Assembly (NCBI RefSeq): GCF_000299575.1
Contig: NZ_AMGO01000001.1
Location: 1 to 64,000, forward strand
DNA from: Oceaniovalibus guishaninsula JLT2003
GTDB taxonomy: Bacteria > Pseudomonadota > Alphaproteobacteria > Rhodobacterales > Rhodobacteraceae
DNA: 64,000 nt
Direction: 5' to 3'
Shown: positions 1-64,000 of the stretch, in pieces
Layout of the letters: each line of letters begins with the position of its first letter
How positions within the stretch are numbered: position 1 is the stretch's first letter
Translations under genes and position numbers: made by a program
The notes under the pieces: model-generated
Told to the model about the DNA's origin: nothing
Databases searched by the model: none
Seen by the model: only the letters and a program-made list of their open reading frames with translations

Positions 1-180
1 CCGCGGGACTGCGGCGGGACGGTGCAGCCAGGTCTTCCAAGCGTTCTGACTGCCCCGTGAAAGGGCGTTCGCCATCGAAAGTCCGTTGTCACACGGAAAA
101 GGTTTTCCAATTCCCGCCGGGAATGCAAGCAAAACCGGGGGCCTGCCGGAAATTGCCTGCCGACGCCCCCGCCGCGGCGA
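1..180. other. Flank downstream of thrS, no gene seen
   Basis: No convincing coding frame is visible at the left edge. The only structure I see is the pair of adjacent palindromes at 95-124, described separately. Whatever gene lies further left is outside the window. Confidence 0.5.
95..124 (-). terminator. Tandem palindromes after thrS, possible terminator
   Basis: Two adjacent perfect inverted repeats lie about 60 bases past the thrS stop. They are GGAAAA-GG-TTTTCC (95-108) and ATTCCC-GCC-GGGAAT (110-124). Read in the thrS direction, the GC-rich hairpin comes first and is followed by an A/T-rich stretch. This fits a weak intrinsic terminator, although the T-run is interrupted. Confidence 0.4.
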
Positions 181-2139
181 TCAGGCGGCGGAAGGCCGCT
201 GATCGGGGGCAAGCGCCTCGATCCGCAATTGCTTCAGGGCATCCGCCAGCGGCAGGCTCTCGGTCGCCCTGTCGCCCAGGCGGCGCAACGTGACGCTGCG
301 CTCGTCCACCTCGCGCTGGCCGATCGCCAGAATCACCGGCACCTTGCCGACCGAATGCTCTCGGATCTTGTAGTTGATCTTTTCGTTCCGCGTATCGGCT
401 TCGGCCCGCAGCCCCGCCGCTCGCAGGGCCGCCACCACCTCGGCCACATAGGCATCGGCCCCCGAAACGATGGACGCCACCACGACCTGACGCGGCGCCA
501 GCCAGAACGGCAGCTTGCCTTCGTAATTCTCGATCAGGATGCCGATGAACCGCTCGAAGCTGCCCAGAATCGCGCGGTGCAGCATATAGGGTCGCCGCTT
601 GGACCCGTCCGCCGCGACATAGGTGGCGCCCAGCCGCTCGGGCAGGTTCGGATCGACCTGGAACGTCCCCAATTGCCATTCGCGCCCGATGGCGTCGGTC
701 AGCTTGAAGTCCAGCTTCGGCCCATAGAACGCGCCTTCCCCTAGATCCAGCTCGAACGGATGGCCCGTCGCGGCGATGGCCGATTCGAGCGCGTTCTCGA
801 CATAGTCCCAGCTTTCCTCGGTCCCGACACGCTTTTCCGGCCGGGTCGAGAACTTGATGTCGAACCTGTCGAAACCGAGATCGGCATAGACGCTGGCCAG
901 CATGTCGATGAACCGCGCGCATTCGCCTTCGATCTGGTCCTCGGTGCAGAAGATATGCGCGTCGTCCTGGGTAAATCCGCGCACCCGCATGATGCCGTGC
1001 AGCGCGCCCGACGGCTCGTACCGATTGCACGATCCGAACTCGGCCATCCGCAGCGGCAGGTCGCGATAGGATTTCAGCCCCTGATTATAGACCTGCACAT
1101 GGCACGGGCAGTTCATCGGTTTCAGTGCGTTGACGGCCTTTTCGCGCGCGTGCTCCTCGTCAACCTCGACGATGAACATATGCTCCTGATACTTGTCCCA
1201 ATGGCCCGAGGCTTCCCAGAGGCGGCGATCCACGACCTGCGGGGTGTTCACCTCGACATAGCCGGCGGCGCGCTGCTTGCGGCGCATGTAATCCTGCAAC
1301 GCGACATAGATGTTCCAGCCGTTCGGATGCCAGAAGACCTGGCCGGGCGCTTCCTCCTGCATGTGGAACAGATCCATCTCGCGGCCCAGCTTGCGATGGT
1401 CGCGCCGCGCGGCTTCCTCCAGCATCGTCAGATGCGCGTCCAGCGCCTTGCGGTCCTTGAAGGCCACGCCGTAGATGCGCTGCAACATCGGGCGGCTGCT
1501 GTCGCCGCGCCAATAGGCACCGGCCACCGACATCAGCCGGAACGCATCGGCCGGCACCTGTCCGGTATGGGCCAGATGCGGGCCGCGGCACAGATCCTGC
1601 CAGTCGCCGTGCCAGTACATCCGCACCGGCTCGTCGCCCGGAATGGCCTGGATCAGCTCGACCTTGAAGGGATTGCCGCGGTCCTCGTAATGGGCGACGG
1701 CCCGGTCGCGCAGCCAGATCTCGGTCCGCACGGGGTCGCGCGCGGCGATGATCTCGCGCATGCGCGCCTCGATCAGGCCCAGATCCTCGGGGGTGAACGG
1801 TTCGGCCCGGTCGAAATCGTAATACCACCCGTTCTCGATCACCGGGCCGATGGTCGCACGCACGTCGGGCCAGATCTCCTGCACGGCGCGCGCCATGATA
1901 TGCGCCAGATCGTGCCGGATCAGCTCAAGCGCCGCGTCGTCGTCCTGCATCGTGTTGATCGCGATGGCGCCGTCGTGTTCGATGGGCCATTGCAGATCGA
2001 CATGCCGCCCGTCCAGCATTGCCGAAATCGCCTTCTTCTCCAGCGATTTGGAAATCGACGCGGCAACGGCTGCGGGGGTGACGCCCGCGTCGTAATCGCG
2101 GGCGTTGCCATCGGGAAAAGTCAGGGTGACGCTGGCCAT
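181..2139 (-). CDS. thrS: Threonyl-tRNA synthetase
   Basis: Charges tRNA-Thr with threonine in the cytoplasm. The 652 aa length is normal for full-size bacterial ThrRS. An N-terminal TGS domain covers about residues 1-62. It is followed by the editing domain with an HDLAH motif (the HxxxH-type zinc/editing site). The class II catalytic core has PMNCPCH (zinc cysteine) and a motif 2 region around RYEPSG...[14 protein letters not shown], and the C-terminal anticodon-binding domain covers about residues 545-645. The ATG at 2139 is preceded by a GAGGAGCG ribosome-binding site. It is a single gene, divergent from the alpha/beta hydrolase. No T-box or other leader was recognised. Confidence 0.97.
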
Positions 2140-2194
2140 CGGGCGCTCCTCGTCGGTTCGGCGCCTACGGAACGCCCGGTTGCAGGATGCCGCC

Positions 2195-2223
2195 TAGGTG
2201 GCGTCGGGCGCGGGGGGTGTCAA
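2195..2223 (-). promoter_or_regulatory. Candidate promoter of thrS
   Basis: On the minus strand a perfect -35 hexamer TTGACA (plus-strand TGTCAA at 2218-2223) lies about 80 bases upstream of the thrS ATG. At 17 bases spacing the -10 would be the weak CACCTA, and a CCTAGG follows at 19. The -35 is convincing, the -10 is not. Confidence 0.4.
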
Positions 2224-2264
2224 GCGGGATTGCCCCCGCCGCAAGCCCGTTTAGGGTGCGCCGC

Positions 2265-3026
2265 ATGAATTATCTCGACACGCCTTCGGGCCGCCGCATC
2301 GCCCATCACCTCAGCCCCGGCCGGGGGCCTTGCATCGTATTTCTGGGCGGCTTCCGATCCGACATGGAAGGCACCAAGGCGGTGCATCTCGACGACTGGG
2401 CGCGGGGGCAGGGCCGCGCCTTCCTGCGCCTCGACTATTCGGGGCACGGTCGATCCTCGGGCCGGTTCGAGGATGGCTGCATCGGCGACTGGGCCGACGA
2501 CGCGACCGAGACCGTCGCGCGGCTGATCGACGGTCCGGTGGTCCTGGTCGGGTCCAGCATGGGCGGCTGGATTTCGATGCTGGTGGCACGGCGCCTGGGC
2601 CGGATGGCGGGCTTCGTCGGCATCGCCGCCGCGCCGGACTTCACCGAAGACGGGTTCTGGTCCTCGTTCGACGAAGGCCAGCGCGCCCGCCTGATGCGCG
2701 ACGGGCAGATCGCCCTGCCGTCCGCCTATGGCGATCCCACCATCGTCACCCGCCGCCTGATCGAGGACGGGCGCCGCCACCTCGTCCTGCGGGATCCGGC
2801 CCCCGATATGGGGCGGGTGCGGCTGTTGCAGGGCACCGACGACGCCGACGTGCCCCGCGACACCGCGCTGCGCCTGCTGGACCATCTTCGCGGCGACGTG
2901 CGCCTGACGCTGGTCAAGGGCGCCGATCACCGCTTTTCCGATCCCCGCTGCCTGTCCCTGATCGAAGCCGCGTTGCGCGACGTGCTGGCGCCGGACAGTC
3001 AAGGCCCGGCGCCCGGTCCGTCCTAG
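2265..3026 (+). CDS. Alpha/beta hydrolase
   Basis: A 253 aa alpha/beta-hydrolase-fold protein of the serine hydrolase type; substrate unknown. Visible elements are an early FLGGFRSDMEG segment (oxyanion region), the nucleophile elbow G-S-S-M-G-G (VGSSMGGW, about residues 100-105), an acidic residue in GTDDADVP, and a late histidine in KGADHRFSD. Together these make a plausible Ser-Asp-His triad. It resembles the small YqiA/BAAT-like hydrolases often found in Rhodobacterales. I chose the ATG at 2265 because the frame's earlier in-frame start gives only low-complexity residues and would overlap the thrS promoter. It is convergent with phaZ, and the two stop codons share one CTAG. Confidence 0.8.
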   Translation: MNYLDTPSGRRIAHHLSPGRGPCIVFLGGFRSDMEGTKAVHLDDWARGQGRAFLRLDYSGHGRSSGRFEDGCIGDWADDATETVARLIDGPVVLVGSSMGGWISMLVARRLGRMAGFVGIAAAPDFTEDGFWSSFDEGQRARLMRDGQIALPSAYGDPTIVTRRLIEDGRRHLVLRDPAPDMGRVRLLQGTDDADVPRDTALRLLDHLRGDVRLTLVKGADHRFSDPRCLSLIEAALRDVLAPDSQGPAPGPS

Positions 3027-4351
3027 ACCGGCGTCGCGTGCCGTGCCCCGGACAGCGGGGTTTCCTTCATGTCCGCCTTCTCGACCGCGGGCGCGTTGAC
3101 CGTCCGGCGCGGGCCGTCGATGCCCGAATTCTCGTCGATAAAGTTCAGCACCAGCGGGCGAATGTTGTTGCGCCAGCTGCGTCCCGCGAAGATGCCGTAA
3201 TGCCCCGCGCCCGGCTCCAGATGGCTGGATTTCTTGGCATCGGGCAGGCCGGTCAGCAGGGGCAGGGCGGCAAGACACTGGCCGGGGGCCGATATGTCGT
3301 CTTCCTCGCCTTCGACCACAAAGACGGCGACATTCGTGATCGCGCCGATGTCGACGGGCGTGCCGTTGACCGTGAACCGGTTCAGCGCGATGTCGCGCTG
3401 CTTGAAGATCCGCTCGACGGTCGAAAGATAGAATTCCGCCGTCATGTCCATGACCGCCAGATATTCGTCATAGAACTTGTTGTGGCGGTCGTTGTCGCGC
3501 GCCTCGCCTTTCGCCTCGGCAATGATCTGGTTGGTGAACGCCGACAGATGCTTTTCAGCGTTCATCGAAATGAACGACGTCAGTTGCAGAAGCCCCGGAT
3601 AGACCATCCGCCCGGCGCCCGCATACTTGAACCCGACCCGCTGGATGACGGATTTCTCAAGCTGGCCCATCGTCACGCGGCGGCCGAAATCGGTCACGTC
3701 CGACGGATTGGCGTCGGGGTCGACCGGTCCGCCGATCAGCGTCAGCGTCTTGGGCTGCGCCTTGGGATCCTCGGCCGCCAGATAGGCGGTCGCGGCCAGC
3801 GCCAGCGGAACCGGCTGGCAGACCGCGATCACATGCGTGTCCGGTCCCAGATGACGGATGAAATCGGCCAGATACAGGGTATAGTCGTCCACATCGAACT
3901 TGCCCTCGCTGACCGGAATGTCGCGGGCATTGTGCCAGTCCGTCACCCACACATCGGCATCCGCCAGCAGCGATTGCACCGTGGATCGCAGCAGCGTCGC
4001 GTAATGGCCCGACATCGGCGCCACCAGCAGGATGCGCCGCGTCCGGGCGGGACGGCCCTGCACCTTGAACTGCACCAGATCGCCGAAGGGTTTCTTCAGC
4101 ACCGGCTCGACCGACACGACGTTGTCGCGCCCGTCGTAGTTCAGCACCGACTGGATGTCCCAGTCGGGCTTGATGACCATCCGGCTGAAGCTGCGCTGGG
4201 TCACGTCGCCCCAAGCGCGAATCACCTGAAACATCGGGTTGGGAAAAAGACCTGTCGCCGGATAGGATCCCATGGCTTCGGCCGTCGCGCCAAGCCATTG
4301 ATTCGTCACGCGAATTGTCTCGGTCAGATCGTAGTTCATCATGTAACGCAT
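3023..4351 (-). CDS. phaZ: Intracellular polyhydroxybutyrate depolymerase
   Basis: Mobilises stored PHB granules by hydrolysing the polymer. The 442 aa length fits the intracellular (i-PHB) depolymerase family. The nucleophile is a cysteine at about residue 178 in the motif AVCQPVPLA, which replaces the lipase-box serine as is characteristic of this family. A histidine follows in GAGHYGIF near the C terminus. There is no signal peptide, as expected for a cytoplasmic granule enzyme. The start is set at MRYMMNYD, where family similarity begins; the frame extends 13 residues further upstream. It is divergent from phaC across 116 bases that carry a PhaR-type operator. Confidence 0.92.
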   Translation of the reverse strand: MRYMMNYDLTETIRVTNQWLGATAEAMGSYPATGLFPNPMFQVIRAWGDVTQRSFSRMVIKPDWDIQSVLNYDGRDNVVSVEPVLKKPFGDLVQFKVQGRPARTRRILLVAPMSGHYATLLRSTVQSLLADADVWVTDWHNARDIPVSEGKFDVDDYTLYLADFIRHLGPDTHVIAVCQPVPLALAATAYLAAEDPKAQPKTLTLIGGPVDPDANPSDVTDFGRRVTMGQLEKSVIQRVGFKYAGAGRMVYPGLLQLTSFISMNAEKHLSAFTNQIIAEAKGEARDNDRHNKFYDEYLAVMDMTAEFYLSTVERIFKQRDIALNRFTVNGTPVDIGAITNVAVFVVEGEEDDISAPGQCLAALPLLTGLPDAKKSSHLEPGAGHYGIFAGRSWRNNIRPLVLNFIDENSGIDGPRRTVNAPAVEKADMKETPLSGARHATPV

Positions 4352-4434
4352 CGGGTTCCTTCCACTCGGCGCCGGTTTCCATCCCTGCACGACACCGCTA
4401 GACTGTGCCGAAAGCCGGTAATGATACCGTTAAT

Positions 4435-4447
4435 GCTGCTGTGCAGC
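4435..4447. promoter_or_regulatory. Putative PhaR operator between phaZ and phaC
   Basis: A perfect palindrome GCTGC-TGT-GCAGC lies 20 bases upstream of the phaC start. It contains the core CTGC-N3-GCAG, which matches the TGC-rich recognition pattern reported for PhaR of Paracoccus denitrificans (from memory, CTGC N3-4 GCAG). A phaR gene lies about 2.5 kb downstream. The position suggests repression of phaC and possibly phaZ when little polymer is present. Confidence 0.65.
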
Positions 4448-4467
4448 AAATAGCAGGGGCCTCGGAT

Positions 4468-6285
4468 ATGACAACTGACGATTCCGGCAAAGTCACAACT
4501 TCCGAAGGCGATGCTGTTCCGGTGACACAGGAACTTGCGCGTAACCTTGCGCGGATGGAAGAACTGTCCGCGCGTCTTGTTGCCGCACTGTCGCAAAAGC
4601 GCGCCGTCCCCAAGGCGCTGCAAGGGCCGGGGCAGGAGCTCTACATGAAGGCCGCGACGGCCTGGATGGCCGAGGCGATGAACAATCCCGCCCGCCTGAT
4701 GGAAAGCCAGATCGCCTATTGGGGCCGCACGCTGACCCACTACATCGAGGCGCAGCAGAAGCTGGCGCGCGGCGACTTCTCGCCCCCCGCGGACAAGGTC
4801 GAATCCGACCGCCGCTTCTCCGATCCGCTTTGGGAAACCCATCCCTGGTTCAACTTCGTGCGCCAGCAATACCTGATCAATTCCAGCGCCATCAGCGAGG
4901 CGGTGAAGAACCTCGAAGGGCTGGACGGACGCGACCGCAAGCGGGTGGAATACTTCACCCAGCAGATCGTCGACATGATGAGCCCCGCCAACTTCCTGTC
5001 CACGAATCCCCAGGCCCTGACCCGCGCGGTCGAGACCGAGGGCAAAAGCCTTGTCGACGGGCTGGAGAACCTCGTCCGCGACATCGAGGCGGGGCGCGGC
5101 GAATTGCTGGTCACGCTGTCGGATACATCCGCGTTCGAGCTTGGGCGCAACATCGCGACGACGCCCGGCAAGGTGGTGTTCCGCAACCGCCTGTTCGAGC
5201 TGATCCAGTATGCCCCCACGACCGACCAGGTGCATACGATCCCTCTGGTCATCTTCCCCCCCTGGATCAACAAGTTCTACATTCTCGACCTCAAGGAACA
5301 GAACAGCCTGATCCGCTGGATCGTCTCGCAGGGGTTCACCCTGTTCGTGGTCAGCTGGAAGAATCCCGATCCCAGCTATGCCGATGTCGGCATCGGCGAC
5401 TATATCGAGGAAGGGTATCTCGAAGCGCTGCGCGAGGTGCGCGAAATCTGCGGCACCGACAAGGTCAACGCCATCGGCTACTGCATCGCCGGCACCACGC
5501 TGGCCCTGACGCTGTCGCTGCTGAGAAAGCGCGGCGACAATCCCGTCAACAGCGCCACCTTCTTCACCGCGCTGACCGACTTTTCCGACCAGGGCGAGGT
5601 GGGCGTTTTCCTCGACGACGATTTCATCGACGCGATCGAGGCCGAGGTGGATCGTCACGGCATCCTCGACAGGATGTATATGGCGCGCACCTTCAGCTAT
5701 CTGCGTTCCAACGACCTGATCTACGGCCCCGCCATCCGCAGCTACATGATGGGCGAAACGCCGCCCGCCTTCGATCTGCTCTACTGGAACGGCGATGGCA
5801 CCAATCTGCCCGCGCGCATGGCCAAGGAATATCTGCGCTGGCTGTGCCAGCAGGATCGGTTCGCCAAGGACGGCGTCGATCTTCTGGGCGAGCGTCTGAC
5901 GCTTGCCGATGTCGATGTTCCGCTTTGCGCCGTCGCCTGCGAGACGGACCATATCGCCGGATGGAAGCAAAGCTATCGCGGCATTCAGGCGATGGGCAGC
6001 GCTTCCAAGACCTTCATCCTGTCCGAATCGGGCCATATCGCCGGCATCGTCAATCCGCCCAGCAAGAAGAAGTATGGCCACTGGACCAACGGCGACTGGT
6101 CCGGCTCGCCCGAGGATTGGCAGGCCGCAGCGACGTTCCACGAAGGATCGTGGTGGGGACGCTGGGGGCAATGGCTGGCCGAGCGGTCGGGCGACAAGAT
6201 CCCTGCGCGCAAGATCGGCGGCGGCAAGCGCGAACCGCTGGCCGATGCGCCAGGGACATATGTGCGCGAAATTCCGGCCGCGTGA
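4468..6285 (+). CDS. phaC: Class I polyhydroxyalkanoate synthase
   Basis: Polymerises (R)-3-hydroxyacyl-CoA into PHA at the granule surface. At 605 aa it is a typical class I synthase. The N-terminal domain (to about residue 230) precedes an alpha/beta-hydrolase core. That core has the lipase-like box G-Y-C-I-A-G with catalytic Cys339, Asp494 in ETDHIAGW and His523 in ESGHIAG. The GHWTNGDW segment near the C terminus is also typical. The ATG at 4468 is preceded by an AGGGGCC stretch; an in-frame ATG 63 bases earlier would include the operator and is less likely. It is followed by phaP and phaR. Confidence 0.96.
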   Translation: MTTDDSGKVTTSEGDAVPVTQELARNLARMEELSARLVAALSQKRAVPKALQGPGQELYMKAATAWMAEAMNNPARLMESQIAYWGRTLTHYIEAQQKLARGDFSPPADKVESDRRFSDPLWETHPWFNFVRQQYLINSSAISEAVKNLEGLDGRDRKRVEYFTQQIVDMMSPANFLSTNPQALTRAVETEGKSLVDGLENLVRDIEAGRGELLVTLSDTSAFELGRNIATTPGKVVFRNRLFELIQYAPTTDQVHTIPLVIFPPWINKFYILDLKEQNSLIRWIVSQGFTLFVVSWKNPDPSYADVGIGDYIEEGYLEALREVREICGTDKVNAIGYCIAGTTLALTLSLLRKRGDNPVNSATFFTALTDFSDQGEVGVFLDDDFIDAIEAEVDRHGILDRMYMARTFSYLRSNDLIYGPAIRSYMMGETPPAFDLLYWNGDGTNLPARMAKEYLRWLCQQDRFAKDGVDLLGERLTLADVDVPLCAVACETDHIAGWKQSYRGIQAMGSASKTFILSESGHIAGIVNPPSKKKYGHWTNGDWSGSPEDWQAAATFHEGSWWGRWGQWLAERSGDKIPARKIGGGKREPLADAPGTYVREIPAA

Positions 6286-6328
6286 CTTCCGCTGGGGAAC
6301 TTTTTTGCCGATCGCCGTCCGCCGGGGG

Positions 6329-6357
6329 TTGCAATGCCGCGGTGCAGCATCTAGGTG
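6329..6357 (+). promoter_or_regulatory. Candidate phaP promoter with TGC-rich PhaR-like site
   Basis: TTGCAA (6329-6334) and TAGGTG (6352-6357) are separated by 17 bases and could be the -35 and -10 of phaP. The spacer and the -35 are TGC/GCA-rich (TTGCAATGC...GTGCAGCAT). This is the kind of sequence PhaR binds, so repression by PhaR and relief by PHB granules would be expected. Confidence 0.45.
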
Positions 6358-6409
6358 GCGGTCATGACGAACCGGCGGGCGTTCCCCGCAAATGACTGGA
6401 GAGTGACCA

Positions 6410-6856
6410 ATGGCTACGACCGATTACACCAAGCAGATGCAAGACATGATGCAGGCCTTCCCGATGGACATGTCGTCCTTCCAGGACGGCTTCAAGACCT
6501 ATGCCGCGATGGGCGAAAAGCTGTCGCGCGTCGCCCTCGAGGCCGCCGAGAAGTCGACCGAGATTTCCTCGCGCTGGACGAAGGACACGCTGCACAAGAT
6601 GGGCGACGTGACCACCGCCCGCGCCGAGCCCAGCGATTATTCCAAGGCCCTGACCGATTTCGCCTCCTCGCAGGCCGAGATGACCGCCGAGACGATGGCC
6701 GCCTTCGCCGAAGTCGCGAAGAAGGTGCAGATTGAAACCGTCGAGCTGATGATGGCCGCCGGCAAGAACGCGTCCGAGGACATGAACACCGCCGCCCGCA
6801 AGGCGACGAACGACATGTCCGCCGCGACCCGCAAGGCGACCGTCACCGCCAAGTAA
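6410..6856 (+). CDS. phaP: Phasin (PHA granule surface protein)
   Basis: A 148 aa phasin-family protein expected to coat PHB granules. It is rich in alanine, lysine, threonine and methionine, helical throughout, has no signal peptide, and begins MATTDYTKQMQDMMQAFPMD. The C-terminal part (about residues 115-148) contains the repeated pattern ARKAT-N/D-M-SAATRKAT, an Ala/Lys-rich tail seen in PhaP and histone-like tails. It lies between phaC and phaR and is followed at once by a strong hairpin terminator, so it can be expressed as its own abundant transcript. Confidence 0.88.
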   Translation: MATTDYTKQMQDMMQAFPMDMSSFQDGFKTYAAMGEKLSRVALEAAEKSTEISSRWTKDTLHKMGDVTTARAEPSDYSKALTDFASSQAEMTAETMAAFAEVAKKVQIETVELMMAAGKNASEDMNTAARKATNDMSAATRKATVTAK

Positions 6857-6878
6857 GGTTTCTTGCACCGGTATTGCG

Positions 6879-6910
6879 AAGGGCGGGCCATCGGCTCGCC
6901 CTTTCTTTTT
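6879..6910 (+). terminator. Intrinsic terminator of phaP
   Basis: An 11-bp stem with one G-U pair (AAGGGCGGGCC / GGCTCGCCCTT) and a 3-base loop is followed by TCTTTTT. It lies 22 bases after the phaP stop and is the clearest rho-independent terminator in the window. Confidence 0.9.
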
Positions 6911-6961
6911 GCGCCGCAGCGGACTAGCATCGCACCGATTGCCGCCTCGAAGGAGATGTCC

Positions 6962-7510
6962 TTGGCCGACCCGTCGCGACCGCTGCTGATCAAGCGCTAT
7001 GCCAGCCGCCGGCTCTACAACACCGAGACCAGCGATTACGTCACGCTGGAGGACATCGCGCGGTTCATCCGCGCCGGGCGCGACGTCAAGATCGTCGATT
7101 TGAAATCCGGCGACGACCTGACGCGGCAATATCTTCTGCAAATCATCGCTGAACACGAATCGCGCGGCGAATCCGTGCTGCCGATGGCGGTGCTGACCGA
7201 TCTGGTGCGCAGCTACACGACGCAGGCGCAGTCCATCGTTCCGCAATTCTTGGCGATGAGCTTCGACATGCTGCGTGACGGCCAGTCGCGGATCATGGAT
7301 GCGGCGATGCGGCCGATGACGGCGATGCCCGGCTTCGACGCGATGCAGACACAGCAGCGCGCCTTTCTCAAGGCCGTGACCGGCGGCATCAACCCCGACT
7401 GGCCGCCGAAAGCGCCCCAGGACGACACCAAGACCTCGCGCGACGAACTCGACGACATCCGCGCCCAGCTCGCCACGCTTCAGGCCGAACTCGCCAAGCT
7501 CGGCAAGTAG
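6962..7510 (+). CDS. phaR: PHA synthesis repressor
   Basis: A DNA-binding repressor that also binds PHB granules and controls phasin and PHA genes. The N-terminal PHB/PHA accumulation regulator domain (about residues 5-65: LLIKRYASRRLYNTETSDYVTLEDIARFI) is highly characteristic. The middle holds the second accumulation domain (about 70-115), and the C terminus is a short predicted coiled coil (RDELDDIRAQLATLQAELAKL). Start choice: AAGGAG at 6950-6955 abuts an ATG at 6956 but lies a normal 6 bases before the TTG at 6962, so TTG is preferred (182 aa). The next in-frame start further up would read through the phaP terminator. Confidence 0.92.
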   Translation: MADPSRPLLIKRYASRRLYNTETSDYVTLEDIARFIRAGRDVKIVDLKSGDDLTRQYLLQIIAEHESRGESVLPMAVLTDLVRSYTTQAQSIVPQFLAMSFDMLRDGQSRIMDAAMRPMTAMPGFDAMQTQQRAFLKAVTGGINPDWPPKAPQDDTKTSRDELDDIRAQLATLQAELAKLGK

Positions 7511-7553
7511 GCCCGCCGCGGAACCGCCCGCCGGGGGTGTTCTTTCCCGCCGG

Positions 7554-7584
7554 GATATGCGACAGGGGCGCGATCCCGCATATC
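7554..7584. promoter_or_regulatory. Inverted repeat upstream of the SulP gene
   Basis: Perfect 8-bp arms GATATGCG (7554-7561) and CGCATATC (7577-7584) flank a 15-base GC-rich centre. They lie 65 bases upstream of the transporter start. It may be an operator or a transcript hairpin. No regulator gene is adjacent to suggest which. Confidence 0.35.
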
Positions 7585-7648
7585 GCCGACCGCGTGCCGC
7601 CCCTTTCGGGGGATGCCGCCCGCGTCGCGCCCCCCGTGAAGGCCCGCC

Positions 7649-9268
7649 ATGAAGAAGACCCTTCTCGCCGCTCTCGGCGCGTCCATCGACACACGCGATT
7701 CGCGCCGCACGCTCGACGCCGCGCAATGGCGGACCGAGATCCTGTCGGGCCTCACCGTCGCGCTGGCGCTCGTCCCCGAAGCGGTCGCCTTTGCCTTCGT
7801 GGCGGGCGTGCATCCGCTGGTCGGTCTTTACGCCGCCTTCATCGTCGGGCTGATCACCGCGCTTTTCGGCGGTCGGCCCGGCATGATCTCGGGCGCGACG
7901 GGCGCCCTGGCGGTGGTGATGGTCAGCCTCGTCGCGCGCCACGGGGTCGAATACCTGTTCGCGACCGTCGTGCTGATGGGGCTGATCCAGATCGCCGTCG
8001 GCCTGTTGCGCTGGGGCAAGTTCATCCGCCTCGTGCCGCATCCGGTCATGCTGGGTTTCGTCAACGGCCTTGCCATCGTCATCTTCCTCGCGCAGCTCAC
8101 GCAATTCCGCGTTCCCGGCTCGGCCGAGGTTTCGGGCCACGGCATGTCGGGCGGCGAATGGCTGTCGGGCCCGGTCCTCTGGGCGATGCTGGGGCTGACG
8201 GCGCTGACCATGGCGATCATCTGGGCGACGCCGAAACTCACCCGCGCGATCCCCGCGCCGCTGGCGGGCATCGGCATCGTCGCGTTGATCGTCATCGTCT
8301 TCGGCATCGACGTGCCGCGCGTCGGCGATCTGGCCTCGATCCAAGGCGGCCTGCCCAGTTTCCACATCCCGATGGTTCCGCTGAACCTGGAAACTCTGAC
8401 GATCATCGCCCCTTACGCCGTCATCCTGGCCGCCATCGGACTGATCGAATCGCTGCTGACCCTGAACCTGGTGGGCGAGATCACGGGCCAGCGGGGCGGC
8501 GCGTCGCAGGAATGTCTGGCGCAGGGCGCCGCCAACACCGTCACCGGCTTTTTCGGCGGCATGGGCGGCTGCGCGATGATCGGCCAGTCGATGATCAACG
8601 TGAAGTCCGGTGGCCGCACCCGCATTTCGGGCGTCGCGGCAGCCCTGTTCCTGCTGGCCTTCATCATGGTCGCCGCCCCGCTGATCGAACTGATCCCCCT
8701 GGCCGCGCTGGTCGGCGTGATGTTCATGGTGGTGATCGGCACCTTCGCCTGGAACAGCCTCAAGATCCTGCGCAAGGTGCCGATGACCGATGCCGTGGTC
8801 ATCGTTCTGGTGACGGGCGTAACCGTGGCCTACGATCTGGCCACCGCGGTCGTCGTCGGCGTCATCGTCAGCGCGCTGGCCTATTCTTGGAAGAACGCCA
8901 CCCGCATCCACGCGCATACGCGGATCGACGATGACGGCGCCAAGGTCTATGCCGTGCAGGGGCCGCTCTTCTTCGGATCCGCCGACGGCTTCGCCGAGCT
9001 TTTCACGGTCGAGGACGATCCCGACCGCGTGATCGTGGACTTCGCCGGCAGCCGTGTCGCCGACCAGTCCGCCCTGACCGCGATCGAGGCCGTCGCCGCG
9101 CGCTACGAGGCCGCCGGCAAGCGGCTGGAATTGCGGCACCTCTCGCGCGATTGCCACTATCTGCTCAAGCGCGCGGGCCAGTTGATGACCGAAAGCGACG
9201 ACGATCCGACCTATGCGCTCGCGGTCGATTACGGCGTGCGCACCGGGCAGCTCGGCGCGGGGCACTGA
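7649..9268 (+). CDS. SulP family inorganic anion transporter
   Basis: A 539 aa inner-membrane SulP/SLC26 transporter, probably for sulfate, bicarbonate or another anion. The membrane part (about residues 25-420) has the family's typical early helix LTVALALVPEAVAFAFVAGVHPLVGLYAAF and the segment GMISGATGALAVV. The cytoplasmic C-terminal STAS domain covers about residues 425-530 (VYAVQGPLFFGSADGF...DFAGSRVADQSALTAIEA). No carbonic anhydrase or Na+/H+ antiporter is adjacent, so the substrate stays open. The ATG at 7649 has AAGG nearby. Confidence 0.9.
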   Translation: MKKTLLAALGASIDTRDSRRTLDAAQWRTEILSGLTVALALVPEAVAFAFVAGVHPLVGLYAAFIVGLITALFGGRPGMISGATGALAVVMVSLVARHGVEYLFATVVLMGLIQIAVGLLRWGKFIRLVPHPVMLGFVNGLAIVIFLAQLTQFRVPGSAEVSGHGMSGGEWLSGPVLWAMLGLTALTMAIIWATPKLTRAIPAPLAGIGIVALIVIVFGIDVPRVGDLASIQGGLPSFHIPMVPLNLETLTIIAPYAVILAAIGLIESLLTLNLVGEITGQRGGASQECLAQGAANTVTGFFGGMGGCAMIGQSMINVKSGGRTRISGVAAALFLLAFIMVAAPLIELIPLAALVGVMFMVVIGTFAWNSLKILRKVPMTDAVVIVLVTGVTVAYDLATAVVVGVIVSALAYSWKNATRIHAHTRIDDDGAKVYAVQGPLFFGSADGFAELFTVEDDPDRVIVDFAGSRVADQSALTAIEAVAARYEAAGKRLELRHLSRDCHYLLKRAGQLMTESDDDPTYALAVDYGVRTGQLGAGH

Positions 9269-9278
9269 TGCGGGCGGG

Positions 9279-9884
9279 CTATTCGCCCGGCCGTGCCAGG
9301 CTGAACAGCTCGGTCACGCGGGCGTAATCGCGATAGCCCAGCCGGGACACGGGCTGGAAGGCGGTCACGTCGAACCGCCCGTCCTTCAGGCAATCGTCCC
9401 GCAGGTGGATGCCCGTCACCTCGCCGAAGACGACGAAATTCGCCTCGCCCGGCAATTGGACGATCCGCGTCAGGCGGCATTCCAGATTGGCCGGCGCCGC
9501 GGCGACGCGGCTGCACGCCACCGTTTCGCATTCCGCCCGCGCGATTCCGGCCAAATCGAATTCGTCCACCTCCCGCTCCCACGGGCCGGACGTGCGGTTC
9601 ATCGCGTCGCGCATCGCGTATTCCACGACGTTCACGCAGAAACACGCCGTCTCGCGGATATTGGCCACACTGTCCTTGGTGCCGTCGCGGTCGGGCTTGG
9701 CCGATGTGGATGCGAACATCACCTGCGGCGGGACATAGGCCACCGCGTTGAAGAACGAATAGGGCGCCAGGTTCTCCGACCCGTCCGCCCCGCGGGTCGA
9801 TATCCAGCCGATGGGCCGGGGCGACACGATGGCGTTGAACGGATTGTGCGGCAGCCCGTGGCCGTCCTCGGGGCGGTAGAACAT
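9279..9884 (-). CDS. Flavin reductase family protein
   Basis: A 201 aa protein of the DIM6/NTAB flavin-reductase-like fold, which binds FMN. Signature segments are HNPFNAIVSPRPIGWISTRGADGSENLAPYSFFNAVAYVPPQVMFAS and DTxxNIRET-type DSVANIRETACFCVNVV. The family includes FMN reductases and related enzymes of unknown partner. The start at MFYRPEDGHG is supported by AGGAGAG 4 bases upstream; an upstream in-frame ATG adds only 8 residues. It is convergent with the SulP gene (10-base gap) and divergent from the GNAT gene. Confidence 0.82.
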   Translation of the reverse strand: MFYRPEDGHGLPHNPFNAIVSPRPIGWISTRGADGSENLAPYSFFNAVAYVPPQVMFASTSAKPDRDGTKDSVANIRETACFCVNVVEYAMRDAMNRTSGPWEREVDEFDLAGIARAECETVACSRVAAAPANLECRLTRIVQLPGEANFVVFGEVTGIHLRDDCLKDGRFDVTAFQPVSRLGYRDYARVTELFSLARPGE

Positions 9885-9955
9885 CGAACTCTCCTGGTGG
9901 TTTGGCATGCGCTTACCGCCATGCTAGGCGGCTGGCCAGTCATCAGGGGGCGGCG

Positions 9956-10444
9956 TTGGCGGTTCAGGTCGAAGGGGCAGGGGACTGGCGCGAGGTCGAG
10001 GCGCTGTTCGATCTGTGCTTTTCCCCGCTGCGCACGTCGCTGTCCTCCTACCGCCTGCGCGACGGCGTGCCGCCGGTGGCCGATCTCTGCCTCGTCTTCC
10101 GCACGGACGGCATGGTGGGCGGCGCGATCCGCTACTGGCCGGTGCGCGTCGGCGGGCGGCGGGCGCTGCTGCTGGGCCCCGTCGCCGTCCATCCCACCCA
10201 CCAGGGCGAAGGTCTGGGTGCGCTGCTGATCCAGACCAGCCTCGACCGCGCCTGGGCCGCCGGGCATCCGCGCGTCATGCTGGTGGGCGACGCGCCCTAT
10301 TACCGCCGCTTCGGGTTCGAGCGTCTGGACGGCGTGGTCATGCCGCCGCCCACCAATCCCGACCGGGTTCTGGGCCTGGCGCTTTTGGATGGCGGCTGGA
10401 CCGGCGTGCGCGGCCATGTGCGGCGCGAACGCATCGCGCGCTGA
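9956..10444 (+). CDS. GNAT family N-acetyltransferase
   Basis: A 162 aa acetyltransferase of the GNAT fold. The acetyl-CoA binding motif A is LLGPVAVHPTHQGEGLGALLIQTSL (Q/R-x-x-G-x-G/A type), followed by VGDAPYYRRFGF, a motif typical of the YhbS-like N-acetyltransferase group. Substrate unknown. A TTG at 9956 is the likely start because AGGGGG lies 5 bases upstream; the only ATG in frame (9902) overlaps the upstream flavin reductase promoter region. Confidence 0.82.
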   Translation: MAVQVEGAGDWREVEALFDLCFSPLRTSLSSYRLRDGVPPVADLCLVFRTDGMVGGAIRYWPVRVGGRRALLLGPVAVHPTHQGEGLGALLIQTSLDRAWAAGHPRVMLVGDAPYYRRFGFERLDGVVMPPPTNPDRVLGLALLDGGWTGVRGHVRRERIAR

Positions 10445-10486
10445 GGGGGGATTGCGGCCCGTCGCATCGCGCCCCATCTTGGGCGC

Positions 10487-11278
10487 ATGGAACACGCCGC
10501 CACCCGACCCGACGACACGCCCCAGAGCGTCGATCTGTCCCCCGAAACCCGCGCCGCTCTGGAAAAGATCGTCGTCCGCTTCCGCGCCGCCGACGGCATC
10601 GGCATGCAGGTGCTCAGCCTGATCGGCGGGCAGGCCGAAGATCTGATCGCCAAGCTGCCCGCCCCGGTGCGCGAGCGTCTGGATGCGGCCACGCGGCGGG
10701 CGCTGGAAACCGCCTTCGACGCCGCCGCGATGTCGCGCGGCCGCATCGCCGACCGGCCCGACTGGCTGAACGCCGCCTTCGCCACCGCGATGGGCGCCGC
10801 CGGCGGATCGGGCGGCCTGCCATCCGCGCTGGCCGAACTGCCCGTCACGACCACGGTGCTGCTGCGCGCGATCCAGGGCATCGCCGCCGATTACCGCTTC
10901 GATCCCGCCGATCCGGTGGTGCGCGCGCAATGCCTTCAGGTCTTCGCCGCCTCCGGCCCGCTGGAACGCGACGACGGCACCGACATGGCGTTCCTCTCGG
11001 CGCGCGTCACGCTGACCGGCACGACGATGCAGGCGATCATCGGCCGCATCGCCCCGCGCCTTGCGGGCGTGATGGGACAGAAACTGGCGACGCAGATGGT
11101 GCCGGTGCTGGGCGCCGTGGCCGGGGCCGCGACGAACTATGCCTTCACCAGCTATTATCAGGAAATGGCCCGCGTCTATTTCGGCCTGCGCGCGCTTGCC
11201 CGCGACAGCGGCGTCCCGGTCGAGGATCTGATGCGCGAATTCCGCATTCTTCTGGACCCGCCGCGCCTGATCGTCTGA
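10487..11278 (+). CDS. EcsC family protein
   Basis: A 263 aa EcsC-like protein; function not known in proteobacteria. Recognisable features are the long alanine-rich helical region, LPVTTTVLLRAIQGIAADYRFD around residues 120-140, and the C-terminal GQKLATQMVPVLGAVAGAATNYAFTSYYQEMARVYF, the most conserved EcsC segment. Possible membrane-associated helices lie near residues 200-225. It is convergent with ptsP; the two stop codons abut as TGATCA. Confidence 0.8.
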   Translation: MEHAATRPDDTPQSVDLSPETRAALEKIVVRFRAADGIGMQVLSLIGGQAEDLIAKLPAPVRERLDAATRRALETAFDAAAMSRGRIADRPDWLNAAFATAMGAAGGSGGLPSALAELPVTTTVLLRAIQGIAADYRFDPADPVVRAQCLQVFAASGPLERDDGTDMAFLSARVTLTGTTMQAIIGRIAPRLAGVMGQKLATQMVPVLGAVAGAATNYAFTSYYQEMARVYFGLRALARDSGVPVEDLMREFRILLDPPRLIV

Positions 11279-13531
11279 TCAGGCGACCTGTTCCGCGCGC
11301 AGCACATTGCCCAGCCAGTCCGTCACCGCGCGGCGCACCGACTGATCGCCGGCCGCGCGCGATGCGTCGATGGCCGCGCGCGCGTCTTCCAGGTTGACCC
11401 GCCGCAGCAGCGACTTGACCGGCCCGATGGATGCGGGCCGCATCGACAGCGCCCGGACCCCCATCGCCGCCAGGCACACCGCCTCGACCGGGCGGCCCGC
11501 ATCCTCGCCGCAGAACGACAGCGGCGTCCCGGCCTCTCGGCACCGCGCGACGATCTGCTCCACGAAGGTCAGGAAGCTGACGTTCAGCGTGTCGTAACGC
11601 CGGCGCACGCGCTCGTTCTCGCGGTCAGCGGCGAAGAAGAACTGCTTGAGGTCATTCCCGCCGATCGAGATGAAATCCGCCAGCGCAAAGAACTGCTCGG
11701 GCGCGAAGGCCAGGCTGGGCGTCTCCAGCATGGCGCCGATCTCGACCTTCTCGGGCACCTTGTGGCCCAGCCGCCGCTCGCGCTCCACCTCGTCCAGCAG
11801 ATGCGCGCGCGCCTCGCGGAACTCGTCGAATTGCGCGACGAAGGGAAACATCACCGACAGGGGCCGTCCGGCCGCCGCGCGGATCAGCGCCTGCAACTGC
11901 ATCCGCATGATGCCAGGCTTGTCCAGCGTCAGCCGGATCGCGCGCCAGCCCAGCGCCGGGTTCGGCTCGTCCACCCGGCGCATATAGGGCAACACCTTGT
12001 CCGACCCTATATCGAGCGTTCGGAACACCACCCGCCGCCCGTTCGCGGCATCCATCACCCGCGCGTAAAGGGCGGCCAGATCGCCGCGCTTGGGCACGTT
12101 CGGCCGGGCCAGAAACTGCAACTCGGTCCGAAACAGCCCGACCCCCTCGGCGCCCGATCCTTCCAGACTGGGCAGGTCGGCCATCAGCCCCGCATTCATC
12201 GTCAGGCTGACCACCGCCCCGCAAAGCGACTGCGCCGGAAGCCCGCGCAGATCGGCATAGCGTTCCTGCGCCTTGGCCTGCATCGCCATCTTGTCGCGGA
12301 ACGCCGTCGTCACGTTCTCGGACGGGCGCAGATGCACGATGCCCTGATCGCCGTCCACAAGGATGGGATCGCCGTTCAGCGCCTCGGTCGCCAGACCGTC
12401 CGCATGGATGACCAGCGGAATCGCCAGCGCCCGTGCCACGATCACCGCATGACTGCCCACCGATCCCTGTTCCAGCACGATCCCGCGCAGCTTGCGGCCG
12501 TATTCCAGCAATTCGCCCGGCCCGATATTGCGCGCCACAAGGATCGGACGGTCGGGCATCGCGGCGCCCGTATCGTTGCCCTGACCCGACAGGATCCGCA
12601 GCAGCCGGTTGGCCAGATCGTCCAGATCCTGCAACCGCTCGCGCATATAGGCGTCGGGCACCGATTCCATGCGGTTGCGCGCCGACGATTGTTCCTTCTC
12701 GACCGCCGCCTCGGCCGACAGCCCGCGGGCGATGTCGGCGCACATCCGCCGGATCCAGCCGCGCGAATGGGCGAACATGCGATAGGTCTCCAGCACCTCG
12801 CGCTGGTCCTTCTCGGCGAGCGCGATGCCGGTCATCTGGTCGTCGATGGATCCGCGCAGCGTCTCGATGGCGGCCATCAGGCGCTCGGTCTCGGCCTCGG
12901 GGTCGTCGGCGATGGGGTTCGTCACCACGACGCGCGGCTCGTGCAGCCAGACGCGCCCCTCGGCGATGCCCTCCTGCGCGACGGTGCCCTTGAACATCGC
13001 CGGGTTCTGGTGACGCGCCGACAGCGCCGCGCCCTCGCCGATGAAGGCGCCCAGCTCGGTCATCTCGGCCAGCACCATCGCCACGACTTCCAGGCCGTAA
13101 ACCTCGTCGTCGGAATATTGCCGCGCCTCCTTCGACTGCACGACCAGAACGCCCAGCCTTTCGCCAAGCCGCTGGATCGGCACCCCGAGGAAGCTGGAAT
13201 AGATCTCCTCGCCCGTCTCGGGCATGTAACGGAACCCGCGCGTGGACGGCGCATCGGCGGTGTTGATCGGCCTGTTCTTGCGCGCGACGCGCCCTACCAG
13301 TCCCTCGCCCAGACGCAGGCGGGTCTTGTGCACCGCTTCCGGCCGCAGCCCCTCGGTCGCGCAAAGCTCCAGCGTATCGGCATCGCGGAACAGATAGATC
13401 GAACACACCTCGGTATGCATCGACGTGGCGATGATCGTGGTGATCCGGTCCAGCCGCGCCTGTCCCGCGCTGCTTTCGGCCAAAGCCTCGCGCAGACGAC
13501 CCAGCAACTTGCGGCTTTGGCTATCGGCCAT
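11279..13531 (-). CDS. ptsP: Nitrogen PTS phosphoenolpyruvate phosphotransferase (EI-Ntr)
   Basis: Autophosphorylates from PEP and passes the phosphate to NPr in the regulatory nitrogen phosphotransferase system. The protein is 750 aa. A GAF domain occupies residues 1 to about 170 (IIATSMHTEVCSIYLF...). It is followed by the PEP-utilising N-terminal domain, the phospho-histidine domain with His361 in GSHAVIVARALAIP, and the PEP-binding barrel (GSGAEGVGLFRTELQFL, SIGGNDLKQFF, SFCGEDAGRP). The frame stays open far upstream by chance; the ATG at 13531 begins the conserved MADSQSRKLLGRLRE N terminus. In relatives it sits directly next to lysC; here a LuxR gene intervenes. Confidence 0.95.
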   Translation of the reverse strand: MADSQSRKLLGRLREALAESSAGQARLDRITTIIATSMHTEVCSIYLFRDADTLELCATEGLRPEAVHKTRLRLGEGLVGRVARKNRPINTADAPSTRGFRYMPETGEEIYSSFLGVPIQRLGERLGVLVVQSKEARQYSDDEVYGLEVVAMVLAEMTELGAFIGEGAALSARHQNPAMFKGTVAQEGIAEGRVWLHEPRVVVTNPIADDPEAETERLMAAIETLRGSIDDQMTGIALAEKDQREVLETYRMFAHSRGWIRRMCADIARGLSAEAAVEKEQSSARNRMESVPDAYMRERLQDLDDLANRLLRILSGQGNDTGAAMPDRPILVARNIGPGELLEYGRKLRGIVLEQGSVGSHAVIVARALAIPLVIHADGLATEALNGDPILVDGDQGIVHLRPSENVTTAFRDKMAMQAKAQERYADLRGLPAQSLCGAVVSLTMNAGLMADLPSLEGSGAEGVGLFRTELQFLARPNVPKRGDLAALYARVMDAANGRRVVFRTLDIGSDKVLPYMRRVDEPNPALGWRAIRLTLDKPGIMRMQLQALIRAAAGRPLSVMFPFVAQFDEFREARAHLLDEVERERRLGHKVPEKVEIGAMLETPSLAFAPEQFFALADFISIGGNDLKQFFFAADRENERVRRRYDTLNVSFLTFVEQIVARCREAGTPLSFCGEDAGRPVEAVCLAAMGVRALSMRPASIGPVKSLLRRVNLEDARAAIDASRAAGDQSVRRAVTDWLGNVLRAEQVA

Positions 13532-13870
13532 GTTCCCGTCCGTTTCCCGGCCATCCCGCGCCGAGCGATCCGTATAGATCACTCCGCCCCGAAAGGGGAG
13601 AGTGCATCGTCGTCCCGGTTGAAACAACCGCCATCGACACGCCTGTCCGCACCAGCGGCCCCCCGTCCGGGGGGATTTACGGGTCGGCGGATACCGGCCT
13701 ATCGTTCGTGCATTGCATGAAGTGATACTCCGGTGAAGGAGGCTTCGGCGGACAGGACGGCAGCGTCGCGACCCACCGCGTCGTCCCGTCCATCTGTCGA
13801 AGCCTCCGATTCCGTCCTTTGCCGTTGCGTCAAGTGCGGTTATCATGCGCCACCCGAACCCGGAGGCGGC
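13532..13870. other. 339-base divergent intergenic region, ptsP / luxR
   Basis: The longest non-coding stretch in the window. It should hold the promoters of ptsP (leftward) and of the LuxR gene (rightward). Visible structures are a small CCCC-GAAA-GGGG hairpin (13587-13598), a C6/G6 hairpin (13659-13664 with 13669-13674), a TGCATTGCA near-palindrome (13710-13718), and the 70-base hairpin listed next. I could not assign -35/-10 pairs with confidence. Confidence 0.6.
13738..13807 (+). other. Long imperfect hairpin in the luxR leader
   Basis: The outer arms are perfect: GGAGGCTTCG (13738-13747) and CGAAGCCTCC (13798-13807). Inside, GACAG (13751-13755) pairs with CTGTC (13794-13798), GACGG (13756-13760) with CCGTC (13786-13790), and CGCG (13767-13770) with CGCG (13777-13780). 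Nearly the whole 70 bases can fold into one stem with small bulges. There is no T-run after it. It ends 63 bases before the LuxR start. Possible roles are a leader structure, a small RNA or a mobile palindromic element. Confidence 0.55.
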
Positions 13871-14560
13871 ATGCTTCTGCGCCTGGCGGCCCAGATCGAG
13901 ACGCTGGACGACGCGCGGTCGATCTTCGACCGCTGCAAGGACGGTCTCGCCGCCATCGGACTGCCCCACGTCACCTACATGACCGTCGGTCCCGACCGCA
14001 GCGACCCGGTATTCTTCACCACCATGCCCGCGCTTTACCCCGACGGCCCGTGGGACGATCCGTTTCTCGATTATTGCTGCGCGCGTTACGCGATCACCGA
14101 TATGGGTGTGGCCTTCGTCGCCGATCATCCCTATCTGCCCGACAGCGCCCGCGACCTCATCGCGCGGGCCGAAGGCATGGGGTTCGTGTCGGGCCTCGGC
14201 ATCCCCGTCCGTCTGAAGGGATCGCCGCGTTTCGGCGGCTTCATCCTGGGCTGCGGCCTGCCGCGCGCCGAATATCGGGCCGCGTTCGACCCGCTGCGCG
14301 ACGATCTGCGCAGCTTCTGCCTGCTGGTCCACCGCCGCCTGGACGAGGTGACGCGCCCCGCCGCCACGGACCCGCTGGCCGTCCTCAGCACGCGCGAGCG
14401 CGAGGTGATCACCCTGATCGCCCGCGGCATGACCCGCAAGGAATGCGCCAATGCCTGCGGCCTCTCGCCGCTGACCGTCGCGGACTACACCAAAAGCGCC
14501 TACCGCAAGCTCAACATCCGCGACCGCGTGGCGGCGGCAAGGCTGGTTCTGGGCGGCTAG
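13871..14560 (+). CDS. LuxR-type solo regulator with autoinducer-binding domain
   Basis: A 229 aa transcription factor. An N-terminal autoinducer-binding-like domain covers about residues 10-155. A C-terminal LuxR helix-turn-helix covers about 165-225 (LSTREREVITLIARGMTRKECANACGLSPLTVADYTKSAYRKL). No luxI synthase is in the window, so it is an orphan or solo. In the ligand domain the usual Asp-Pro after the tryptophan/tyrosine region is TDMG, so the proline of the acyl-homoserine-lactone pocket is missing and the ligand may differ. The ATG at 13871 has CGGAGG 5 bases upstream; a GTG further up would translate the leader hairpin. The stop shares a CTAG with the convergent lysC. Confidence 0.85.
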   Translation: MLLRLAAQIETLDDARSIFDRCKDGLAAIGLPHVTYMTVGPDRSDPVFFTTMPALYPDGPWDDPFLDYCCARYAITDMGVAFVADHPYLPDSARDLIARAEGMGFVSGLGIPVRLKGSPRFGGFILGCGLPRAEYRAAFDPLRDDLRSFCLLVHRRLDEVTRPAATDPLAVLSTREREVITLIARGMTRKECANACGLSPLTVADYTKSAYRKLNIRDRVAAARLVLGG

Positions 14561-15816
14561 GCGCGCACGCTGCGCTCGGCGCCCGGCTTGTCCAGGTCGA
14601 ACGTGTCGTGCAGCGCTTGGACGGCCAGTTCCATGTATTTGCGGTCGATCAGCACGCTGATCTTGATCTCGGACGTGGTGATGACCTTGATGTTGATGCC
14701 CTCGTCGCGCAGCGCGCGGAACATCTGCGCCGCCACCCCCGCATGGGACCGCATCCCGATGCCCACGACGCTGACCTTGGCCGTGTCGGTGTCGGCCAGC
14801 AGTTCCGAATAGGCGAAACCGCCCGCCGCCTGCGCGTCCTCGATCGCCTTCTGCGCCCGGCCCACCTGATCGACGGGGCAGGAAAACGTCATGTCCGTGT
14901 GCCCCTGCTCGGAGATGTTCTGCACGATCATGTCCACGTTCACGCCCGCTTCGGCCAGGGGGCCGAAGATCGCGGCGGCGATGCCGGGGCGGTCCTCGAC
15001 CCCCAGCAGGGTCATCTTGGCCTCGTCGCGCGCATAGGCCACGCCCGCCACCACGTTGCTTTCCATGATTTCCTCCTCGCCGCAGACCAGCGTGCCGGCA
15101 TTCTCGTCGTATTCGTCGAAACTGCTCAGCACCCGCAGCTTGACCTTGTAGCGCATGGCCAGTTCCACCGACCGCGTCTGCAACACCTTGGCGCCCAGCG
15201 ACGCCAGCTCCAGCATCTCCTCGAAGGCGATGCGGTCCAGTTTGCGGGCGCGGCGCACGATGCGCGGATCGGTGGTATAGACGCCGTCCACGTCGGTATA
15301 GATGTCGCAGCGCACCGCACCGAAGGCGGCGGCGAAGGCCACCGCCGTCGTGTCCGATCCGCCGCGCCCCAGCGTGGTGATGCGGCCTTCGGGGCTGACG
15401 CCCTGAAACCCCGCCACCACGGCCACCTTCATGCCGTCCGCGAACCGCGCCGCCATGGTCTCGGTCGGAATGCCGGTGATGCGCGCCGCCCCGTGCGACG
15501 AATTGGTCTGCACCGGCACCTGCCACCCCTGCCAGGACCGCGCCGGTATTTCCATTTCCTGCAAGGTCAGCGCCATCAGCCCGGCGGTCACGTTCTCGCC
15601 CGAACTGACCACGGCGTCGTATTCGCGCGCGTCGAAGAAGGGGCCAGTATCGTTGACCCAGCCGACCAGCTCGTTGGTCTTGCCGGCCATCGCGCTGACG
15701 ATGACGATCACGTCGTGGCCGTTGGCCACCTCGCGTCCCACACGCTTGGCCGCGCGCCGGATCCGGTCGGGTGTGGCGACGGACGTGCCGCCGAACTTCA
15801 TCACCAGCAGCGACAT
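14557..15816 (-). CDS. lysC: Aspartate kinase
   Basis: First committed step of the aspartate family (Lys, Thr, Met, diaminopimelate): phosphorylates L-aspartate. The 419 aa length is normal for a single-chain lysine-sensitive aspartokinase. The kinase motif KFGGTSV stands at the N terminus, with the nucleotide/substrate segment LGRGGSDTTAVAFAAA and two C-terminal ACT regulatory domains from about residue 260 (FSCPVDQ..., KVSVVGIGMRSHAGVAAQMF). The start is set at MSLLVMKFGG with a G-rich ribosome-binding stretch upstream; the frame has six extra residues before it. Confidence 0.96.
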   Translation of the reverse strand: MSLLVMKFGGTSVATPDRIRRAAKRVGREVANGHDVIVIVSAMAGKTNELVGWVNDTGPFFDAREYDAVVSSGENVTAGLMALTLQEMEIPARSWQGWQVPVQTNSSHGAARITGIPTETMAARFADGMKVAVVAGFQGVSPEGRITTLGRGGSDTTAVAFAAAFGAVRCDIYTDVDGVYTTDPRIVRRARKLDRIAFEEMLELASLGAKVLQTRSVELAMRYKVKLRVLSSFDEYDENAGTLVCGEEEIMESNVVAGVAYARDEAKMTLLGVEDRPGIAAAIFGPLAEAGVNVDMIVQNISEQGHTDMTFSCPVDQVGRAQKAIEDAQAAGGFAYSELLADTDTAKVSVVGIGMRSHAGVAAQMFRALRDEGINIKVITTSEIKISVLIDRKYMELAVQALHDTFDLDKPGAERSVRA

Positions 15817-15906
15817 CGCGCCCCCAATCTGCATTGCGCGCCCGCTTTAGGGCCGGTGCGGGGCAGGGGCAAGGGCGGCGCATTCCGCGCGCCGCCCGCC
15901 GTGGCC

Positions 15907-16968
15907 TCACTTCATCAGTTGCGCACGCGACGTGTCGATCTCATGCGTCACCTGCTCGACCGTCCGCGTCAGCGCGTCATAGGCTTCCTCGCCGCCCTCG
16001 ACGTTCTGCTTGAACCAGTCATAGACGGGCGCCGCCGCGTCCTTGAACGCCTGCTTTTCCTCGGCGCTGGGGGTATAGACGTCGCCCCCCGCCTCGGCGA
16101 ACTCCCGATAGGCGTCGATGGACTTGCGCTTGGGGCTGGCGAAAGTCGCCTGCTGCAACTGATAGAACCCGTCCGACACCACCTGTTGCAGATCCTCGGG
16201 CATCGACCGGAACGCCTCGGCGTTCATGAACCACAGCGCGCCCATATAGGAATGGCCGTCCAGCGTGATGTATTTCAGCCCGGCATCGGGAAACTTCATC
16301 CCCATGATGTCGGTGATGCCGTTCTGCGTGCCCTCGACCACCCCCGTCTGGAACGAGGTGAAAAGCTCGGGCCACGGGATCGGCGTGGGCGAGGCACCCA
16401 TCGCCTTGACCAGTTCCTGCGGCAGGTCGGCGACGACGGTGCGGATCTTCAGCCCCTCCAGGTCGGCGGGCGTCTGGATGCGGCGCTCGGTATTGGCGAA
16501 GTTGCGCCAGCCGCCGGTATTGCCGATGGTCATCAGCTTGATCTGATCGCCCGACGTTTCGCTCACCATGTCCTGCATGGTGGTGACGAAGGGGCTGCCG
16601 TTTTCCAGCACCCCTTCCGCCACGCGGTCGTTGTCCATCAGATAGGGCAGATCCAGCACCTGAATGAACGGAAATATCCCGCTCGCCCCGCCGGACGTGG
16701 CGATGAAGATGTCGATGGATCCGTCCGCCACGCCTTGCAGGCATTCCGCCCCGTTGGAACAAAGCTGCGTGCCGATGAACAGCTCGACCGCGATCTGGCC
16801 GTTGCTGGCGCGTTCGACATAATCCTTGAAGACGATCAGCCCGTCGTAATCCTCGTCCTGCTCGTTGGAATTGGCGGTCGCGCGCAGCGTGTATTCCTGC
16901 GCTGCGGCCGACAGGGCCGTTCCGGCGACAAGTGCGGCGGCAAGCGCCGTTCTGGCGATGGTCAGCAT
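15907..16968 (-). CDS. TRAP transporter substrate-binding protein (sulfo-sugar cluster)
   Basis: A 353 aa periplasmic DctP-family receptor. The signal peptide is MLTIARTALAAALVAGTALSAAAQ, cleaved around residue 23. The conserved arginine that normally contacts the substrate carboxylate or acid group is visible in DLEGLKIRTVVADL, and SFQTGVVEGTQNGITD is the typical C-lobe signature. A close cysteine pair (QLCSNGAEC) could form a disulfide. It is the last gene of the smoC-smoB-smoA-dctQ-dctM run, 29 bases after the large permease. From context I infer a sulfonated sugar such as sulfoquinovose or its glyceryl glycoside as ligand, but the sequence alone does not prove this. Confidence 0.88.
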   Translation of the reverse strand: MLTIARTALAAALVAGTALSAAAQEYTLRATANSNEQDEDYDGLIVFKDYVERASNGQIAVELFIGTQLCSNGAECLQGVADGSIDIFIATSGGASGIFPFIQVLDLPYLMDNDRVAEGVLENGSPFVTTMQDMVSETSGDQIKLMTIGNTGGWRNFANTERRIQTPADLEGLKIRTVVADLPQELVKAMGASPTPIPWPELFTSFQTGVVEGTQNGITDIMGMKFPDAGLKYITLDGHSYMGALWFMNAEAFRSMPEDLQQVVSDGFYQLQQATFASPKRKSIDAYREFAEAGGDVYTPSAEEKQAFKDAAAPVYDWFKQNVEGGEEAYDALTRTVEQVTHEIDTSRAQLMK

Positions 16969-16997
16969 GGTTTTCCCTCCCTTTCTTTCGATGCTGG

Positions 16998-18287
16998 TCA
17001 GTCTGCGAACCCCGTCAGCCGGGGCACGGTCATGGATATGGCGGGAATATAGGTGATGAGGAAGATCATCAGGATCTCGACGGCCAGAAACGGCAGGATC
17101 GCGCGGCTGATCGTCTCGACCTTCTCGCCCGACACGGACGACGCGACAAACAGCACCAGCCCCATCGGCGGCGTCGCCAGCCCCACGGTCAGGTTCACTG
17201 ACATGATGATGGCGAAATGAATGGGATCGACCCCCATGCCGACGAAGACCGGCCCCAGGATCGGCCCCAGAATGATGATCGCCGGCCCCGCATCCAGGAA
17301 CATGCCCACCGCGAACAGCAGCAGGTTGATCAGGAACAGCAGGATCAGCGGATTGTCCGTCAGCGACAGGATGAAGGCGGCCATCATCTCGGGCGCGTGG
17401 GACAGCGACACCACCGTCTTGAACGCCATCGCCGCCCCCACCAGCAGCAGCACCACGGCCGAGGTGATCGCCGCGCGCGACAGCACCTCGGGGATCTCGG
17501 ACAGTTTCAGCGTCCGCATCACGAACAGGCCGATGAACAGCGCATAGGCCACGGCGACGGCGGCGGCTTCGGTCGGCGTGAAGATACCCAGCAGGATGCC
17601 GCCCATGATGATCACCGGCGTCAGCAGCGGAAAGAACGCGCGCAGGCTGGCCCGGCCGCGCTCGCCCCATGTCTGCTTTCGGGTGGCGACCGGAAAATCG
17701 TAGCGGTCCGCCATCACCTTGACGACCGCCATCAGCCCCAGCCCCACCAGAACCCCCGGCACGATCCCCGCCAGAAACAGCGCCGCGACCGATTCGCCCA
17801 TCACGTAGGCATAGATGATCATGATGCCCGAAGGCGGGATGATCGGCCCGATGACGGAGCTGGCCGCCGTGATCGCGGCGGCGAAGCGGCGGGTATAGCC
17901 CTGCTTCTCCATCGCCGGGATCAGCATGGATCCCAGCGCCGACGTATCGGCCACCGCCGACCCCGACAGCCCCGCGAACAGCATCGACGACAGCACGTTC
18001 ACATGCGCCAGCCCGCCGCGGAAATGCCCCATCAGCGCCTGGCTGAACTCCACCAGCCGCAGCGTGATCCCGCCCTTGTTCATCAGCTCGCCCGCCAACA
18101 TGAAGAACGGGATCGCCATCAGCGGAAAACTGTCCATCCCGTTATAGACGTTGCGGTAAAGCAGCACCAGGTCGCGCTCCTGTCCCGCCAGCCACAACAG
18201 GATGCCCGGCGCGAACAGCAGCCCGAAGAACACCGGCAGCCCCGCCAGCAGGAACACCAGAAAGACGGGCAGGAACCAGATCAGCAT
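16998..18287 (-). CDS. TRAP transporter large permease, DctM type
   Basis: A 429 aa DctM-like integral membrane protein, the Na+-coupled transport subunit, with about 12 hydrophobic segments. Characteristic pieces are AIPFFMLAGELMNKGGITLRLVEFSQALMGHFRGGLAHVNVLSSMLFAGLSGSAVADTSALGSM, IPPSGIMIIYAYV and GIFTPTEAAAVAVAYALFI. The start lies one base beyond the stop codon of the small-permease gene, so translation is coupled. It works with the neighbouring receptor and small permease. Confidence 0.93.
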   Translation of the reverse strand: MLIWFLPVFLVFLLAGLPVFFGLLFAPGILLWLAGQERDLVLLYRNVYNGMDSFPLMAIPFFMLAGELMNKGGITLRLVEFSQALMGHFRGGLAHVNVLSSMLFAGLSGSAVADTSALGSMLIPAMEKQGYTRRFAAAITAASSVIGPIIPPSGIMIIYAYVMGESVAALFLAGIVPGVLVGLGLMAVVKVMADRYDFPVATRKQTWGERGRASLRAFFPLLTPVIIMGGILLGIFTPTEAAAVAVAYALFIGLFVMRTLKLSEIPEVLSRAAITSAVVLLLVGAAMAFKTVVSLSHAPEMMAAFILSLTDNPLILLFLINLLLFAVGMFLDAGPAIIILGPILGPVFVGMGVDPIHFAIIMSVNLTVGLATPPMGLVLFVASSVSGEKVETISRAILPFLAVEILMIFLITYIPAISMTVPRLTGFAD

Positions 18288-18288
18288 G

Positions 18289-18870
18289 TCATTCGGCCAT
18301 GATCTCGTCGGGCGGGGCTTCCAGCGGCTTGAGGTCGCGCGCCCCGCCCAGGCTCAGCAGCGCGCGCAGGATCAGCTCGATATTGACGATCAGCAACAGC
18401 ACCATGCCCAGCAGGAACGCCGCCATCATCCAGCTTCGCGGGATGCGGAACCAGCCGTCGGGCAGCGGCAGGTAAAGCGACGCGGTCGCGAACTGCCCGC
18501 CGAAGCCCGTCACCTCGGCCCAGCCGATCCGCACCGCGAAGGCCAGCACGACCCCCGCAATGGCCAGCAGCACCAGCGACAGTGCCGCTGCCGCGGCCGG
18601 GGGCAGGGCGCGCGGCAGCATGTCGATGGCCACGAACCCGCCGCGCCGATAGGCCACCGGCGCCATCAGCCCGGTCATCCACAGCATCATGAAGCGCGCC
18701 GCCTCGTCGGGCCAGGGCAGGGCGCTGTTGAGCACATAGCGCGCGAAGACCTGCACCAGCGTCACCGCCACCATCAGCGCGACGGCGACGATGGCGACCC
18801 ACCGCCCCACGGGCAGCACGGCGTCGTTGAACGCCTGGAATGGCACAAGCAGGGCCCGCAGGATACCCAT
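18289..18870 (-). CDS. TRAP transporter small permease, DctQ type
   Basis: A 193 aa DctQ-family protein with four hydrophobic segments: VGRWVAIVAVALMVAVTLVQVFARYVL, the segment around LMAPVAYRRGGFVAIDML, ALSLVLLAIAGVVLAFAVRIGW, and WMMAAFLLGMVLLLIVNIELIL. It pairs with the DctM subunit just downstream. It starts 39 bases after the flavin reductase gene, consistent with one operon. Confidence 0.9.
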   Translation of the reverse strand: MGILRALLVPFQAFNDAVLPVGRWVAIVAVALMVAVTLVQVFARYVLNSALPWPDEAARFMMLWMTGLMAPVAYRRGGFVAIDMLPRALPPAAAAALSLVLLAIAGVVLAFAVRIGWAEVTGFGGQFATASLYLPLPDGWFRIPRSWMMAAFLLGMVLLLIVNIELILRALLSLGGARDLKPLEAPPDEIMAE

Positions 18871-18909
18871 CCGCCGCTCCTCCCCCCCCGTGGCCCATGC
18901 CTCGCGCCG

Positions 18910-19425
18910 TCAATCCGCGCTTTGGAATATCCCATAGCGTCCGGCCGAGAATATCAATGGCGGCCCGTCGCGATAGTCCGCATTCAGCACCCGCCCCACG
19001 ACGATGGCATGATCGCCCGCATCGTGCACCGCCTGCGTCGCGCAGTGAAACCGCGCCAGCGTGCCCTCGATCAGCGGGGTGCCGTCATCGGCCAGCCGCC
19101 AGTTCAGCCCGTCGAAGGCCTGCCCCTCGCGGACGAATCGCTGCGACAGCGCGCGCTGCTCGGCACCCATGACGTGAATGGCGAAATGGGCGGCCTCGAC
19201 GAAGGGATCGTAGCGGCTCGACATCTTTGCGGGACACCACAGCACCAGCGGCGGGTCCAGCGACACGGATGCGAAACTGTTGGCGGTGATGCCCAGCGGT
19301 CCGCCCGGCACGGCACAGGTCACGACCGTGACGCCGGTGGCGAAGCGGCCCAGCGCGTCGCGCAGCGACCGCCCCGGATCGTCCGTCTCGGGGTAGCGCG
19401 ATGGGCCGACGATATGGACGCTCAT
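18910..19425 (-). CDS. smoA: FMN reductase, SmoA-like
   Basis: A 171 aa flavin reductase-like protein (HpaC/DIM6 fold) expected to supply FMNH2 to the monooxygenase two genes upstream. Signatures are LGRFATGVTVVTC, GITANSFASVSLDPPLVLWCPAKMSS and FAIHVMGAEQ. It overlaps the aldo/keto reductase stop by four bases (ATGA), so the reductase, aldo/keto reductase and monooxygenase are translationally linked. The gene content and order match the smoA-smoB-smoC trio of the sulfoquinovose monooxygenase pathway known from Agrobacterium. The symbol rests on that context, since many two-component monooxygenases have such reductases. Confidence 0.75.
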   Translation of the reverse strand: MSVHIVGPSRYPETDDPGRSLRDALGRFATGVTVVTCAVPGGPLGITANSFASVSLDPPLVLWCPAKMSSRYDPFVEAAHFAIHVMGAEQRALSQRFVREGQAFDGLNWRLADDGTPLIEGTLARFHCATQAVHDAGDHAIVVGRVLNADYRDGPPLIFSAGRYGIFQSAD

Positions 19426-20303
19426 GCCACTTCGTGACCCAGCGCCAGCGTATAAAGGCGAAACCAGGTCTGCCGGTCCATCGTCACGCGCGCGGCTTGC
19501 CCGATGCGCGCGATCCGCTCGGGGCTGTTGGTGCCCATCACCGGCACGATGCCCGCCGGATGCGCCAGCAGCCAGGCCACCGCGACCGCCGCCCGGTCGG
19601 TGCCCTGTTCCTCGGCCACCGCGTCCAGCGCCGCCTGCAATGGCCCCGCATCCGTCATCAGCGCGCCGCCGCCCAGGGGCGACCACGCCATCGGGCGCAA
19701 CCCGCGTTCCTGCACCGCCGCCAGATCGCCGTTCGTGAACGGATCGAGGCAGGCAAGGCTCAACTCGATTTGGTTCGTGACAAGCGGCGTTTCCATCGCG
19801 CCCTGCAACAGCGCGAAATCCCAGGGCCGGAAGTTCGACACGCCCACCGCGCGCACCTTGCCAGACCGCACCGCATCGTCCAGCGCGCCGCCGGTCTCGG
19901 CCCGGTCCATCATCGGATCGGGCCGGTGGATCAGCAGCAGGTCGATCGTGTCGATCCCCATCGCGCGCAGCGACGCGTCGATGCTGGCCTCGATATGGGC
20001 GCGCGACGTGTCGTAATGCTTCACCGTCACGGCCGAATGGCGGCCCATCGGCGCCACGATCCCGCATTTGGTGACGATCTCGACCCGGTCGCGCAGGGCA
20101 GGGGTCAGCGCCGCGCCCAGCAATTCCTCGGCCCTGTAGCCGCCATAGATGTCGGCCTGGTCCAGCGTGGTGATGCCCTGATCCAGACACGCCTCGATCT
20201 TGGCGCGGACATGGCCGGGCGACGTGTCGGCATCGTCGCCCAGCCGCCACATCCCGTAAACGATGCGGCTGACCGATATGTCGCCCAGCTGAATGCGCTC
20301 CAT
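19422..20303 (-). CDS. smoB: Aldo/keto reductase, SmoB-like (6-oxo-glucose reductase)
   Basis: A 293 aa NADPH-type aldo/keto reductase. In the sulfo-SMO pathway SmoB reduces 6-dehydroglucose, released when sulfite is cleaved from sulfoquinovose, to glucose. The catalytic tetrad is visible: Asp and Tyr in TTLDQADIYGGY, Lys in EIVTKCG, His in LLLIHRPD. The segments SRIVYGMWRLGDDADTSP and the C-terminal TWFRLYTLALGHEVA look to me like the SmoB subgroup (from memory, not a search). The start overlaps the monooxygenase stop by one base (TGATG). Confidence 0.78.
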   Translation of the reverse strand: MERIQLGDISVSRIVYGMWRLGDDADTSPGHVRAKIEACLDQGITTLDQADIYGGYRAEELLGAALTPALRDRVEIVTKCGIVAPMGRHSAVTVKHYDTSRAHIEASIDASLRAMGIDTIDLLLIHRPDPMMDRAETGGALDDAVRSGKVRAVGVSNFRPWDFALLQGAMETPLVTNQIELSLACLDPFTNGDLAAVQERGLRPMAWSPLGGGALMTDAGPLQAALDAVAEEQGTDRAAVAVAWLLAHPAGIVPVMGTNSPERIARIGQAARVTMDRQTWFRLYTLALGHEVA

Positions 20304-21457
20304 CAACGTCTCTCTCCGTTGCCCAGCGGCGTCGCGGGCATGTCCGCAGGCACCCTGCCATAGACCTGCGGCAGGGAACAGGTCTTCAACTGCGGCAATA
20401 TGCGTTGCCCGATCGACCGGCATTCGTCCAGATGCGGATAGCCCGAGAAGATGAAGGCGCGGATGCCCATGCGGCGATACGCCTCGATTTCGGACAGGAC
20501 CTGATCGGTGCTGCCCACCAGTGCCGCCCCGCATCCCGACCGCGCCCGCCCGATACCCGTCCACAGATGCCGCTCGACATAGCCGAAGCGGTCGGCCAGC
20601 TCGCGCGCCCGCGCCTGATGGCTGACGCCCAGGCTGGTCGCATCGTGCGCCCGGCCGCGGATCAGCGCGCCGTATTCGTCGTCCAGCGCGCTGACCAGAT
20701 GCTCGGCATAGTCCCGCGCCTCGGCTTCGGTGTCGCGCACGATCACATGCACGCGCAGCCCGTAATCCAGCGTCCGCCCGTGACGCGCCGCCGCGGCATG
20801 CGCGTCCTTCATGCGCCGGGCGATCTGCTCTTTCGGTTCGGGCCACATCAGATAGACGTCGCAATGCTGCCCGCACAGATCCAGCGCGTCGGGACTGTAG
20901 CCGCCGAAATAGAGCAGCGGGCCGCCCCTTTGATAGGGCTTGGCGGGGTCCGTCGCGACGCCGTGAAAGCTGTAGATCTCCCCGTCGAAGTCGATGCTGT
21001 CCCGCGTCCAGGCTTGCTTGAGGATCTCGACCACCTCGCGCGACCGTCGATAGCGATAGGCGCTGTCGGCCGTCTCGCCCGGAAAGTCCGACGAGATGAC
21101 GTTCAGCGTCAGCCGCCCCTTCAGCATGTGGTCCAGCGTCGCCACCGTCCGCGCCAGCATCACCGGCTGCATCTCGCCGCAGCGGATCGCGGCGAGGAAG
21201 GTCATCCGCTCGGTCAACGGCGCGCAGCCCGCGACGAAGCTCAGCGTGTCCTGTCCGACCTGATACGAGGACGGGCACAGGATGTTGCCGAAGCCCTGCC
21301 GCTCGGCCTCCAGCGCGATGGCGCTGCAATGCGCCCAGGACGATCGCAGCGCGCCGTCCGGCACCCCCAGCAGCGCGTAATCGTCCGAACACAGGGCCGC
21401 GAACCACGCGATTTCGGCCGCGTCCAGATCCTGCGACGTGACGGGAACGACGGTCAT
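20303..21457 (-). CDS. smoC: FMNH2-dependent sulfo-sugar monooxygenase, SmoC-like
   Basis: A 384 aa LLM-class flavin-dependent monooxygenase related to alkanesulfonate monooxygenase SsuD. SmoC desulfonates sulfoquinovose to 6-dehydroglucose and sulfite. Features are the N-terminal WFAALCSDDYALLGVPD, NVISSDFPGETADSAYRYRRSREVVEILKQAW in the barrel, GGPLLYFGGYSPDALDL, and LWTGIGRARSGCGAALVGSTDQV near the C terminus. The tail TPLGNGERR is also as I recall it for SmoC-type proteins. The ATG at 21457 has AGGAGG 4 bases upstream. It is first in the operon, divergent from the GntR regulator. A generic alkanesulfonate or dimethylsulfone monooxygenase is the main alternative. Confidence 0.78.
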   Translation of the reverse strand: MTVVPVTSQDLDAAEIAWFAALCSDDYALLGVPDGALRSSWAHCSAIALEAERQGFGNILCPSSYQVGQDTLSFVAGCAPLTERMTFLAAIRCGEMQPVMLARTVATLDHMLKGRLTLNVISSDFPGETADSAYRYRRSREVVEILKQAWTRDSIDFDGEIYSFHGVATDPAKPYQRGGPLLYFGGYSPDALDLCGQHCDVYLMWPEPKEQIARRMKDAHAAAARHGRTLDYGLRVHVIVRDTEAEARDYAEHLVSALDDEYGALIRGRAHDATSLGVSHQARARELADRFGYVERHLWTGIGRARSGCGAALVGSTDQVLSEIEAYRRMGIRAFIFSGYPHLDECRSIGQRILPQLKTCSLPQVYGRVPADMPATPLGNGERR

Positions 21458-21492
21458 GCGGCCTCCTACGGAACTCTTACGCGAATATGACT

Positions 21493-21521
21493 TGCCTAAC
21501 ATCGCGGCTTCGGTGCATCAA
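21493..21521 (-). promoter_or_regulatory. Candidate promoter of the smoC operon
   Basis: On the minus strand TTGATG (plus-strand CATCAA, 21516-21521) and TAGGCA (plus-strand TGCCTA, 21493-21498) are separated by 17 bases. The layout resembles the tRNA promoters in this window (TTGNNN-17-TAGNNN). The -10 lies 36 bases upstream of the smoC ATG. Confidence 0.5.
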
Positions 21522-21531
21522 TCCTGCATCA
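21514..21531. promoter_or_regulatory. Direct repeat, candidate GntR operator
   Basis: TGCATCA occurs twice (21514-21520 and 21525-21531), 11 bases apart, so on the same DNA face. It overlaps the -35 of the predicted smoC promoter. Binding of the adjacent GntR protein here would block the operon. This is inferred from position only. Confidence 0.4.
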
Positions 21532-21548
21532 TTTCAGCGTGTGGTTCC

Positions 21549-22235
21549 TTGTCCGATATTTCCCCGCCCCCCGTCTGGCGTCAGATCGCCGATCTTGTCG
21601 TGCGTCAGATCGCCTCCGGCGAACTGCGCGAAGGCGACCGGCTGCCGCCCGAACGCCGCATGGCGCAGGACCACGACATCGCCGTCGGCACCCTGCGCCG
21701 CGCCTTGGCCGACCTTACCGATCGCGGCCTGATCGAACGGCGGCAGGGGTCTGGAAACTACGTGCGCCACGCCCGGCAAATCGGCGGAATGTATGAGTTT
21801 TTTCGGCTGGAACTGGTGCAGGGCGGCGGTCGCCCCGATGCCGAGATCCTGGATGTCGCGCGCCTGGCCAAGCCCCATGACGCCCCCGCGTTCGGCCCCG
21901 CCCCCGACGCCTACTGCATCCGCCGGCTGCGCCTTCTGGACGGCATCCGGGTCGCGGCCGAGGAAATCTGGCTCGACGCCACGCATGCGCTTGATCCGGC
22001 GTCGATCCAGCCCTCGCTCTACCAGACCTACCGCCGCCAACTCGGCCTCCGCATCATCCGAACAGAGGACCGCATCGGCATCGACACCATGCCGCAATGG
22101 TCTGATATTGCTATGAAATCGGCAACCTGCTGCCATGTCGCGCGCGTCTCCTGGGGGCAGGACGGACAGCCCGTCGAATATTCCCGCACCTGGTTCGACG
22201 CCGACCTCGCGCGCTACGTCTCGCGCATCGGCTGA
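21549..22235 (+). CDS. GntR family transcriptional regulator (HutC-like)
   Basis: A 228 aa regulator, probably a ligand-responsive repressor of the divergent monooxygenase operon. A GntR winged helix lies at about residues 5-72 (VWRQIADLVVRQIASGELREGDRLPPERRMAQDHDIAVGTLRRALADLTDRGLIERRQGSGNYV). A UTRA-type effector domain covers about 90-225 (RRLRLLDGIRVAAEEIWLDATHA...VEYSRTWFDADLARYV). The TTG at 21549 is the most likely start because the helix-turn-helix begins a few residues later; upstream in-frame ATGs would overlap the smoC start. It is followed after 7 bases by the Gfo/Idh/MocA gene, so it is co-transcribed with it. Confidence 0.85.
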   Translation: MSDISPPPVWRQIADLVVRQIASGELREGDRLPPERRMAQDHDIAVGTLRRALADLTDRGLIERRQGSGNYVRHARQIGGMYEFFRLELVQGGGRPDAEILDVARLAKPHDAPAFGPAPDAYCIRRLRLLDGIRVAAEEIWLDATHALDPASIQPSLYQTYRRQLGLRIIRTEDRIGIDTMPQWSDIAMKSATCCHVARVSWGQDGQPVEYSRTWFDADLARYVSRIG

Positions 22236-22242
22236 GGGGCCC

Positions 22243-23328
22243 ATGCCGCAACTCGTGACCTACGGCATCATCGGCTGCGGCATGATGGGGCAGGAACATC
22301 TGCGCAATATCGCGCTTCTCCCCGACGCCCGCGTCGGTGCCATCTTCGAACCGGACCCCACCATGCGCGCCGCCGCCCAGGCCATCGCTCCGAACGCCCT
22401 GATGGTCGGCGGGATCGGGGAATTGCTGGCCGTCCCCGCCCTGGATTGCGTGCTGATCGCCTCGCCGAACGACCTGCATGTGCAGCAGATTCAAGAGGTT
22501 GCGGCGCGACGTGCATTGCCGTTGATGGTCGAGAAGCCGGTATTCACCGACCCGAAGGATGCCGCCCGCGTCCGCTCGCTGGCCTATCCCGCGCCGCTTT
22601 GGGTGGCAATGGAATACCGCTATATGCCGCCGATCCGCGCGCTGATCGACAGCGTCGACGCGGCGACGGGCGGCCCCTTGATGCTGACCATCCGCGAACA
22701 CCGCTTTCCGTTCCTGCCGAAGGTCGGCGATTGGAACCGCTTCTCTGCACGCTCGGGCGGCACGTTGGTGGAAAAGTGCTGTCATTTCTTCGACTTGATG
22801 CGCCTTCTTCTACGGGCCGAGCCGGTCCGCGTGATGGCGTCGGCGGGACAGGCGGTCAACCACAAGGACGAACGGATCGACGGCCGCGTGCCCGATGTCT
22901 GGGACCACGGCTATGTCATCGTCGATTTCGACACCGGCGCCCGCGCCATGCTGGAACTGTGCATGTTCGCGGAAGGCAGCCGTTATCAAGAGGATATCAG
23001 CGTCATCGGTCCCCGCGGCCGGATCGAGGCGTTCGTTCCCGGCCCGACCCGCTTCTGGCCCGGTCATCTTGGCGCGCCCCCGGTGCCCCGCGTCGTCGTC
23101 AGCCCCCGCGCACCCAAAGGGCCGCAGGATGTCGCCGTTCTGGTCGATCCAGTCCTGCTGGATGCCGGAGATCACAACGGATCCACCTACTATCAGCACG
23201 AACGCTTCGTCAGGGTCGTCCGCGGCGAAGGCAGGATCGAGGTCGGTCTGCTCGACGGCATCCGCGCGGTCGAGATGGGACAGGCCGCGCAGCGTTCCGC
23301 CGAAACGGGTCAGGCTGTCACGTTGTGA
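22243..23328 (+). CDS. Gfo/Idh/MocA oxidoreductase, candidate NAD-dependent sulfoquinovosidase
   Basis: A 361 aa Gfo/Idh/MocA protein. The N-terminal Rossmann fold has GIIGCGMMG (residues 8-16) and the MVEKPVF motif near residue 97. The C-terminal alpha/beta domain includes RSGGTLVEKCCHFFDLMRLL. Members oxidise or reduce sugars, and some act as NAD-dependent glycosidases; the GH188 group cleaves sulfoquinovosides by transient oxidation. Its placement with the regulator of a SmoABC-like operon, and the absence of a GH31 sulfoquinovosidase here, make that a reasonable hypothesis. The ATG at 22243 has GAGGGG upstream. A plain sugar or inositol dehydrogenase is the alternative. Confidence 0.8.
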   Translation: MPQLVTYGIIGCGMMGQEHLRNIALLPDARVGAIFEPDPTMRAAAQAIAPNALMVGGIGELLAVPALDCVLIASPNDLHVQQIQEVAARRALPLMVEKPVFTDPKDAARVRSLAYPAPLWVAMEYRYMPPIRALIDSVDAATGGPLMLTIREHRFPFLPKVGDWNRFSARSGGTLVEKCCHFFDLMRLLLRAEPVRVMASAGQAVNHKDERIDGRVPDVWDHGYVIVDFDTGARAMLELCMFAEGSRYQEDISVIGPRGRIEAFVPGPTRFWPGHLGAPPVPRVVVSPRAPKGPQDVAVLVDPVLLDAGDHNGSTYYQHERFVRVVRGEGRIEVGLLDGIRAVEMGQAAQRSAETGQAVTL

Positions 23329-23330
23329 CA
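23316..23330. other. Palindrome at overlapping convergent stops
   Basis: TGTCAC-GTT-GTGACA is a perfect inverted repeat that contains the TGA of the oxidoreductase gene and, on the other strand, the TGA of the P450 gene. The two genes overlap by 11 bases here. The repeat may act as a two-way transcript end. Confidence 0.5.
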
Positions 23331-24490
23331 AGAAGGCGCCGCAACCCTCTGAAATGATAGATGTCCGCGACCTGCGGCTGTTCCGCGAGGGCAAGATCGG
23401 GGCAGCGGTCGAACAGCACCCGCAAGGCGATCTGCATCTCCATCCGCGCCAGCGGGGCGCCCACGCAGAAATGCGGCCCCGCGCCGAAGGCCAGATGCGG
23501 CGCAGGCGCGTGACGCGCCCACCGACCCGGATCGAACCTGTCGGGATCTTCATAGACCGAAGGATCCCGGTTCGTCGCCCCCAGCAGCAGACCCACCCGG
23601 TCGCCGCGCGCGAAATCGTGCCCCATGAACGTCAGCGGCTCGTAGACCCAGCGCGTGAACAGGTGCAGCGGCGGATCAAAGCGCAGCGCCTCCTCGACCG
23701 TCGCGGCGGGATCGTCGGGCCGCATCCGCGTGCCCAGCAAGACGTTCACGGCATTGCCCAAGGCGTGCACCGTCGCTTCGTGCCCGGCATTCAGCAGCAG
23801 GATGGCGGTGGCGATCATCTCGGGCTCGGACAGGCGGTCGCCATCGGCATGGGCGGCGATCAGGTGCGACAGCAGATCGTCGCCCGGATCGCGTCGCCGC
23901 CGGTCGATATGATCGCGCAGGAAGTCCGAAAAATCTGCCGCAGCCCCGGCCGCCGCCACCTCGTCCGCCAGCGTCCGGCCCGCGCGATACATGCCCGTCA
24001 TCGCCCCCGACCAGCGCAGCAGATCGGGGGCCGTAGCCTCGGGCACGCCCAGAAGACGCGCGATGACGATGACGGGAACATGCCGCGCGTAGCGATCCAG
24101 CAGGTCGAACGGGCCCGCCGGAAAGCCGTCGATCAGGGTGTGGCTGAGCGCCTCGATCTCGGGTGCCAGGGCGGCGATCCCGCGCGACGTGAAGGCCCGC
24201 AGGACCAGGCCGCGCAGCCGCGTATGGCGCGGGCGTTCCAGTTCCAGCATGGAATGATCCTCGACCGCATAGAAGGGTGCCAGATGTTGGGGCGGGGTCT
24301 GGCGCAACTCCTCCGGCGTTTCGCGGCCCAGCCGAGTGTCGCGGATCAGCGCGCCGACGGCCGCGTGGCTGGTGGCCACGGTCAGGTCGTAATCCTGCCA
24401 CCGGACCAGATCGCCCATCGCGCGGATGCGGTGATAGAATGGATAGGGATCGGCGACAAAGGCCGGATCCTGGGGATTTTGGGTGACCAT
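23318..24490 (-). CDS. Cytochrome P450
   Basis: A 390 aa soluble bacterial P450. Visible motifs are the I-helix oxygen-activation segment AGHEATVHALGNAV, the ExxR motif in EEALRFDPP, and the heme loop FGAGPHFCVGAPLARMEM with the cysteine ligand at about residue 342. Substrate unknown. No ferredoxin or ferredoxin reductase gene is adjacent, so it must borrow redox partners. Start choice: AAGG lies 6 bases before the ATG at 24490, and a second ATG sits 6 bases further up. It is convergent with the oxidoreductase and divergent from dctP. Confidence 0.93.
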   Translation of the reverse strand: MVTQNPQDPAFVADPYPFYHRIRAMGDLVRWQDYDLTVATSHAAVGALIRDTRLGRETPEELRQTPPQHLAPFYAVEDHSMLELERPRHTRLRGLVLRAFTSRGIAALAPEIEALSHTLIDGFPAGPFDLLDRYARHVPVIVIARLLGVPEATAPDLLRWSGAMTGMYRAGRTLADEVAAAGAAADFSDFLRDHIDRRRRDPGDDLLSHLIAAHADGDRLSEPEMIATAILLLNAGHEATVHALGNAVNVLLGTRMRPDDPAATVEEALRFDPPLHLFTRWVYEPLTFMGHDFARGDRVGLLLGATNRDPSVYEDPDRFDPGRWARHAPAPHLAFGAGPHFCVGAPLARMEMQIALRVLFDRCPDLALAEQPQVADIYHFRGLRRLLVTT

Positions 24491-24580
24491 CTGCATCCTT
24501 TCGGCATGCCGCGCCCCACGCACCTTGGCAAGTCCGGTCGGTTCCGCGTCCTTCCGGCGAAAAGCCTTGGATTGCGCCGC

Positions 24581-24608
24581 GCGAACGGTCATCCTGCGAA
24601 CCGGTCAT
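24581..24608 (+). promoter_or_regulatory. Direct repeat upstream of dctP
   Basis: GCGAACGGTCAT (24581-24592) and GCGAACCGGTCAT (24596-24608) are near-identical direct repeats, 43 bases before the dctP start. This could be a regulator-binding site for the TRAP operon. I found no clear sigma-54 type -24/-12 element. Confidence 0.35.
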
Positions 24609-24650
24609 GCCCCGAACGGGCAGACAAGCCATTACAACCGGGAGAACGAA

Positions 24651-25661
24651 ATGAGATATCTTGCCACAACCGCGATCGTCATGACGCTTGCGGCCGGTGC
24701 TGCGACGGCGCAATCGGGCACGACGGGGTGCGACGACGGCGAAACGGTCATCAAGTTCAGCCACGTCACCAACAGCGACAAGCATCCCAAAGGGATCGCC
24801 GCGTCCTTGTTGCAGGAGCGCGTCAACGCCGAGATGGACGGCAGGGCCTGCATGGAGGTCTATCCGAACTCGACGCTTTACGACGACGATCAGGTGTTGC
24901 AGGCGATGTTGCAGGGCGACGTGCAGATGGCCGCCCCGTCGCTGTCGAAGTTCGAGACGTTCACCAAGCAGTTCCAAATCTTCGATCTGCCCTTCATGTT
25001 CGTGAACATCGACGCCGTGGACCAGTTCCAGGCCGGCGAGACGGGCCAGGCGATGAAGGATTCGATGGAGCGTCGTGGGCTGAAAGGTCTGGCCTATTGG
25101 CACAACGGGCTGAAGCAGATGTCGGCGAACAAGCCGCTGGTGACGCCCGAGGACGCGGCGGGTCTGAAGTTCCGCGTGCAGCCCAGCGACGTGATCGTGG
25201 CGCAGTTCGAGCAACTGGACGCCTCGCCGCAGCCGATGGCCTTCTCCGAGGTTTACGGCGCCCTGCAAACCGGCGTCGTTGACGGACAGGAGAACACCTG
25301 GTCCAACATCTATGGTCAGAAGTTCTTCGAAGTTCAGGACGGCGCGACCGAGACGAACCACGGTGTTCTCGATTATCTGGTCGTGACGGCGTCGGACTGG
25401 TGGGACGGACTCGACCCCGAGATGCGCGAGCAGCTCGACACCATCGTTCAGGAGGTGTCGAGCGAACGTAATGCCGCCGTCACCGAGGTGGACAACGAGG
25501 CCCGTCAGGCGATCCTCGATGCGGGGGGCACGATTCGCGAATTGACGCCCGAGCAGCGGCAGGCCTGGGTCGATGCGATGAAGCCCGTCTGGGAACAGTT
25601 CGAGGAAGGCGTCGGCGCCGACAACATCGCGGCCGCGCAGGCCATCAACGAATCGATGTAG
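24651..25661 (+). CDS. dctP: C4-dicarboxylate-type TRAP substrate-binding protein
   Basis: A 336 aa periplasmic receptor for, probably, succinate/malate/fumarate. The signal peptide is MRYLATTAIVMTLAAGAATAQ. Conserved DctP segments are IKFSHVTNSDKHPKGIAA, VYPNSTLYDDDQVLQAMLQGDVQMAAPSLSKFE, and LANKPL-like SANKPLVTPEDAAGLKFRVQPSDV with the substrate-binding arginine. FSEVYGALQTGVVDGQENTWSNIY is also conserved. It looks closely like the Rhodobacter capsulatus DctP type. The ATG has GGGAGA upstream. It is followed by a hairpin and then dctQ and dctM. No dctBD-like sensor pair is adjacent. Confidence 0.92.
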   Translation: MRYLATTAIVMTLAAGAATAQSGTTGCDDGETVIKFSHVTNSDKHPKGIAASLLQERVNAEMDGRACMEVYPNSTLYDDDQVLQAMLQGDVQMAAPSLSKFETFTKQFQIFDLPFMFVNIDAVDQFQAGETGQAMKDSMERRGLKGLAYWHNGLKQMSANKPLVTPEDAAGLKFRVQPSDVIVAQFEQLDASPQPMAFSEVYGALQTGVVDGQENTWSNIYGQKFFEVQDGATETNHGVLDYLVVTASDWWDGLDPEMREQLDTIVQEVSSERNAAVTEVDNEARQAILDAGGTIRELTPEQRQAWVDAMKPVWEQFEEGVGADNIAAAQAINESM

Positions 25662-25668
25662 GCCATAC

Positions 25669-25700
25669 ACGGGCGGTCCGGGTCTGTCCGGTCCGCCCGT
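25669..25700 (+). other. Stem-loop between dctP and dctQ
   Basis: A 13-bp stem with a single T-T mismatch (arms 25669-25681 and 25688-25700, ACGGGCGGTCCGG / CCGGTCCGCCCGT) and a 6-base loop lies 8 bases after the dctP stop, with no T-run. Such a structure would protect the dctP mRNA 3' end or partly stop transcription. Either would give more receptor than permease. Confidence 0.75.
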
Positions 25701-25742
25701 CGGCCTAATCCGGTCGCTGGGACCATCAGGGGAGGGACGACG

Positions 25743-26450
25743 ATGAGTGCGCATCGTCACGAGGCGACATCGGGCTTCGGCCATATCGTCACCGAAATCG
25801 AGGAAACCGCTATCGCGTTGCTGCTGGGACTGATGACGCTGGTCACGTTCGTCAACGTGGTGCTGCGCTATGGCTTCAACCACTCGCTGATCTGGGGGCT
25901 GGAGCTTGTGCTGATCCTGTTCGCCTGGCTTGTGATCTTCGGGGTCAGCTATGCGTTCAAGGTCACGGCGAATCTGGGGGTCGATGCCGTGACCGGGCTG
26001 CTGAAGCCCCGCGCGCGACGGGTCTGCGCGCTTTTGTCGGCGCTGGTGTGTCTGGCCTACGGCGTGCTGCTGCTGAAGGGCGCGTGGGATTTCTGGGCGC
26101 CGTTCGCGGGGCTGGACCGCACGGCCGGGCGCTGGTTTCCGCTGGGCTTCGAGGAGACGCGCAGCAATTCGTTCTATGTCACCGACCGCATCCCGATCCC
26201 GTTCGGCGCCGACTGGCTGAGCCGGACCTTCAATTCCTACATGGACGGCAACACCTTGGTCGTGGAAGCCTATGACAAGCTGCCCCGCTTCATCCCCTAT
26301 CTGATCCTGCCGTTCGGTTGCGCGCTGATCCTTTTGCGGATGGCGCAGGCCACCTGGCGTATCGCACGCGGGCGGCAGGAAAGCCTGATCGTCAGCCACG
26401 AGGTCGAGGATGCGGTCAACGAAGCCTCGATCACGCTGAAGGACGCCTGA
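25743..26450 (+). CDS. dctQ: TRAP transporter small permease
   Basis: A 235 aa DctQ protein, longer than the 160-190 aa average because of a loop between helices 3 and 4 (about residues 125-175, FWAPFAGLDRTAGRWFPLGFEETRSNSFYVTDRIPI...), as in the true C4-dicarboxylate systems. Four hydrophobic segments are visible, starting at AIALLLGLMTLVTFVNVVLRYGF and ending at FIPYLILPFGCALILLRM. The start has GGGGAGGGACG upstream. One base separates its stop from the dctM start. Confidence 0.92.
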   Translation: MSAHRHEATSGFGHIVTEIEETAIALLLGLMTLVTFVNVVLRYGFNHSLIWGLELVLILFAWLVIFGVSYAFKVTANLGVDAVTGLLKPRARRVCALLSALVCLAYGVLLLKGAWDFWAPFAGLDRTAGRWFPLGFEETRSNSFYVTDRIPIPFGADWLSRTFNSYMDGNTLVVEAYDKLPRFIPYLILPFGCALILLRMAQATWRIARGRQESLIVSHEVEDAVNEASITLKDA

Positions 26451-26451
26451 C

Positions 26452-27888
26452 ATGGAAGTCGCCCTTCTTTTCGTGATGATCATCGGCCTGCTGTTGCTGG
26501 GCGTACCCATCGCGGTGTCGCTCGGCTTCAGCTCGATGATGTTTTTGCTGTGGTTCTCGGACACGTCGCTGGCGGCCGTCTCCAAGCAGTTCTACGACGC
26601 GATGGCCGCGCATTATACGCTGTTGGCGATCCCGTTCTTCGTGCTGGCCTCGTCCTTCATGTCGACGGGCGGCGTGGCGCGGCGGATCATCCGGTTCTCT
26701 ATCGCATTGGTCGGCCATCTTCCGGGCGGGCTGGCCATCGCGGGCGTCGTCGCGTGCATGATGTTCGCGGCCCTTTCGGGATCGTCGCCCGCGACTGTCG
26801 TGGCCATCGGCACCATCGTCATCGCCGGGATGCGGCAGGTCGGCTATTCCAAGGAATTCGCCGCCGGCGTCATCTGCAACGCGGGAACCCTGGGCATCCT
26901 GATTCCGCCCAGCATCGTCATGGTCGTCTATGCCAGCGCCACGGATGTCAGCGTCGGGCGGATGTTCCTGGCGGGCGTCATTCCCGGCCTTCTGGCGGGA
27001 TTCATGCTGATGGGCACCATCTATGTCATCGCGCGGGTCAGAAACCTGCCCAAGGGTGAGTGGCAGGGCTGGGGCGAGGTCTGGGCCGCGGGCCGCGACG
27101 CGGGATGGGGCCTGTTCCTGATCGTCATCATCCTGGGCGGCATCTATGGCGGGATCTTCACCCCGACCGAGGCAGCCGCCGTCGCCGCCGTCTATGCGTT
27201 CCTGATCGCCTGCTTCATCTACCGCGACATGGGGCCGCTGGCGGCGCGGGGGCATCCGGCATCGTCGGACTATCTGGAACCCGGCAAGCGCAGCCTGTCG
27301 GCGGCAGCGGCCCCTGCGGCGCAGGCGACGCTGCTGCAAAAGCCCTGGGCGCTGTTGACGGCCTTCGTGCATCGGGATACGCGCGATACGCTGCTGGAGG
27401 CGGGCAAGCTGACCATCGTACTGATGTTCATCATCGCCAATGCGCTGATCCTCAAGCACGTTCTGACGGACGAGCAAATCCCGCAGCAAATCGCGGCGGC
27501 GATGCTGGATGCCGGGTTCGGTCCGGTGATGTTCCTGATCATCGTGAACGTCATCCTGCTGATCGGCGGTCAGTTCATGGAACCGTCCGGCCTGATCGTG
27601 ATCGTGGCGCCGCTGGTCTTTCCGATCGCCGTGCAACTGGGGATCGACCCGATCCATCTGGGGATCATCATGGTCGTCAACATGGAGATCGGCATGATCA
27701 CGCCGCCCGTCGGCCTGAACCTGTTCGTGACCAGCGGTGTGGCCAACATGCCGATGATGGCGGTCGTTCGGGCGGCGCTGCCGTTCCTGGGCGTGTTGTT
27801 CGTCTTCCTGATCCTGATCACCTATGTGCCGGTCATCAGCACCTGGCTTCCCACCACGTTCATGGGGCCCGAGATCATCGTGCGCTGA
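26452..27888 (+). CDS. dctM: TRAP transporter large permease
   Basis: A 478 aa DctM-type membrane protein, the substrate-translocating subunit. It is about 50 residues longer than most. The extra length is a hydrophilic loop around residues 255-310 (ARGHPASSDYLEPGKRSLSAAAAPAAQATLLQKPW) between membrane segments, also known from C4-dicarboxylate DctM proteins. Family pieces include AIPFFVLASSFMSTGGVARRIIRF, GSSPATVVAIGTI, IPPSIVMVVYA, GIFTPTEAAAVAAVYAFLIA and NMEIGMITPPVGLNLFV. It is the last gene of dctPQM. Confidence 0.94.
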   Translation: MEVALLFVMIIGLLLLGVPIAVSLGFSSMMFLLWFSDTSLAAVSKQFYDAMAAHYTLLAIPFFVLASSFMSTGGVARRIIRFSIALVGHLPGGLAIAGVVACMMFAALSGSSPATVVAIGTIVIAGMRQVGYSKEFAAGVICNAGTLGILIPPSIVMVVYASATDVSVGRMFLAGVIPGLLAGFMLMGTIYVIARVRNLPKGEWQGWGEVWAAGRDAGWGLFLIVIILGGIYGGIFTPTEAAAVAAVYAFLIACFIYRDMGPLAARGHPASSDYLEPGKRSLSAAAAPAAQATLLQKPWALLTAFVHRDTRDTLLEAGKLTIVLMFIIANALILKHVLTDEQIPQQIAAAMLDAGFGPVMFLIIVNVILLIGGQFMEPSGLIVIVAPLVFPIAVQLGIDPIHLGIIMVVNMEIGMITPPVGLNLFVTSGVANMPMMAVVRAALPFLGVLFVFLILITYVPVISTWLPTTFMGPEIIVR

Positions 27889-27898
27889 GACGGCGGAG

Positions 27899-27950
27899 CG
27901 GGGGTTTCACACCTTCGCACCCCCGTGGGGTATTTGCCGGAAAGATGAAG
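27899..27950. repeat. Hairpin plus recurrent-looking intergenic element
   Basis: Between the convergent dctM and mmsB, CGGGGGT (27899-27905) and ACCCCCG (27919-27925) form a 7-bp stem with a 13-base loop. It is followed by TGGGGTATTTGCCGG and AAAGATGAAG (27926-27950). I recall a similar GTATTT...AAGATGAAG string recurring after genes in many Rhodobacterales genomes. It probably serves as a transcript end for both genes. Confidence 0.5.
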
Positions 27951-27956
27951 GGGCGA

Positions 27957-28823
27957 TCAGTCCCCGCGCGTGAACCGCGTCAGCATGGCGCTGAAGTCCC
28001 GGCCCTTGCCGTCCTCCCGTTCGACAAACGCTTCGTAAAGGTCGCGCGCGGCGCGGCCGAGCGGCGTGTCGGCGCCCGAAGCGTCGGCGGCCTGCTGGGC
28101 GAGGCGCAGATCCTTGAGCATCAGATCGGCCGCGAAGCCGGGGCGGTAGTCGTTGTCGGCCGGCGTCTTCGGCCCGATACCGGGCGCGGGGCAATAGGTG
28201 GTCAGACTCCACGATTGCCCGGAGGAGGTCGAGGCGACATCGTAGAGCGCCTGGCGGTCCAGGCCCAAACGGTCGGCCAGAGCGAAGGCTTCGCAGGTCG
28301 CGATCATGGTGATGCCGAGGATCATGTTGTTGCAGATCTTGGCGGCCTGACCGCTGCCCGAAGGTCCGCAATGCACGGCTTTCGCCCCCATCACGTCGAA
28401 AAGCGGTTTGGCGGTCGCGAAGGCATCCTCGGGTCCGCCGACCATGAAGGTCAGCGTCCCGGCAGCGGCGCCGCCGGTGCCCCCCGAGACAGGCGCGTCG
28501 AGAACGGCGATGCCCCGATCCGCGCCCATTTCGGCAACGGCGCGGGCGCTTTCGACATCGACGGTCGAGCAATCGAGCAGGACGCTGCCGCGCCGCATTG
28601 CCGGCAAGACGGCCGAGGCGACATCGCGCAGGATCGCGCCGTTCGGCAGCATGGTGATGGCGACATCGGCCTCTTTGACGGCTGCGGTCGCATCCTGTGC
28701 GGCGGTCACGCCATCGGGCGTCGGCGCGGCGGGATCGAAGCCCTGCACGTCATGTCCGGCCGCAGCGAGGTTCGCCGCCATCGGGCCGCCCATGTTTCCC
28801 AAGCCTATGAAGGCAATCTTCAT
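27957..28823 (-). CDS. mmsB: 3-hydroxyisobutyrate dehydrogenase
   Basis: Oxidises 3-hydroxyisobutyrate to methylmalonate semialdehyde in valine catabolism, using NAD+. The 288 aa length is typical. N-terminal Rossmann motif GLGNMGGPMAANL (residues 7-19); substrate-binding signature DAPVSGGTGGAAAGTLTFMVGG; catalytic lysine in GQAAKICNNMILG. The start overlaps the stop of the 3-hydroxyisobutyryl-CoA hydrolase gene by four bases (ATGA), so the two are translationally coupled. Confidence 0.93.
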   Translation of the reverse strand: MKIAFIGLGNMGGPMAANLAAAGHDVQGFDPAAPTPDGVTAAQDATAAVKEADVAITMLPNGAILRDVASAVLPAMRRGSVLLDCSTVDVESARAVAEMGADRGIAVLDAPVSGGTGGAAAGTLTFMVGGPEDAFATAKPLFDVMGAKAVHCGPSGSGQAAKICNNMILGITMIATCEAFALADRLGLDRQALYDVASTSSGQSWSLTTYCPAPGIGPKTPADNDYRPGFAADLMLKDLRLAQQAADASGADTPLGRAARDLYEAFVEREDGKGRDFSAMLTRFTRGD

Positions 28824-29863
28824 TCCGTCTTCTCCAGTGTCCAGCCTTGCGCATTTAGCGGCGCAGTCATCGCGGCGACCTCGGCATCGGGCACGTCCGC
28901 GGGCCCCGAATGCCGCCAGCGCGGTCTGCGGTCCTTGTCGATGACCTGCGCGCGTATGCCTTCCATCAACTCGCCGTCCGACAAGGCGCGATGGGTGAAG
29001 CGGTATTCCAGTTCCAGCGCCGCCTCGATGTCGTCGGCCGCCCGCGCCTTGCGGATCGTCACCAGCGCGCAGGCCGCCGACAGGGGCGAGACGCAACGCA
29101 ACGCCGACAGCGTCTCGTTCGCAAAGTCGCTGCCGTCGCGCTCCAGCGCGCCTGCGATTTCGGCCAGCGTTTCGTGCCGGAAGATCGGGTCGATGGCGTC
29201 CTGCCGGCGTGCCAGAGCGCTGTCGCCCGGATCTGTGGCGGCGCTTTCGATGGCGGCCCAGTCGGCTCCGCGTTCGAGCCGCGCGATCAGGTCGGGCCAG
29301 GCGGCTTCCGGCAGGTAATAGTCGGCAAATCCCGCATGGATGGCGTCGGCGGGGTTCATCCGGTGGCCCGTTGTGCCGAGATATTCGCCCAGATGCCCCG
29401 GCGCGCGCGCCAGAAGCAAAGAACCGCCCACATCCGGGATCAGACCGATGCCGCATTCCGGCATGGCGATCCGGCTCGTCTCGCCGACGATGCGATGCGA
29501 GGCATGGCAGCCGACGCCGACGCCGCCGCCCATGGTGAAGCCGTGCAGGAAACTGGCGATCGGCTTGGGATAGGTGGCGATCCGGGCGTTCATCCGGTAT
29601 TCGTCGCGCCAGAAGCCGCGCGGCCCGTCATGGTCGCGCGCAAGCCCCGCCTGATAGATCATCGCGATGTCGCCGCCGGCGCAGAAGGCCCGGCCGGGCG
29701 CCGCATCGACGATCACCATGCCGATATCGTCTTCGTCGGCCCATGCGTCCAGCGCCCGCGCGATCTCGGAGCACATCGCGGGCGTCAGCGCGTTCAGGGC
29801 GGCGGGACGGTTCAGGGTGATGCGGCCTGCGGCGCCCGCGCGGCGTATGACGATTTCGGTCAT
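28820..29863 (-). CDS. 3-hydroxyisobutyryl-CoA hydrolase
   Basis: A 347 aa member of the enoyl-CoA hydratase/isomerase superfamily, the HIBYL-CoA hydrolase branch: releases 3-hydroxyisobutyrate from its CoA ester in valine breakdown. Crotonase-fold signatures are RPAALNALTPAMCSEIARAL, GRAFCAGGDIAMIYQAG (oxyanion hole) and FLHGFTMGGGVGVGCHASHRIVGETSRIAMPECGIGLIPDVGGS with the catalytic glutamate. The longer C-terminal helical part distinguishes it from plain enoyl-CoA hydratases. It sits between mmsB and the acyl-CoA dehydrogenase with 4-base overlaps on both sides. Confidence 0.9.
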   Translation of the reverse strand: MTEIVIRRAGAAGRITLNRPAALNALTPAMCSEIARALDAWADEDDIGMVIVDAAPGRAFCAGGDIAMIYQAGLARDHDGPRGFWRDEYRMNARIATYPKPIASFLHGFTMGGGVGVGCHASHRIVGETSRIAMPECGIGLIPDVGGSLLLARAPGHLGEYLGTTGHRMNPADAIHAGFADYYLPEAAWPDLIARLERGADWAAIESAATDPGDSALARRQDAIDPIFRHETLAEIAGALERDGSDFANETLSALRCVSPLSAACALVTIRKARAADDIEAALELEYRFTHRALSDGELMEGIRAQVIDKDRRPRWRHSGPADVPDAEVAAMTAPLNAQGWTLEKTE

Positions 29864-30999
29864 CGGGCCAGCATCGCCCGCGCGGTGATCAGGCGCATGA
29901 TCTCGTTCGTGCCTTCCAGTATCTGGTGCACCCGCAGGTCACGCACCAGTTTCTCGATCCCGTAATCGGCCAGATAGCCGTATCCGCCGTGCAGTTGCAG
30001 GCATTGATCGACGATCCGGCTACCGGCTTCGGTGACGAACTTCTTGGCCATGGCGCAGTGCTTCGTCGCGGACGGATCGCCGCGATCCAGCAGCCAGGCC
30101 GCTTGCCGCAGGAAGACCCGTGCGGCCTGCAACTCAATCTCCATGTCGGCAACGCGGAATTGCAGCGCCTGGTGTTGCGCGATGGGTTTCCCGAAGGTCG
30201 TTCGTTCAGCCATATAGGCCAAAGTCGCATCCAGCGCCGACTGCGCGGCGCCCAAGCTGCACGCCGCGATGTTCAGCCGTCCGCCATCCAGCCCGGCCAT
30301 CGCATAGGCAAAGCCGCGGCCTTCCTCGCCCAGCAGATTGGCGGCGGGAACCCGGCAATCGTCGAGCTGCACCTGCCGCGTGGGCTGCGACCGCCAGCCC
30401 ATCTTCTCCTCGAGCCCGCCGAAGCTGAGCCCCGGCGACCCATCCTCGACCACGATGGCCGAGACGCCGCGCGGGCCTTCGTCGCCCGTCCGGCACATGA
30501 CGACATAGGCGTCCGAATAGCCCGCGCCCGAAATGAACGCCTTGATCCCCGTCAACGCATAGCCGTCATTCGTGCGTTCCGCCTTGGTTCGCAGGGCCGC
30601 GGCGTCCGATCCGCTGCCGGGTTCGGTCAGGCAATAGCCGAGAAACGTCTCGGCCGTCAGGGCGGGGGTCAGATAGCGCGTCTTCAGATCGTCGCTGCCG
30701 TAACGGTCCAGCATCGCGGCGCACATGTTGTGAATGGACAGAAAGGCCGCGACGGAAGGACAGGCCATCGACAGCGCCTCGAAGACCAGCGTCGCGTCCA
30801 ACCGGGTCAGGCCGACGCCGCCCGATTCCTCGCTGACGTAAAGTCCGGCGAACCCCAGCTCGGCCGCCTTGGGCCACAGATCGCGCGGGATGGTGCCCTG
30901 TTTTTCCCAATCGCGCGCATGGGGTGCGATGTGATCCTGCCCGAAGGCGCGGGCCATGTCGAAGATCGCCGTCTGCTCCTCGCTCAGCGCGAAATCCAT
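29860..30999 (-). CDS. Isobutyryl-CoA dehydrogenase (acyl-CoA dehydrogenase)
   Basis: A 379 aa FAD-dependent acyl-CoA dehydrogenase. By context it converts isobutyryl-CoA to methacrylyl-CoA in valine degradation. Signatures are GYCLTEPGSGSDAAALRTKAE (flavin/substrate contact), KAFISGAGYSDAYVVM, ERTTFGKPIAQHQALQF, and the C-terminal LQLHGGYGYLADYGIEKLVRDLRVHQILEGTNEIMRLI with the catalytic glutamate in EGTNEI. The start at MDFALSEEQ has GGAGGC upstream. It is the first gene of the mmsB run, 65 bases downstream of the glycosyltransferase. Confidence 0.9.
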   Translation of the reverse strand: MDFALSEEQTAIFDMARAFGQDHIAPHARDWEKQGTIPRDLWPKAAELGFAGLYVSEESGGVGLTRLDATLVFEALSMACPSVAAFLSIHNMCAAMLDRYGSDDLKTRYLTPALTAETFLGYCLTEPGSGSDAAALRTKAERTNDGYALTGIKAFISGAGYSDAYVVMCRTGDEGPRGVSAIVVEDGSPGLSFGGLEEKMGWRSQPTRQVQLDDCRVPAANLLGEEGRGFAYAMAGLDGGRLNIAACSLGAAQSALDATLAYMAERTTFGKPIAQHQALQFRVADMEIELQAARVFLRQAAWLLDRGDPSATKHCAMAKKFVTEAGSRIVDQCLQLHGGYGYLADYGIEKLVRDLRVHQILEGTNEIMRLITARAMLAR

Positions 31000-31064
31000 T
31001 GCCGCCTCCTTGTCGTTGCGGCGATCATCGGACCGCGCTGCGGCGTTTGCAAGCAGATGGGCGA

Positions 31065-32198
31065 TCAGAGGGCGGCGCGGATCATATCCTCGACCCGCGC
31101 CAGCAGCACGTCGTTGTCGAACCGCGATACCGCCGTGTCCCGTGCGGCGCGGGCCATGGCGGCCGTGTCCGCCGTCAGGCTGCGGCGGATCAGATCGGTC
31201 ATGGCGGGCAGGTCGTGTTCGTCGCAAAGCCACCCGTTGACGCCATGTTCTACCGCTTCGGGGATGCCGGCATGGCGGGTGGAGATGACGACACATCCCG
31301 ATGCCAGCGCCTCCTGGATGGATGTGGGCAATCCTTCGGTATTGCCGCCCTTGCCGACGACCGAATGCTGCACGAAGACCTGCGTTTCGGCCAAGGCGTC
31401 GCGCACGACGTCATGGGGCTGCGCGCCGTCGAAACGCACGCGGTCGGCGATGCCCAGTTCGGCCGCCAGGGCGCGTGTCGGTTCCAGTTCGGGCCCGTCG
31501 CCGATGAACCGCAGCGTCGCCATCGTGCCGCGCGTGGCGTCCGCGAACGCGCGCAGGCTGGTCTTCGGCGCCTTCTTCTGAACCATGCGACCCACGGCGA
31601 GATAGCTGCCAGGCGTCTTGTCCCCCGGCACGAAACGCCGGACATCCACCCCCGAAGGCACGACATGGGCGTTGGGATGGGCGATGCCATGCGCTGCCAG
31701 GTTGTCGAGCAAAAATCGGCTGACCGCGAACATGCCGGCCAGCCTTGGCATCATCCGCCGATAGCTTTCCGCGCGGGTCGGCTGGTTCAGCGAATGGCTG
31801 GCATCCGATCCGCGCCAATAGGTAAAACAGGGGATCCCCGCCTCGGCCGCGACACCCACCATGACCTGCGCCTCGGTGCCGAACTCGGCCAGGATCGCAT
31901 CGACCTGCTGTTCCCGAAGGAAGGTCAGGAAACCGCGCCTTGCCGCACCGTGCGGCATGCGCGACGTGCGATGCACGCTGCGCGACCACGCCTTGACGAA
32001 AGGCCGCGCCAGCGCGTCCAGCGGGCCGCCGTGCCCTTGGCTTCGCACGAACACCGCCTTGTCATAAGGATCGGGTCCGGCGAAGCGATTGGCATAGACG
32101 CAGGTATTGCCGCCGAACATGTGCCGGATGTGGCGGTTCACGAAGGTCTGGCCGGGCTTGTGGTATGTCTCGACCGCGATGCAGATGCGGGGGGTCAT
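31065..32198 (-). CDS. Glycosyltransferase, GT4 family
   Basis: A 377 aa group 1 glycosyltransferase with GT-B fold. It probably uses a nucleotide-sugar donor for a cell-surface polysaccharide or glycolipid; the acceptor is unknown. Visible elements are the acceptor-side N-terminal domain (ETYHKPGQTFVNRHIRHMFGG), the linker VVPSGVDVRRFVPG, the GRMVQKK donor-domain start, and the E-x7-E motif in NTEGLPTSIQEALASGCVVIST. No signal peptide. It is lodged between the valine-catabolism genes and mmsA without functional kinship to them. Confidence 0.88.
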   Translation of the reverse strand: MTPRICIAVETYHKPGQTFVNRHIRHMFGGNTCVYANRFAGPDPYDKAVFVRSQGHGGPLDALARPFVKAWSRSVHRTSRMPHGAARRGFLTFLREQQVDAILAEFGTEAQVMVGVAAEAGIPCFTYWRGSDASHSLNQPTRAESYRRMMPRLAGMFAVSRFLLDNLAAHGIAHPNAHVVPSGVDVRRFVPGDKTPGSYLAVGRMVQKKAPKTSLRAFADATRGTMATLRFIGDGPELEPTRALAAELGIADRVRFDGAQPHDVVRDALAETQVFVQHSVVGKGGNTEGLPTSIQEALASGCVVISTRHAGIPEAVEHGVNGWLCDEHDLPAMTDLIRRSLTADTAAMARAARDTAVSRFDNDVLLARVEDMIRAAL

Positions 32199-32226
32199 AT
32201 CCGTTCTTGCGCCGCCCAGACCGGAC

Positions 32227-33726
32227 TCATTCCATCGCCTTGAAGTTGAACTCGCCGCCTTCCTTGATGCCGCTGGGCCAGCGCGAGGTGACGGTCTTGG
32301 TGCGCGTGTAGAAGCGGAAGGCGTCCGGCCCGTGCTGGTTCAGGTCGCCGAACCCCGATTTCTTCCAGCCGCCGAAGGTGTGATAGGCCAGCGGCACCGG
32401 GATCGGCACGTTAATGCCGATCATCCCGACATTGACGCGGGCGGCGAAATCGCGGGCGGCATCGCCGTCGCGGGTGAAGATCGCGGTGCCGTTGCCGTAT
32501 TCGTGGTCCATCGCCAGCTTGAGCGCCTCGTCGTAGCTGCCCGCGCGGACAGTCGAGAGGACGGGCCCGAATATTTCCTTGCGGTAGATCTCCATGTCGG
32601 GCGTCACGTCGTCGAACAGATGCGGGCCGACCCAGAACCCCTGATCGTAGCCTTGCGGCGCCTTCATGTCGCGGCCGTCCACGACCAGTTTCGCGCCGGC
32701 GTCGATGCCAGACTGGACCAGACGCATGATGTTTTCGCGCGCGGCGGCCGTGACCACCGGGCCGTAATCCGAGCTTTCGTCGTTCCAGGGTCCGACGCGC
32801 AGGCGTTCGACCCGTGGCACAAGCGCCTCGATCAGGCGGTCGGCGGTTTCCTTCCCGACGGGCACGGCGACCGAGATCGCCATGCACCGTTCGCCCGCGG
32901 CCCCGTAACCGGCGCCGACCAGCGCGTCGGCGGCCTGGTCGATATCGGCGTCGGGCATGACGATCATGTGGTTCTTTGCGCCGCCGAAGCACTGCACCCG
33001 CTTGCCGTTGGAACAGCCGCGCCCGTAGATATACTGCGCGATCGGGGTCGAGCCGACGAAGCCGATGGCCTGGATCGTCTCGTTGTCGAGAATCGCATCC
33101 ACCGCTTCCTTGTCGCCGTTGACGACCTGAAGCACGCCGTCGGGCAGTCCCGCCTCTTGCGCCAGTTCGGCCAGCATCAGCGGCACCGAGGGGTCGCGCT
33201 CGGACGGCTTGAGGATGAAGGCGTTGCCGCAGGCCAAGGCCGGTCCCATCTTCCACAGCGGAATCATCGCGGGAAAGTTGAAGGGCGTGATGCCCGCGGC
33301 GACACCCAGCGGCTGACGCATCGAATACATGTCGATGCCCGGTCCCGCGCCGTCGGTGAAATCCCCCTTCAGAAGTTGCGGGGCGCCGATGCAGAACTCG
33401 ATGACCTCAAGCCCGCGCTGAACGTCGCCCTTGGCGTCCGGGAACGTCTTGCCGTGTTCCTTCGACAGCGCCTCGGCCAGCTTGTCCATGTCGCGGTTCA
33501 GCAGGCGGACGAATTCCATCATCACCCGCGCGCGACGCTGGGGATTGGTGGCCGCCCATGCGGGCTGGGCCGCGGCGGCCGATGCCACGGCCGCGTCCAG
33601 TTCGGCCTTGCTGGCCAGCGGGACGCGGGCCTGCACCTCGCCAGTGGCGGGGTTGAACACGTCGGCGAAACGCCCCGATTTGCCCTGCACATGCTTGCCG
33701 TCGATCCAGTGGGTCAGGTCCGCCAT
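32227..33726 (-). CDS. mmsA: Methylmalonate-semialdehyde dehydrogenase (acylating)
   Basis: Converts methylmalonate semialdehyde to propionyl-CoA (NAD+, CoA) at the end of valine degradation, and malonate semialdehyde to acetyl-CoA. The 499 aa length and aldehyde-dehydrogenase fold fit. Signatures: PFNFPAMIPLWKMGPALACGNAFILKPSERDPS, GSTPIAQYIYGRGCSNGKRVQCFGGAKNHMIVMPDAD, and the catalytic cysteine in GYGAAGERCMAISVAVPVG, which are typical of MmsA. The ATG at 33726 has GGAGG 5 bases upstream. It is the first gene of this leftward set. Confidence 0.95.
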   Translation of the reverse strand: MADLTHWIDGKHVQGKSGRFADVFNPATGEVQARVPLASKAELDAAVASAAAAQPAWAATNPQRRARVMMEFVRLLNRDMDKLAEALSKEHGKTFPDAKGDVQRGLEVIEFCIGAPQLLKGDFTDGAGPGIDMYSMRQPLGVAAGITPFNFPAMIPLWKMGPALACGNAFILKPSERDPSVPLMLAELAQEAGLPDGVLQVVNGDKEAVDAILDNETIQAIGFVGSTPIAQYIYGRGCSNGKRVQCFGGAKNHMIVMPDADIDQAADALVGAGYGAAGERCMAISVAVPVGKETADRLIEALVPRVERLRVGPWNDESSDYGPVVTAAARENIMRLVQSGIDAGAKLVVDGRDMKAPQGYDQGFWVGPHLFDDVTPDMEIYRKEIFGPVLSTVRAGSYDEALKLAMDHEYGNGTAIFTRDGDAARDFAARVNVGMIGINVPIPVPLAYHTFGGWKKSGFGDLNQHGPDAFRFYTRTKTVTSRWPSGIKEGGEFNFKAME

Positions 33727-33849
33727 CGCATCCTCCAGAATGGTCCGCCCTTGGGTTAGCCCTATTCTCCGCTCCCCGCAAACAGGATGCGCCGCTTGAC
33801 TGGCCGGGGTCGGCGCGCCACCCTCGACCCCACGTCAGGAGGGCCAGCC

Positions 33850-34278
33850 ATGCAGATGCATCAGATACTCAAAGACAAGGGCGGCGACATCGTCACCGTC
33901 GCACCGGGTTCCAAGGTTTCGGAGGCGGCCAGGCTGCTGTCCGAAAAGCGGATCGGGGCCGTCATCGTCGCGGACGGCGACAAGCCGGCCGGCATCCTGT
34001 CCGAACGCGACATCGTGCGCGAACTGGGGCGGCGGGGGACGTCCTGCCTCGACGACCCAGTGGACGCGTTGATGACCCGCGATCCGGTCGCCTGCACGCC
34101 CCAGGATCGAACCGACGCCGTATTGGAGCGGATGACCGAAGGGCGGTTCCGGCACATGCCGGTGATTGAGGACGGCCGGATGGTCGGCCTGATCTCGATC
34201 GGGGACGTGGTGAAGGCCCGGCTGGCGCAGCTTGCCATGGAGAGGGACGCGTTGGAAGGCATGGTCATGGGGCATTGA
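33850..34278 (+). CDS. CBS-pair domain protein
   Basis: A 142 aa protein made almost entirely of two CBS domains (about residues 5-65 and 75-135: TVAPGSKVSEAARLLSEKRIGAVIVADGDKPAGILSERDIVRELG and MTRDPVACTPQDRTDAVLERMTEGRFRHMPVIEDGRMVGLISIGDVVK). Such stand-alone CBS pairs bind adenine nucleotides or NADH and act as energy sensors; the partner is unknown. The ATG at 33850 is preceded by AGGAGGG. It is a single gene divergent from mmsA. Confidence 0.9.
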   Translation: MQMHQILKDKGGDIVTVAPGSKVSEAARLLSEKRIGAVIVADGDKPAGILSERDIVRELGRRGTSCLDDPVDALMTRDPVACTPQDRTDAVLERMTEGRFRHMPVIEDGRMVGLISIGDVVKARLAQLAMERDALEGMVMGH

Positions 34279-34358
34279 GCGCCGCGGTTTCGGCAAACCG
34301 TCTTGCAAAATGGGACGCGATAGCGTTGCCTGCCCCCTGAACGGGACGGGAGGACAGG

Positions 34359-34847
34359 ATGCGGACGGGACTATATCCAGGCACGTTCGATCCTGTGACG
34401 CTGGGCCATATCGACATATTCCGCCGCGCCGTGAAGCTGGTGGATCGTCTGGTGATCGGCATCGCCATCAATCGCGACAAGCATCCTCTTTTCACGCTCG
34501 AGGAACGTGTTGCGCTGGTCGAACATCAGGCCGCCGCCCTGACGGCCGATGGGGCCGAAATCGTCGTGCATCCTTTCGACAACCTGCTGATCGACTGCGC
34601 CCGCGACGTAGGCGCCAGCGTTATCGTGCGCGGCCTGCGGGCGGTGTCCGATTTCGAATACGAATACCAGATGGTCGGCATGAACCGCGTCCTTGACGAC
34701 GGCATCGAGACGGTGTTCCTGATGGCCGACGGGCGCTATCAGGCCATCGCGTCCAAGCTGGTCAAGGAAATCGCCCGGCTGGGCGGCGATATCGACAGGT
34801 TCGTGCCGCCGAACGTGGCCAAGGCGTTGCGCGAAAAATTCGACTGA
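34359..34847 (+). CDS. coaD: Phosphopantetheine adenylyltransferase
   Basis: Fourth step of coenzyme A synthesis: transfers AMP to 4'-phosphopantetheine. The 162 aa length is standard. The nucleotidyltransferase motif is GTFDPVTLGHIDIF (T-x-G-H at residues 14-17), followed by GLRAVSDFEYEYQMVGMNR and the ISST-like C-terminal ASKLVKEIARLGGD. The ATG is preceded by GGGAGGAC. It is a monocistronic-looking gene. Confidence 0.96.
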   Translation: MRTGLYPGTFDPVTLGHIDIFRRAVKLVDRLVIGIAINRDKHPLFTLEERVALVEHQAAALTADGAEIVVHPFDNLLIDCARDVGASVIVRGLRAVSDFEYEYQMVGMNRVLDDGIETVFLMADGRYQAIASKLVKEIARLGGDIDRFVPPNVAKALREKFD

Positions 34848-34926
34848 CATCCGGCAGCGGTTTGCAGGGGAACGGCGCGGGCGGCGCGCCGTTGAACGGG
34901 CATTGCGTGTAATCCACGAGGACCGG

Positions 34927-35868
34927 ATGCCCGACGAGAAGATGAAGATTGCGCTTGCCGGAATCGGCGAGATCGCGCGCCAGCAGCATATTCCCGCGCT
35001 TCGAAACAGTTCCGACTGGCAGCTTGCCGCCGCCATCAGCCGCAACGCGACCGTCGATGGCGCGTCCAATCACAAGGACATCGACGCGTTCCTGAACGAC
35101 AGGGGCGACATCGAGGCGATTTCGCTGGCCCTGCCGCCCGGTCCGCGTTTCGACTATGCGGTGAAGGCGATCGAGGCCGGGCTTCATGTGATGATCGAGA
35201 AGCCGCCCGCCGTCACGCTGGCGCAGTGTCATCTGCTGCGCGATCTGGCGGACAGAACGGACGCCACATTCTTCGTGTCGTGGCATTCGCGCATGGGCAG
35301 GGCCATCGACGAGGCGCGTCGCCGGCTGAAGGGCGCACGGCTTGACCGATTGCGCATCGACTGGCGCGAGGACGTCAACCAGTTCCATCCTGGACAGGAT
35401 TGGATCTTCGAGGCGGGCAATCTTGGGGTCTTCGATCCCGGCATCAACGCGATGAGCATTCTGACCGCCATCCTGGACCGGCCGGCCTTCGTGTCGTCTT
35501 CGGACCTGTATTTCCCGAAAGGACGCGAGGCGCCCATCGCCGCCGACCTGCGCTTCGACAACGGCACCGGCGCCGAGATGACCGCGAAATTCGACTGGCG
35601 CCATGACGGCGAAGCGCGTTGGGACATTGAGTTCGAGACGGATCGCGGCAATTTCCGGCTGGTTTGCAGCGGGTCCTATATCGAAGCGGACGGCCAGCGG
35701 ATCGGCGACGGAATGACGGACGAATATCCGCTGCTCTACGCGCTATTTGCCGATCTGGTACGGCAGGGCCGCAGCGAGACAGATTTCAGTCCGATGATCC
35801 AGGTCGCCGACGCCTTTCTTCTGGGACGCCGGCACGAAGTGGCGGCGTTCGACTGGCGCAAGGACTGA
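34927..35868 (+). CDS. Gfo/Idh/MocA sugar dehydrogenase (galactose/arabinose 1-dehydrogenase-like)
   Basis: A 313 aa NAD(P)-dependent oxidoreductase. A Rossmann domain has KIALAGIGEIARQQHIPALR and HVMIEKPPAVTL (EKP motif). The C-terminal domain carries REDVNQFHPGQDWIFEAGNLGVFDPGINAMSIL, which resembles L-arabinose/D-galactose 1-dehydrogenases of alphaproteobacteria (Entner-Doudoroff-like sugar oxidation). No lactonase or dehydratase is adjacent, so substrate assignment is tentative. Start: ATG at 34927 with ACGAGG 5 bases upstream. Confidence 0.82.
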   Translation: MPDEKMKIALAGIGEIARQQHIPALRNSSDWQLAAAISRNATVDGASNHKDIDAFLNDRGDIEAISLALPPGPRFDYAVKAIEAGLHVMIEKPPAVTLAQCHLLRDLADRTDATFFVSWHSRMGRAIDEARRRLKGARLDRLRIDWREDVNQFHPGQDWIFEAGNLGVFDPGINAMSILTAILDRPAFVSSSDLYFPKGREAPIAADLRFDNGTGAEMTAKFDWRHDGEARWDIEFETDRGNFRLVCSGSYIEADGQRIGDGMTDEYPLLYALFADLVRQGRSETDFSPMIQVADAFLLGRRHEVAAFDWRKD

Positions 35869-35876
35869 CGGCGCAC

Positions 35877-35905
35877 TTGTCTGCACGCGGTCGCGTCGCT
35901 AGAGG
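35877..35905 (+). promoter_or_regulatory. Candidate promoter of tRNA-Val
   Basis: TTGTCT (35877-35882) and TAGAGG (35900-35905) with 17 bases between them. The mature tRNA begins 8 bases after the -10, which leaves a very short leader. The layout is the same as that upstream of tRNA-Asp. Confidence 0.4.
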
Positions 35906-35913
35906 GCGGGCGG

Positions 35914-35989
35914 GGGCGATTAGCTCAGTTGGTAGAGCGTCTCGTTTACACCGAGAATGTCGGCGGTTCGAGCCCGTCATCGCCCACCA
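35914..35989 (+). tRNA. tRNA-Val (anticodon TAC)
   Basis: A 76-base cloverleaf: acceptor stem GGGCGAT/ATCGCCC, D-arm TAGCTCAGTTGGTAGAGC, anticodon stem TCTCG/CGAGA with loop TTTACAC (anticodon TAC, reading GTA/GTG), and T-arm GGCGGTTCGAGCCCGTC. The discriminator A and a genomically encoded CCA follow. Confidence 0.96.
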
Positions 35990-36050
35990 AGCCCCGTCTG
36001 CCGGTCGGGTGTCACCCCCTCGAAAAGCGGCGTTTCCGCCCGATCCGCGC

Positions 36051-36079
36051 TTGACGGCACGTCTAGCCACCCCTAGAAG
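36051..36079 (+). promoter_or_regulatory. Promoter of the tRNA-Asp pair
   Basis: TTGACG (36051-36056), a 17-base spacer, and TAGAAG (36074-36079) lie 37 bases before the first tRNA-Asp. It is a good housekeeping-sigma promoter and would transcribe both tRNA-Asp copies. Confidence 0.6.
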
Positions 36080-36116
36080 CCCAACACGTTCCGGGTCAGC
36101 CCGGTCCGGGCAATGG

Positions 36117-36193
36117 GCGGTTGTAGCTCAGTTGGTTAGAGTACCGGCCTGTCACGCCGGGGGTCGCGGGTTCGAGCCCCGTCAACCGCGCCA
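36117..36193 (+). tRNA. tRNA-Asp (anticodon GTC), copy 1
   Basis: A 77-base cloverleaf: acceptor stem GCGGTTG/CAACCGC, D-arm TAGCTCAGTTGGTTAGAGTA, anticodon stem CCGGC/GCCGG with loop CTGTCAC (anticodon GTC), T-arm CGCGGGTTCGAGCCCCG, discriminator G and encoded CCA. Confidence 0.97.
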
Positions 36194-36231
36194 CCATTGC
36201 CCCGGCCGAAACCGACCTGCGGATGCGATGC

Positions 36232-36308
36232 GCGGTTGTAGCTCAGTTGGTTAGAGTACCGGCCTGTCACGCCGGGGGTCGCGGGTTCGAGCCCCGTCAA
36301 CCGCGCCA
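36232..36308 (+). tRNA. tRNA-Asp (anticodon GTC), copy 2
   Basis: Identical in all 77 bases to the copy 115 bases upstream and separated from it by an unrelated 38-base spacer. This is a tandem duplication, probably one transcript. Its 3' end (acceptor strand and CCA) overlaps the antisense 3' end of mazG by 12 bases. Confidence 0.97.
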
Positions 36309-37100
36309 TTCCAGCCTTTTCGCTTCGTTCCACAGCCCGTCCATTTCAGTCAGGTCGCTGTCCTGCGGGGTGCGGCCACGACCGTTCAGCGCAGCCTCCA
36401 CATGGGCGAAGCGGCGTACGAACTTGGCGTTCGCGCGACGCAGCGCATCCTCGGCATCGACGCCGAGATGACGCGCCAGATTGACCGTCGCGAACAGCAG
36501 ATCGCCCAACTCCTCGGCGATCCTGTCGGTTTCGCCGGCATCGCGCGCCTCGGCGAGTTCGCGCGCTTCCTCGACCACCTTTTCCAGAACCTGCGCCGCG
36601 TCGGGCCAGTCGAAGCCGACGCGCGCTGCCCGCTTTTGCAGCTTCTCGGCCCGCATCAGCGCGGGCAGGCCCTTGGCCACGCCATCCAGCACGCCGCCTG
36701 CGCCGCGCTCCTTCGCCTTGGTCGCTTCCCAGTCCCGTATCTGCTGCCTGGCGGTCTTCTCGCGGCTTTCGTCGCCGAAGACATGCGGGTGGCGCTTAAT
36801 CATCTTGTCCGTCACCGTCGCGATCACATCGTCCAGCGTGAATTGTCCCGCTTCCGCGGCCATCTGCGCATGATAGACCGACTGGAACAGCAGATCGCCC
36901 AGTTCCGCCTTCAGATCGTCCATCGCATCGCGGTCGATGGCGTCGGCGACCTCGTAAGCCTCCTCAATCGTGTAGGGCGCGATGGTGGCGAAGGTCTGTT
37001 CCAGATCCCACGGGCACCCCCGGTCAGGATCGCGCAGGCGGGCCATCACGGCGCGCAGCCGGTCCAGGCCGTCGGGCATGTCAAGGATGGGATCGGGCAT
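36297..37100 (-). CDS. mazG: Nucleoside triphosphate pyrophosphohydrolase
   Basis: Hydrolyses NTPs/dNTPs to monophosphates, a house-cleaning and stringent-response enzyme. The 267 aa length matches the two-domain MazG type. The first MazG domain is RLRDPDRGCPWDLEQTFATIAPYTIEEAYEVADAI...LGDLLFQSVYHAQMA; the second, from about residue 165, has KVVEEARELAEARD and ELGDLLFATVNLARHL. The EExxE...ExxD-type metal sites are visible in both. The final codons and stop are formed by the complement of the tRNA-Asp acceptor stem. It is divergent from the M20 hydrolase. Confidence 0.94.
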   Translation of the reverse strand: MPDPILDMPDGLDRLRAVMARLRDPDRGCPWDLEQTFATIAPYTIEEAYEVADAIDRDAMDDLKAELGDLLFQSVYHAQMAAEAGQFTLDDVIATVTDKMIKRHPHVFGDESREKTARQQIRDWEATKAKERGAGGVLDGVAKGLPALMRAEKLQKRAARVGFDWPDAAQVLEKVVEEARELAEARDAGETDRIAEELGDLLFATVNLARHLGVDAEDALRRANAKFVRRFAHVEAALNGRGRTPQDSDLTEMDGLWNEAKRLEWRG

Positions 37101-37162
37101 TGCGGGTCATCCGGTTCTGGGGCAGTGCTGCACCGTCCTCCATCGCCAGCCCGGTGTCCAGA

Positions 37163-38323
37163 ATGCCCGTCCTGAACCGCATCGCCGCTTTCGCGGACGA
37201 CATGACCGAATGGCGCCGGTGGATGCACCGGCATCCCGAATTGGGTTTCGACTGTCACCGGACGGCCGCCTTCGTGGCGGACAAGCTGCGTGCCTTCGGG
37301 GTGGACGAATTGCACGAGGGGATCGCCACGACGGGGGTTGTCGGCATCATCGAAGGAAGCCGGCCAGGCCCGACCATCGGTCTGCGGGCGGACATGGACG
37401 CGCTGCCGATGCCCGAACAGACGGGCGCCGCCCATGCCAGCGAGGTGCCCGGCGCGATGCATGCCTGCGGGCATGACGGACACACCGCGATGCTGCTGGG
37501 CGCCGCGCGCTATCTGGCCGAGACGCGCAATTTCGCCGGTCGCGTCGCCCTGATCTTCCAGCCGGCCGAAGAAGCGGGCGGCGGCGGGCGCGTCATGGTC
37601 GAGGAAGGCATCATGGACCGCTTCGCCATCGCCGAGGTTTATGCCCTGCACAATGCCCCCGACCTGCCCGAAGGGCATTTCGCCACGACGCCCGGCCCGA
37701 TCATGGCCGCGGTGGACGAGTTCGCCATCACCGTTCGCGGCGTCGGCGGCCATGCGGCGTGGCCGCACGAATGCCGCGACCCGGTGCCGGTCGCCGTCCG
37801 GCTGGCGCACGCCTTCGACACCATCGTGTCGCGCGACGCCGACCCCATCGACCGGCTGGTGGTTTCGGTAACGCAGATCCATGCCGGAACGGCCTTTAAC
37901 GTCATCCCCGACAGCGCGTTCGTGGGCGGCACGGTGCGGACGTTCACAACCGCGATGCGCGGTCTTGCCGAAAGGCGCATCGCCCAGATCTGCACAGGAC
38001 TGGCGCAGGCATTCGGCGTGACAGTCGATCTGGAGTATCGGCGTGACTATCCGGCGACGGTCAACCACGCGCGCGAAGCGATGCTTGCCGCCGACATCGC
38101 CGCGTCCGTTGTGGGCGAGGATCGCGTCATCCGCGACACCCGTCCCAGCATGGGGGCCGAGGATTTCGCCTATATGCTTGAGGCGCGTCCGGGCGCCTAT
38201 CTGAACCTGGGTCAGGGCGGGGGGCCGATGTGCCACCACCCGGCCTACGATTTCAACGATGCGATCGCCCCTGTCGGTGCGTCGTTCTTCGCCCGCATGG
38301 TCGAGATGCGTCAGCCGGCCTGA
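37163..38323 (+). CDS. M20D amidohydrolase (hippurate hydrolase-like)
   Basis: A 386 aa metallopeptidase-family amidohydrolase (hippuricase / IAA-amino-acid hydrolase group) that hydrolyses N-acyl amino acids; the true substrate is unknown. Signatures are RRWMHRHPELGF, GLRADMDALPMPEQTG, HACGHDGHTAMLLGAARYL, IFQPAEEAGGGGRVMVEEG (the EE metal/catalytic pair), GGHAAWPHECRDP in the dimerisation domain, and DTRPSMGAEDFAYML. The start at MPVLNRIAAF is where similarity begins; the frame extends 21 residues upstream without homology-like character. Confidence 0.92.
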   Translation: MPVLNRIAAFADDMTEWRRWMHRHPELGFDCHRTAAFVADKLRAFGVDELHEGIATTGVVGIIEGSRPGPTIGLRADMDALPMPEQTGAAHASEVPGAMHACGHDGHTAMLLGAARYLAETRNFAGRVALIFQPAEEAGGGGRVMVEEGIMDRFAIAEVYALHNAPDLPEGHFATTPGPIMAAVDEFAITVRGVGGHAAWPHECRDPVPVAVRLAHAFDTIVSRDADPIDRLVVSVTQIHAGTAFNVIPDSAFVGGTVRTFTTAMRGLAERRIAQICTGLAQAFGVTVDLEYRRDYPATVNHAREAMLAADIAASVVGEDRVIRDTRPSMGAEDFAYMLEARPGAYLNLGQGGGPMCHHPAYDFNDAIAPVGASFFARMVEMRQPA

Positions 38324-38352
38324 AAAGGCTTTCGGAAAGGTCGGGAACGGAC

Positions 38353-38784
38353 ATGGCTTTGGGCAGGATCGTGATTTCTACGGTGGCGGGAATTATCCTG
38401 CTGACGGGCGGCGTGGCCCTCTGGGCGCGGTCCGTTCCGGTGCCGGCGGCGACCTATCATGCAAAGCGCGACCTTGCCGGTCCGGGCGACTATCCCTCCG
38501 CCGGCGGGCTGGCCGTGATGCGCGATGTGGCCGATCCCAAGGCGGCGATGGGCGACCTCGACGCGCGCATCAGGGCGACGCGCCGCACCGTTCCGCTGGC
38601 CGGATCGGTGGCGGAGGGCCATGCCAGCTATGTCACCCGCAGCCGCATCTTCGGCTTTCCCGACGTGACCAACATGTGGGTGGAGGACGGGCGGCTGGCG
38701 CTTTCGGGGCATCTGGTCGTCGGCAAGTCCGACATGGGCGTCAACGCCGACCGGCTGCGCGGCTGGCTGGGCGAGCGGCCTTGA
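38353..38784 (+). CDS. DUF1499 family protein
   Basis: A 143 aa protein with one N-terminal transmembrane helix or uncleaved signal ([20 protein letters not shown]). It is followed by a DUF1499-like domain: [12 protein letters not shown]...[49 protein letters not shown]. Function unknown; family members are small secreted or membrane-anchored proteins. It lies between the amidohydrolase (29 bases) and prfA (31 bases), same strand. Confidence 0.8.
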
Positions 38785-38815
38785 CCGCGCCCGGCGGATT
38801 GGACAAGAGCGCAGG

Positions 38816-39865
38816 ATGGTTCCCGTCGACAGATTGATGCAGATCGCCGCCCGTTTGGAGTATCTTGAAGCCGCGATGGCCAGGGGCGGCGGCGATCTGG
38901 CGGCGCAGGGCAGGGAATATTCCGAACTTCGCCCCATCGTTGCCGAAATCGAACGCTATCGTGGCCTTGGCGACCAGATCGCGCAGGCCGAAGCGTTGCT
39001 GTCCGATCCCGAGATGCGCGCGCTGGCCGAGGACGAGCTGACGCAATTGCGCACATTGCTGGCCGAGGCCGAAGAGACGCTGCGCCTGGCCTTGCTGCCC
39101 AAGGACGCGGCGGATGCACGTCCCGCGATCCTAGAGATCCGGCCGGGAACGGGCGGCGAGGAAGCGGCCCTTTTCGCCGCCGATCTGATGCGGATGTACA
39201 TGCGCTTTGCCGATGCGCAGGGCTGGCGCTTCGACGTGATCGAGCAGCAGACGACCGAATTGGGCGGCCTCAAGGAACTGGTGGCCAATGTGCGTGGCGA
39301 TGGGGTGTTCGCGCGGTTGAAATACGAATCGGGCGTTCACCGGGTTCAGCGGGTGCCCAGCACCGAATCGGGCGGTCGCATTCACACGTCGGCGGCGACC
39401 GTCGCCGTGCTGCCCGAGGCAGAGGATGTGGATGTGCAGATCGATCCCGCGGATATCCGCATCGACACGATGCGCGCCAGCGGGGCGGGCGGCCAGCATG
39501 TCAACACGACCGATTCGGCCGTCAGGATCACGCATGTGCCGTCCGGTATCGTGGTGACGAGCAGCGAGAAATCCCAGCACCGCAACCGCGAGATCGCTAT
39601 GCAAGTGCTGCGGGCACGGCTTTTCGACATGGAACGCAGCCGGGTCGAGGGCGAGCGCAGCGCCGCCCGCAAGGGGCAGGTCGGCAGCGGCGACCGTTCC
39701 GAACGCATCCGCACCTATAACTTTCCTCAGGGACGGCTGACGGACCACCGGATCAATCTGACGCTCTACAAGCTCGATCAGGTCATGCAGGGCGATCTGG
39801 GCGAGGTGATCGACGCGCTGGTCGCCGACGACCGCGCCGCGCGACTGGCCGAGATGGACGCTTGA
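38816..39865 (+). CDS. prfA: Peptide chain release factor 1
   Basis: Recognises UAA/UAG stop codons and triggers peptide release. At 349 aa it is slightly short of the usual 350-360. The GGQ catalytic motif is at residues 225-227 ([20 protein letters not shown]), the [13 protein letters not shown] segment is N-terminal, and domain 2 has the codon-recognition region around [25 protein letters not shown]. The stop overlaps the prmC start (TTGA), the classic prfA-prmC pairing. Confidence 0.97.
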
Positions 39866-40668
39866 AGGCCGAGACGGCGTTTCGCGCCGGGACCGCGACG
39901 CTCAGGGCGGCCGGCATCGACGACCCGCTGCGCGACGCGCGGCGTCTGCTGGACTGGGCCATGCAGGGCCGGGCCGAAACGCTGGACAAGGCGCAGGCGG
40001 ATCGTTTCGAGGCGGCGATCCGCGAGCGTGTTTCGGGACGGCCGGTTGCACGCATCGTCGGACGCCGCGCTTTCTGGAAGGACGTGTTCATCGTGACCGA
40101 CGCGGTCCTCGATCCGCGCCCCGAAACCGAGACGCTGGTCGAACTGGCGCTGGCGGCTCCCTTCGACCGCGTTCTCGATCTGGGTACGGGATCGGGTTGC
40201 ATCCTGCTATCGCTGCTGCGCGACCGGGCCGGGGCGACCGGCATCGGCACCGATATTTCCGAGGATGCCCTGAACGTCGCGCAAAGCAACGCCGCCGCGC
40301 TGGGGGTGAAAGACCGGGCCGAATTCCGCAAGGCGGACTGGTTCCGAGGCGTCGAAGGCCGGTTCGACCTGATCGTGTCGAACCCGCCCTACATCGCCGC
40401 ATCGGAAATGGCGGATTTGGCGCCGGAGGTGCAGCACCACGATCCGCGCACCGCCCTGACAGACGGGGCTGACGGGCTGTCGGCCTATCGCGCCATCGCG
40501 CACGGCGCGCTTGCGCATCTGATGCCGGCCGGCCGGATTCTGGTCGAGATCGGCGCGGGGCAAGGTGCGTCCGTGACCGACATCTTCACGTCCGCGGGAT
40601 GGACCGACGTGACCTTGCACCCCGATCTGGACGGTCGCGACCGGGTTGTGATGGCGCTAGCAACCTGA
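39862..40668 (+). CDS. prmC: Release factor glutamine methyltransferase
   Basis: Methylates the GGQ glutamine of RF1/RF2 using S-adenosylmethionine. At 268 aa it has the SAM-binding motif [16 protein letters not shown] and the substrate motif NPPY at residue 174 ([13 protein letters not shown]), plus the helical N-terminal domain. It starts with TTG overlapping the prfA stop by three bases. Confidence 0.95.
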
Positions 40669-40880
40669 ATTGATGCGTTTTCGGACGAGGGCCATCGTTT
40701 TGGGGGTTGTCAATCACCCGCTGCCGTGGTCTGAAAAACCTACAGAGCGCGGGGCGCGACGTGCGCTTCCCTCCTGAACAGCCTGAACATAGCCGATGGT
40801 CCCGACAGGTGCGCTGTGTACGCCTTTCGCGAAAACCGGGACCGGGCAGATGCCGCAACTAGGCCGGAAAACATACTCCT
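40669..40880 (+). other. Structured leader before the DUF4167 gene
   Basis: 212 bases without a convincing gene. Arms GGTCCCG (40798-40804) and CGGGACC (40837-40843) can close a 32-base loop that itself contains weak pairing. The sequence before the DUF4167 ATG has no Shine-Dalgarno motif, so the leader may influence translation. I match it to no known riboswitch class. Confidence 0.4.
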
Positions 40881-41591
40881 ATGAGATCTTCGAAGTCACG
40901 CTCGCGGTCCAAGTCCAACCGCAACCGTCCGTCGGGCAACATCGTCAATCGGGTGTTCGACAGTTCCGGCCCCGAGGGGAAGGTTCGCGGCACCCCGCAG
41001 CAGATCATCGACAAATACAATCAACTGACCCGCGACGCCCAGCTTTCGGGTGATCGCGTCGCGGCCGAAAATTTCGCCCAGCATGCCGAGCATTACACGC
41101 GCATGCTGGCCGAAGCGCAGCGCGAACAGGACGCCCGGCAGGCTCAGAACCAGAACCAGAACCAGGGCGGCGGGCAGGGCCAGCATCAGGGGCAGGGACA
41201 GGGCGACCGTCCATCCGGGCAGGATCATAGCGACCAGCAGGACGACGACCGGCGCCTGCGCAACGACGACCGCGACCGCGACGCCGATCCGTCCGCATCC
41301 AACGACAGGGACGACCGGCCGGCCGCTGCCGAACACCGGGGCGGCGACGGCGCCGAAACATCGCCCGATGGCGGACGCAAGCCGCGGCGTCGGCGTGCCC
41401 CGCGCGACGAGACGCCCGCCGGCGAAGTCATCGACACCCGCAGCGGCGACGATGGCGGCGAAACGAACCTTGTCGAGACGCCCGAATCCCGGCCAGCCCG
41501 GCCGCGCCGGTCCCGCAAGCCGCGCGCGTCGCAGGACGGCGATGCCGGCGGCGAGGTCGCGGAAACCGAAGCGGATCGCGCCGCCGAATAG
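40881..41591 (+). CDS. DUF4167 domain protein
   Basis: A 236 aa alphaproteobacterial protein. The DUF4167 domain covers about residues 1-80 (SRSKSNRNRPSGNIVNRVFDSSGPEGKVRGTPQQIIDKYNQLTRDAQLSGDRVAAENFAQHAEHYTRMLAEAQ). A long low-complexity tail follows: a QNQNQNQGG/GQGQ stretch, then Asp/Arg-rich and Arg/Pro-rich runs. It looks like a nucleic-acid-binding, intrinsically disordered protein; function unknown. It is convergent with rsmA, with only two bases between the stops. Confidence 0.88.
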   Translation: MRSSKSRSRSKSNRNRPSGNIVNRVFDSSGPEGKVRGTPQQIIDKYNQLTRDAQLSGDRVAAENFAQHAEHYTRMLAEAQREQDARQAQNQNQNQGGGQGQHQGQGQGDRPSGQDHSDQQDDDRRLRNDDRDRDADPSASNDRDDRPAAAEHRGGDGAETSPDGGRKPRRRRAPRDETPAGEVIDTRSGDDGGETNLVETPESRPARPRRSRKPRASQDGDAGGEVAETEADRAAE

Positions 41592-41593
41592 CC

Positions 41594-42433
41594 TCAGTCG
41601 TCCGCCACTTCGCGGGCGAGGGCGCAGAATTCGGCGATCGACAATTCCTCGGCGCGGCGGGTCGGCGCGATCCCGGCCCGGTCCAGCCTGGCCTCGATGT
41701 CCGGACGCAGGCCCCGCAGGGCGGCCCGCAGCATCTTGCGCCGCTGGTTGAAGGCCATCGCCGTCACCTGTTGAAGGACCGCCGGATCGGCAGGAAACCG
41801 GGGTTCGGTCGCGGCCAGATGCACGACTGCCGAATGCACCTTGGGTTGCGGGGTGAACGCTTCGGGCGGCAGATCCATCGCAATGCGCGGATCGCTGCGC
41901 CACTGGGCCAGAACGGCAAGTCGTCCGTAAGCCTTGCCGCCGGGACGGGCCACGATTCGCTGCGCGACCTCGCGCTGGAACATCAGCGTCAGCGATTGCC
42001 AGAAGGGCGGCCAGTCGGGCGGGGTGAGCCAGCGGACCAGCAGCTCGGTCCCGACATTGTAGGGCAGGTTCGAAACGATGCGGACGGGCGGTTCGAGATG
42101 CGCGGCGGGATCGACACTCAACGCATCGCCATGCAGCACCGTCAGCCGCCCCGGATAGGCGTCCGCGATCTGCGCCAGCGCGGGCAGGCAGCGCGCGTCC
42201 TTCTCGACCGCGACGACATGACGGGCGCCTTCAGCCAGCAATCCGCGGGTCAGCCCGCCCGGTCCCGGTCCGATTTCCAGCACGTCGCAGGCCGAAAGAT
42301 CGCCCGCCTGGCGCGCGATCTTGGCGGTCAGATTGAGGTCCAGCAAGAAGTTCTGGCCCATCGACTTCTTCGCGACCAGCCCGTGATCAGCAATCACCGT
42401 TCGAAGCGGCGGCAGGTCGTCGATGGCGCTCAT
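41594..42433 (-). CDS. rsmA: 16S rRNA dimethyladenosine transferase
   Basis: Dimethylates two adjacent adenosines in the 3' terminal hairpin of 16S rRNA (KsgA). The 279 aa length is typical. SAM-binding motif [16 protein letters not shown], catalytic motif NLPYN ([11 protein letters not shown]), N-terminal [11 protein letters not shown], and C-terminal [14 protein letters not shown]...[16 protein letters not shown]. It is last in the lptF-lptG-lptD-surA-pdxA-rsmA run, starting inside the pdxA stop (ATGA). Confidence 0.97.
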
Positions 42434-43404
42434 GCGGCGCGGGCGCGGGCCATCGCCATCGCCATCCGCATCGCCGCCAGCGTCGATGTCGGATCCGCCA
42501 ACCCGCGCCCTGCGATGTCGAAGGCGGTGCCGTGATCGGGCGAGGTGCGGACGAACGGCAGCCCCAGCGTCACGTTGACGCCGCCGGCAAAGTCGATGGT
42601 CTTGATCGGGATGAGTGCCTGATCGTGATACATGCAAAGGGCTGCATCGTATCCGGCCCTGGCCCCCGCATGAAACATTGTGTCCGCCGACATCGGGCCG
42701 CGCAGGTCCATGCCTTCGGCCCGCAGGGTATCCAGCACCGGTGCTATCAGATCGCGTTCCTCGAACCCCATCGCGCCGCCTTCGCCGGCATGGGGGTTCA
42801 GCCCGGCAACGGCGATGACCGGCGCGGCGATCCCGAAATCCCGGATCAGGGCGGCATGAGTCACGCGCAGTGTCGCCGTCAGCCCCGCAGCAGTCAACAT
42901 GTCGGGCACGTCCGCCAGCGGAACATGGATCGTCGCGGGCACGACACGCAGCGCGTCGCAGGCCAGCATCATCACCACGTCATCGACGCCCGCCAGATGG
43001 GCAAGGTATTCGGTATGACCGGGCCAGGCAAAGCCGGCCCCGTCCTTCAGCGCCTTCTTGTGGATGGGCAGGGTGCAGATCGCCCCGGCCCGCCCGTCGC
43101 GCGCCAGTCCGACCGCGCGGGCGATCACGTCGATGACGCCCTGGGCGTTTTCGGGACGGGGCGCGGCGGGCAAGGCGGGGCCGTCGAAATCGTGCGTCAG
43201 CACCGGCAATCCGTGGCGCAGCGCCGCGTCTGTTTCGGACGGGTCGTTGATGCGGCTGACGGCGCTGCCGGGCGGCAGGTGACGCGGATCGCCGATCCAG
43301 AAGAAGGGAAACGACCCTTCGAGCGCATGCCAGACCTTCATGGCAAGTTCCGGGCCGATGCCCGCGGGTTCGCCGCAGGTCAGCGCAAGCGGCCCGATGC
43401 TCAT
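42430..43404 (-). CDS. pdxA: 4-hydroxythreonine-4-phosphate dehydrogenase
   Basis: NAD-dependent step of the DXP-dependent pyridoxal phosphate pathway. The protein is 324 aa. Signatures are [44 protein letters not shown] (metal histidine), [14 protein letters not shown], and [43 protein letters not shown]. Both junctions are 4-base overlaps. The surA-pdxA-ksgA order is conserved across proteobacteria. Confidence 0.97.
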
Positions 43405-44621
43405 TCGCGCACGATATGCGCGTTCGCCCGCAATTCGGCCAGATAGTTACGCGCCAGGTCTGCCGCTCGGGCGTCGACCAGGCGGCTACGCAGACGGTCG
43501 CGGTCGATTTCGGTCGCCGGATCCGCATAGCTGCGGTCGCACAGCATCAGGAACAGCAGCGTCTGTCCGTTCGCCCGCGTCAGCGCCAGCGAGACTTCGT
43601 CTTCGTCCAGCTTGGCAAGTTCCAGGGCGATATCGTTCGGCACCTGCGACGGCGTCACCTTTTCGCGGCGAAGGCGATCGGGCTGGCCGCGGGCGACGGT
43701 ATAGAGGTCGCCACAGGTATCGACCCGCGCGCGCAACGCCGCCGCTTCGGCCAAGGCCTCGGGCGAACGCCCGCCGGGAATGGCGTAGGTGGCGTAGTCA
43801 ATCTGCGTCACCGCGCCCGAAGCCGGCACTTCGTCGATGCCGCGCACTAGGAAGAAGGCCAACGCATTGGGCAGCGGTAGCGGCCCGACGACCTGGCCCG
43901 GACTGGCCTCTGTCACCAGCGCGCGGAGGGCCGGCGGCAGGTTGGTCAGGGGGATCGGGTCGATCCGTCCGCCCCTTTCCCGCGACGGCGAGGCCGAGAC
44001 CTGACGGGCGGCCGCGGCGAACGCGTCCTCCCCCGAAAGGGCCAGAACCTGCGGCGCGATCTCTTCGGTCCGCGCTGCGTTTTCGGGCGTGTTGGCCGGC
44101 AGGATGATCTCGCTCAGCGATGCGGCGAGGCTGGCGCGCGGTATCTGGCGGGCCGCGCGGTCCACCTCGGCCTCGGGGACCGACACGCGCCCGGCGAATT
44201 GGGCGCGCACGGCCTTGCGCCAGGCGATGCCGGCGGCGACGAAATCGCGGAACGTCTGCACATCGACACCGTCCCCGGCCAGGGCGGCGACGAAAGCGTC
44301 CGTGTCCAGATCGGCGCGGCCGGCGAATTCGGCCATGCCGTCCACAATTTCTCCTTCCGTGACGGCAATGCCCAGCCTTTTCGCCTCGGTCAGTTGCAGC
44401 CGTTCGTCGATCAGCGCGTCGAGGGCCTGCTGTCGCAGATCGCCCGGCGTGCGGAAGACACCCAGCATCCGCGCGCGCTGATCGACCTCATAGCCGGTGA
44501 TGACCCGGTCGTTCACGGTGGCGACGGGGCTGAACGGCGATTGCGCGGCGGTGGGGCCTGCCGCGCACAGCATGGCCAGCAGAAGGGCGGTAGCGGTCTT
44601 CATTGCGTTCTTCCGTCTCAT
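43401..44621 (-). CDS. surA: SurA-like periplasmic chaperone / peptidyl-prolyl isomerase
   Basis: A 406 aa periplasmic outer-membrane-protein chaperone. It has a signal peptide (hydrophobic core TATALLLAMLCAAGPTAAQ), a SurA N-terminal domain (VATVNDRVITGYEVDQRARMLGVF...QALDALIDERLQLTEAKRLGIAV), and at least one parvulin-like domain around residues 175-280 (SLSEIILPAN...SRERGGRIDPIPLTNLPPALRALVTEASPGQVVGPL). The ATG at 44621 overlaps the lptD stop (ATGA); an alternative ATG at 44603 has GGAAG upstream and gives a neater signal peptide. Its clients include LptD, encoded just upstream. Confidence 0.92.
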   Translation of the reverse strand: MRRKNAMKTATALLLAMLCAAGPTAAQSPFSPVATVNDRVITGYEVDQRARMLGVFRTPGDLRQQALDALIDERLQLTEAKRLGIAVTEGEIVDGMAEFAGRADLDTDAFVAALAGDGVDVQTFRDFVAAGIAWRKAVRAQFAGRVSVPEAEVDRAARQIPRASLAASLSEIILPANTPENAARTEEIAPQVLALSGEDAFAAAARQVSASPSRERGGRIDPIPLTNLPPALRALVTEASPGQVVGPLPLPNALAFFLVRGIDEVPASGAVTQIDYATYAIPGGRSPEALAEAAALRARVDTCGDLYTVARGQPDRLRREKVTPSQVPNDIALELAKLDEDEVSLALTRANGQTLLFLMLCDRSYADPATEIDRDRLRSRLVDARAADLARNYLAELRANAHIVRE

Positions 44622-46771
44622 CCGTTGCAGGTGCGCCGATAGGATCGGTCGGCGGCGTTTCCGCCTACGCCCGCGAGGTTCAGTTCAAGGCCGAAGGCTG
44701 TCGTCGGCTCGACGTTATCCGACGAGGTGAAGCGCCGCGAGACCGAAAAGTCCACCGAGAGACACTCGGTCCGGTATTCCAGGCCGATCCCGGCCCGCGC
44801 CGCCCGGTCGGCATCGACATCGTAGCGGGTGTCGAGACGGCCGGTCCAGTGACGCGATATCCGATGCACCGCGTCGAGGGCGACTTCCTGCACATCGTCG
44901 GGCCGGTTCTCCAAGGCCGCGTCCTCGAGCCACAGATAGGCCGCCGAGATCGCTGTTCTCGTGTCCCGATAGGCCACCCGTGCCTCGGTCTTGGTGACGT
45001 TGAAGCGGTCGTCGAACAGTGACCTGCCGCTGACATGCAGCCGCTCGCCGATGCCCAGCCGGAACCCCGCCAGCCAGTCCGACCGCGTGTCGTCCAGACC
45101 GGTGCCCTGCGCGAAACCCGTCCGGTCGTCGTCGCCGCGCGGCGGGCCGTCGCTGTCATCGCTGCGCAGGATGCGGCCGAAGGTGGCGCCCACGGTCGCG
45201 CCCTGCGGCCCGACGCGTGTATAGGCAAGGCCGATCGCCATGCGGGCATCCTGCTCGATCCGGTCGGCGCCCGGAAAACGCGACAGCGACAGAAGATTGC
45301 CCTCGTCGAACTCGACCAGAACGCTGTCTTCGTTCGGGACCGGATCGCCGCTCGTATGCGACCAGGCCAATTGCGCAACGGGTTCGAGCAGATGGCGCAC
45401 CCCGTCCTGCCCCGCCCGCTGCAAGGGCCAACGCAGCGTGACCTGCGCGCTTGGCGTGACGCGGCCGGGATTGGCGGAAAACCGGCTGTCGTCGCGCACG
45501 TGGTAGGTGGCGGCGGAAAGGCCGACTTCGGCGCGCCCGAGGATACCGGAAGCGAAAACCGCGCTGTCGCTGAAGCTGGCCGCGACGCCGAGGCGATCCA
45601 CGTCGCGCCCCGGCCCGTCCAACGCGCTTTCCCGCCGCAGCACGGCCGCATCGAACCCCAATGTCAAATCCCCGCCCCCAAGGTCGAGACGGCGTTCGAA
45701 ACGCGCCGTGCCATAGGTCTTGGGAAGCTGATCCTCGATCGGGATCTCCGATTCGCGCAGCGTGCGGAAATCCGAAATCGTGAGGATCATCAGTTCGTCC
45801 CGCCGGACGCGCCCGATCTCGGCATCGGTTTCCAGCCGGTCGCGTTCCGAATAGCCGTAGTCGAGCAGATACGCCTCGTCCGAAACCGACTGGATGTCGA
45901 AGTCGAGCTGGAAGCCACGCGGCAGAATGAAGTTTCCGGTGCCCAGAAGGTAATGGCGCGTCTTATCCGGGCGAAGATCGTCGCGGCTGGCGGCACCTTC
46001 GAAGGCGATCTGGCCCCGGCGGAAGACATGGCGATATTCGGCCTGAAGCGTGGTCGTCGATCCCGAAAGATAGGGCGTCAGCCGCAGATCCGCATGGTCG
46101 CCCAGCGTGATGAAATAGGGCAGCTTCAGCCCCGTTCCCAGCAACGATGTGGTGCGCAGGCGGGGGATCAGCAGGCCGGTGGTCCGCTCCAGCGTCGGAT
46201 CGGGCAGGCGCAGACGCGGGAACCATGCGACAGGAACGCCCATCAGCCGAAAGCTGGCATCGGTGAAATAGAGCTGCCGCTCGACCCGGTCATGCACGAC
46301 CTTGGCGGCCCGAATTTCCCACGTCGGCACCGGCCGCGCGGCACAGACCTCGCACGACGAAGCGACGGTGTTGGACAATTGCGTGTATCTGTCGCCGGCG
46401 CGGGCGATCTGGGTGGCGGCAAGCTGCAACTGGCGGTCGAGGACCAGCCGCGCCGATGTCAGGATGCCGATTTCTAGGTGGCGGTCCAGATCCGCCTGTT
46501 CGGCCAGTACGATGCGGTCCGGTCCGTCGCTCAGGACGATGGGGCCTTCGATCAGCAGACGGTCGGCCTCGCGGTCATAGACGATCCTGCGGGCGGTCAG
46601 CCGGGTGGCGCCATACAGCACCTCGACATTGCCTTCGGCGATCAGACGGGCATCCGCCTCGACCCGGACCGTATCCGCGACAAGCGATGCGGGGCTCTGG
46701 GGCCGCTCCTGCGCCCGGACGGCCAGCGACAGCGCGCCGACAAGGGCGAGGGCGATCAGCAACGCGCGCAT
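44618..46771 (-). CDS. lptD: LPS-assembly outer membrane protein
   Basis: The outer-membrane beta-barrel that inserts lipopolysaccharide into the outer leaflet. The 717 aa chain starts with a signal peptide (MRALLIALALVGALSLAVRAQ). It then has the OstA/LptA-like N-terminal domain (about residues 30-130: LVADTVRVEADARLIAEGNVEVLYGATRLTARRIVYDRE) and a long barrel. Cysteines suited to the LptD disulfides are present: a CEVC pair near residue 145, one in EYRTECLSVDFSVSRRF, and one near the C terminus. The frame continues upstream by chance; the ATG at 46771 overlaps the lptG stop by one base. Confidence 0.95.
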   Translation of the reverse strand: MRALLIALALVGALSLAVRAQERPQSPASLVADTVRVEADARLIAEGNVEVLYGATRLTARRIVYDREADRLLIEGPIVLSDGPDRIVLAEQADLDRHLEIGILTSARLVLDRQLQLAATQIARAGDRYTQLSNTVASSCEVCAARPVPTWEIRAAKVVHDRVERQLYFTDASFRLMGVPVAWFPRLRLPDPTLERTTGLLIPRLRTTSLLGTGLKLPYFITLGDHADLRLTPYLSGSTTTLQAEYRHVFRRGQIAFEGAASRDDLRPDKTRHYLLGTGNFILPRGFQLDFDIQSVSDEAYLLDYGYSERDRLETDAEIGRVRRDELMILTISDFRTLRESEIPIEDQLPKTYGTARFERRLDLGGGDLTLGFDAAVLRRESALDGPGRDVDRLGVAASFSDSAVFASGILGRAEVGLSAATYHVRDDSRFSANPGRVTPSAQVTLRWPLQRAGQDGVRHLLEPVAQLAWSHTSGDPVPNEDSVLVEFDEGNLLSLSRFPGADRIEQDARMAIGLAYTRVGPQGATVGATFGRILRSDDSDGPPRGDDDRTGFAQGTGLDDTRSDWLAGFRLGIGERLHVSGRSLFDDRFNVTKTEARVAYRDTRTAISAAYLWLEDAALENRPDDVQEVALDAVHRISRHWTGRLDTRYDVDADRAARAGIGLEYRTECLSVDFSVSRRFTSSDNVEPTTAFGLELNLAGVGGNAADRSYRRTCNG

Positions 46772-47865
46772 CAGCCATCCTCCCAGTGCAATAGCAGCCC
46801 CAGCGGCAGCAACAGCGCCGCGACGGGCGGTCCCCATGCGGCCAGCGCGACGGGAAGCTGCCCATTCTCGCCCAATATCTGCGCGAAGTTTCGGACGAAG
46901 AACAGGCCGAACCCCATGCCGAGCGCCAGAAGCACCATCATGCCCGTCCGTCCCGCGCGAGCGGGACGCATGGTGAAGCCCGCCCCGACCAGCACCATCG
47001 CCGCCAGCAGCAGCGGCAGCGCCAGTTCCATCTGCAACCAGACCTGGTGGCGAAGGGCCGAAAAGCCCGCGCGGTCCAGTCTTTCGATGAAGGCGGGCAA
47101 GTCCCAGATCGGCACCTCGGCCGGGTCCGAGAAACCGTCCAGGATTTCTTCGGGCGTCAGGGTCGAGGGCAGGGCTAGAGCGGCGTGTCTTTGCGCGTCG
47201 CGTTCGGGATTGGCGCTGTCGAAGCGCCATTCCTTCGCATCCTCGACCTGCCAGTTGCCGCGTTGCAGATGGGCCGCCGCGGCCTCGATCCGAAAGCTGG
47301 GAACGCCCGCCGCGGAAAACCCCAGGAACGAGACGTTGTAAAGCGATGTGCCGTCGCCGCTGGCCCGCGCCGCGCGGATCACCGTCTGGCCGCCCGCATC
47401 GCCCTGCCGCAGCCAGACACCTTCGCGCGCCAGCGACAGCGCGCTTCCCCCCCGCCCGGTCAGCCGGTCGGACGCCGCGTCATAGGCGCGCGAGGTGGCC
47501 GCAACGATGGGATTGAGGACCGCGACCGATACGGCGCCGACGACAAGCGCCACCGCCACGGGTGCGAGCAGGCTGCGCAACGCCGACCGTCCGGCGGCGC
47601 GGGTGACGACAAGCTCGGACGTGCGGGCCAACGACAGGAACTGCGTCAGTGCGGCCAGAATGACGATCAGCGGCAGGATGGTATAGAAGGTCTGCGGAAC
47701 GCTCAGCAGCGTCAGCCCCAGCACGCCGCGAAACGACACGCCTTCACCCTCGTACCGGCGGATCTGGTCCACGAAATCCAGCGCCACAAGGATGCCGAGA
47801 AAGATCGCGGCGACGGTCAGGAACGCCTTGGCGAAGCGTCGTGCGAAGTAGAGATGCAGGATCAC
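46771..47865 (-). CDS. lptG: LPS export permease LptG
   Basis: Inner-membrane permease of the LptB2FG ABC exporter. 364 aa with six hydrophobic segments: three N-terminal (LTVAAIFLGILVALDFVDQI, FYTILPLIVILAALTQFLSLA, LRSLLAPVAVALVVGAVSVAVLNP), a periplasmic beta-jellyroll region (about 110-270), and three C-terminal. The start is a GTG overlapping the lptF stop (GTGA). A longer in-frame extension overlapping lptF is not credible. Confidence 0.94.
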   Translation of the reverse strand: MILHLYFARRFAKAFLTVAAIFLGILVALDFVDQIRRYEGEGVSFRGVLGLTLLSVPQTFYTILPLIVILAALTQFLSLARTSELVVTRAAGRSALRSLLAPVAVALVVGAVSVAVLNPIVAATSRAYDAASDRLTGRGGSALSLAREGVWLRQGDAGGQTVIRAARASGDGTSLYNVSFLGFSAAGVPSFRIEAAAAHLQRGNWQVEDAKEWRFDSANPERDAQRHAALALPSTLTPEEILDGFSDPAEVPIWDLPAFIERLDRAGFSALRHQVWLQMELALPLLLAAMVLVGAGFTMRPARAGRTGMMVLLALGMGFGLFFVRNFAQILGENGQLPVALAAWGPPVAALLLPLGLLLHWEDG

Positions 47866-49001
47866 GCCGGTGCCCCGCGCCGCCAGGGTCCATGCCGGAG
47901 CAGCCAGCCGGGATGCGCGGCGATCCAGGCCAGCACCAGCGTTGCGACAAGTCCGCCGGCGATAGGACCATAGATCAGCGACCAATGCGCCGCGCCGTTC
48001 AGGATCGCATCGGTGGCGATATTGCCGGTAAGGTTCAGCGCGATCAGGCTGGCGACGCCCAGGACGATCTGCCGCCACGCGCCGAAGCGCGAAAAGCGGC
48101 CCTGCAACATGCAGGCAAATCCCAGCAGCGGCGCGACCAGTGCCAGCAGTCCCTGCGAGACGCGTTCATGCGCCGAAAATACCAGCGCCGGGACCGAGCT
48201 GCGCGTCTCGTCCACCAGGGCGGGATCGGGGTTCAGCAGTTCCGCCGTCGCCACCTCGCGGATACGGCGGCGGCCGGCCGTGGGCATCTTCATCAGGCTA
48301 CCGATGTCGAAAGCGAATTCGTCGAACCGCGTCACCGTCAGGCGGTCGTCGGCCTGTTGCAGCGTCTGGACCTGTCCGTCGAACATCGCCAAAACCGGGC
48401 CGCTTTCGGATTTCAACAGCAGCGCGGACCGCGCCGTATAGGTGATCTGCTGCCGATCGGACCGCGCATCGGATAGGAAGACCCCCTGCAATTCGCCCCG
48501 GTCGGTGATCCGCGCGATATAGAAGGTCACGTCGTCCGCCGGATGCAGGAACGCGCCCTCGACCAGCAGGCTGGCGGTCACGTCGCGCGACAGGTCCGCC
48601 GTCCGGTCGGCCAGCATCCGCAGCGACAGCGGCACCAGCACCAACGTCAGAACCAGCGTTCCCGCAGCACAAAGCAGACCGAATAGCGCGACCGGACGCA
48701 GAAGGATCCAGGGGGACAGGCCGCTCGATTGCGCGACGACCAATTCGCTTTCGCCGGCCATGCGGTTGGCCACATAGACGGCTGCCGCAAAGGCCGCGAT
48801 GGGCGCGACCAGGCGGATGACGTTGGGCAGGCTCAGCGCCGTGAACTCGAAGAACACCGTCGCCGAATGACCGTCCGCGATAAGCTGGTCGAACAGAACC
48901 ACGGCACGGTTGATCCAGTAGACCAGCACGAGGACCAGCGCGAAGAACCCGAATATCCGCATCTGCTGCGACAGCAGATAGCGGTCGAACCTGCCCATCA
49001 T
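47862..49001 (-). CDS. lptF: LPS export permease LptF
   Basis: Partner permease of LptG. 379 aa with the same six-helix plus periplasmic-domain layout. Typical segments are FGFFALVLVLVYWINRAVVLFDQLI, AAVYVANRMAGESELVVAQSSGLSPW (the coupling-helix region contacting LptB), and the C-terminal LLGFACMLQGRFSRFGAWRQIVLGVASLIALN. It is the first gene of the outer-membrane operon, divergent from pepA. Two adjacent ATG codons (49001, 48998) are possible starts. Confidence 0.94.
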   Translation of the reverse strand: MMGRFDRYLLSQQMRIFGFFALVLVLVYWINRAVVLFDQLIADGHSATVFFEFTALSLPNVIRLVAPIAAFAAAVYVANRMAGESELVVAQSSGLSPWILLRPVALFGLLCAAGTLVLTLVLVPLSLRMLADRTADLSRDVTASLLVEGAFLHPADDVTFYIARITDRGELQGVFLSDARSDRQQITYTARSALLLKSESGPVLAMFDGQVQTLQQADDRLTVTRFDEFAFDIGSLMKMPTAGRRRIREVATAELLNPDPALVDETRSSVPALVFSAHERVSQGLLALVAPLLGFACMLQGRFSRFGAWRQIVLGVASLIALNLTGNIATDAILNGAAHWSLIYGPIAGGLVATLVLAWIAAHPGWLLRHGPWRRGAPA

Positions 49002-49128
49002 GTCACTTCGTTCCCCGCGCTGCGCCGACCCTAGCCGATAGGCCGCACGGGGAAAACTGTCTTCTGGCCACGGCGCGCGGCATTGGCTAGGGTCCGCCGC
49101 GCCGCCGACACCCGAGCAGGAGATGCCC

Positions 49129-50604
49129 ATGACCGCCCCCGCGCCCCTATCCTTCGCCGCCACCGACCTCGACGCCCTGGCCGGGCTTGAAGGTCATGTC
49201 GCCGTCATCGTGGACCGCGAGGGCAAGCTCGACCCGGCCGGGCGGCGCGTGAACCGGCTGACGCGCGGTGCGGTCGAGCGGGTCGTCGCGGATGCGGCGT
49301 TTGCAAAGATGAAGGCAGGCGACGTCAGGGAACTGGCCTATCCGTCCGGCATGGCAGCCGACGCCGTGCAGATCGTGCGTCTGGATGCGAAGGCGACGGC
49401 CGGCGACGCGCGCAAGGCGGGTGCCTCCATCGCCCGCGCCGCCGGGTCGAAGCCCGTCACGATTCTAGCCGGCAAGGCCCGGCATGCGGCGGACCTGGCC
49501 CTTGGCGCGCTGCTGCGCGGCTATGACTACCGCGACCAGAAGACCGCGCAGGCAGACGACGCGAAGGCGGACCGCCGCATTACCGTCATGGCTGCCGACC
49601 CCGATGCGCTGTCGGCTGCTGCGGCCGACCATGCGGCCCTGGCGGAGGGCGTGTTCTTCACCCGTGATCTGGTCAACGCGCCCGCGAACGTGCTGACCAC
49701 CACTGCATTTGCCCGCCGCCTGTCCGAGCTGGAAGAGCTTGGGCTGGATGTCGAGGTGCTGGAGGAGGACGATCTGGCCGAGTTGGGGATGCGCACGCTG
49801 CTGGCCGTGGGGCAGGGCAGCGCCAGCCCCTCGAAGGTCGTGGTCATGCGCTGGGACGGGGGCGGCGACGCGGCCCCGCTGGCGCTGGTCGGCAAGGGCG
49901 TGGTCTTCGACACCGGCGGCATCTCCATCAAGCCCGCCGCCGGGATGGAGGAGATGACGATGGACATGGGCGGCGCGGGCACGGTGGCTGGCGTGATGAA
50001 GACGCTGGCGCTGCGCAAGGCCGCCGCCAACGTCGTCGGTCTGGTCGGCATCGTCGAGAACATGCCCGGCCCCAACGCGACCCGTCCGGGCGATGTCGTC
50101 GTTTCGATGAAGGGCGATACGGTCGAGATCATCAACACCGACGCCGAGGGCCGGCTCGTCCTTTGCGACGTCATGTGGTATGCGCAGGAACGGTTCAAGC
50201 CGGCCGCGATGATCGACCTCGCGACGTTGACAGGCGCCATCGTCATCGCGCTGGGCCACGAGAATGCCGGCGTTTTCAGCAACGACGACGCACTCTGCGA
50301 CGCATTCCTGTCCGCCGCGCGGGCCGAGGACGAAGGCGCGTGGCGCATGCCCTTGGGTGAAGCCTATGCCGATCAGTTGAAGTCGCGCATCGCGGACGTG
50401 AAGAACGTGGGCGGCCGGCCCGCGGGCAGCGTGACCGCGGCCGAGTTCCTTCACCGCTTCGTGAAGGACGGCACCCCCTGGATGCATCTCGACATCGCGG
50501 GGGTGGCCAGCACGTCGTCCGACAGCCGCTATGCCCCCAAGGGCGCCAGCGGCTGGGGGGTGCGCGCGCTCGACCGTCTGGTGAGGGACCGGTTCGAGGG
50601 CTGA
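49129..50604 (+). CDS. pepA: Leucyl aminopeptidase (M17)
   Basis: A dizinc/manganese aminopeptidase releasing N-terminal residues from peptides. At 491 aa it has the M17 signature NTDAEGRL at residues 336-343. Metal and active-site segments are GKGVVFDTGGISIKPAAGMEEMTMDMGGAGTVAGVM and IDLATLTGAIVIALGHENAGVF. Start choice: AGGAG directly abuts an ATG at 49123 but is 6 bases from the ATG at 49129. It may also act as a DNA-binding protein, as in E. coli. The stop overlaps the holC start (TGATG). Confidence 0.96.
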   Translation: MTAPAPLSFAATDLDALAGLEGHVAVIVDREGKLDPAGRRVNRLTRGAVERVVADAAFAKMKAGDVRELAYPSGMAADAVQIVRLDAKATAGDARKAGASIARAAGSKPVTILAGKARHAADLALGALLRGYDYRDQKTAQADDAKADRRITVMAADPDALSAAAADHAALAEGVFFTRDLVNAPANVLTTTAFARRLSELEELGLDVEVLEEDDLAELGMRTLLAVGQGSASPSKVVVMRWDGGGDAAPLALVGKGVVFDTGGISIKPAAGMEEMTMDMGGAGTVAGVMKTLALRKAAANVVGLVGIVENMPGPNATRPGDVVVSMKGDTVEIINTDAEGRLVLCDVMWYAQERFKPAAMIDLATLTGAIVIALGHENAGVFSNDDALCDAFLSAARAEDEGAWRMPLGEAYADQLKSRIADVKNVGGRPAGSVTAAEFLHRFVKDGTPWMHLDIAGVASTSSDSRYAPKGASGWGVRALDRLVRDRFEG

Positions 50605-51062
50605 TGGGCGCGGCCTATTTCTATCATCTGACGCGCCGTCCGCTGGAAGCGGTCCTTCCGCAGCTTCTGGACCGGGCGCTGGCGGCGGGCTGGCGGATCG
50701 CCGTGCGGGGTGCCAATGCCCGGCGTCTCGCGCTGCTGGACGATGCGCTCTGGCGCGAACCGGCAGACGGCTTTCTGCCGCACGGGTTGCAGGGCGGTCC
50801 GCACGACGACCGGCAGCCGATCCTGCTGACGAACGATCCCGGCCCCCACCCGGATCGCCAGTGCCTGATCTGCATCGAGGGCGCGCCGTTCACGCCCGAG
50901 GAGGTCGCCGGCGCCGAGCGCGTCTGCGTCATCTTCGACGGCGGCGATGCGGATGCCCTGCGCAAGGCCCGGTTGCAATGGTCCGACCTGGTTCGCGCGG
51001 GCGGATCGGCAACCTATTGGAGCGAGGAAAGCGGCAAGTGGGAGAAGAAGAGCGAACGGTAG
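50604..51062 (+). CDS. holC: DNA polymerase III subunit chi
   Basis: Chi subunit of the replicase clamp-loader assembly, linking it to SSB. The 152 aa length is typical. Recognisable: AAYFYHLTRRPLEAVLPQLLDRALAAGWRIAVRGANARRLALLDDALW, FLPHG, and RQPILLTNDPG. Coupled to pepA by a one-base overlap, a conserved proteobacterial pairing. Confidence 0.93.
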   Translation: MGAAYFYHLTRRPLEAVLPQLLDRALAAGWRIAVRGANARRLALLDDALWREPADGFLPHGLQGGPHDDRQPILLTNDPGPHPDRQCLICIEGAPFTPEEVAGAERVCVIFDGGDADALRKARLQWSDLVRAGGSATYWSEESGKWEKKSER

Positions 51063-51088
51063 CGGGCCGATAGCCTGCCACCCGAAGG

Positions 51089-51667
51089 TCAGCGCGTCAG
51101 GATCAACCGGTCGTCCGCGATCTCGATCCGGCCGAAATGCTGAAGATAGCTCATCCCCAGAAGGGACGTGTCCATTTCGCCGCCATTAACCGATGCCGGC
51201 ACGCTCCTGTCGGTCAGCGGCCCCAGCGACACGCTGTCCAGAAACACCCGCGCCATGGGAACGGTGCCGTTGGCCGTCTGGGCGCGGCCGATCCAGGCCA
51301 GTTCGCCCGTGTCGATGCCCACGCGCCGCGCATCGCGCTGGCTGAGCACCAGGTCGGACGCGCCGGTATCGACGATGAACGGAACCGCCACGCCGTCCAC
51401 GTCCAGCGTCATCCGGTAATGGCCGTCATAACCGCGCGGAACGCTGATGGATCCGTCCACGGCCACGCTTTGACGAGGCAGCACGTCGTCGCGTATGTCG
51501 GTCCACAATCCCGCCACCGCGACCGCACCCACGAAGATCAAGCCCCAGATCGCCGCCTGCTGCGCGACCCGGCCCAGATCGGCGCGGGCCGAGACGAAGA
51601 AATATCCGCCGATGACGGATCCCAGCAGAACCAGGTAGATGATCGAGGCGATGCTGTCTGCGGCCAT
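51089..51667 (-). CDS. Membrane-anchored retropepsin-like aspartic protease (TIGR02281)
   Basis: A 192 aa protein with two N-terminal transmembrane segments (IIYLVLLGSVIGGYFFVSA and AIWGLIFVGAVAVAGLW). They are followed by a clan AA aspartic-protease domain facing the periplasm: FIVDTGASDLVLSQRDARRVG carries the DTGAS catalytic motif, and MDTSLLGMSYLQHFGRIEI completes the fold. It presumably works as a dimer. Substrate unknown. It is convergent with holC. Confidence 0.88.
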   Translation of the reverse strand: MAADSIASIIYLVLLGSVIGGYFFVSARADLGRVAQQAAIWGLIFVGAVAVAGLWTDIRDDVLPRQSVAVDGSISVPRGYDGHYRMTLDVDGVAVPFIVDTGASDLVLSQRDARRVGIDTGELAWIGRAQTANGTVPMARVFLDSVSLGPLTDRSVPASVNGGEMDTSLLGMSYLQHFGRIEIADDRLILTR

Positions 51668-51714
51668 GACCGACAGATAGGTGTGCGGGCAGCGCGCTGC
51701 AATCGCCGCAAGGT

Positions 51715-52341
51715 CTAGGGCAGCGCGGCCCCGATCCCGAACCCCGCCAGCCCGTCCAGGACGAACTGCACCGACAGCGCGGCCAGAAGCATCCCCAGAA
51801 GCCGCGTCACCACGACGATGCCGGTATCGCCGAGCGCCCGTTCGATCGGATCGGCGACGCGAAACAACACATAGCAGCCGCCGACGATCACCAGCATCAC
51901 CGCCAGCACGGCCGCCAGCGCCGTGAGATGGCCGGCGGTCTGGTCGGTCAGAAGGATCATCGTCGCGATGGCGCCCGGACCGGCGATCAGCGGGATCGCC
52001 AGCGGAAAGACCGACGGATCGTCGGTCGGCCCGTCGGCCCGCCCCCTGCGCCGCTGGCTGCGCCGTTCGAACAGCATGTCGAGCGCCGTCAGGAACAGCA
52101 AGATGCCCCCGGCGATGCGGAAGGCGGGCATCGAGATGCCGATGAAGGTCAGCACCTGTTCGCCGAGGATCCCGAACGTCACGAGAATGATCGCCCCTGT
52201 CAGACAGGCGCGAAGCGCGATGCCCGCACGATGGCGGGGATCCATCCCCTTCGTCAAGGCGACGAACACCGGGGTCAGACCGATGGGATCGATCACGACG
52301 AACAGCGTCACGAACGCGGTCAGGAAAAACTCGACCGGCAT
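51715..52341 (-). CDS. MarC family integral membrane protein
   Basis: A 208 aa six-helix membrane protein of the MarC/UPF0056 family, function not settled. Typical segments: FFLTAFVTLFVVIDPIGLTPVFVALTKGMDPRHRAGIALRACLTGAIILVTFGILGEQVL, AFRIAGGILLFLTALDM, and FPLAIPLIAGPGAIATMILLTDQ. The start at MPVEFFL follows the ABC-F gene by 16 bases on the same strand; the frame extends into that gene but similarity begins here. Confidence 0.9.
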   Translation of the reverse strand: MPVEFFLTAFVTLFVVIDPIGLTPVFVALTKGMDPRHRAGIALRACLTGAIILVTFGILGEQVLTFIGISMPAFRIAGGILLFLTALDMLFERRSQRRRGRADGPTDDPSVFPLAIPLIAGPGAIATMILLTDQTAGHLTALAAVLAVMLVIVGGCYVLFRVADPIERALGDTGIVVVTRLLGMLLAALSVQFVLDGLAGFGIGAALP

Positions 52342-52357
52342 CAGAAGCGATATCCGG

Positions 52358-54205
52358 TCATGCCTGCGCCTGTTCCAGCTTTTCCAGCGCATTCATCCAG
52401 AGGGTCTCCGCCCGGTCGAGGCCATCCATCACTTCGGCGTATTTCTTTTGCCAGACTTCCGCCTCGCCGATGCGCTGCGGCTCGTAGATGGCCGGGTCGG
52501 CCAGCTTCTGCGCCAGCTTGTCGCGCATCTGCGACAGCTTCTTCACCCGTTCCTCGGATTTGCGCGCCTCGCCCTTGAGTAGCAGCAGGTCGTCGCGGCC
52601 CACCTTCTTCGGGGCGGGCGTCGCCTTCTCGGGCTTCTTGGGCGCGTCGGATTGCAGCAGCATCGCGCGATAGGCGTCCAGATCGTCCTCGAACGGGGCG
52701 ACGCGGCCGTCCTTCACCAGCCATAGCCGGTCGGCCACGAGGCTTAGCAGGTGCATGTCGTGGCTGACCAGGATCACCGCGCCCGAATAGGCGGTCAGCG
52801 CCGTCACCAGCGCCTCGCGGCTTTCCATGTCGAGGTGATTGGTCGGCTCGTCCAGGATCAGCATGTGTGGCGCGTCGATGGTTGCCAGCAGCAGCGACAG
52901 CCGCGCCTTCTGCCCGCCCGACAGCCTGCCGACCAGCGTCTCGGCCTGCGCGGCGCCCAGACCGAAGCCCGCAAGGCGCGCGCGGGCGCGGCCAGGCGCC
53001 TCGTCGGGGCGCACCCGGCGCAGGTGGTCTATCGGCGTCTCGTCAATATGCAGTTCGTCCACCTGATGCTGGGCGAAATAGCCAACGCGCAGTTTCGACG
53101 ATTTCGTCAGCCGCCCGCCCATCGGATCGAGCTTGCCGGCCAGCAGCTTCGACAGGGTCGATTTGCCCTCGCCGTTGCGCCCCAGAAGCGCGATCCGGTC
53201 GTCCTGGTCGATGCGCAGCGTCATCTTGCCCAGAACGACACGGTCGCCATAACCGACGCTGGCCGATTCGAGGTTGACGATGGGCGGCGACAGTTCTTCG
53301 GGCTCGGGAAAGGTGAAGGCGCGCAGGGCGGCTTCCTGCGGCGAGGTGATGGTTTCCAGCCGCTCGATCATCTTGATGCGGCTTTGCGCCTGCTTGGCCT
53401 TGCTGGCCTTGGCGCGGAACCGGTCGACGAAACTTTGCAAATGGGCACGGCGCGCTTCGACCTTGCGCGATTCGGCCTGCTGCACGGCCAGCCGCGCCGC
53501 GCGGGTTCGCGCGAACGTGTCGTAATTGCCCGAATAAAGCGTCAGCTTGCGATCCTCCAGATGCAAGATCGCGTTGACGGACCGGTTCAGCAAGCCGCGG
53601 TCGTGGCTGATGATGATGACCGTGTGCGGATAGCGCGCCAGATAGGATTCCAGCCACAACGCCCCTTCGAGGTCGAGGTAGTTCGTCGGCTCGTCCAACA
53701 GCAGGATGTCGGGCTGCGCGAACAGCACCCCTGCCAGCGCGACCCGCATCCGCCAGCCGCCCGAAAAGGCGCTGCACGGCATCGCAATTTCGTCTTGATT
53801 GAAGCCAAGACCGCGCAGGATCGACGTGGCGCGACCCTCGGCCGACCAGGCGTCGATATCGGCCAGCCGGGTCTGGATCTCGGCGATCCGATGGGGATCG
53901 GTCGCGGTTTCGGCCTCGGCCATCAGGGATGCGCGCTCGCGGTCGGCTTGCAGCACGGTGTCCAGAAGCGATGTCTGCGACGACGGCACTTCCTGCGCGA
54001 CGCCGCCGATGCGGGCGCGCTGCGGGATTTCGATCGTGCCGCCCTCGAGCGCCAGTTCGCCGCGGATCAGGCGGAACAGGGTCGTCTTGCCGGTGCCGTT
54101 GCGCCCTACGACCCCGACCTTGTGGCCTTCGGGAATGGCCGCGGACGCGCCCTCGAACAACGGACGGCCTTCGACGGCATAGGTGATGTTGGCGATGGTC
54201 AGCAT
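52358..54205 (-). CDS. ABC-F family ATPase (Uup/YheS-like)
   Basis: A 615 aa soluble tandem-ATPase protein of the ABC-F class, likely a ribosome-associated translation factor. Domain 1 has Walker A GRNGTGKTT and signature FSGGWRMRVALAG with LLLDEPTNYLDL. The linker (about residues 245-320) is the P-site tRNA interaction motif region. Domain 2 has Walker A GRNGEGKST, signature LSGGQKARLSLL and LILDEPTNHLDM. A C-terminal coiled coil is rich in Lys/Glu (about 525-615). No membrane segments. Confidence 0.93.
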   Translation of the reverse strand: MLTIANITYAVEGRPLFEGASAAIPEGHKVGVVGRNGTGKTTLFRLIRGELALEGGTIEIPQRARIGGVAQEVPSSQTSLLDTVLQADRERASLMAEAETATDPHRIAEIQTRLADIDAWSAEGRATSILRGLGFNQDEIAMPCSAFSGGWRMRVALAGVLFAQPDILLLDEPTNYLDLEGALWLESYLARYPHTVIIISHDRGLLNRSVNAILHLEDRKLTLYSGNYDTFARTRAARLAVQQAESRKVEARRAHLQSFVDRFRAKASKAKQAQSRIKMIERLETITSPQEAALRAFTFPEPEELSPPIVNLESASVGYGDRVVLGKMTLRIDQDDRIALLGRNGEGKSTLSKLLAGKLDPMGGRLTKSSKLRVGYFAQHQVDELHIDETPIDHLRRVRPDEAPGRARARLAGFGLGAAQAETLVGRLSGGQKARLSLLLATIDAPHMLILDEPTNHLDMESREALVTALTAYSGAVILVSHDMHLLSLVADRLWLVKDGRVAPFEDDLDAYRAMLLQSDAPKKPEKATPAPKKVGRDDLLLLKGEARKSEERVKKLSQMRDKLAQKLADPAIYEPQRIGEAEVWQKKYAEVMDGLDRAETLWMNALEKLEQAQA

Positions 54206-54274
54206 CGCGCGCACCTGCCAGCCCAGCCCCGCCGCGTCAATATCGCGCCGCCCCCCGCGCCGCCCGTCTTTCGA

Positions 54275-54288
54275 TGACCGTATGGTCA
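54275..54288. promoter_or_regulatory. Inverted repeat between the ABC-F gene and ndk
   Basis: TGACC-GTAT-GGTCA lies within the 239-base divergent region 54206-54444. It could be an operator for either gene. Nothing else in that region stands out, and I could not place ndk promoter hexamers with confidence. Confidence 0.3.
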
Positions 54289-54444
54289 CGAACGTCCCGT
54301 GAATGGGGAAGAACCCGCCGGACGGGATGGGCGGGATCGCGGTTCTGTGCCGCTGATGCGCTGACGCTTTCGGATCGGAATCTTGCGTGTTAAGGGCGCG
54401 CTGCCGCGGGCACCTGCCCGCATCTTCTGATCGGAAAGTTCGAA

Positions 54445-54867
54445 ATGGCCACCCAACGCACGCTATCGCTTATCAAGCCCGACGCCACGCGCCGCAACCT
54501 GACCGGCAAGATCAACGCCAAGTTCGAGGATGCAGGCCTGCGCATCGTCGCGCAGAAGCGTCTGCATCTGACCAAGGCGCAGGCAGGCGAATTCTACAAG
54601 GTTCACGCCGAACGGCCCTTCTATGACGAGTTGACGACGTTCATGGCGTCGGGCCCGATCGTCGCGCAGGTGCTGGAAGGCGAGGACGCGATCGCGAAGA
54701 ACCGCGAAGTGATGGGCGCGACCAACCCCGCCGATGCCGAAGCCGGCACGATCCGGGCCGAGTTCGCCGAATCCGTCGGTGAGAATTCGGTTCACGGGTC
54801 GGACGCCCCCGAGACCGCGAAAGAGGAAATCGCCTATTTCTTCGCTGGGCTGGAACTGGTCGGCTGA
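54445..54867 (+). CDS. ndk: Nucleoside diphosphate kinase
   Basis: Balances nucleoside di- and triphosphate pools. The 140 aa length is standard. Signatures: [52 protein letters not shown], and the catalytic histidine in [24 protein letters not shown]. The last 34 bases overlap the 3' end of the convergent DUF4112 gene. Confidence 0.97.
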
Positions 54868-55313
54868 GGCGACGGGTGACCGCCGCCCAGTGACGGGTGG
54901 TGCGACGACAGACGGCCTTCGCCCTCGGGGGTGGAGGCTGCGGCATCGGCAGACCGGGCATGCCGGGCGAAATGGTCCCGCAGAAGCCGCACGTTCCGCC
55001 TGTTCGACTTGAAGCCGACATCGAAAAGATCCCCGACAAAGGGGATTGTGCCGATGATGGTATCCAGCGCCACGTTCACACCCTGCCGCACCAGAATGTG
55101 CCGGGGCGCGCCCATCCGATGACTTTCCAAGACGATCCACGCGCCCGGTGCCAGTGCCGCTGCGTCCCCGATGACGGGGATCAGCCCGATGATTCCGTCC
55201 CAGCCGACGCGTATGCCGACGACCGGCACCCTGAACGCATAATCCATCCGGTTGGCGACTTTTTCCAGCCGTGCCAGTCGGCGGTCACGGTCGTCGGGGT
55301 CATGGCTTTTCAT
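54834..55313 (-). CDS. DUF4112 family protein
   Basis: A 159 aa protein with the DUF4112 core [54 protein letters not shown]...[38 protein letters not shown]. It has two hydrophobic glycine/proline-rich segments, probably membrane-associated. Function unknown. The C-terminal tail (about 30 residues, Ser/Pro/His-rich) is non-conserved in appearance and is the part overlapping ndk antisense. Confidence 0.85.
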
Positions 55314-55444
55314 AACAACGAAAGCATGCGGTCGAACCCAGGGTTCCGTGCCGCTTCCGTGACCTTGGCGAAAGTTGTGGCGCGGTGCATGTCCCGCAGC
55401 TAGGCTGACCGGCAGATGTCGAAAGCCGGGGAGGGGCGATCGCC

Positions 55445-55936
55445 ATGGAAATGACCGGCGCCCGCCGCATCGACGTTCCGCGCCAGCAGGTCTGGAACGC
55501 GCTTCTGGACCCCGAGACGTTGCGCGCCTGCATTCCCGGCTGCACCGGCCTGACGGGCGATGCCGCCGAGGGGTTCGAGGCGGTGGTCGTGCAGAAGGTC
55601 GGTCCCGTCAAGGCGACGTTCCGGGGGCAGGTGACGCTGACCGACGCCGACGCCCCGCAATCCCTGACGCTGACCGGCGAGGGCAAGGGCGGCGTTGCGG
55701 GCTTCGCCAAGGGCACCGCATGGGTGCGCCTGACATCCCAGGGCGACGCGACCGATCTGGAATACGAAGTCGAGGCAAAGGTGGGCGGCAAGCTGGCGCA
55801 GCTCGGCAGCCGGGTCATCGACGGTTTCGCGCGAAAGATGGCGGACGATTTCTTCGCCCGCCTTCAGGATCGGCTGTCCGCCCCTGCCGGTGCGGCCGCG
55901 GATCGGGCCGACCCGCGGGAACCGGTCGGGGATTGA
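55445..55936 (+). CDS. coxG: CoxG-like SRPBCC protein
   Basis: A 163 aa protein of the carbon monoxide dehydrogenase subunit G family (SRPBCC fold). In CO oxidisers CoxG helps anchor or mature the enzyme. Typical: [68 protein letters not shown], and [36 protein letters not shown] lies upstream of the ATG. It starts the coxG-S-L-M run. Confidence 0.88.
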
Positions 55937-55953
55937 GCAGAAGGACAGGACGA

Positions 55954-56430
<477 letters not shown>

Positions 56431-56448
56431 CCATCACGGAGGACTGAC

Positions 56449-58822
<2,374 letters not shown>

Positions 58823-58830
<8 letters not shown>

Positions 58831-59611
58831 TTTCGACTTCGTCAGGCCGCAGACGGTTTCCGACGCCGTCAGGGCGCTGGCCACGCCCGATGCGCAGGCG
58901 CTGTCGGGCGGCCAGACCCTTCTGCCGGCGATGAAGGTGCGGCTGGCCGCGCCTGCCGTGCTGGTCAGCCTGATGCATATTCCCGACATGGTATTCGTGC
59001 GCGCCGATGGCGATGTGCTGCGCGTCGGCGGCGCCACCACCCATGCGCAGGTCGCGCGCGAAGCCGCCGGGGCCTACCCTGCACTGGCTAGCCTTGCCGC
59101 ACGGATCGGCGATCCGGCGGTGCGCAGCCGTGGAACCATCGGCGGGTCGCTGGCGAACAACGATCCGTCGGCCTGCTATCCCGCCGGTGTGCTGGCGTCG
59201 AACGCCACCATCGTCACCGACCGACGCGAGATCGGGGCCGACGATTTCTTTCAGGGTATGTTCACCACGGCCCTGGAAGAAGGCGAGATCGTCGTCGAGG
59301 TTCGGTTCCCCATCCCCGATGCGGCCAGATACGAGAAATTCATCCAGCCCGCATCGCGCTTTCCGCTGACGGCCGCGTTCGTGGCACGGCACAGCGGCGG
59401 CGCGCGCGTCGCGATCACCGGCGCGTCCGAATCGGGCGTATTCCGCTGGCACGAGGCCGAGGTTGCGCTGACAAGCGACTTTGCCGTGCAGGCGCTGGAC
59501 GGGTTGGCGGTGGATGCGGACGGGATGATCGCCGACCTGCACGGGTCGTCCGCGTATCGGGCGCATCTGGCCGGTGTCATGACCCGGCGGGCCGTGGCGG
59601 CGATCGTCTGA
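58823..59611 (+). CDS. coxM: Molybdenum hydroxylase medium subunit, FAD-binding
   Basis: A 262 aa FAD subunit that passes electrons from CoxS to the quinone pool. FAD-contact motifs are [16 protein letters not shown] (residues about 28-43) and [20 protein letters not shown] (about 95-115). The C-terminal CO_deh_flav_C part follows ([39 protein letters not shown]). The ATG overlaps the coxL end by 8 bases. This closes the cluster. No coxD/E/F-type maturation genes follow. Confidence 0.92.
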
Positions 59612-59614
59612 GTC

Positions 59615-59635
59615 CGCCATCGTCCGCCGATGGCG
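59615..59635 (+). terminator. Hairpin after coxM
   Basis: CGCCATCG / CGATGGCG arms (8 bp, 59615-59622 with 59628-59635) and a 5-base loop begin 4 bases after the coxM stop. There is no T-run. Probably a transcript end. The rest of 59636-59838 contains only another short palindrome, CCCGGA-CGT-TCCGGG (59800-59814), just before the EF-hand gene. Confidence 0.45.
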
Positions 59636-59838
59636 CGGGTCCGGGTCCGCGCCCTTCCGCCGGTCGGCCCGGGCCGCGCGGAACCGGGCGGATCGCCGCG
59701 CGCCCCAAGCCGCCAAATCGGCCGGTGATGGCCCGTTTTCGTGTCACCCAGACCTGCTGGTCGACGCGCTGCGCCGGGTAAGGTCAGGTCGCGTCACGGC
59801 CCGGACGTTCCGGGTCCGAAGACAGAGGGAACGACCAT

Positions 59839-60078
59839 ATGACACGCATGACCGCCTTTCTTGCCGGCGTTGGCCTTGCCGTCTCCGCCACCGCGCTGAG
59901 CGCGCAGGGCATGATGGACACGGACGGCGACGGCCAGGTAACTTTCGGCGAGGCATCCGCCGCGATGCCCGACCTGACCGAGGAGAACTTCGTCGCCATC
60001 GACACCGATGGCGACGGCGTGCTGAGCGCCGACGAAGTGTCCGCGGCGCAGCAGCAGGGCTTGCTGCCGGCCGAGTGA
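59839..60078 (+). CDS. Small secreted EF-hand protein
   Basis: A 79 aa protein with a signal peptide (MTRMTAFLAGVGLAVSATALSA, cleavage near residue 22) and two canonical calcium loops, DTDGDGQVTFGE (27-38) and DTDGDGVLSADE (55-66). The mature protein is about 57 residues, little more than an EF-hand pair, so it probably binds periplasmic Ca2+. Function unknown. GAGGGAAC lies upstream of the ATG. Confidence 0.85.
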   Translation: MTRMTAFLAGVGLAVSATALSAQGMMDTDGDGQVTFGEASAAMPDLTEENFVAIDTDGDGVLSADEVSAAQQQGLLPAE

Positions 60079-60110
60079 CGATTTGGGGGCGGCGCGGCCG
60101 ACGCGCCGCC

Positions 60111-60407
60111 CTATCCTTCCAGCCGGGCGACCGCCGCGCGGATGCGTTCGCGGTCCGCTTCGGTCAACGCCCGGCTTCGCATTGCGGCGGCCCGCGCGCG
60201 CAAGGCATTCACCCGCGACAGAAGCGATGCAGGCTCGTTGGGCGACAAACGCGGCGGCCTGGCGGTGCTGTCGAGGATCTCGGTCAGGGGGATGAGACGC
60301 GGATAGGCCGAACGCTCGGTCGCCGCCGTCGGCGGCAGGTCGAGTTCTGGGAACGGCGTGCAGCCCAGGACCAGCGGCACGAGCAGGATGAAGGACAGGC
60401 GGGGCAT
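60111..60407 (-). CDS. Small hypothetical lipoprotein
   Basis: A 98 aa protein with a lipoprotein signal (MPRLSFILLVPLVLGC, lipobox LVLGC, cysteine 16). The mature part is Pro-rich, followed by an Arg/Ala-rich helical C terminus (SLLSRVNALRARAAAMRSRALTEADRERIRAAVARL). I recognise no family. The start is set by the lipobox; the frame runs on upstream without signal-like character. It is divergent from the neighbouring membrane-protein gene. Confidence 0.72.
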   Translation of the reverse strand: MPRLSFILLVPLVLGCTPFPELDLPPTAATERSAYPRLIPLTEILDSTARPPRLSPNEPASLLSRVNALRARAAAMRSRALTEADRERIRAAVARLEG

Positions 60408-60507
60408 CACGTCGCTCGCGTCAGGGCCGGCAGTCGCAGCATAGTCCGCGTGCCTATCCCCCCGCAATGCGGCTTTCGCCAAGGCACCGGCGCGGCTAGA
60501 AGGCGCC

Positions 60508-61038
60508 ATGTCGACCGACCCGCCCCGCTTGCCGCTCGACCAGGAATTCTGGTCCGATCCCGACCGTCCGCTTGCCCGACTCGGCGCCTCGCAGGGGCGG
60601 CGGATCGTCGGCGCGGCGATGACGGGGCTTCTGGGCGCGCTGCTGATCTATGCCGCCGTCACCAACCCCAACGCAGCGATTTTACGCGCGGCCTTCGTGA
60701 CGGGCGGGCTTCTGTCCTTCTTGGCGGGCTGGAAGATGTGGACCGCGACGGCGGGGGCGATCGTGCTGACGGGCCGCGGCCTTTTCGATCAGGACGGCCG
60801 GGTCCTGGCGCCGCTGGGGGCGATCGCCTCGGTCGATCGCGGCGTTTTCGCCTTCAAGCCGTCCAACGGCTTCATCCTGCGCCTGCGGAAACGCCAAGGG
60901 GCGAATGCCTGGGCGCCGGGCCTCTGGTGGCGGGTCGGGCGGTTGGTCGGCGTCGGCGGCATCACCACTGCGACCGAAGCCCGGTTCATGGTCGAGATAC
61001 TGACCGAACTTCTGGCGCGTCGTGACGCCTGCGGCTGA
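60508..61038 (+). CDS. Hypothetical membrane protein
   Basis: A 176 aa protein with two adjacent hydrophobic segments (IVGAAMTGLLGALLIYAAVT and AAFVTGGLLSFLAGWKMWTA, about residues 33-75). A cytoplasmic-looking domain follows: GAIVLTGRGLFDQDGRVLAPLGAIASVDRGVFAFKPSNGFILRLRKRQGANAWAPGLWWRVGRLVGVGGITTATEARFMVEILTELL. It has PH-like beta strands of the kind seen in small Rhodobacterales membrane proteins. Function unknown. Confidence 0.75.
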   Translation: MSTDPPRLPLDQEFWSDPDRPLARLGASQGRRIVGAAMTGLLGALLIYAAVTNPNAAILRAAFVTGGLLSFLAGWKMWTATAGAIVLTGRGLFDQDGRVLAPLGAIASVDRGVFAFKPSNGFILRLRKRQGANAWAPGLWWRVGRLVGVGGITTATEARFMVEILTELLARRDACG

Positions 61039-61110
61039 AACCGGCGCGACAGACGGTTGCCAGAATGCACGCGTCGGAGGATGGTGATTCATGTCCAAGG
61101 AGGATTTTTC

Positions 61111-62535
61111 GTGAAGCACGAACCGAGTTTCCGCGACAGCGTCGATCTGATGTTCAACCGCGCCGTGGCGCTGATGGATCTCAGCCCCGGTCTGGAGGAG
61201 AAGATCCGCGTCTGCAACGCGACCTATACCGTGCGGTTCGGCGTGCGGCTGCGCGGGGCGATCCACACGTTCACCGGCTATCGGTCGGTCCATTCGGAAC
61301 ATCTGGAACCCGTGAAGGGGGGCATCCGCTATTCGCTGGGCGTGCATCAGGACGAGGTCGAGGCGCTGGCCGCGCTGATGACCTACAAATGCGCGCTGGT
61401 CGAGGCGCCGTTCGGCGGATCCAAGGGCGGGCTTTGCGTCGATCCGCGCGCCTGGGAGGAACACGAGCTGGAGATGATCACCCGGCGCTTCACCTTCGAG
61501 TTGGTCAAGCGCGACCTGATCCATCCCAGCCAGAACGTCCCCGCCCCGGACATGGGCACGGGCGAGCGCGAGATGGCGTGGATCGCCGACCAGTACAAGC
61601 GGATGCACACGACCGACATCAACGGCGCCGCCTGCGTTACCGGCAAGCCCATCAACGCTGGCGGTATCCACGGCCGCACCGAGGCGACGGGCCGGGGTGT
61701 GCAATATGCCCTGCGCGAATTCTTCCGCCATCCCGACGATGTCGCCAAGGCCAGGATGTCGGGCGGCCTCGAAGGCAAGACCGCCGTGGTTCAGGGGCTG
61801 GGCAATGTGGGCTATCACGCCGCGAAGTTCCTGACTGAGGAAGACGGGCTGAAGGTGATCGCGGTGATCGAGCGGGACGGGGCGATCCACGATCCCCACG
61901 GCATCGACATCGACAAGCTGCGCCACTGGATCGACGGGCATGGCGGGGTGGCGGGCTATCCCGACGGCGAATACGTCGAGAACGGCGCGACCCTGCTGGA
62001 AACCGAGTGCGACATCCTGATCCCCGCCGCGCTGGAAGGGACGATCAACATCAACAACGCCGCCCGCATCAAGGCGCCGCTGATCATCGAAGCCGCTAAC
62101 GGCCCGGTCACGGCCGGGGCGAACGACATCCTGCTCGACAAGGGCTGCGTCATCATTCCCGACATGTATGCCAATGCGGGCGGCGTTACGGTCAGTTACT
62201 TCGAATGGGTCAAGAACCTCAGCCATATCCGGTTCGGGCGGATGCAGCGGCGTCAGGAGGAAGCGCGTCACGAGCTGATCGTCAACGAACTGGAACGGCT
62301 GTCGCGCGACCGCGATCTGGGATGGACGCTGAGCCCCGGCTTCAAGCAGAAGTATCTGCGTGGCGCGGACGAACTGGAACTGGTCCGGTCGGGGCTGGAT
62401 GACACGATGCGCGCGGCCTACCAGTCGATGCGCGAAGTCTGGCACGGTCACGAAGGCGCCAAGGATCTGCGCACGGCGGCCTATCTCGTCGCGATCCGGC
62501 GTGTGGCCGCCAGTTATCGCGCCAAGGGGCTTTGA
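61111..62535 (+). CDS. Glu/Leu/Phe/Val dehydrogenase (probable glutamate dehydrogenase)
   Basis: A 474 aa NAD(P)-dependent amino-acid dehydrogenase, probably glutamate dehydrogenase linking glutamate and 2-oxoglutarate. Catalytic-lysine region EPVKGGIRYSLGVHQDEVEALAALMTYKCALVEAPFGGSKGGLCVDP; PAPDMGTGEREMAWIADQYKRM; the Rossmann motif VVQGLGNVGYHAAKFL; and IPAALEGTININNAARIKAPLIIEAANGPVT. Start: GTG at 61111, because AAGGAGG ends 7 bases before it; the in-frame ATG at 61081 and the ATG at 61057 lack such a site. The substrate is not certain from sequence alone. Confidence 0.9.
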   Translation: MKHEPSFRDSVDLMFNRAVALMDLSPGLEEKIRVCNATYTVRFGVRLRGAIHTFTGYRSVHSEHLEPVKGGIRYSLGVHQDEVEALAALMTYKCALVEAPFGGSKGGLCVDPRAWEEHELEMITRRFTFELVKRDLIHPSQNVPAPDMGTGEREMAWIADQYKRMHTTDINGAACVTGKPINAGGIHGRTEATGRGVQYALREFFRHPDDVAKARMSGGLEGKTAVVQGLGNVGYHAAKFLTEEDGLKVIAVIERDGAIHDPHGIDIDKLRHWIDGHGGVAGYPDGEYVENGATLLETECDILIPAALEGTININNAARIKAPLIIEAANGPVTAGANDILLDKGCVIIPDMYANAGGVTVSYFEWVKNLSHIRFGRMQRRQEEARHELIVNELERLSRDRDLGWTLSPGFKQKYLRGADELELVRSGLDDTMRAAYQSMREVWHGHEGAKDLRTAAYLVAIRRVAASYRAKGL

Positions 62536-62622
62536 TCCGCCGGTCTCGGGATTGGCGGGTTGCGTCCGTCGGGCGGCCGACGCCATAGTCGCGCATCGAG
62601 GGACGGAATGTGGAGAGGGCCG

Positions 62623-63063
62623 ATGGCCAAGACCAAACCGATGCTTCTGGCCGCGGCTGCCGCGACCGTGCTGCTGGCGGGCTGCGCCGACCGGGGCACG
62701 GATCTGCGCGTGAATGCCGAAGGGGCCGCGCGGGCCGCCGTGACGCCGCCCGACCTTGAAGCGGTGGCGCAGGCGATGAACGCCCGCGCCGGCAGTCGTC
62801 TGGGCGACGACCTGACGCTGACTGGCGCGCGGGCCGAGGGCAACCAGTTGGTCATGGATCTGCGGCATGACGATGCCGAATCGGCCTTCACCCCCGCCGC
62901 GCGGGACGCCTTCACCTTCACGCTGGAACGTGACGTGCCCATGCAGATGTGCGCCGCCCCCGCAACCCGCCGGTTCGTCGAGGAAGAAGGCGGCGTGCGC
63001 ATCAGCGTGGTGACGAGCGACGGCGCGCCGCTCGCGTCCCGCACGATCACGACCTGCGCCTGA
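62623..63063 (+). CDS. Hypothetical lipoprotein
   Basis: A 146 aa protein with a lipoprotein signal (MAKTKPMLLAAAAATVLLAGC, lipobox LLAGC). The mature part is soluble and mixed alpha/beta, with three cysteines (the lipid-anchor one, MQMCAAP and the last-but-one residue). No family recognised. GAGAGGG precedes the ATG. It lies between the glutamate-type dehydrogenase and dnaG. Confidence 0.72.
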   Translation: MAKTKPMLLAAAAATVLLAGCADRGTDLRVNAEGAARAAVTPPDLEAVAQAMNARAGSRLGDDLTLTGARAEGNQLVMDLRHDDAESAFTPAARDAFTFTLERDVPMQMCAAPATRRFVEEEGGVRISVVTSDGAPLASRTITTCA

Positions 63064-63126
63064 CGCGGGCGCGCTGACGTCGCGCGGCCTCTCGACTCCA
63101 GGGGATGGCGGGCCGATACTGTCGGC

Positions 63127-64000
63127 ATGAGCCTGCCCCCGACATTCCTGGACGAATTGCGCGACCGGGTCTCCCTGTCGGCCGTTGTCGGACGCAAGGT
63201 GATCTGGGATGCGCGCAAGTCCAATCAGGGGCGCGGCGACATGTGGGCGCCGTGTCCGTTCCATCAGGAGAAGACCGCCAGCTTCCACGTCGATGACCGC
63301 AAGGGGTTCTATTACTGCTTCGGCTGTCACCAGAAGGGCAGCGTCTTCGACTTCGTGATGGCGACCGAAAACCTGGGCTTCATGGAAGCGGTCGCAAGGC
63401 TGGCCGCCGAAGCGGGGATGACCATGCCCCAGCGCGATCCCCGCGCGGCCGAGCGCGAGGACAAGGCGTCCCGTCTGATCGACGTGACCGAGGCGGCGGC
63501 CCGGTGGTTCCGCCTGCAACTGGCCAGCGCCGCCGGACGTCCCGCGCGCGACTATCTGGCGCGGCGCGGGCTGGACAAGGCGGCGCAGGCGCGCTGGGGC
63601 CTTGGCCTGGCACCCGACGGCTGGCGCGGGCTTTGCGATCATCTGACGGGGCAGGGCATCGACGACCGCCTGCTTCTGGAAGCGGGGCTGGCGCGCAAGT
63701 CGCAGAACGGCGGCGCGCCCTATGACGTCTTTCGCAACCGTCTGATCTTTCCGATCCGCGACGGGCGCGACCGCACCATTGCGTTCGGGGGCCGCGCGCT
63801 CGACCCGGCCGACAACGCGAAATACCTGAACTCGCCGCAGACGCCGATCTTCGACAAGGGCCGGACGCTTTACAATGTCGGACCCGCACGGGCGGCGGCG
63901 GGGCGCGAAGGGCCGCTGATCGTCGCCGAAGGATACATGGACGTCATCGCGTTGAGCGAGGCCGGTTTTCCCGCCACGGTGGCCCCCTTGGGCACCGCGA
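63127..64000 (+). CDS. dnaG: DNA primase, 5' part (runs off the window)
   Basis: Synthesises RNA primers at the replication fork. The visible 291 residues contain the CHC2 zinc-binding domain with ligands C43, H46, C64 and C67 (APCPFHQEKTASFHVDDRKGFYYCFGCHQKGSVFDFVM). They also contain the linker and the start of the TOPRIM core (RNRLIFPIRDGRDRTIAFGGRALD, YLNSPQTPIFDKGRTLYN, LIVAEGYMDVIALSEAGF with the catalytic glutamate). The gene is intact as far as seen. The helicase-binding C-terminal domain is beyond the edge. Confidence 0.95.
   Translation, partial: MSLPPTFLDELRDRVSLSAVVGRKVIWDARKSNQGRGDMWAPCPFHQEKTASFHVDDRKGFYYCFGCHQKGSVFDFVMATENLGFMEAVARLAAEAGMTMPQRDPRAAEREDKASRLIDVTEAAARWFRLQLASAAGRPARDYLARRGLDKAAQARWGLGLAPDGWRGLCDHLTGQGIDDRLLLEAGLARKSQNGGAPYDVFRNRLIFPIRDGRDRTIAFGGRALDPADNAKYLNSPQTPIFDKGRTLYNVGPARAAAGREGPLIVAEGYMDVIALSEAGFPATVAPLGTA

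Follow-up and report, generated by a model that had tools for sequence, protein, structure and literature searches.

A predicted GH188 NAD+-dependent sulfoquinovosidase gene, sqgA, in the sulfo-SMO cluster of Oceaniovalibus guishaninsula JLT2003

Introduction

Sulfoquinovose is the sulfur-containing sugar found in the membranes of plants and algae. The smo cluster of Agrobacterium (SmoA–SmoI) combines a GH31 sulfoquinovosidase (SQase) with an ABC importer. GH31 and GH188 are the sulfoquinovosidase families named in the available text of PMC13372026, where the co-localization of SmoC and SmoB serves as the criterion for a sulfo-SMO cluster. The founding members of GH188 are ArSqgA (PDB 8qc3, 8qc5 and 8qc6) and FlSqgA (8qc2 and 8qc8). 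As far as the available text of Kaur et al. 2023 (PMC10755693) goes, FlSqgA acts on 4-nitrophenyl sulfoquinovosides of either anomeric form, alpha or beta, but not on 4-nitrophenyl glucosides or the beta-glucuronide, no other sulfonated sugar is mentioned, and the catalytic, sugar-contact and sulfonate-binding residues of ArSqgA are named. The same text describes GH188 as near-universal in the sulfo-SMO clusters of the marine Roseobacter clade, bacteria earlier reported to be without GH31 sulfoquinovosidases. According to the accessible part of a 2026 review, which cites Ma et al. 2025, GH188 is widespread among marine Roseobacteraceae. A GH188 subgroup with a tyrosine at the position of ArSqgA L170 appears in the portion available of PMC11465081.

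Here, we analyse the first 64,000 nucleotides of contig NZ_AMGO01000001.1 of O. guishaninsula JLT2003 (hereafter the window). An initial annotation, made from the letters alone, had proposed that a Gfo/Idh/MocA gene next to the regulator of a SmoABC-like operon may encode an NAD-dependent sulfoquinovosidase, which would make the cluster self-sufficient from sulfoquinovosyl glycerol to glucose.

Results

The gene, which we call sqgA (22243..23328, plus strand), runs from an ATG at 22243 to a TGA ending at 23328, is preceded by a ribosome-binding-like GAGGGG and encodes 361 amino acids. Pfam profiles place a Gfo/Idh/MocA Rossmann domain and the corresponding C-terminal domain in the product, and no GH31 catalytic domain (PF01055) was found in it. 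When SqgA was searched against all PDB chains, 37 distinct sequences matched at E ≤ 0.001, led by 8zn9 (535 bits, 242 of 361 residues identical, 67%, full length), ArSqgA 8qc3 (354 bits, 172 of 355 identical, 48%, full length) and FlSqgA 8qc2 (354 bits, full length). The fourth match, inositol 2-dehydrogenase 4hkt, scored 67 bits, and all others scored 67 or less. The PDB title of 8zn9 reads 'A vast marine sulfonate-based carbon cycle fueled by novel sulfoquinovosidases', and the placement of this entry in GH188 rests on similarity. No paper naming 8ZN9, 7OLF, 7OH2 or 7BBY was found in the literature searched; we take Ma et al. 2025 to be the paper describing 8zn9.

Among the six NCBIfam hits of SqgA, none was a GH188 model, and the best, the inositol 2-dehydrogenase model TIGR04380, gave 102 bits against a curated cut-off of 355, which makes the name 'inositol 2-dehydrogenase' unusable. 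An identity as an inositol or sugar-acid dehydrogenase, the clustering that was to be checked for, is thus rejected by the 354–535 bits to sulfoquinovosidases against at most 67 to anything else in the PDB, together with the sub-threshold TIGR04380 score. Full-length similarity to characterized SqgA enzymes, with the same gap in scores, argues for membership of GH188 and supports the proposal that this Gfo/Idh/MocA protein is an NAD-dependent sulfoquinovosidase. The host genome encodes five Gfo/Idh/MocA proteins, SqgA included. At E ≤ 1e-5, the only match to SqgA in the genome is SqgA itself; the best matches among the other four show 25–29% identity over partial length. One further gene of the family lies in the window at 34903–35868 (plus strand) and, judged by its sequence, is not GH188.

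The residues published for ArSqgA could be followed into SqgA by alignment. The catalytic and sugar-contact residues K107, Y136, E189, H193 and H321 correspond to K98, Y125, E177, H181 and H311, and the sulfonate triad R166, L170 (through its backbone) and K172 corresponds to R154, L158 and K160 and is intact. The leucine at L158 rules SqgA out of the tyrosine-variant GH188 subgroup described in the available part of PMC11465081. In total, eight of the nine published residues fit a single numbering offset, and all eight are identical in SqgA. The ninth, 'Glu163' in the available text of PMC10755693, falls on a valine in the ArSqgA chain and on R151 in SqgA, while the adjacent glutamate aligns with E152; this is probably a numbering slip by one. 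All 81 sequences compared, namely SqgA and 80 relatives (the best 80 of at least 584), carry the same residue at each of the eight positions and at E152.

The AlphaFold model of SqgA, built from 22 sequences, has a pLDDT of 88.9, although the loop 160–164 beside the sulfonate site falls under 50. The predicted structure has the two-domain fold of the 8qc structures, and its 12 best PDB matches are all sulfoquinovosidase chains (8zn9 and the 8qc entries), ahead of inositol dehydrogenases. The query-normalized TM-scores of the model were 0.93–0.95 for all but one of these 12 listed chains, the exception being 8qc8_D with 0.86. They include 0.94–0.95 for 8zn9 and 0.94 for 8qc6, the complex of ArSqgA with NAD+ and sulfoquinovose.

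The remark that the window contains no GH31 gene can be extended to the entire genome (2.9 Mb, estimated to be 99.99% complete), in which PF01055 had 0 matches; 6 of 14 control genomes were positive. The complete absence of GH31 matches leaves no GH31 sulfoquinovosidase encoded outside the window either, and we reject any part for GH31 in this host. Across 295 genomes sampled from the one family, the window's own included, GH31 was found in 22 and in 12 of the 123 that carry SmoC; GH31 and SmoC were not significantly associated in either direction (p 0.26, a Fisher value to be taken as a guide only, the genomes being non-independent). Two related loci carry a GH31 gene near the cluster. In one (L121, genome G211), it adjoins smoA at 11302–13770 (minus strand); its best match is neutral alpha-glucosidase AB (241 bits), it resembles alpha-glucosidases of other kinds, and none of its 44 matches at E ≤ 1e-30 was labelled YihQ or sulfoquinovosidase, as judged by label. 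In the other (L122, genome G112), a GH31 gene at 1234–3798 (plus strand) lies about 7.5 kb from sqgA.

The genes diverging from the regulator follow the order smoC–smoB–smoA–dctQ–dctM–dctP, all on the minus strand. SmoC (20303..21457) is a predicted FMNH2-dependent sulfoquinovose monooxygenase: in the PDB search, it matched 7oh2 with 732 bits and 7olf with 715 bits, the next match scoring 204, and the titles of both entries name an FMNH2-dependent monooxygenase for the oxidative desulfurization of sulfoquinovose. The SmoC model was poor (pLDDT 63.5) and was used only for reading PDB titles. SmoB (19422..20303), a predicted aldo-keto reductase for 6-dehydroglucose, matched 7bby and 7bbz with 437 bits, the next group scoring 215; both entries are presumably SmoB structures. 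SmoA (18910..19425) matches flavin reductases, and its gene adjoins smoB in relatives. SmoC and SmoB are therefore co-localized in the window, as the available text of PMC13372026 requires of a sulfo-SMO cluster.

We compared the neighbourhood with that of 80 loci, the best 80 of at least 584 relatives retrieved by six peptide patterns and hence biased to close relatives, counting a neighbour as present when it had a match of at least 40% identity within the flanks. By this measure, SmoC was matched in 79 of the 80, SmoB in 70, SmoA in 74 and the regulator in 78; some of the misses are contig ends, as in L036, which is cut inside smoC. Regulator and sqgA stand together beside a divergent smoC in 75 of the best 80 loci; two of the others are arranged otherwise, and in three either the regulator or smoC went unmatched. 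Because the arrangement is kept in 75 of 80 related loci, it is not due to chance. A cytochrome P450 gene (23318–24592, minus strand) is convergent with sqgA and overlaps its 3' end by 11 bases. Its product had no match in the flanks of any of the 80 related loci, and it is rejected as a cluster member.

Within the 295-genome sample, GH188 (E ≤ 1e-60) was detected in 146 genomes and SmoC (E ≤ 1e-150) in 123. Both were present in 121 genomes, GH188 only in 25 and SmoC only in 2. The association is strong but one-sided, because 25 of the 295 genomes carry GH188 without SmoC. As for the two genomes with SmoC only, the contig of one (G281) ends inside the regulator gene, and its sqgA may simply have been cut off. 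In the other (G094), open reading frames that, by inspection, read like an ABC transporter operon occupy the place of sqgA.

Upstream of sqgA, on the same strand, lies a gene for a GntR/UTRA regulator (21549..22235), recognized by its Pfam GntR and UTRA domains. Its start is uncertain: the frame is open from 21438, the GntR match begins at codon 48 of that frame, and the TTG at 21549 was chosen. Since its stop codon, ending at 22235, is separated from sqgA by only 7 bases on the same strand, the two genes are very likely co-transcribed, as first proposed. Between the regulator and smoC lies a shared divergent promoter region (21458..21548) with an element conserved in relatives. There it consists of TTGCsTAnCA followed by two ATCAA/ATCAT repeats 11 bases apart; as an operator-like element of the form TTGATGTAnATCAAT-AG-TGTATCAATT, it is strongly conserved in relatives (loci L001–L080). 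Of 75 smoC/regulator regions, 48 contain TTGATnnnnATCAA and 66 contain TGTATCAAT, against 0.01 and 0.04 expected from simple letter shuffles, a control that leaves shared ancestry aside; common descent contributes to this conservation. The window has neither TTGATnnnnATCAA nor TGTATCAAT in exact form and retains only two half-sites, ATCAA (21517) and ATCAT (21528). TTGC[CG]TAnCA was found in 56 of 70 regions of 60–160 bases, the window among them, and at 21492–21543 of the window the aligned element is recognizable in diverged form. A natural reading is that the element would be the operator of the GntR regulator, which probably governs transcription in both directions from the shared promoter.

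Downstream of smoA, the window encodes a TRAP transporter: the small permease DctQ (18289..18870, minus strand; Pfam DctQ), the large permease DctM (16998..18287, minus strand; Pfam DctM, TIGR00786 over its cut-off) and the solute-binding protein DctP (15907..16968, minus strand, with a predicted start; Pfam DctP). In the flanks of the best 80 of at least 584 relatives, DctP was matched in 51, DctQ in 52 and DctM in 54, with 2 of those for DctM a long way from the cluster; all three genes were present in 51. In 52 of the 80, DctQ comes immediately after SmoA, no more than 285 bases away. The other 28 have no DctQ after smoA, some of them being cut by contig ends; in the remainder, another importer must serve. 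A second stretch at 24483–27888 (plus strand), divergent from the P450 gene, reads by inspection like another TRAP transporter, with DctP-, DctQ- and DctM-like open reading frames. Five TauE-type permeases are encoded in the genome, none of them in the window.

Two loci have the transporter without a complete smoABC. In one (L125, genome G143), regulator, sqgA and TRAP genes stand together, the 14 kb read shows no smoABC and the genome has no SmoC relative at E ≤ 1e-5. In the other (L126, genome G040), sqgA, regulator, TRAP genes, smoA and smoB are present and smoC is absent from the locus, and the genome holds only a 31% relative of SmoC. Both loci fit the TRAP transporter as an importer of sulfoquinovosyl glycerol or sulfoquinovose. 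Because they keep sqgA, regulator and TRAP genes without a complete smoABC, they suggest a partial module. We regard it as an even chance that this lineage takes up sulfoquinovosyl glycerol by the smo-linked DctPQM and that GntR, SqgA and TRAP together make up a module for uptake and release, able to occur without complete SmoABC. The literature searched, whose reach stopped short of key papers and supplements, contained nothing relevant tying a TRAP transporter to sulfoquinovose pathways.

Discussion

From sequence, residues, predicted fold and neighbourhood, we infer with a probability of roughly 0.95 that the gene at 22243–23328 is sqgA and encodes a GH188 NAD+-dependent sulfoquinovosidase. 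Sequence by itself does not fix its precise substrate. An enzyme of the same family might act mainly on another sulfonated glycoside, such as beta-linked sulfoquinovosides or a sulfofucoside, and the cleavage of both alpha- and beta-4-nitrophenyl sulfoquinovosides by FlSqgA, given in the available text of PMC10755693, lends this some colour. However, the neighbouring SmoC is closely related to sulfoquinovose monooxygenases, GH188 is carried by 121 of the 123 SmoC genomes and 8zn9, the closest structure, bears the name sulfoquinovosidase in its title; we consider a different main substrate very improbable. Less probable still is an ordinary Gfo/Idh/MocA NAD-dependent dehydrogenase of inositol or sugar oxidation that stands beside the smo cluster by chance, which has in its favour the common fold and distant matches to 4hkt (67 bits) and TIGR04380 (102 bits), but these scores are far below those of the sulfoquinovosidases and below curated cut-offs, the sulfonate-binding triad of GH188 is intact, sqgA keeps its place beside smoC in 75 of 80 loci and the genome's four other Gfo/Idh/MocA proteins reach only 25–29% identity over partial length.

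As a GH188 sulfoquinovosidase, SqgA would have sulfoquinovosyl glycerol as its substrate, probably brought in by the neighbouring TRAP transporter, and would probably work in the cytoplasm. Following the enzymology published for its homologues, bound NAD+ would oxidize the sulfoquinovosyl unit at C3, elimination across C1–C2 would expel the aglycone and water would then add, and the NADH formed would re-reduce C3, so that sulfoquinovose is set free and NAD+ is not consumed overall. Using reduced flavin from SmoA, SmoC would then remove sulfite from sulfoquinovose, and SmoB would convert 6-dehydroglucose to glucose. With SqgA and the SmoABC set present and PF01055 absent from the genome, the genes therefore cover the route by which sulfoquinovosyl glycerol would yield glucose and sulfite. 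The self-sufficiency first proposed for the cluster thus stands at the level of genes (SqgA, SmoC, SmoA, SmoB and a transporter), its uptake step being the probable one by TRAP.

In principle, then, this genome should be able to take glycerol-bound sulfoquinovose all the way to glucose and sulfite. The GH188 identity of SqgA corrects a generic 'oxidoreductase' label, and GH188 is a useful marker for sulfoquinovoside use in bacteria without GH31 sulfoquinovosidases. The finding is correct but ordinary, the association of GH188 with sulfo-SMO having been in print since 2023.

The cluster of the window shares homologues of SmoC, SmoB and SmoA with the Agrobacterium smo cluster and differs from it in having GH188 and a TRAP transporter where the latter has a GH31 SQase and an ABC importer. 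The closest known sulfoquinovosidase, 8zn9, still differs from SqgA in 33% of residues. ArSqgA is more distant and has the same catalytic and sulfonate-binding residues, and FlSqgA matches SqgA equally well in bits; in the available text of PMC10755693, the Arthrobacter AK01 gene behind GH188 lies in a sulfo-EMP cluster, whereas sqgA here lies in a sulfo-SMO cluster. A further likeness is to the Roseobacter sulfo-SMO clusters of Kaur et al. 2023, which also pair this pathway with a GH188 gene and lack GH31; compared by the text and the Fig. 5 legend of that paper (PMC10755693), they show no difference from the cluster in the window that we could name.
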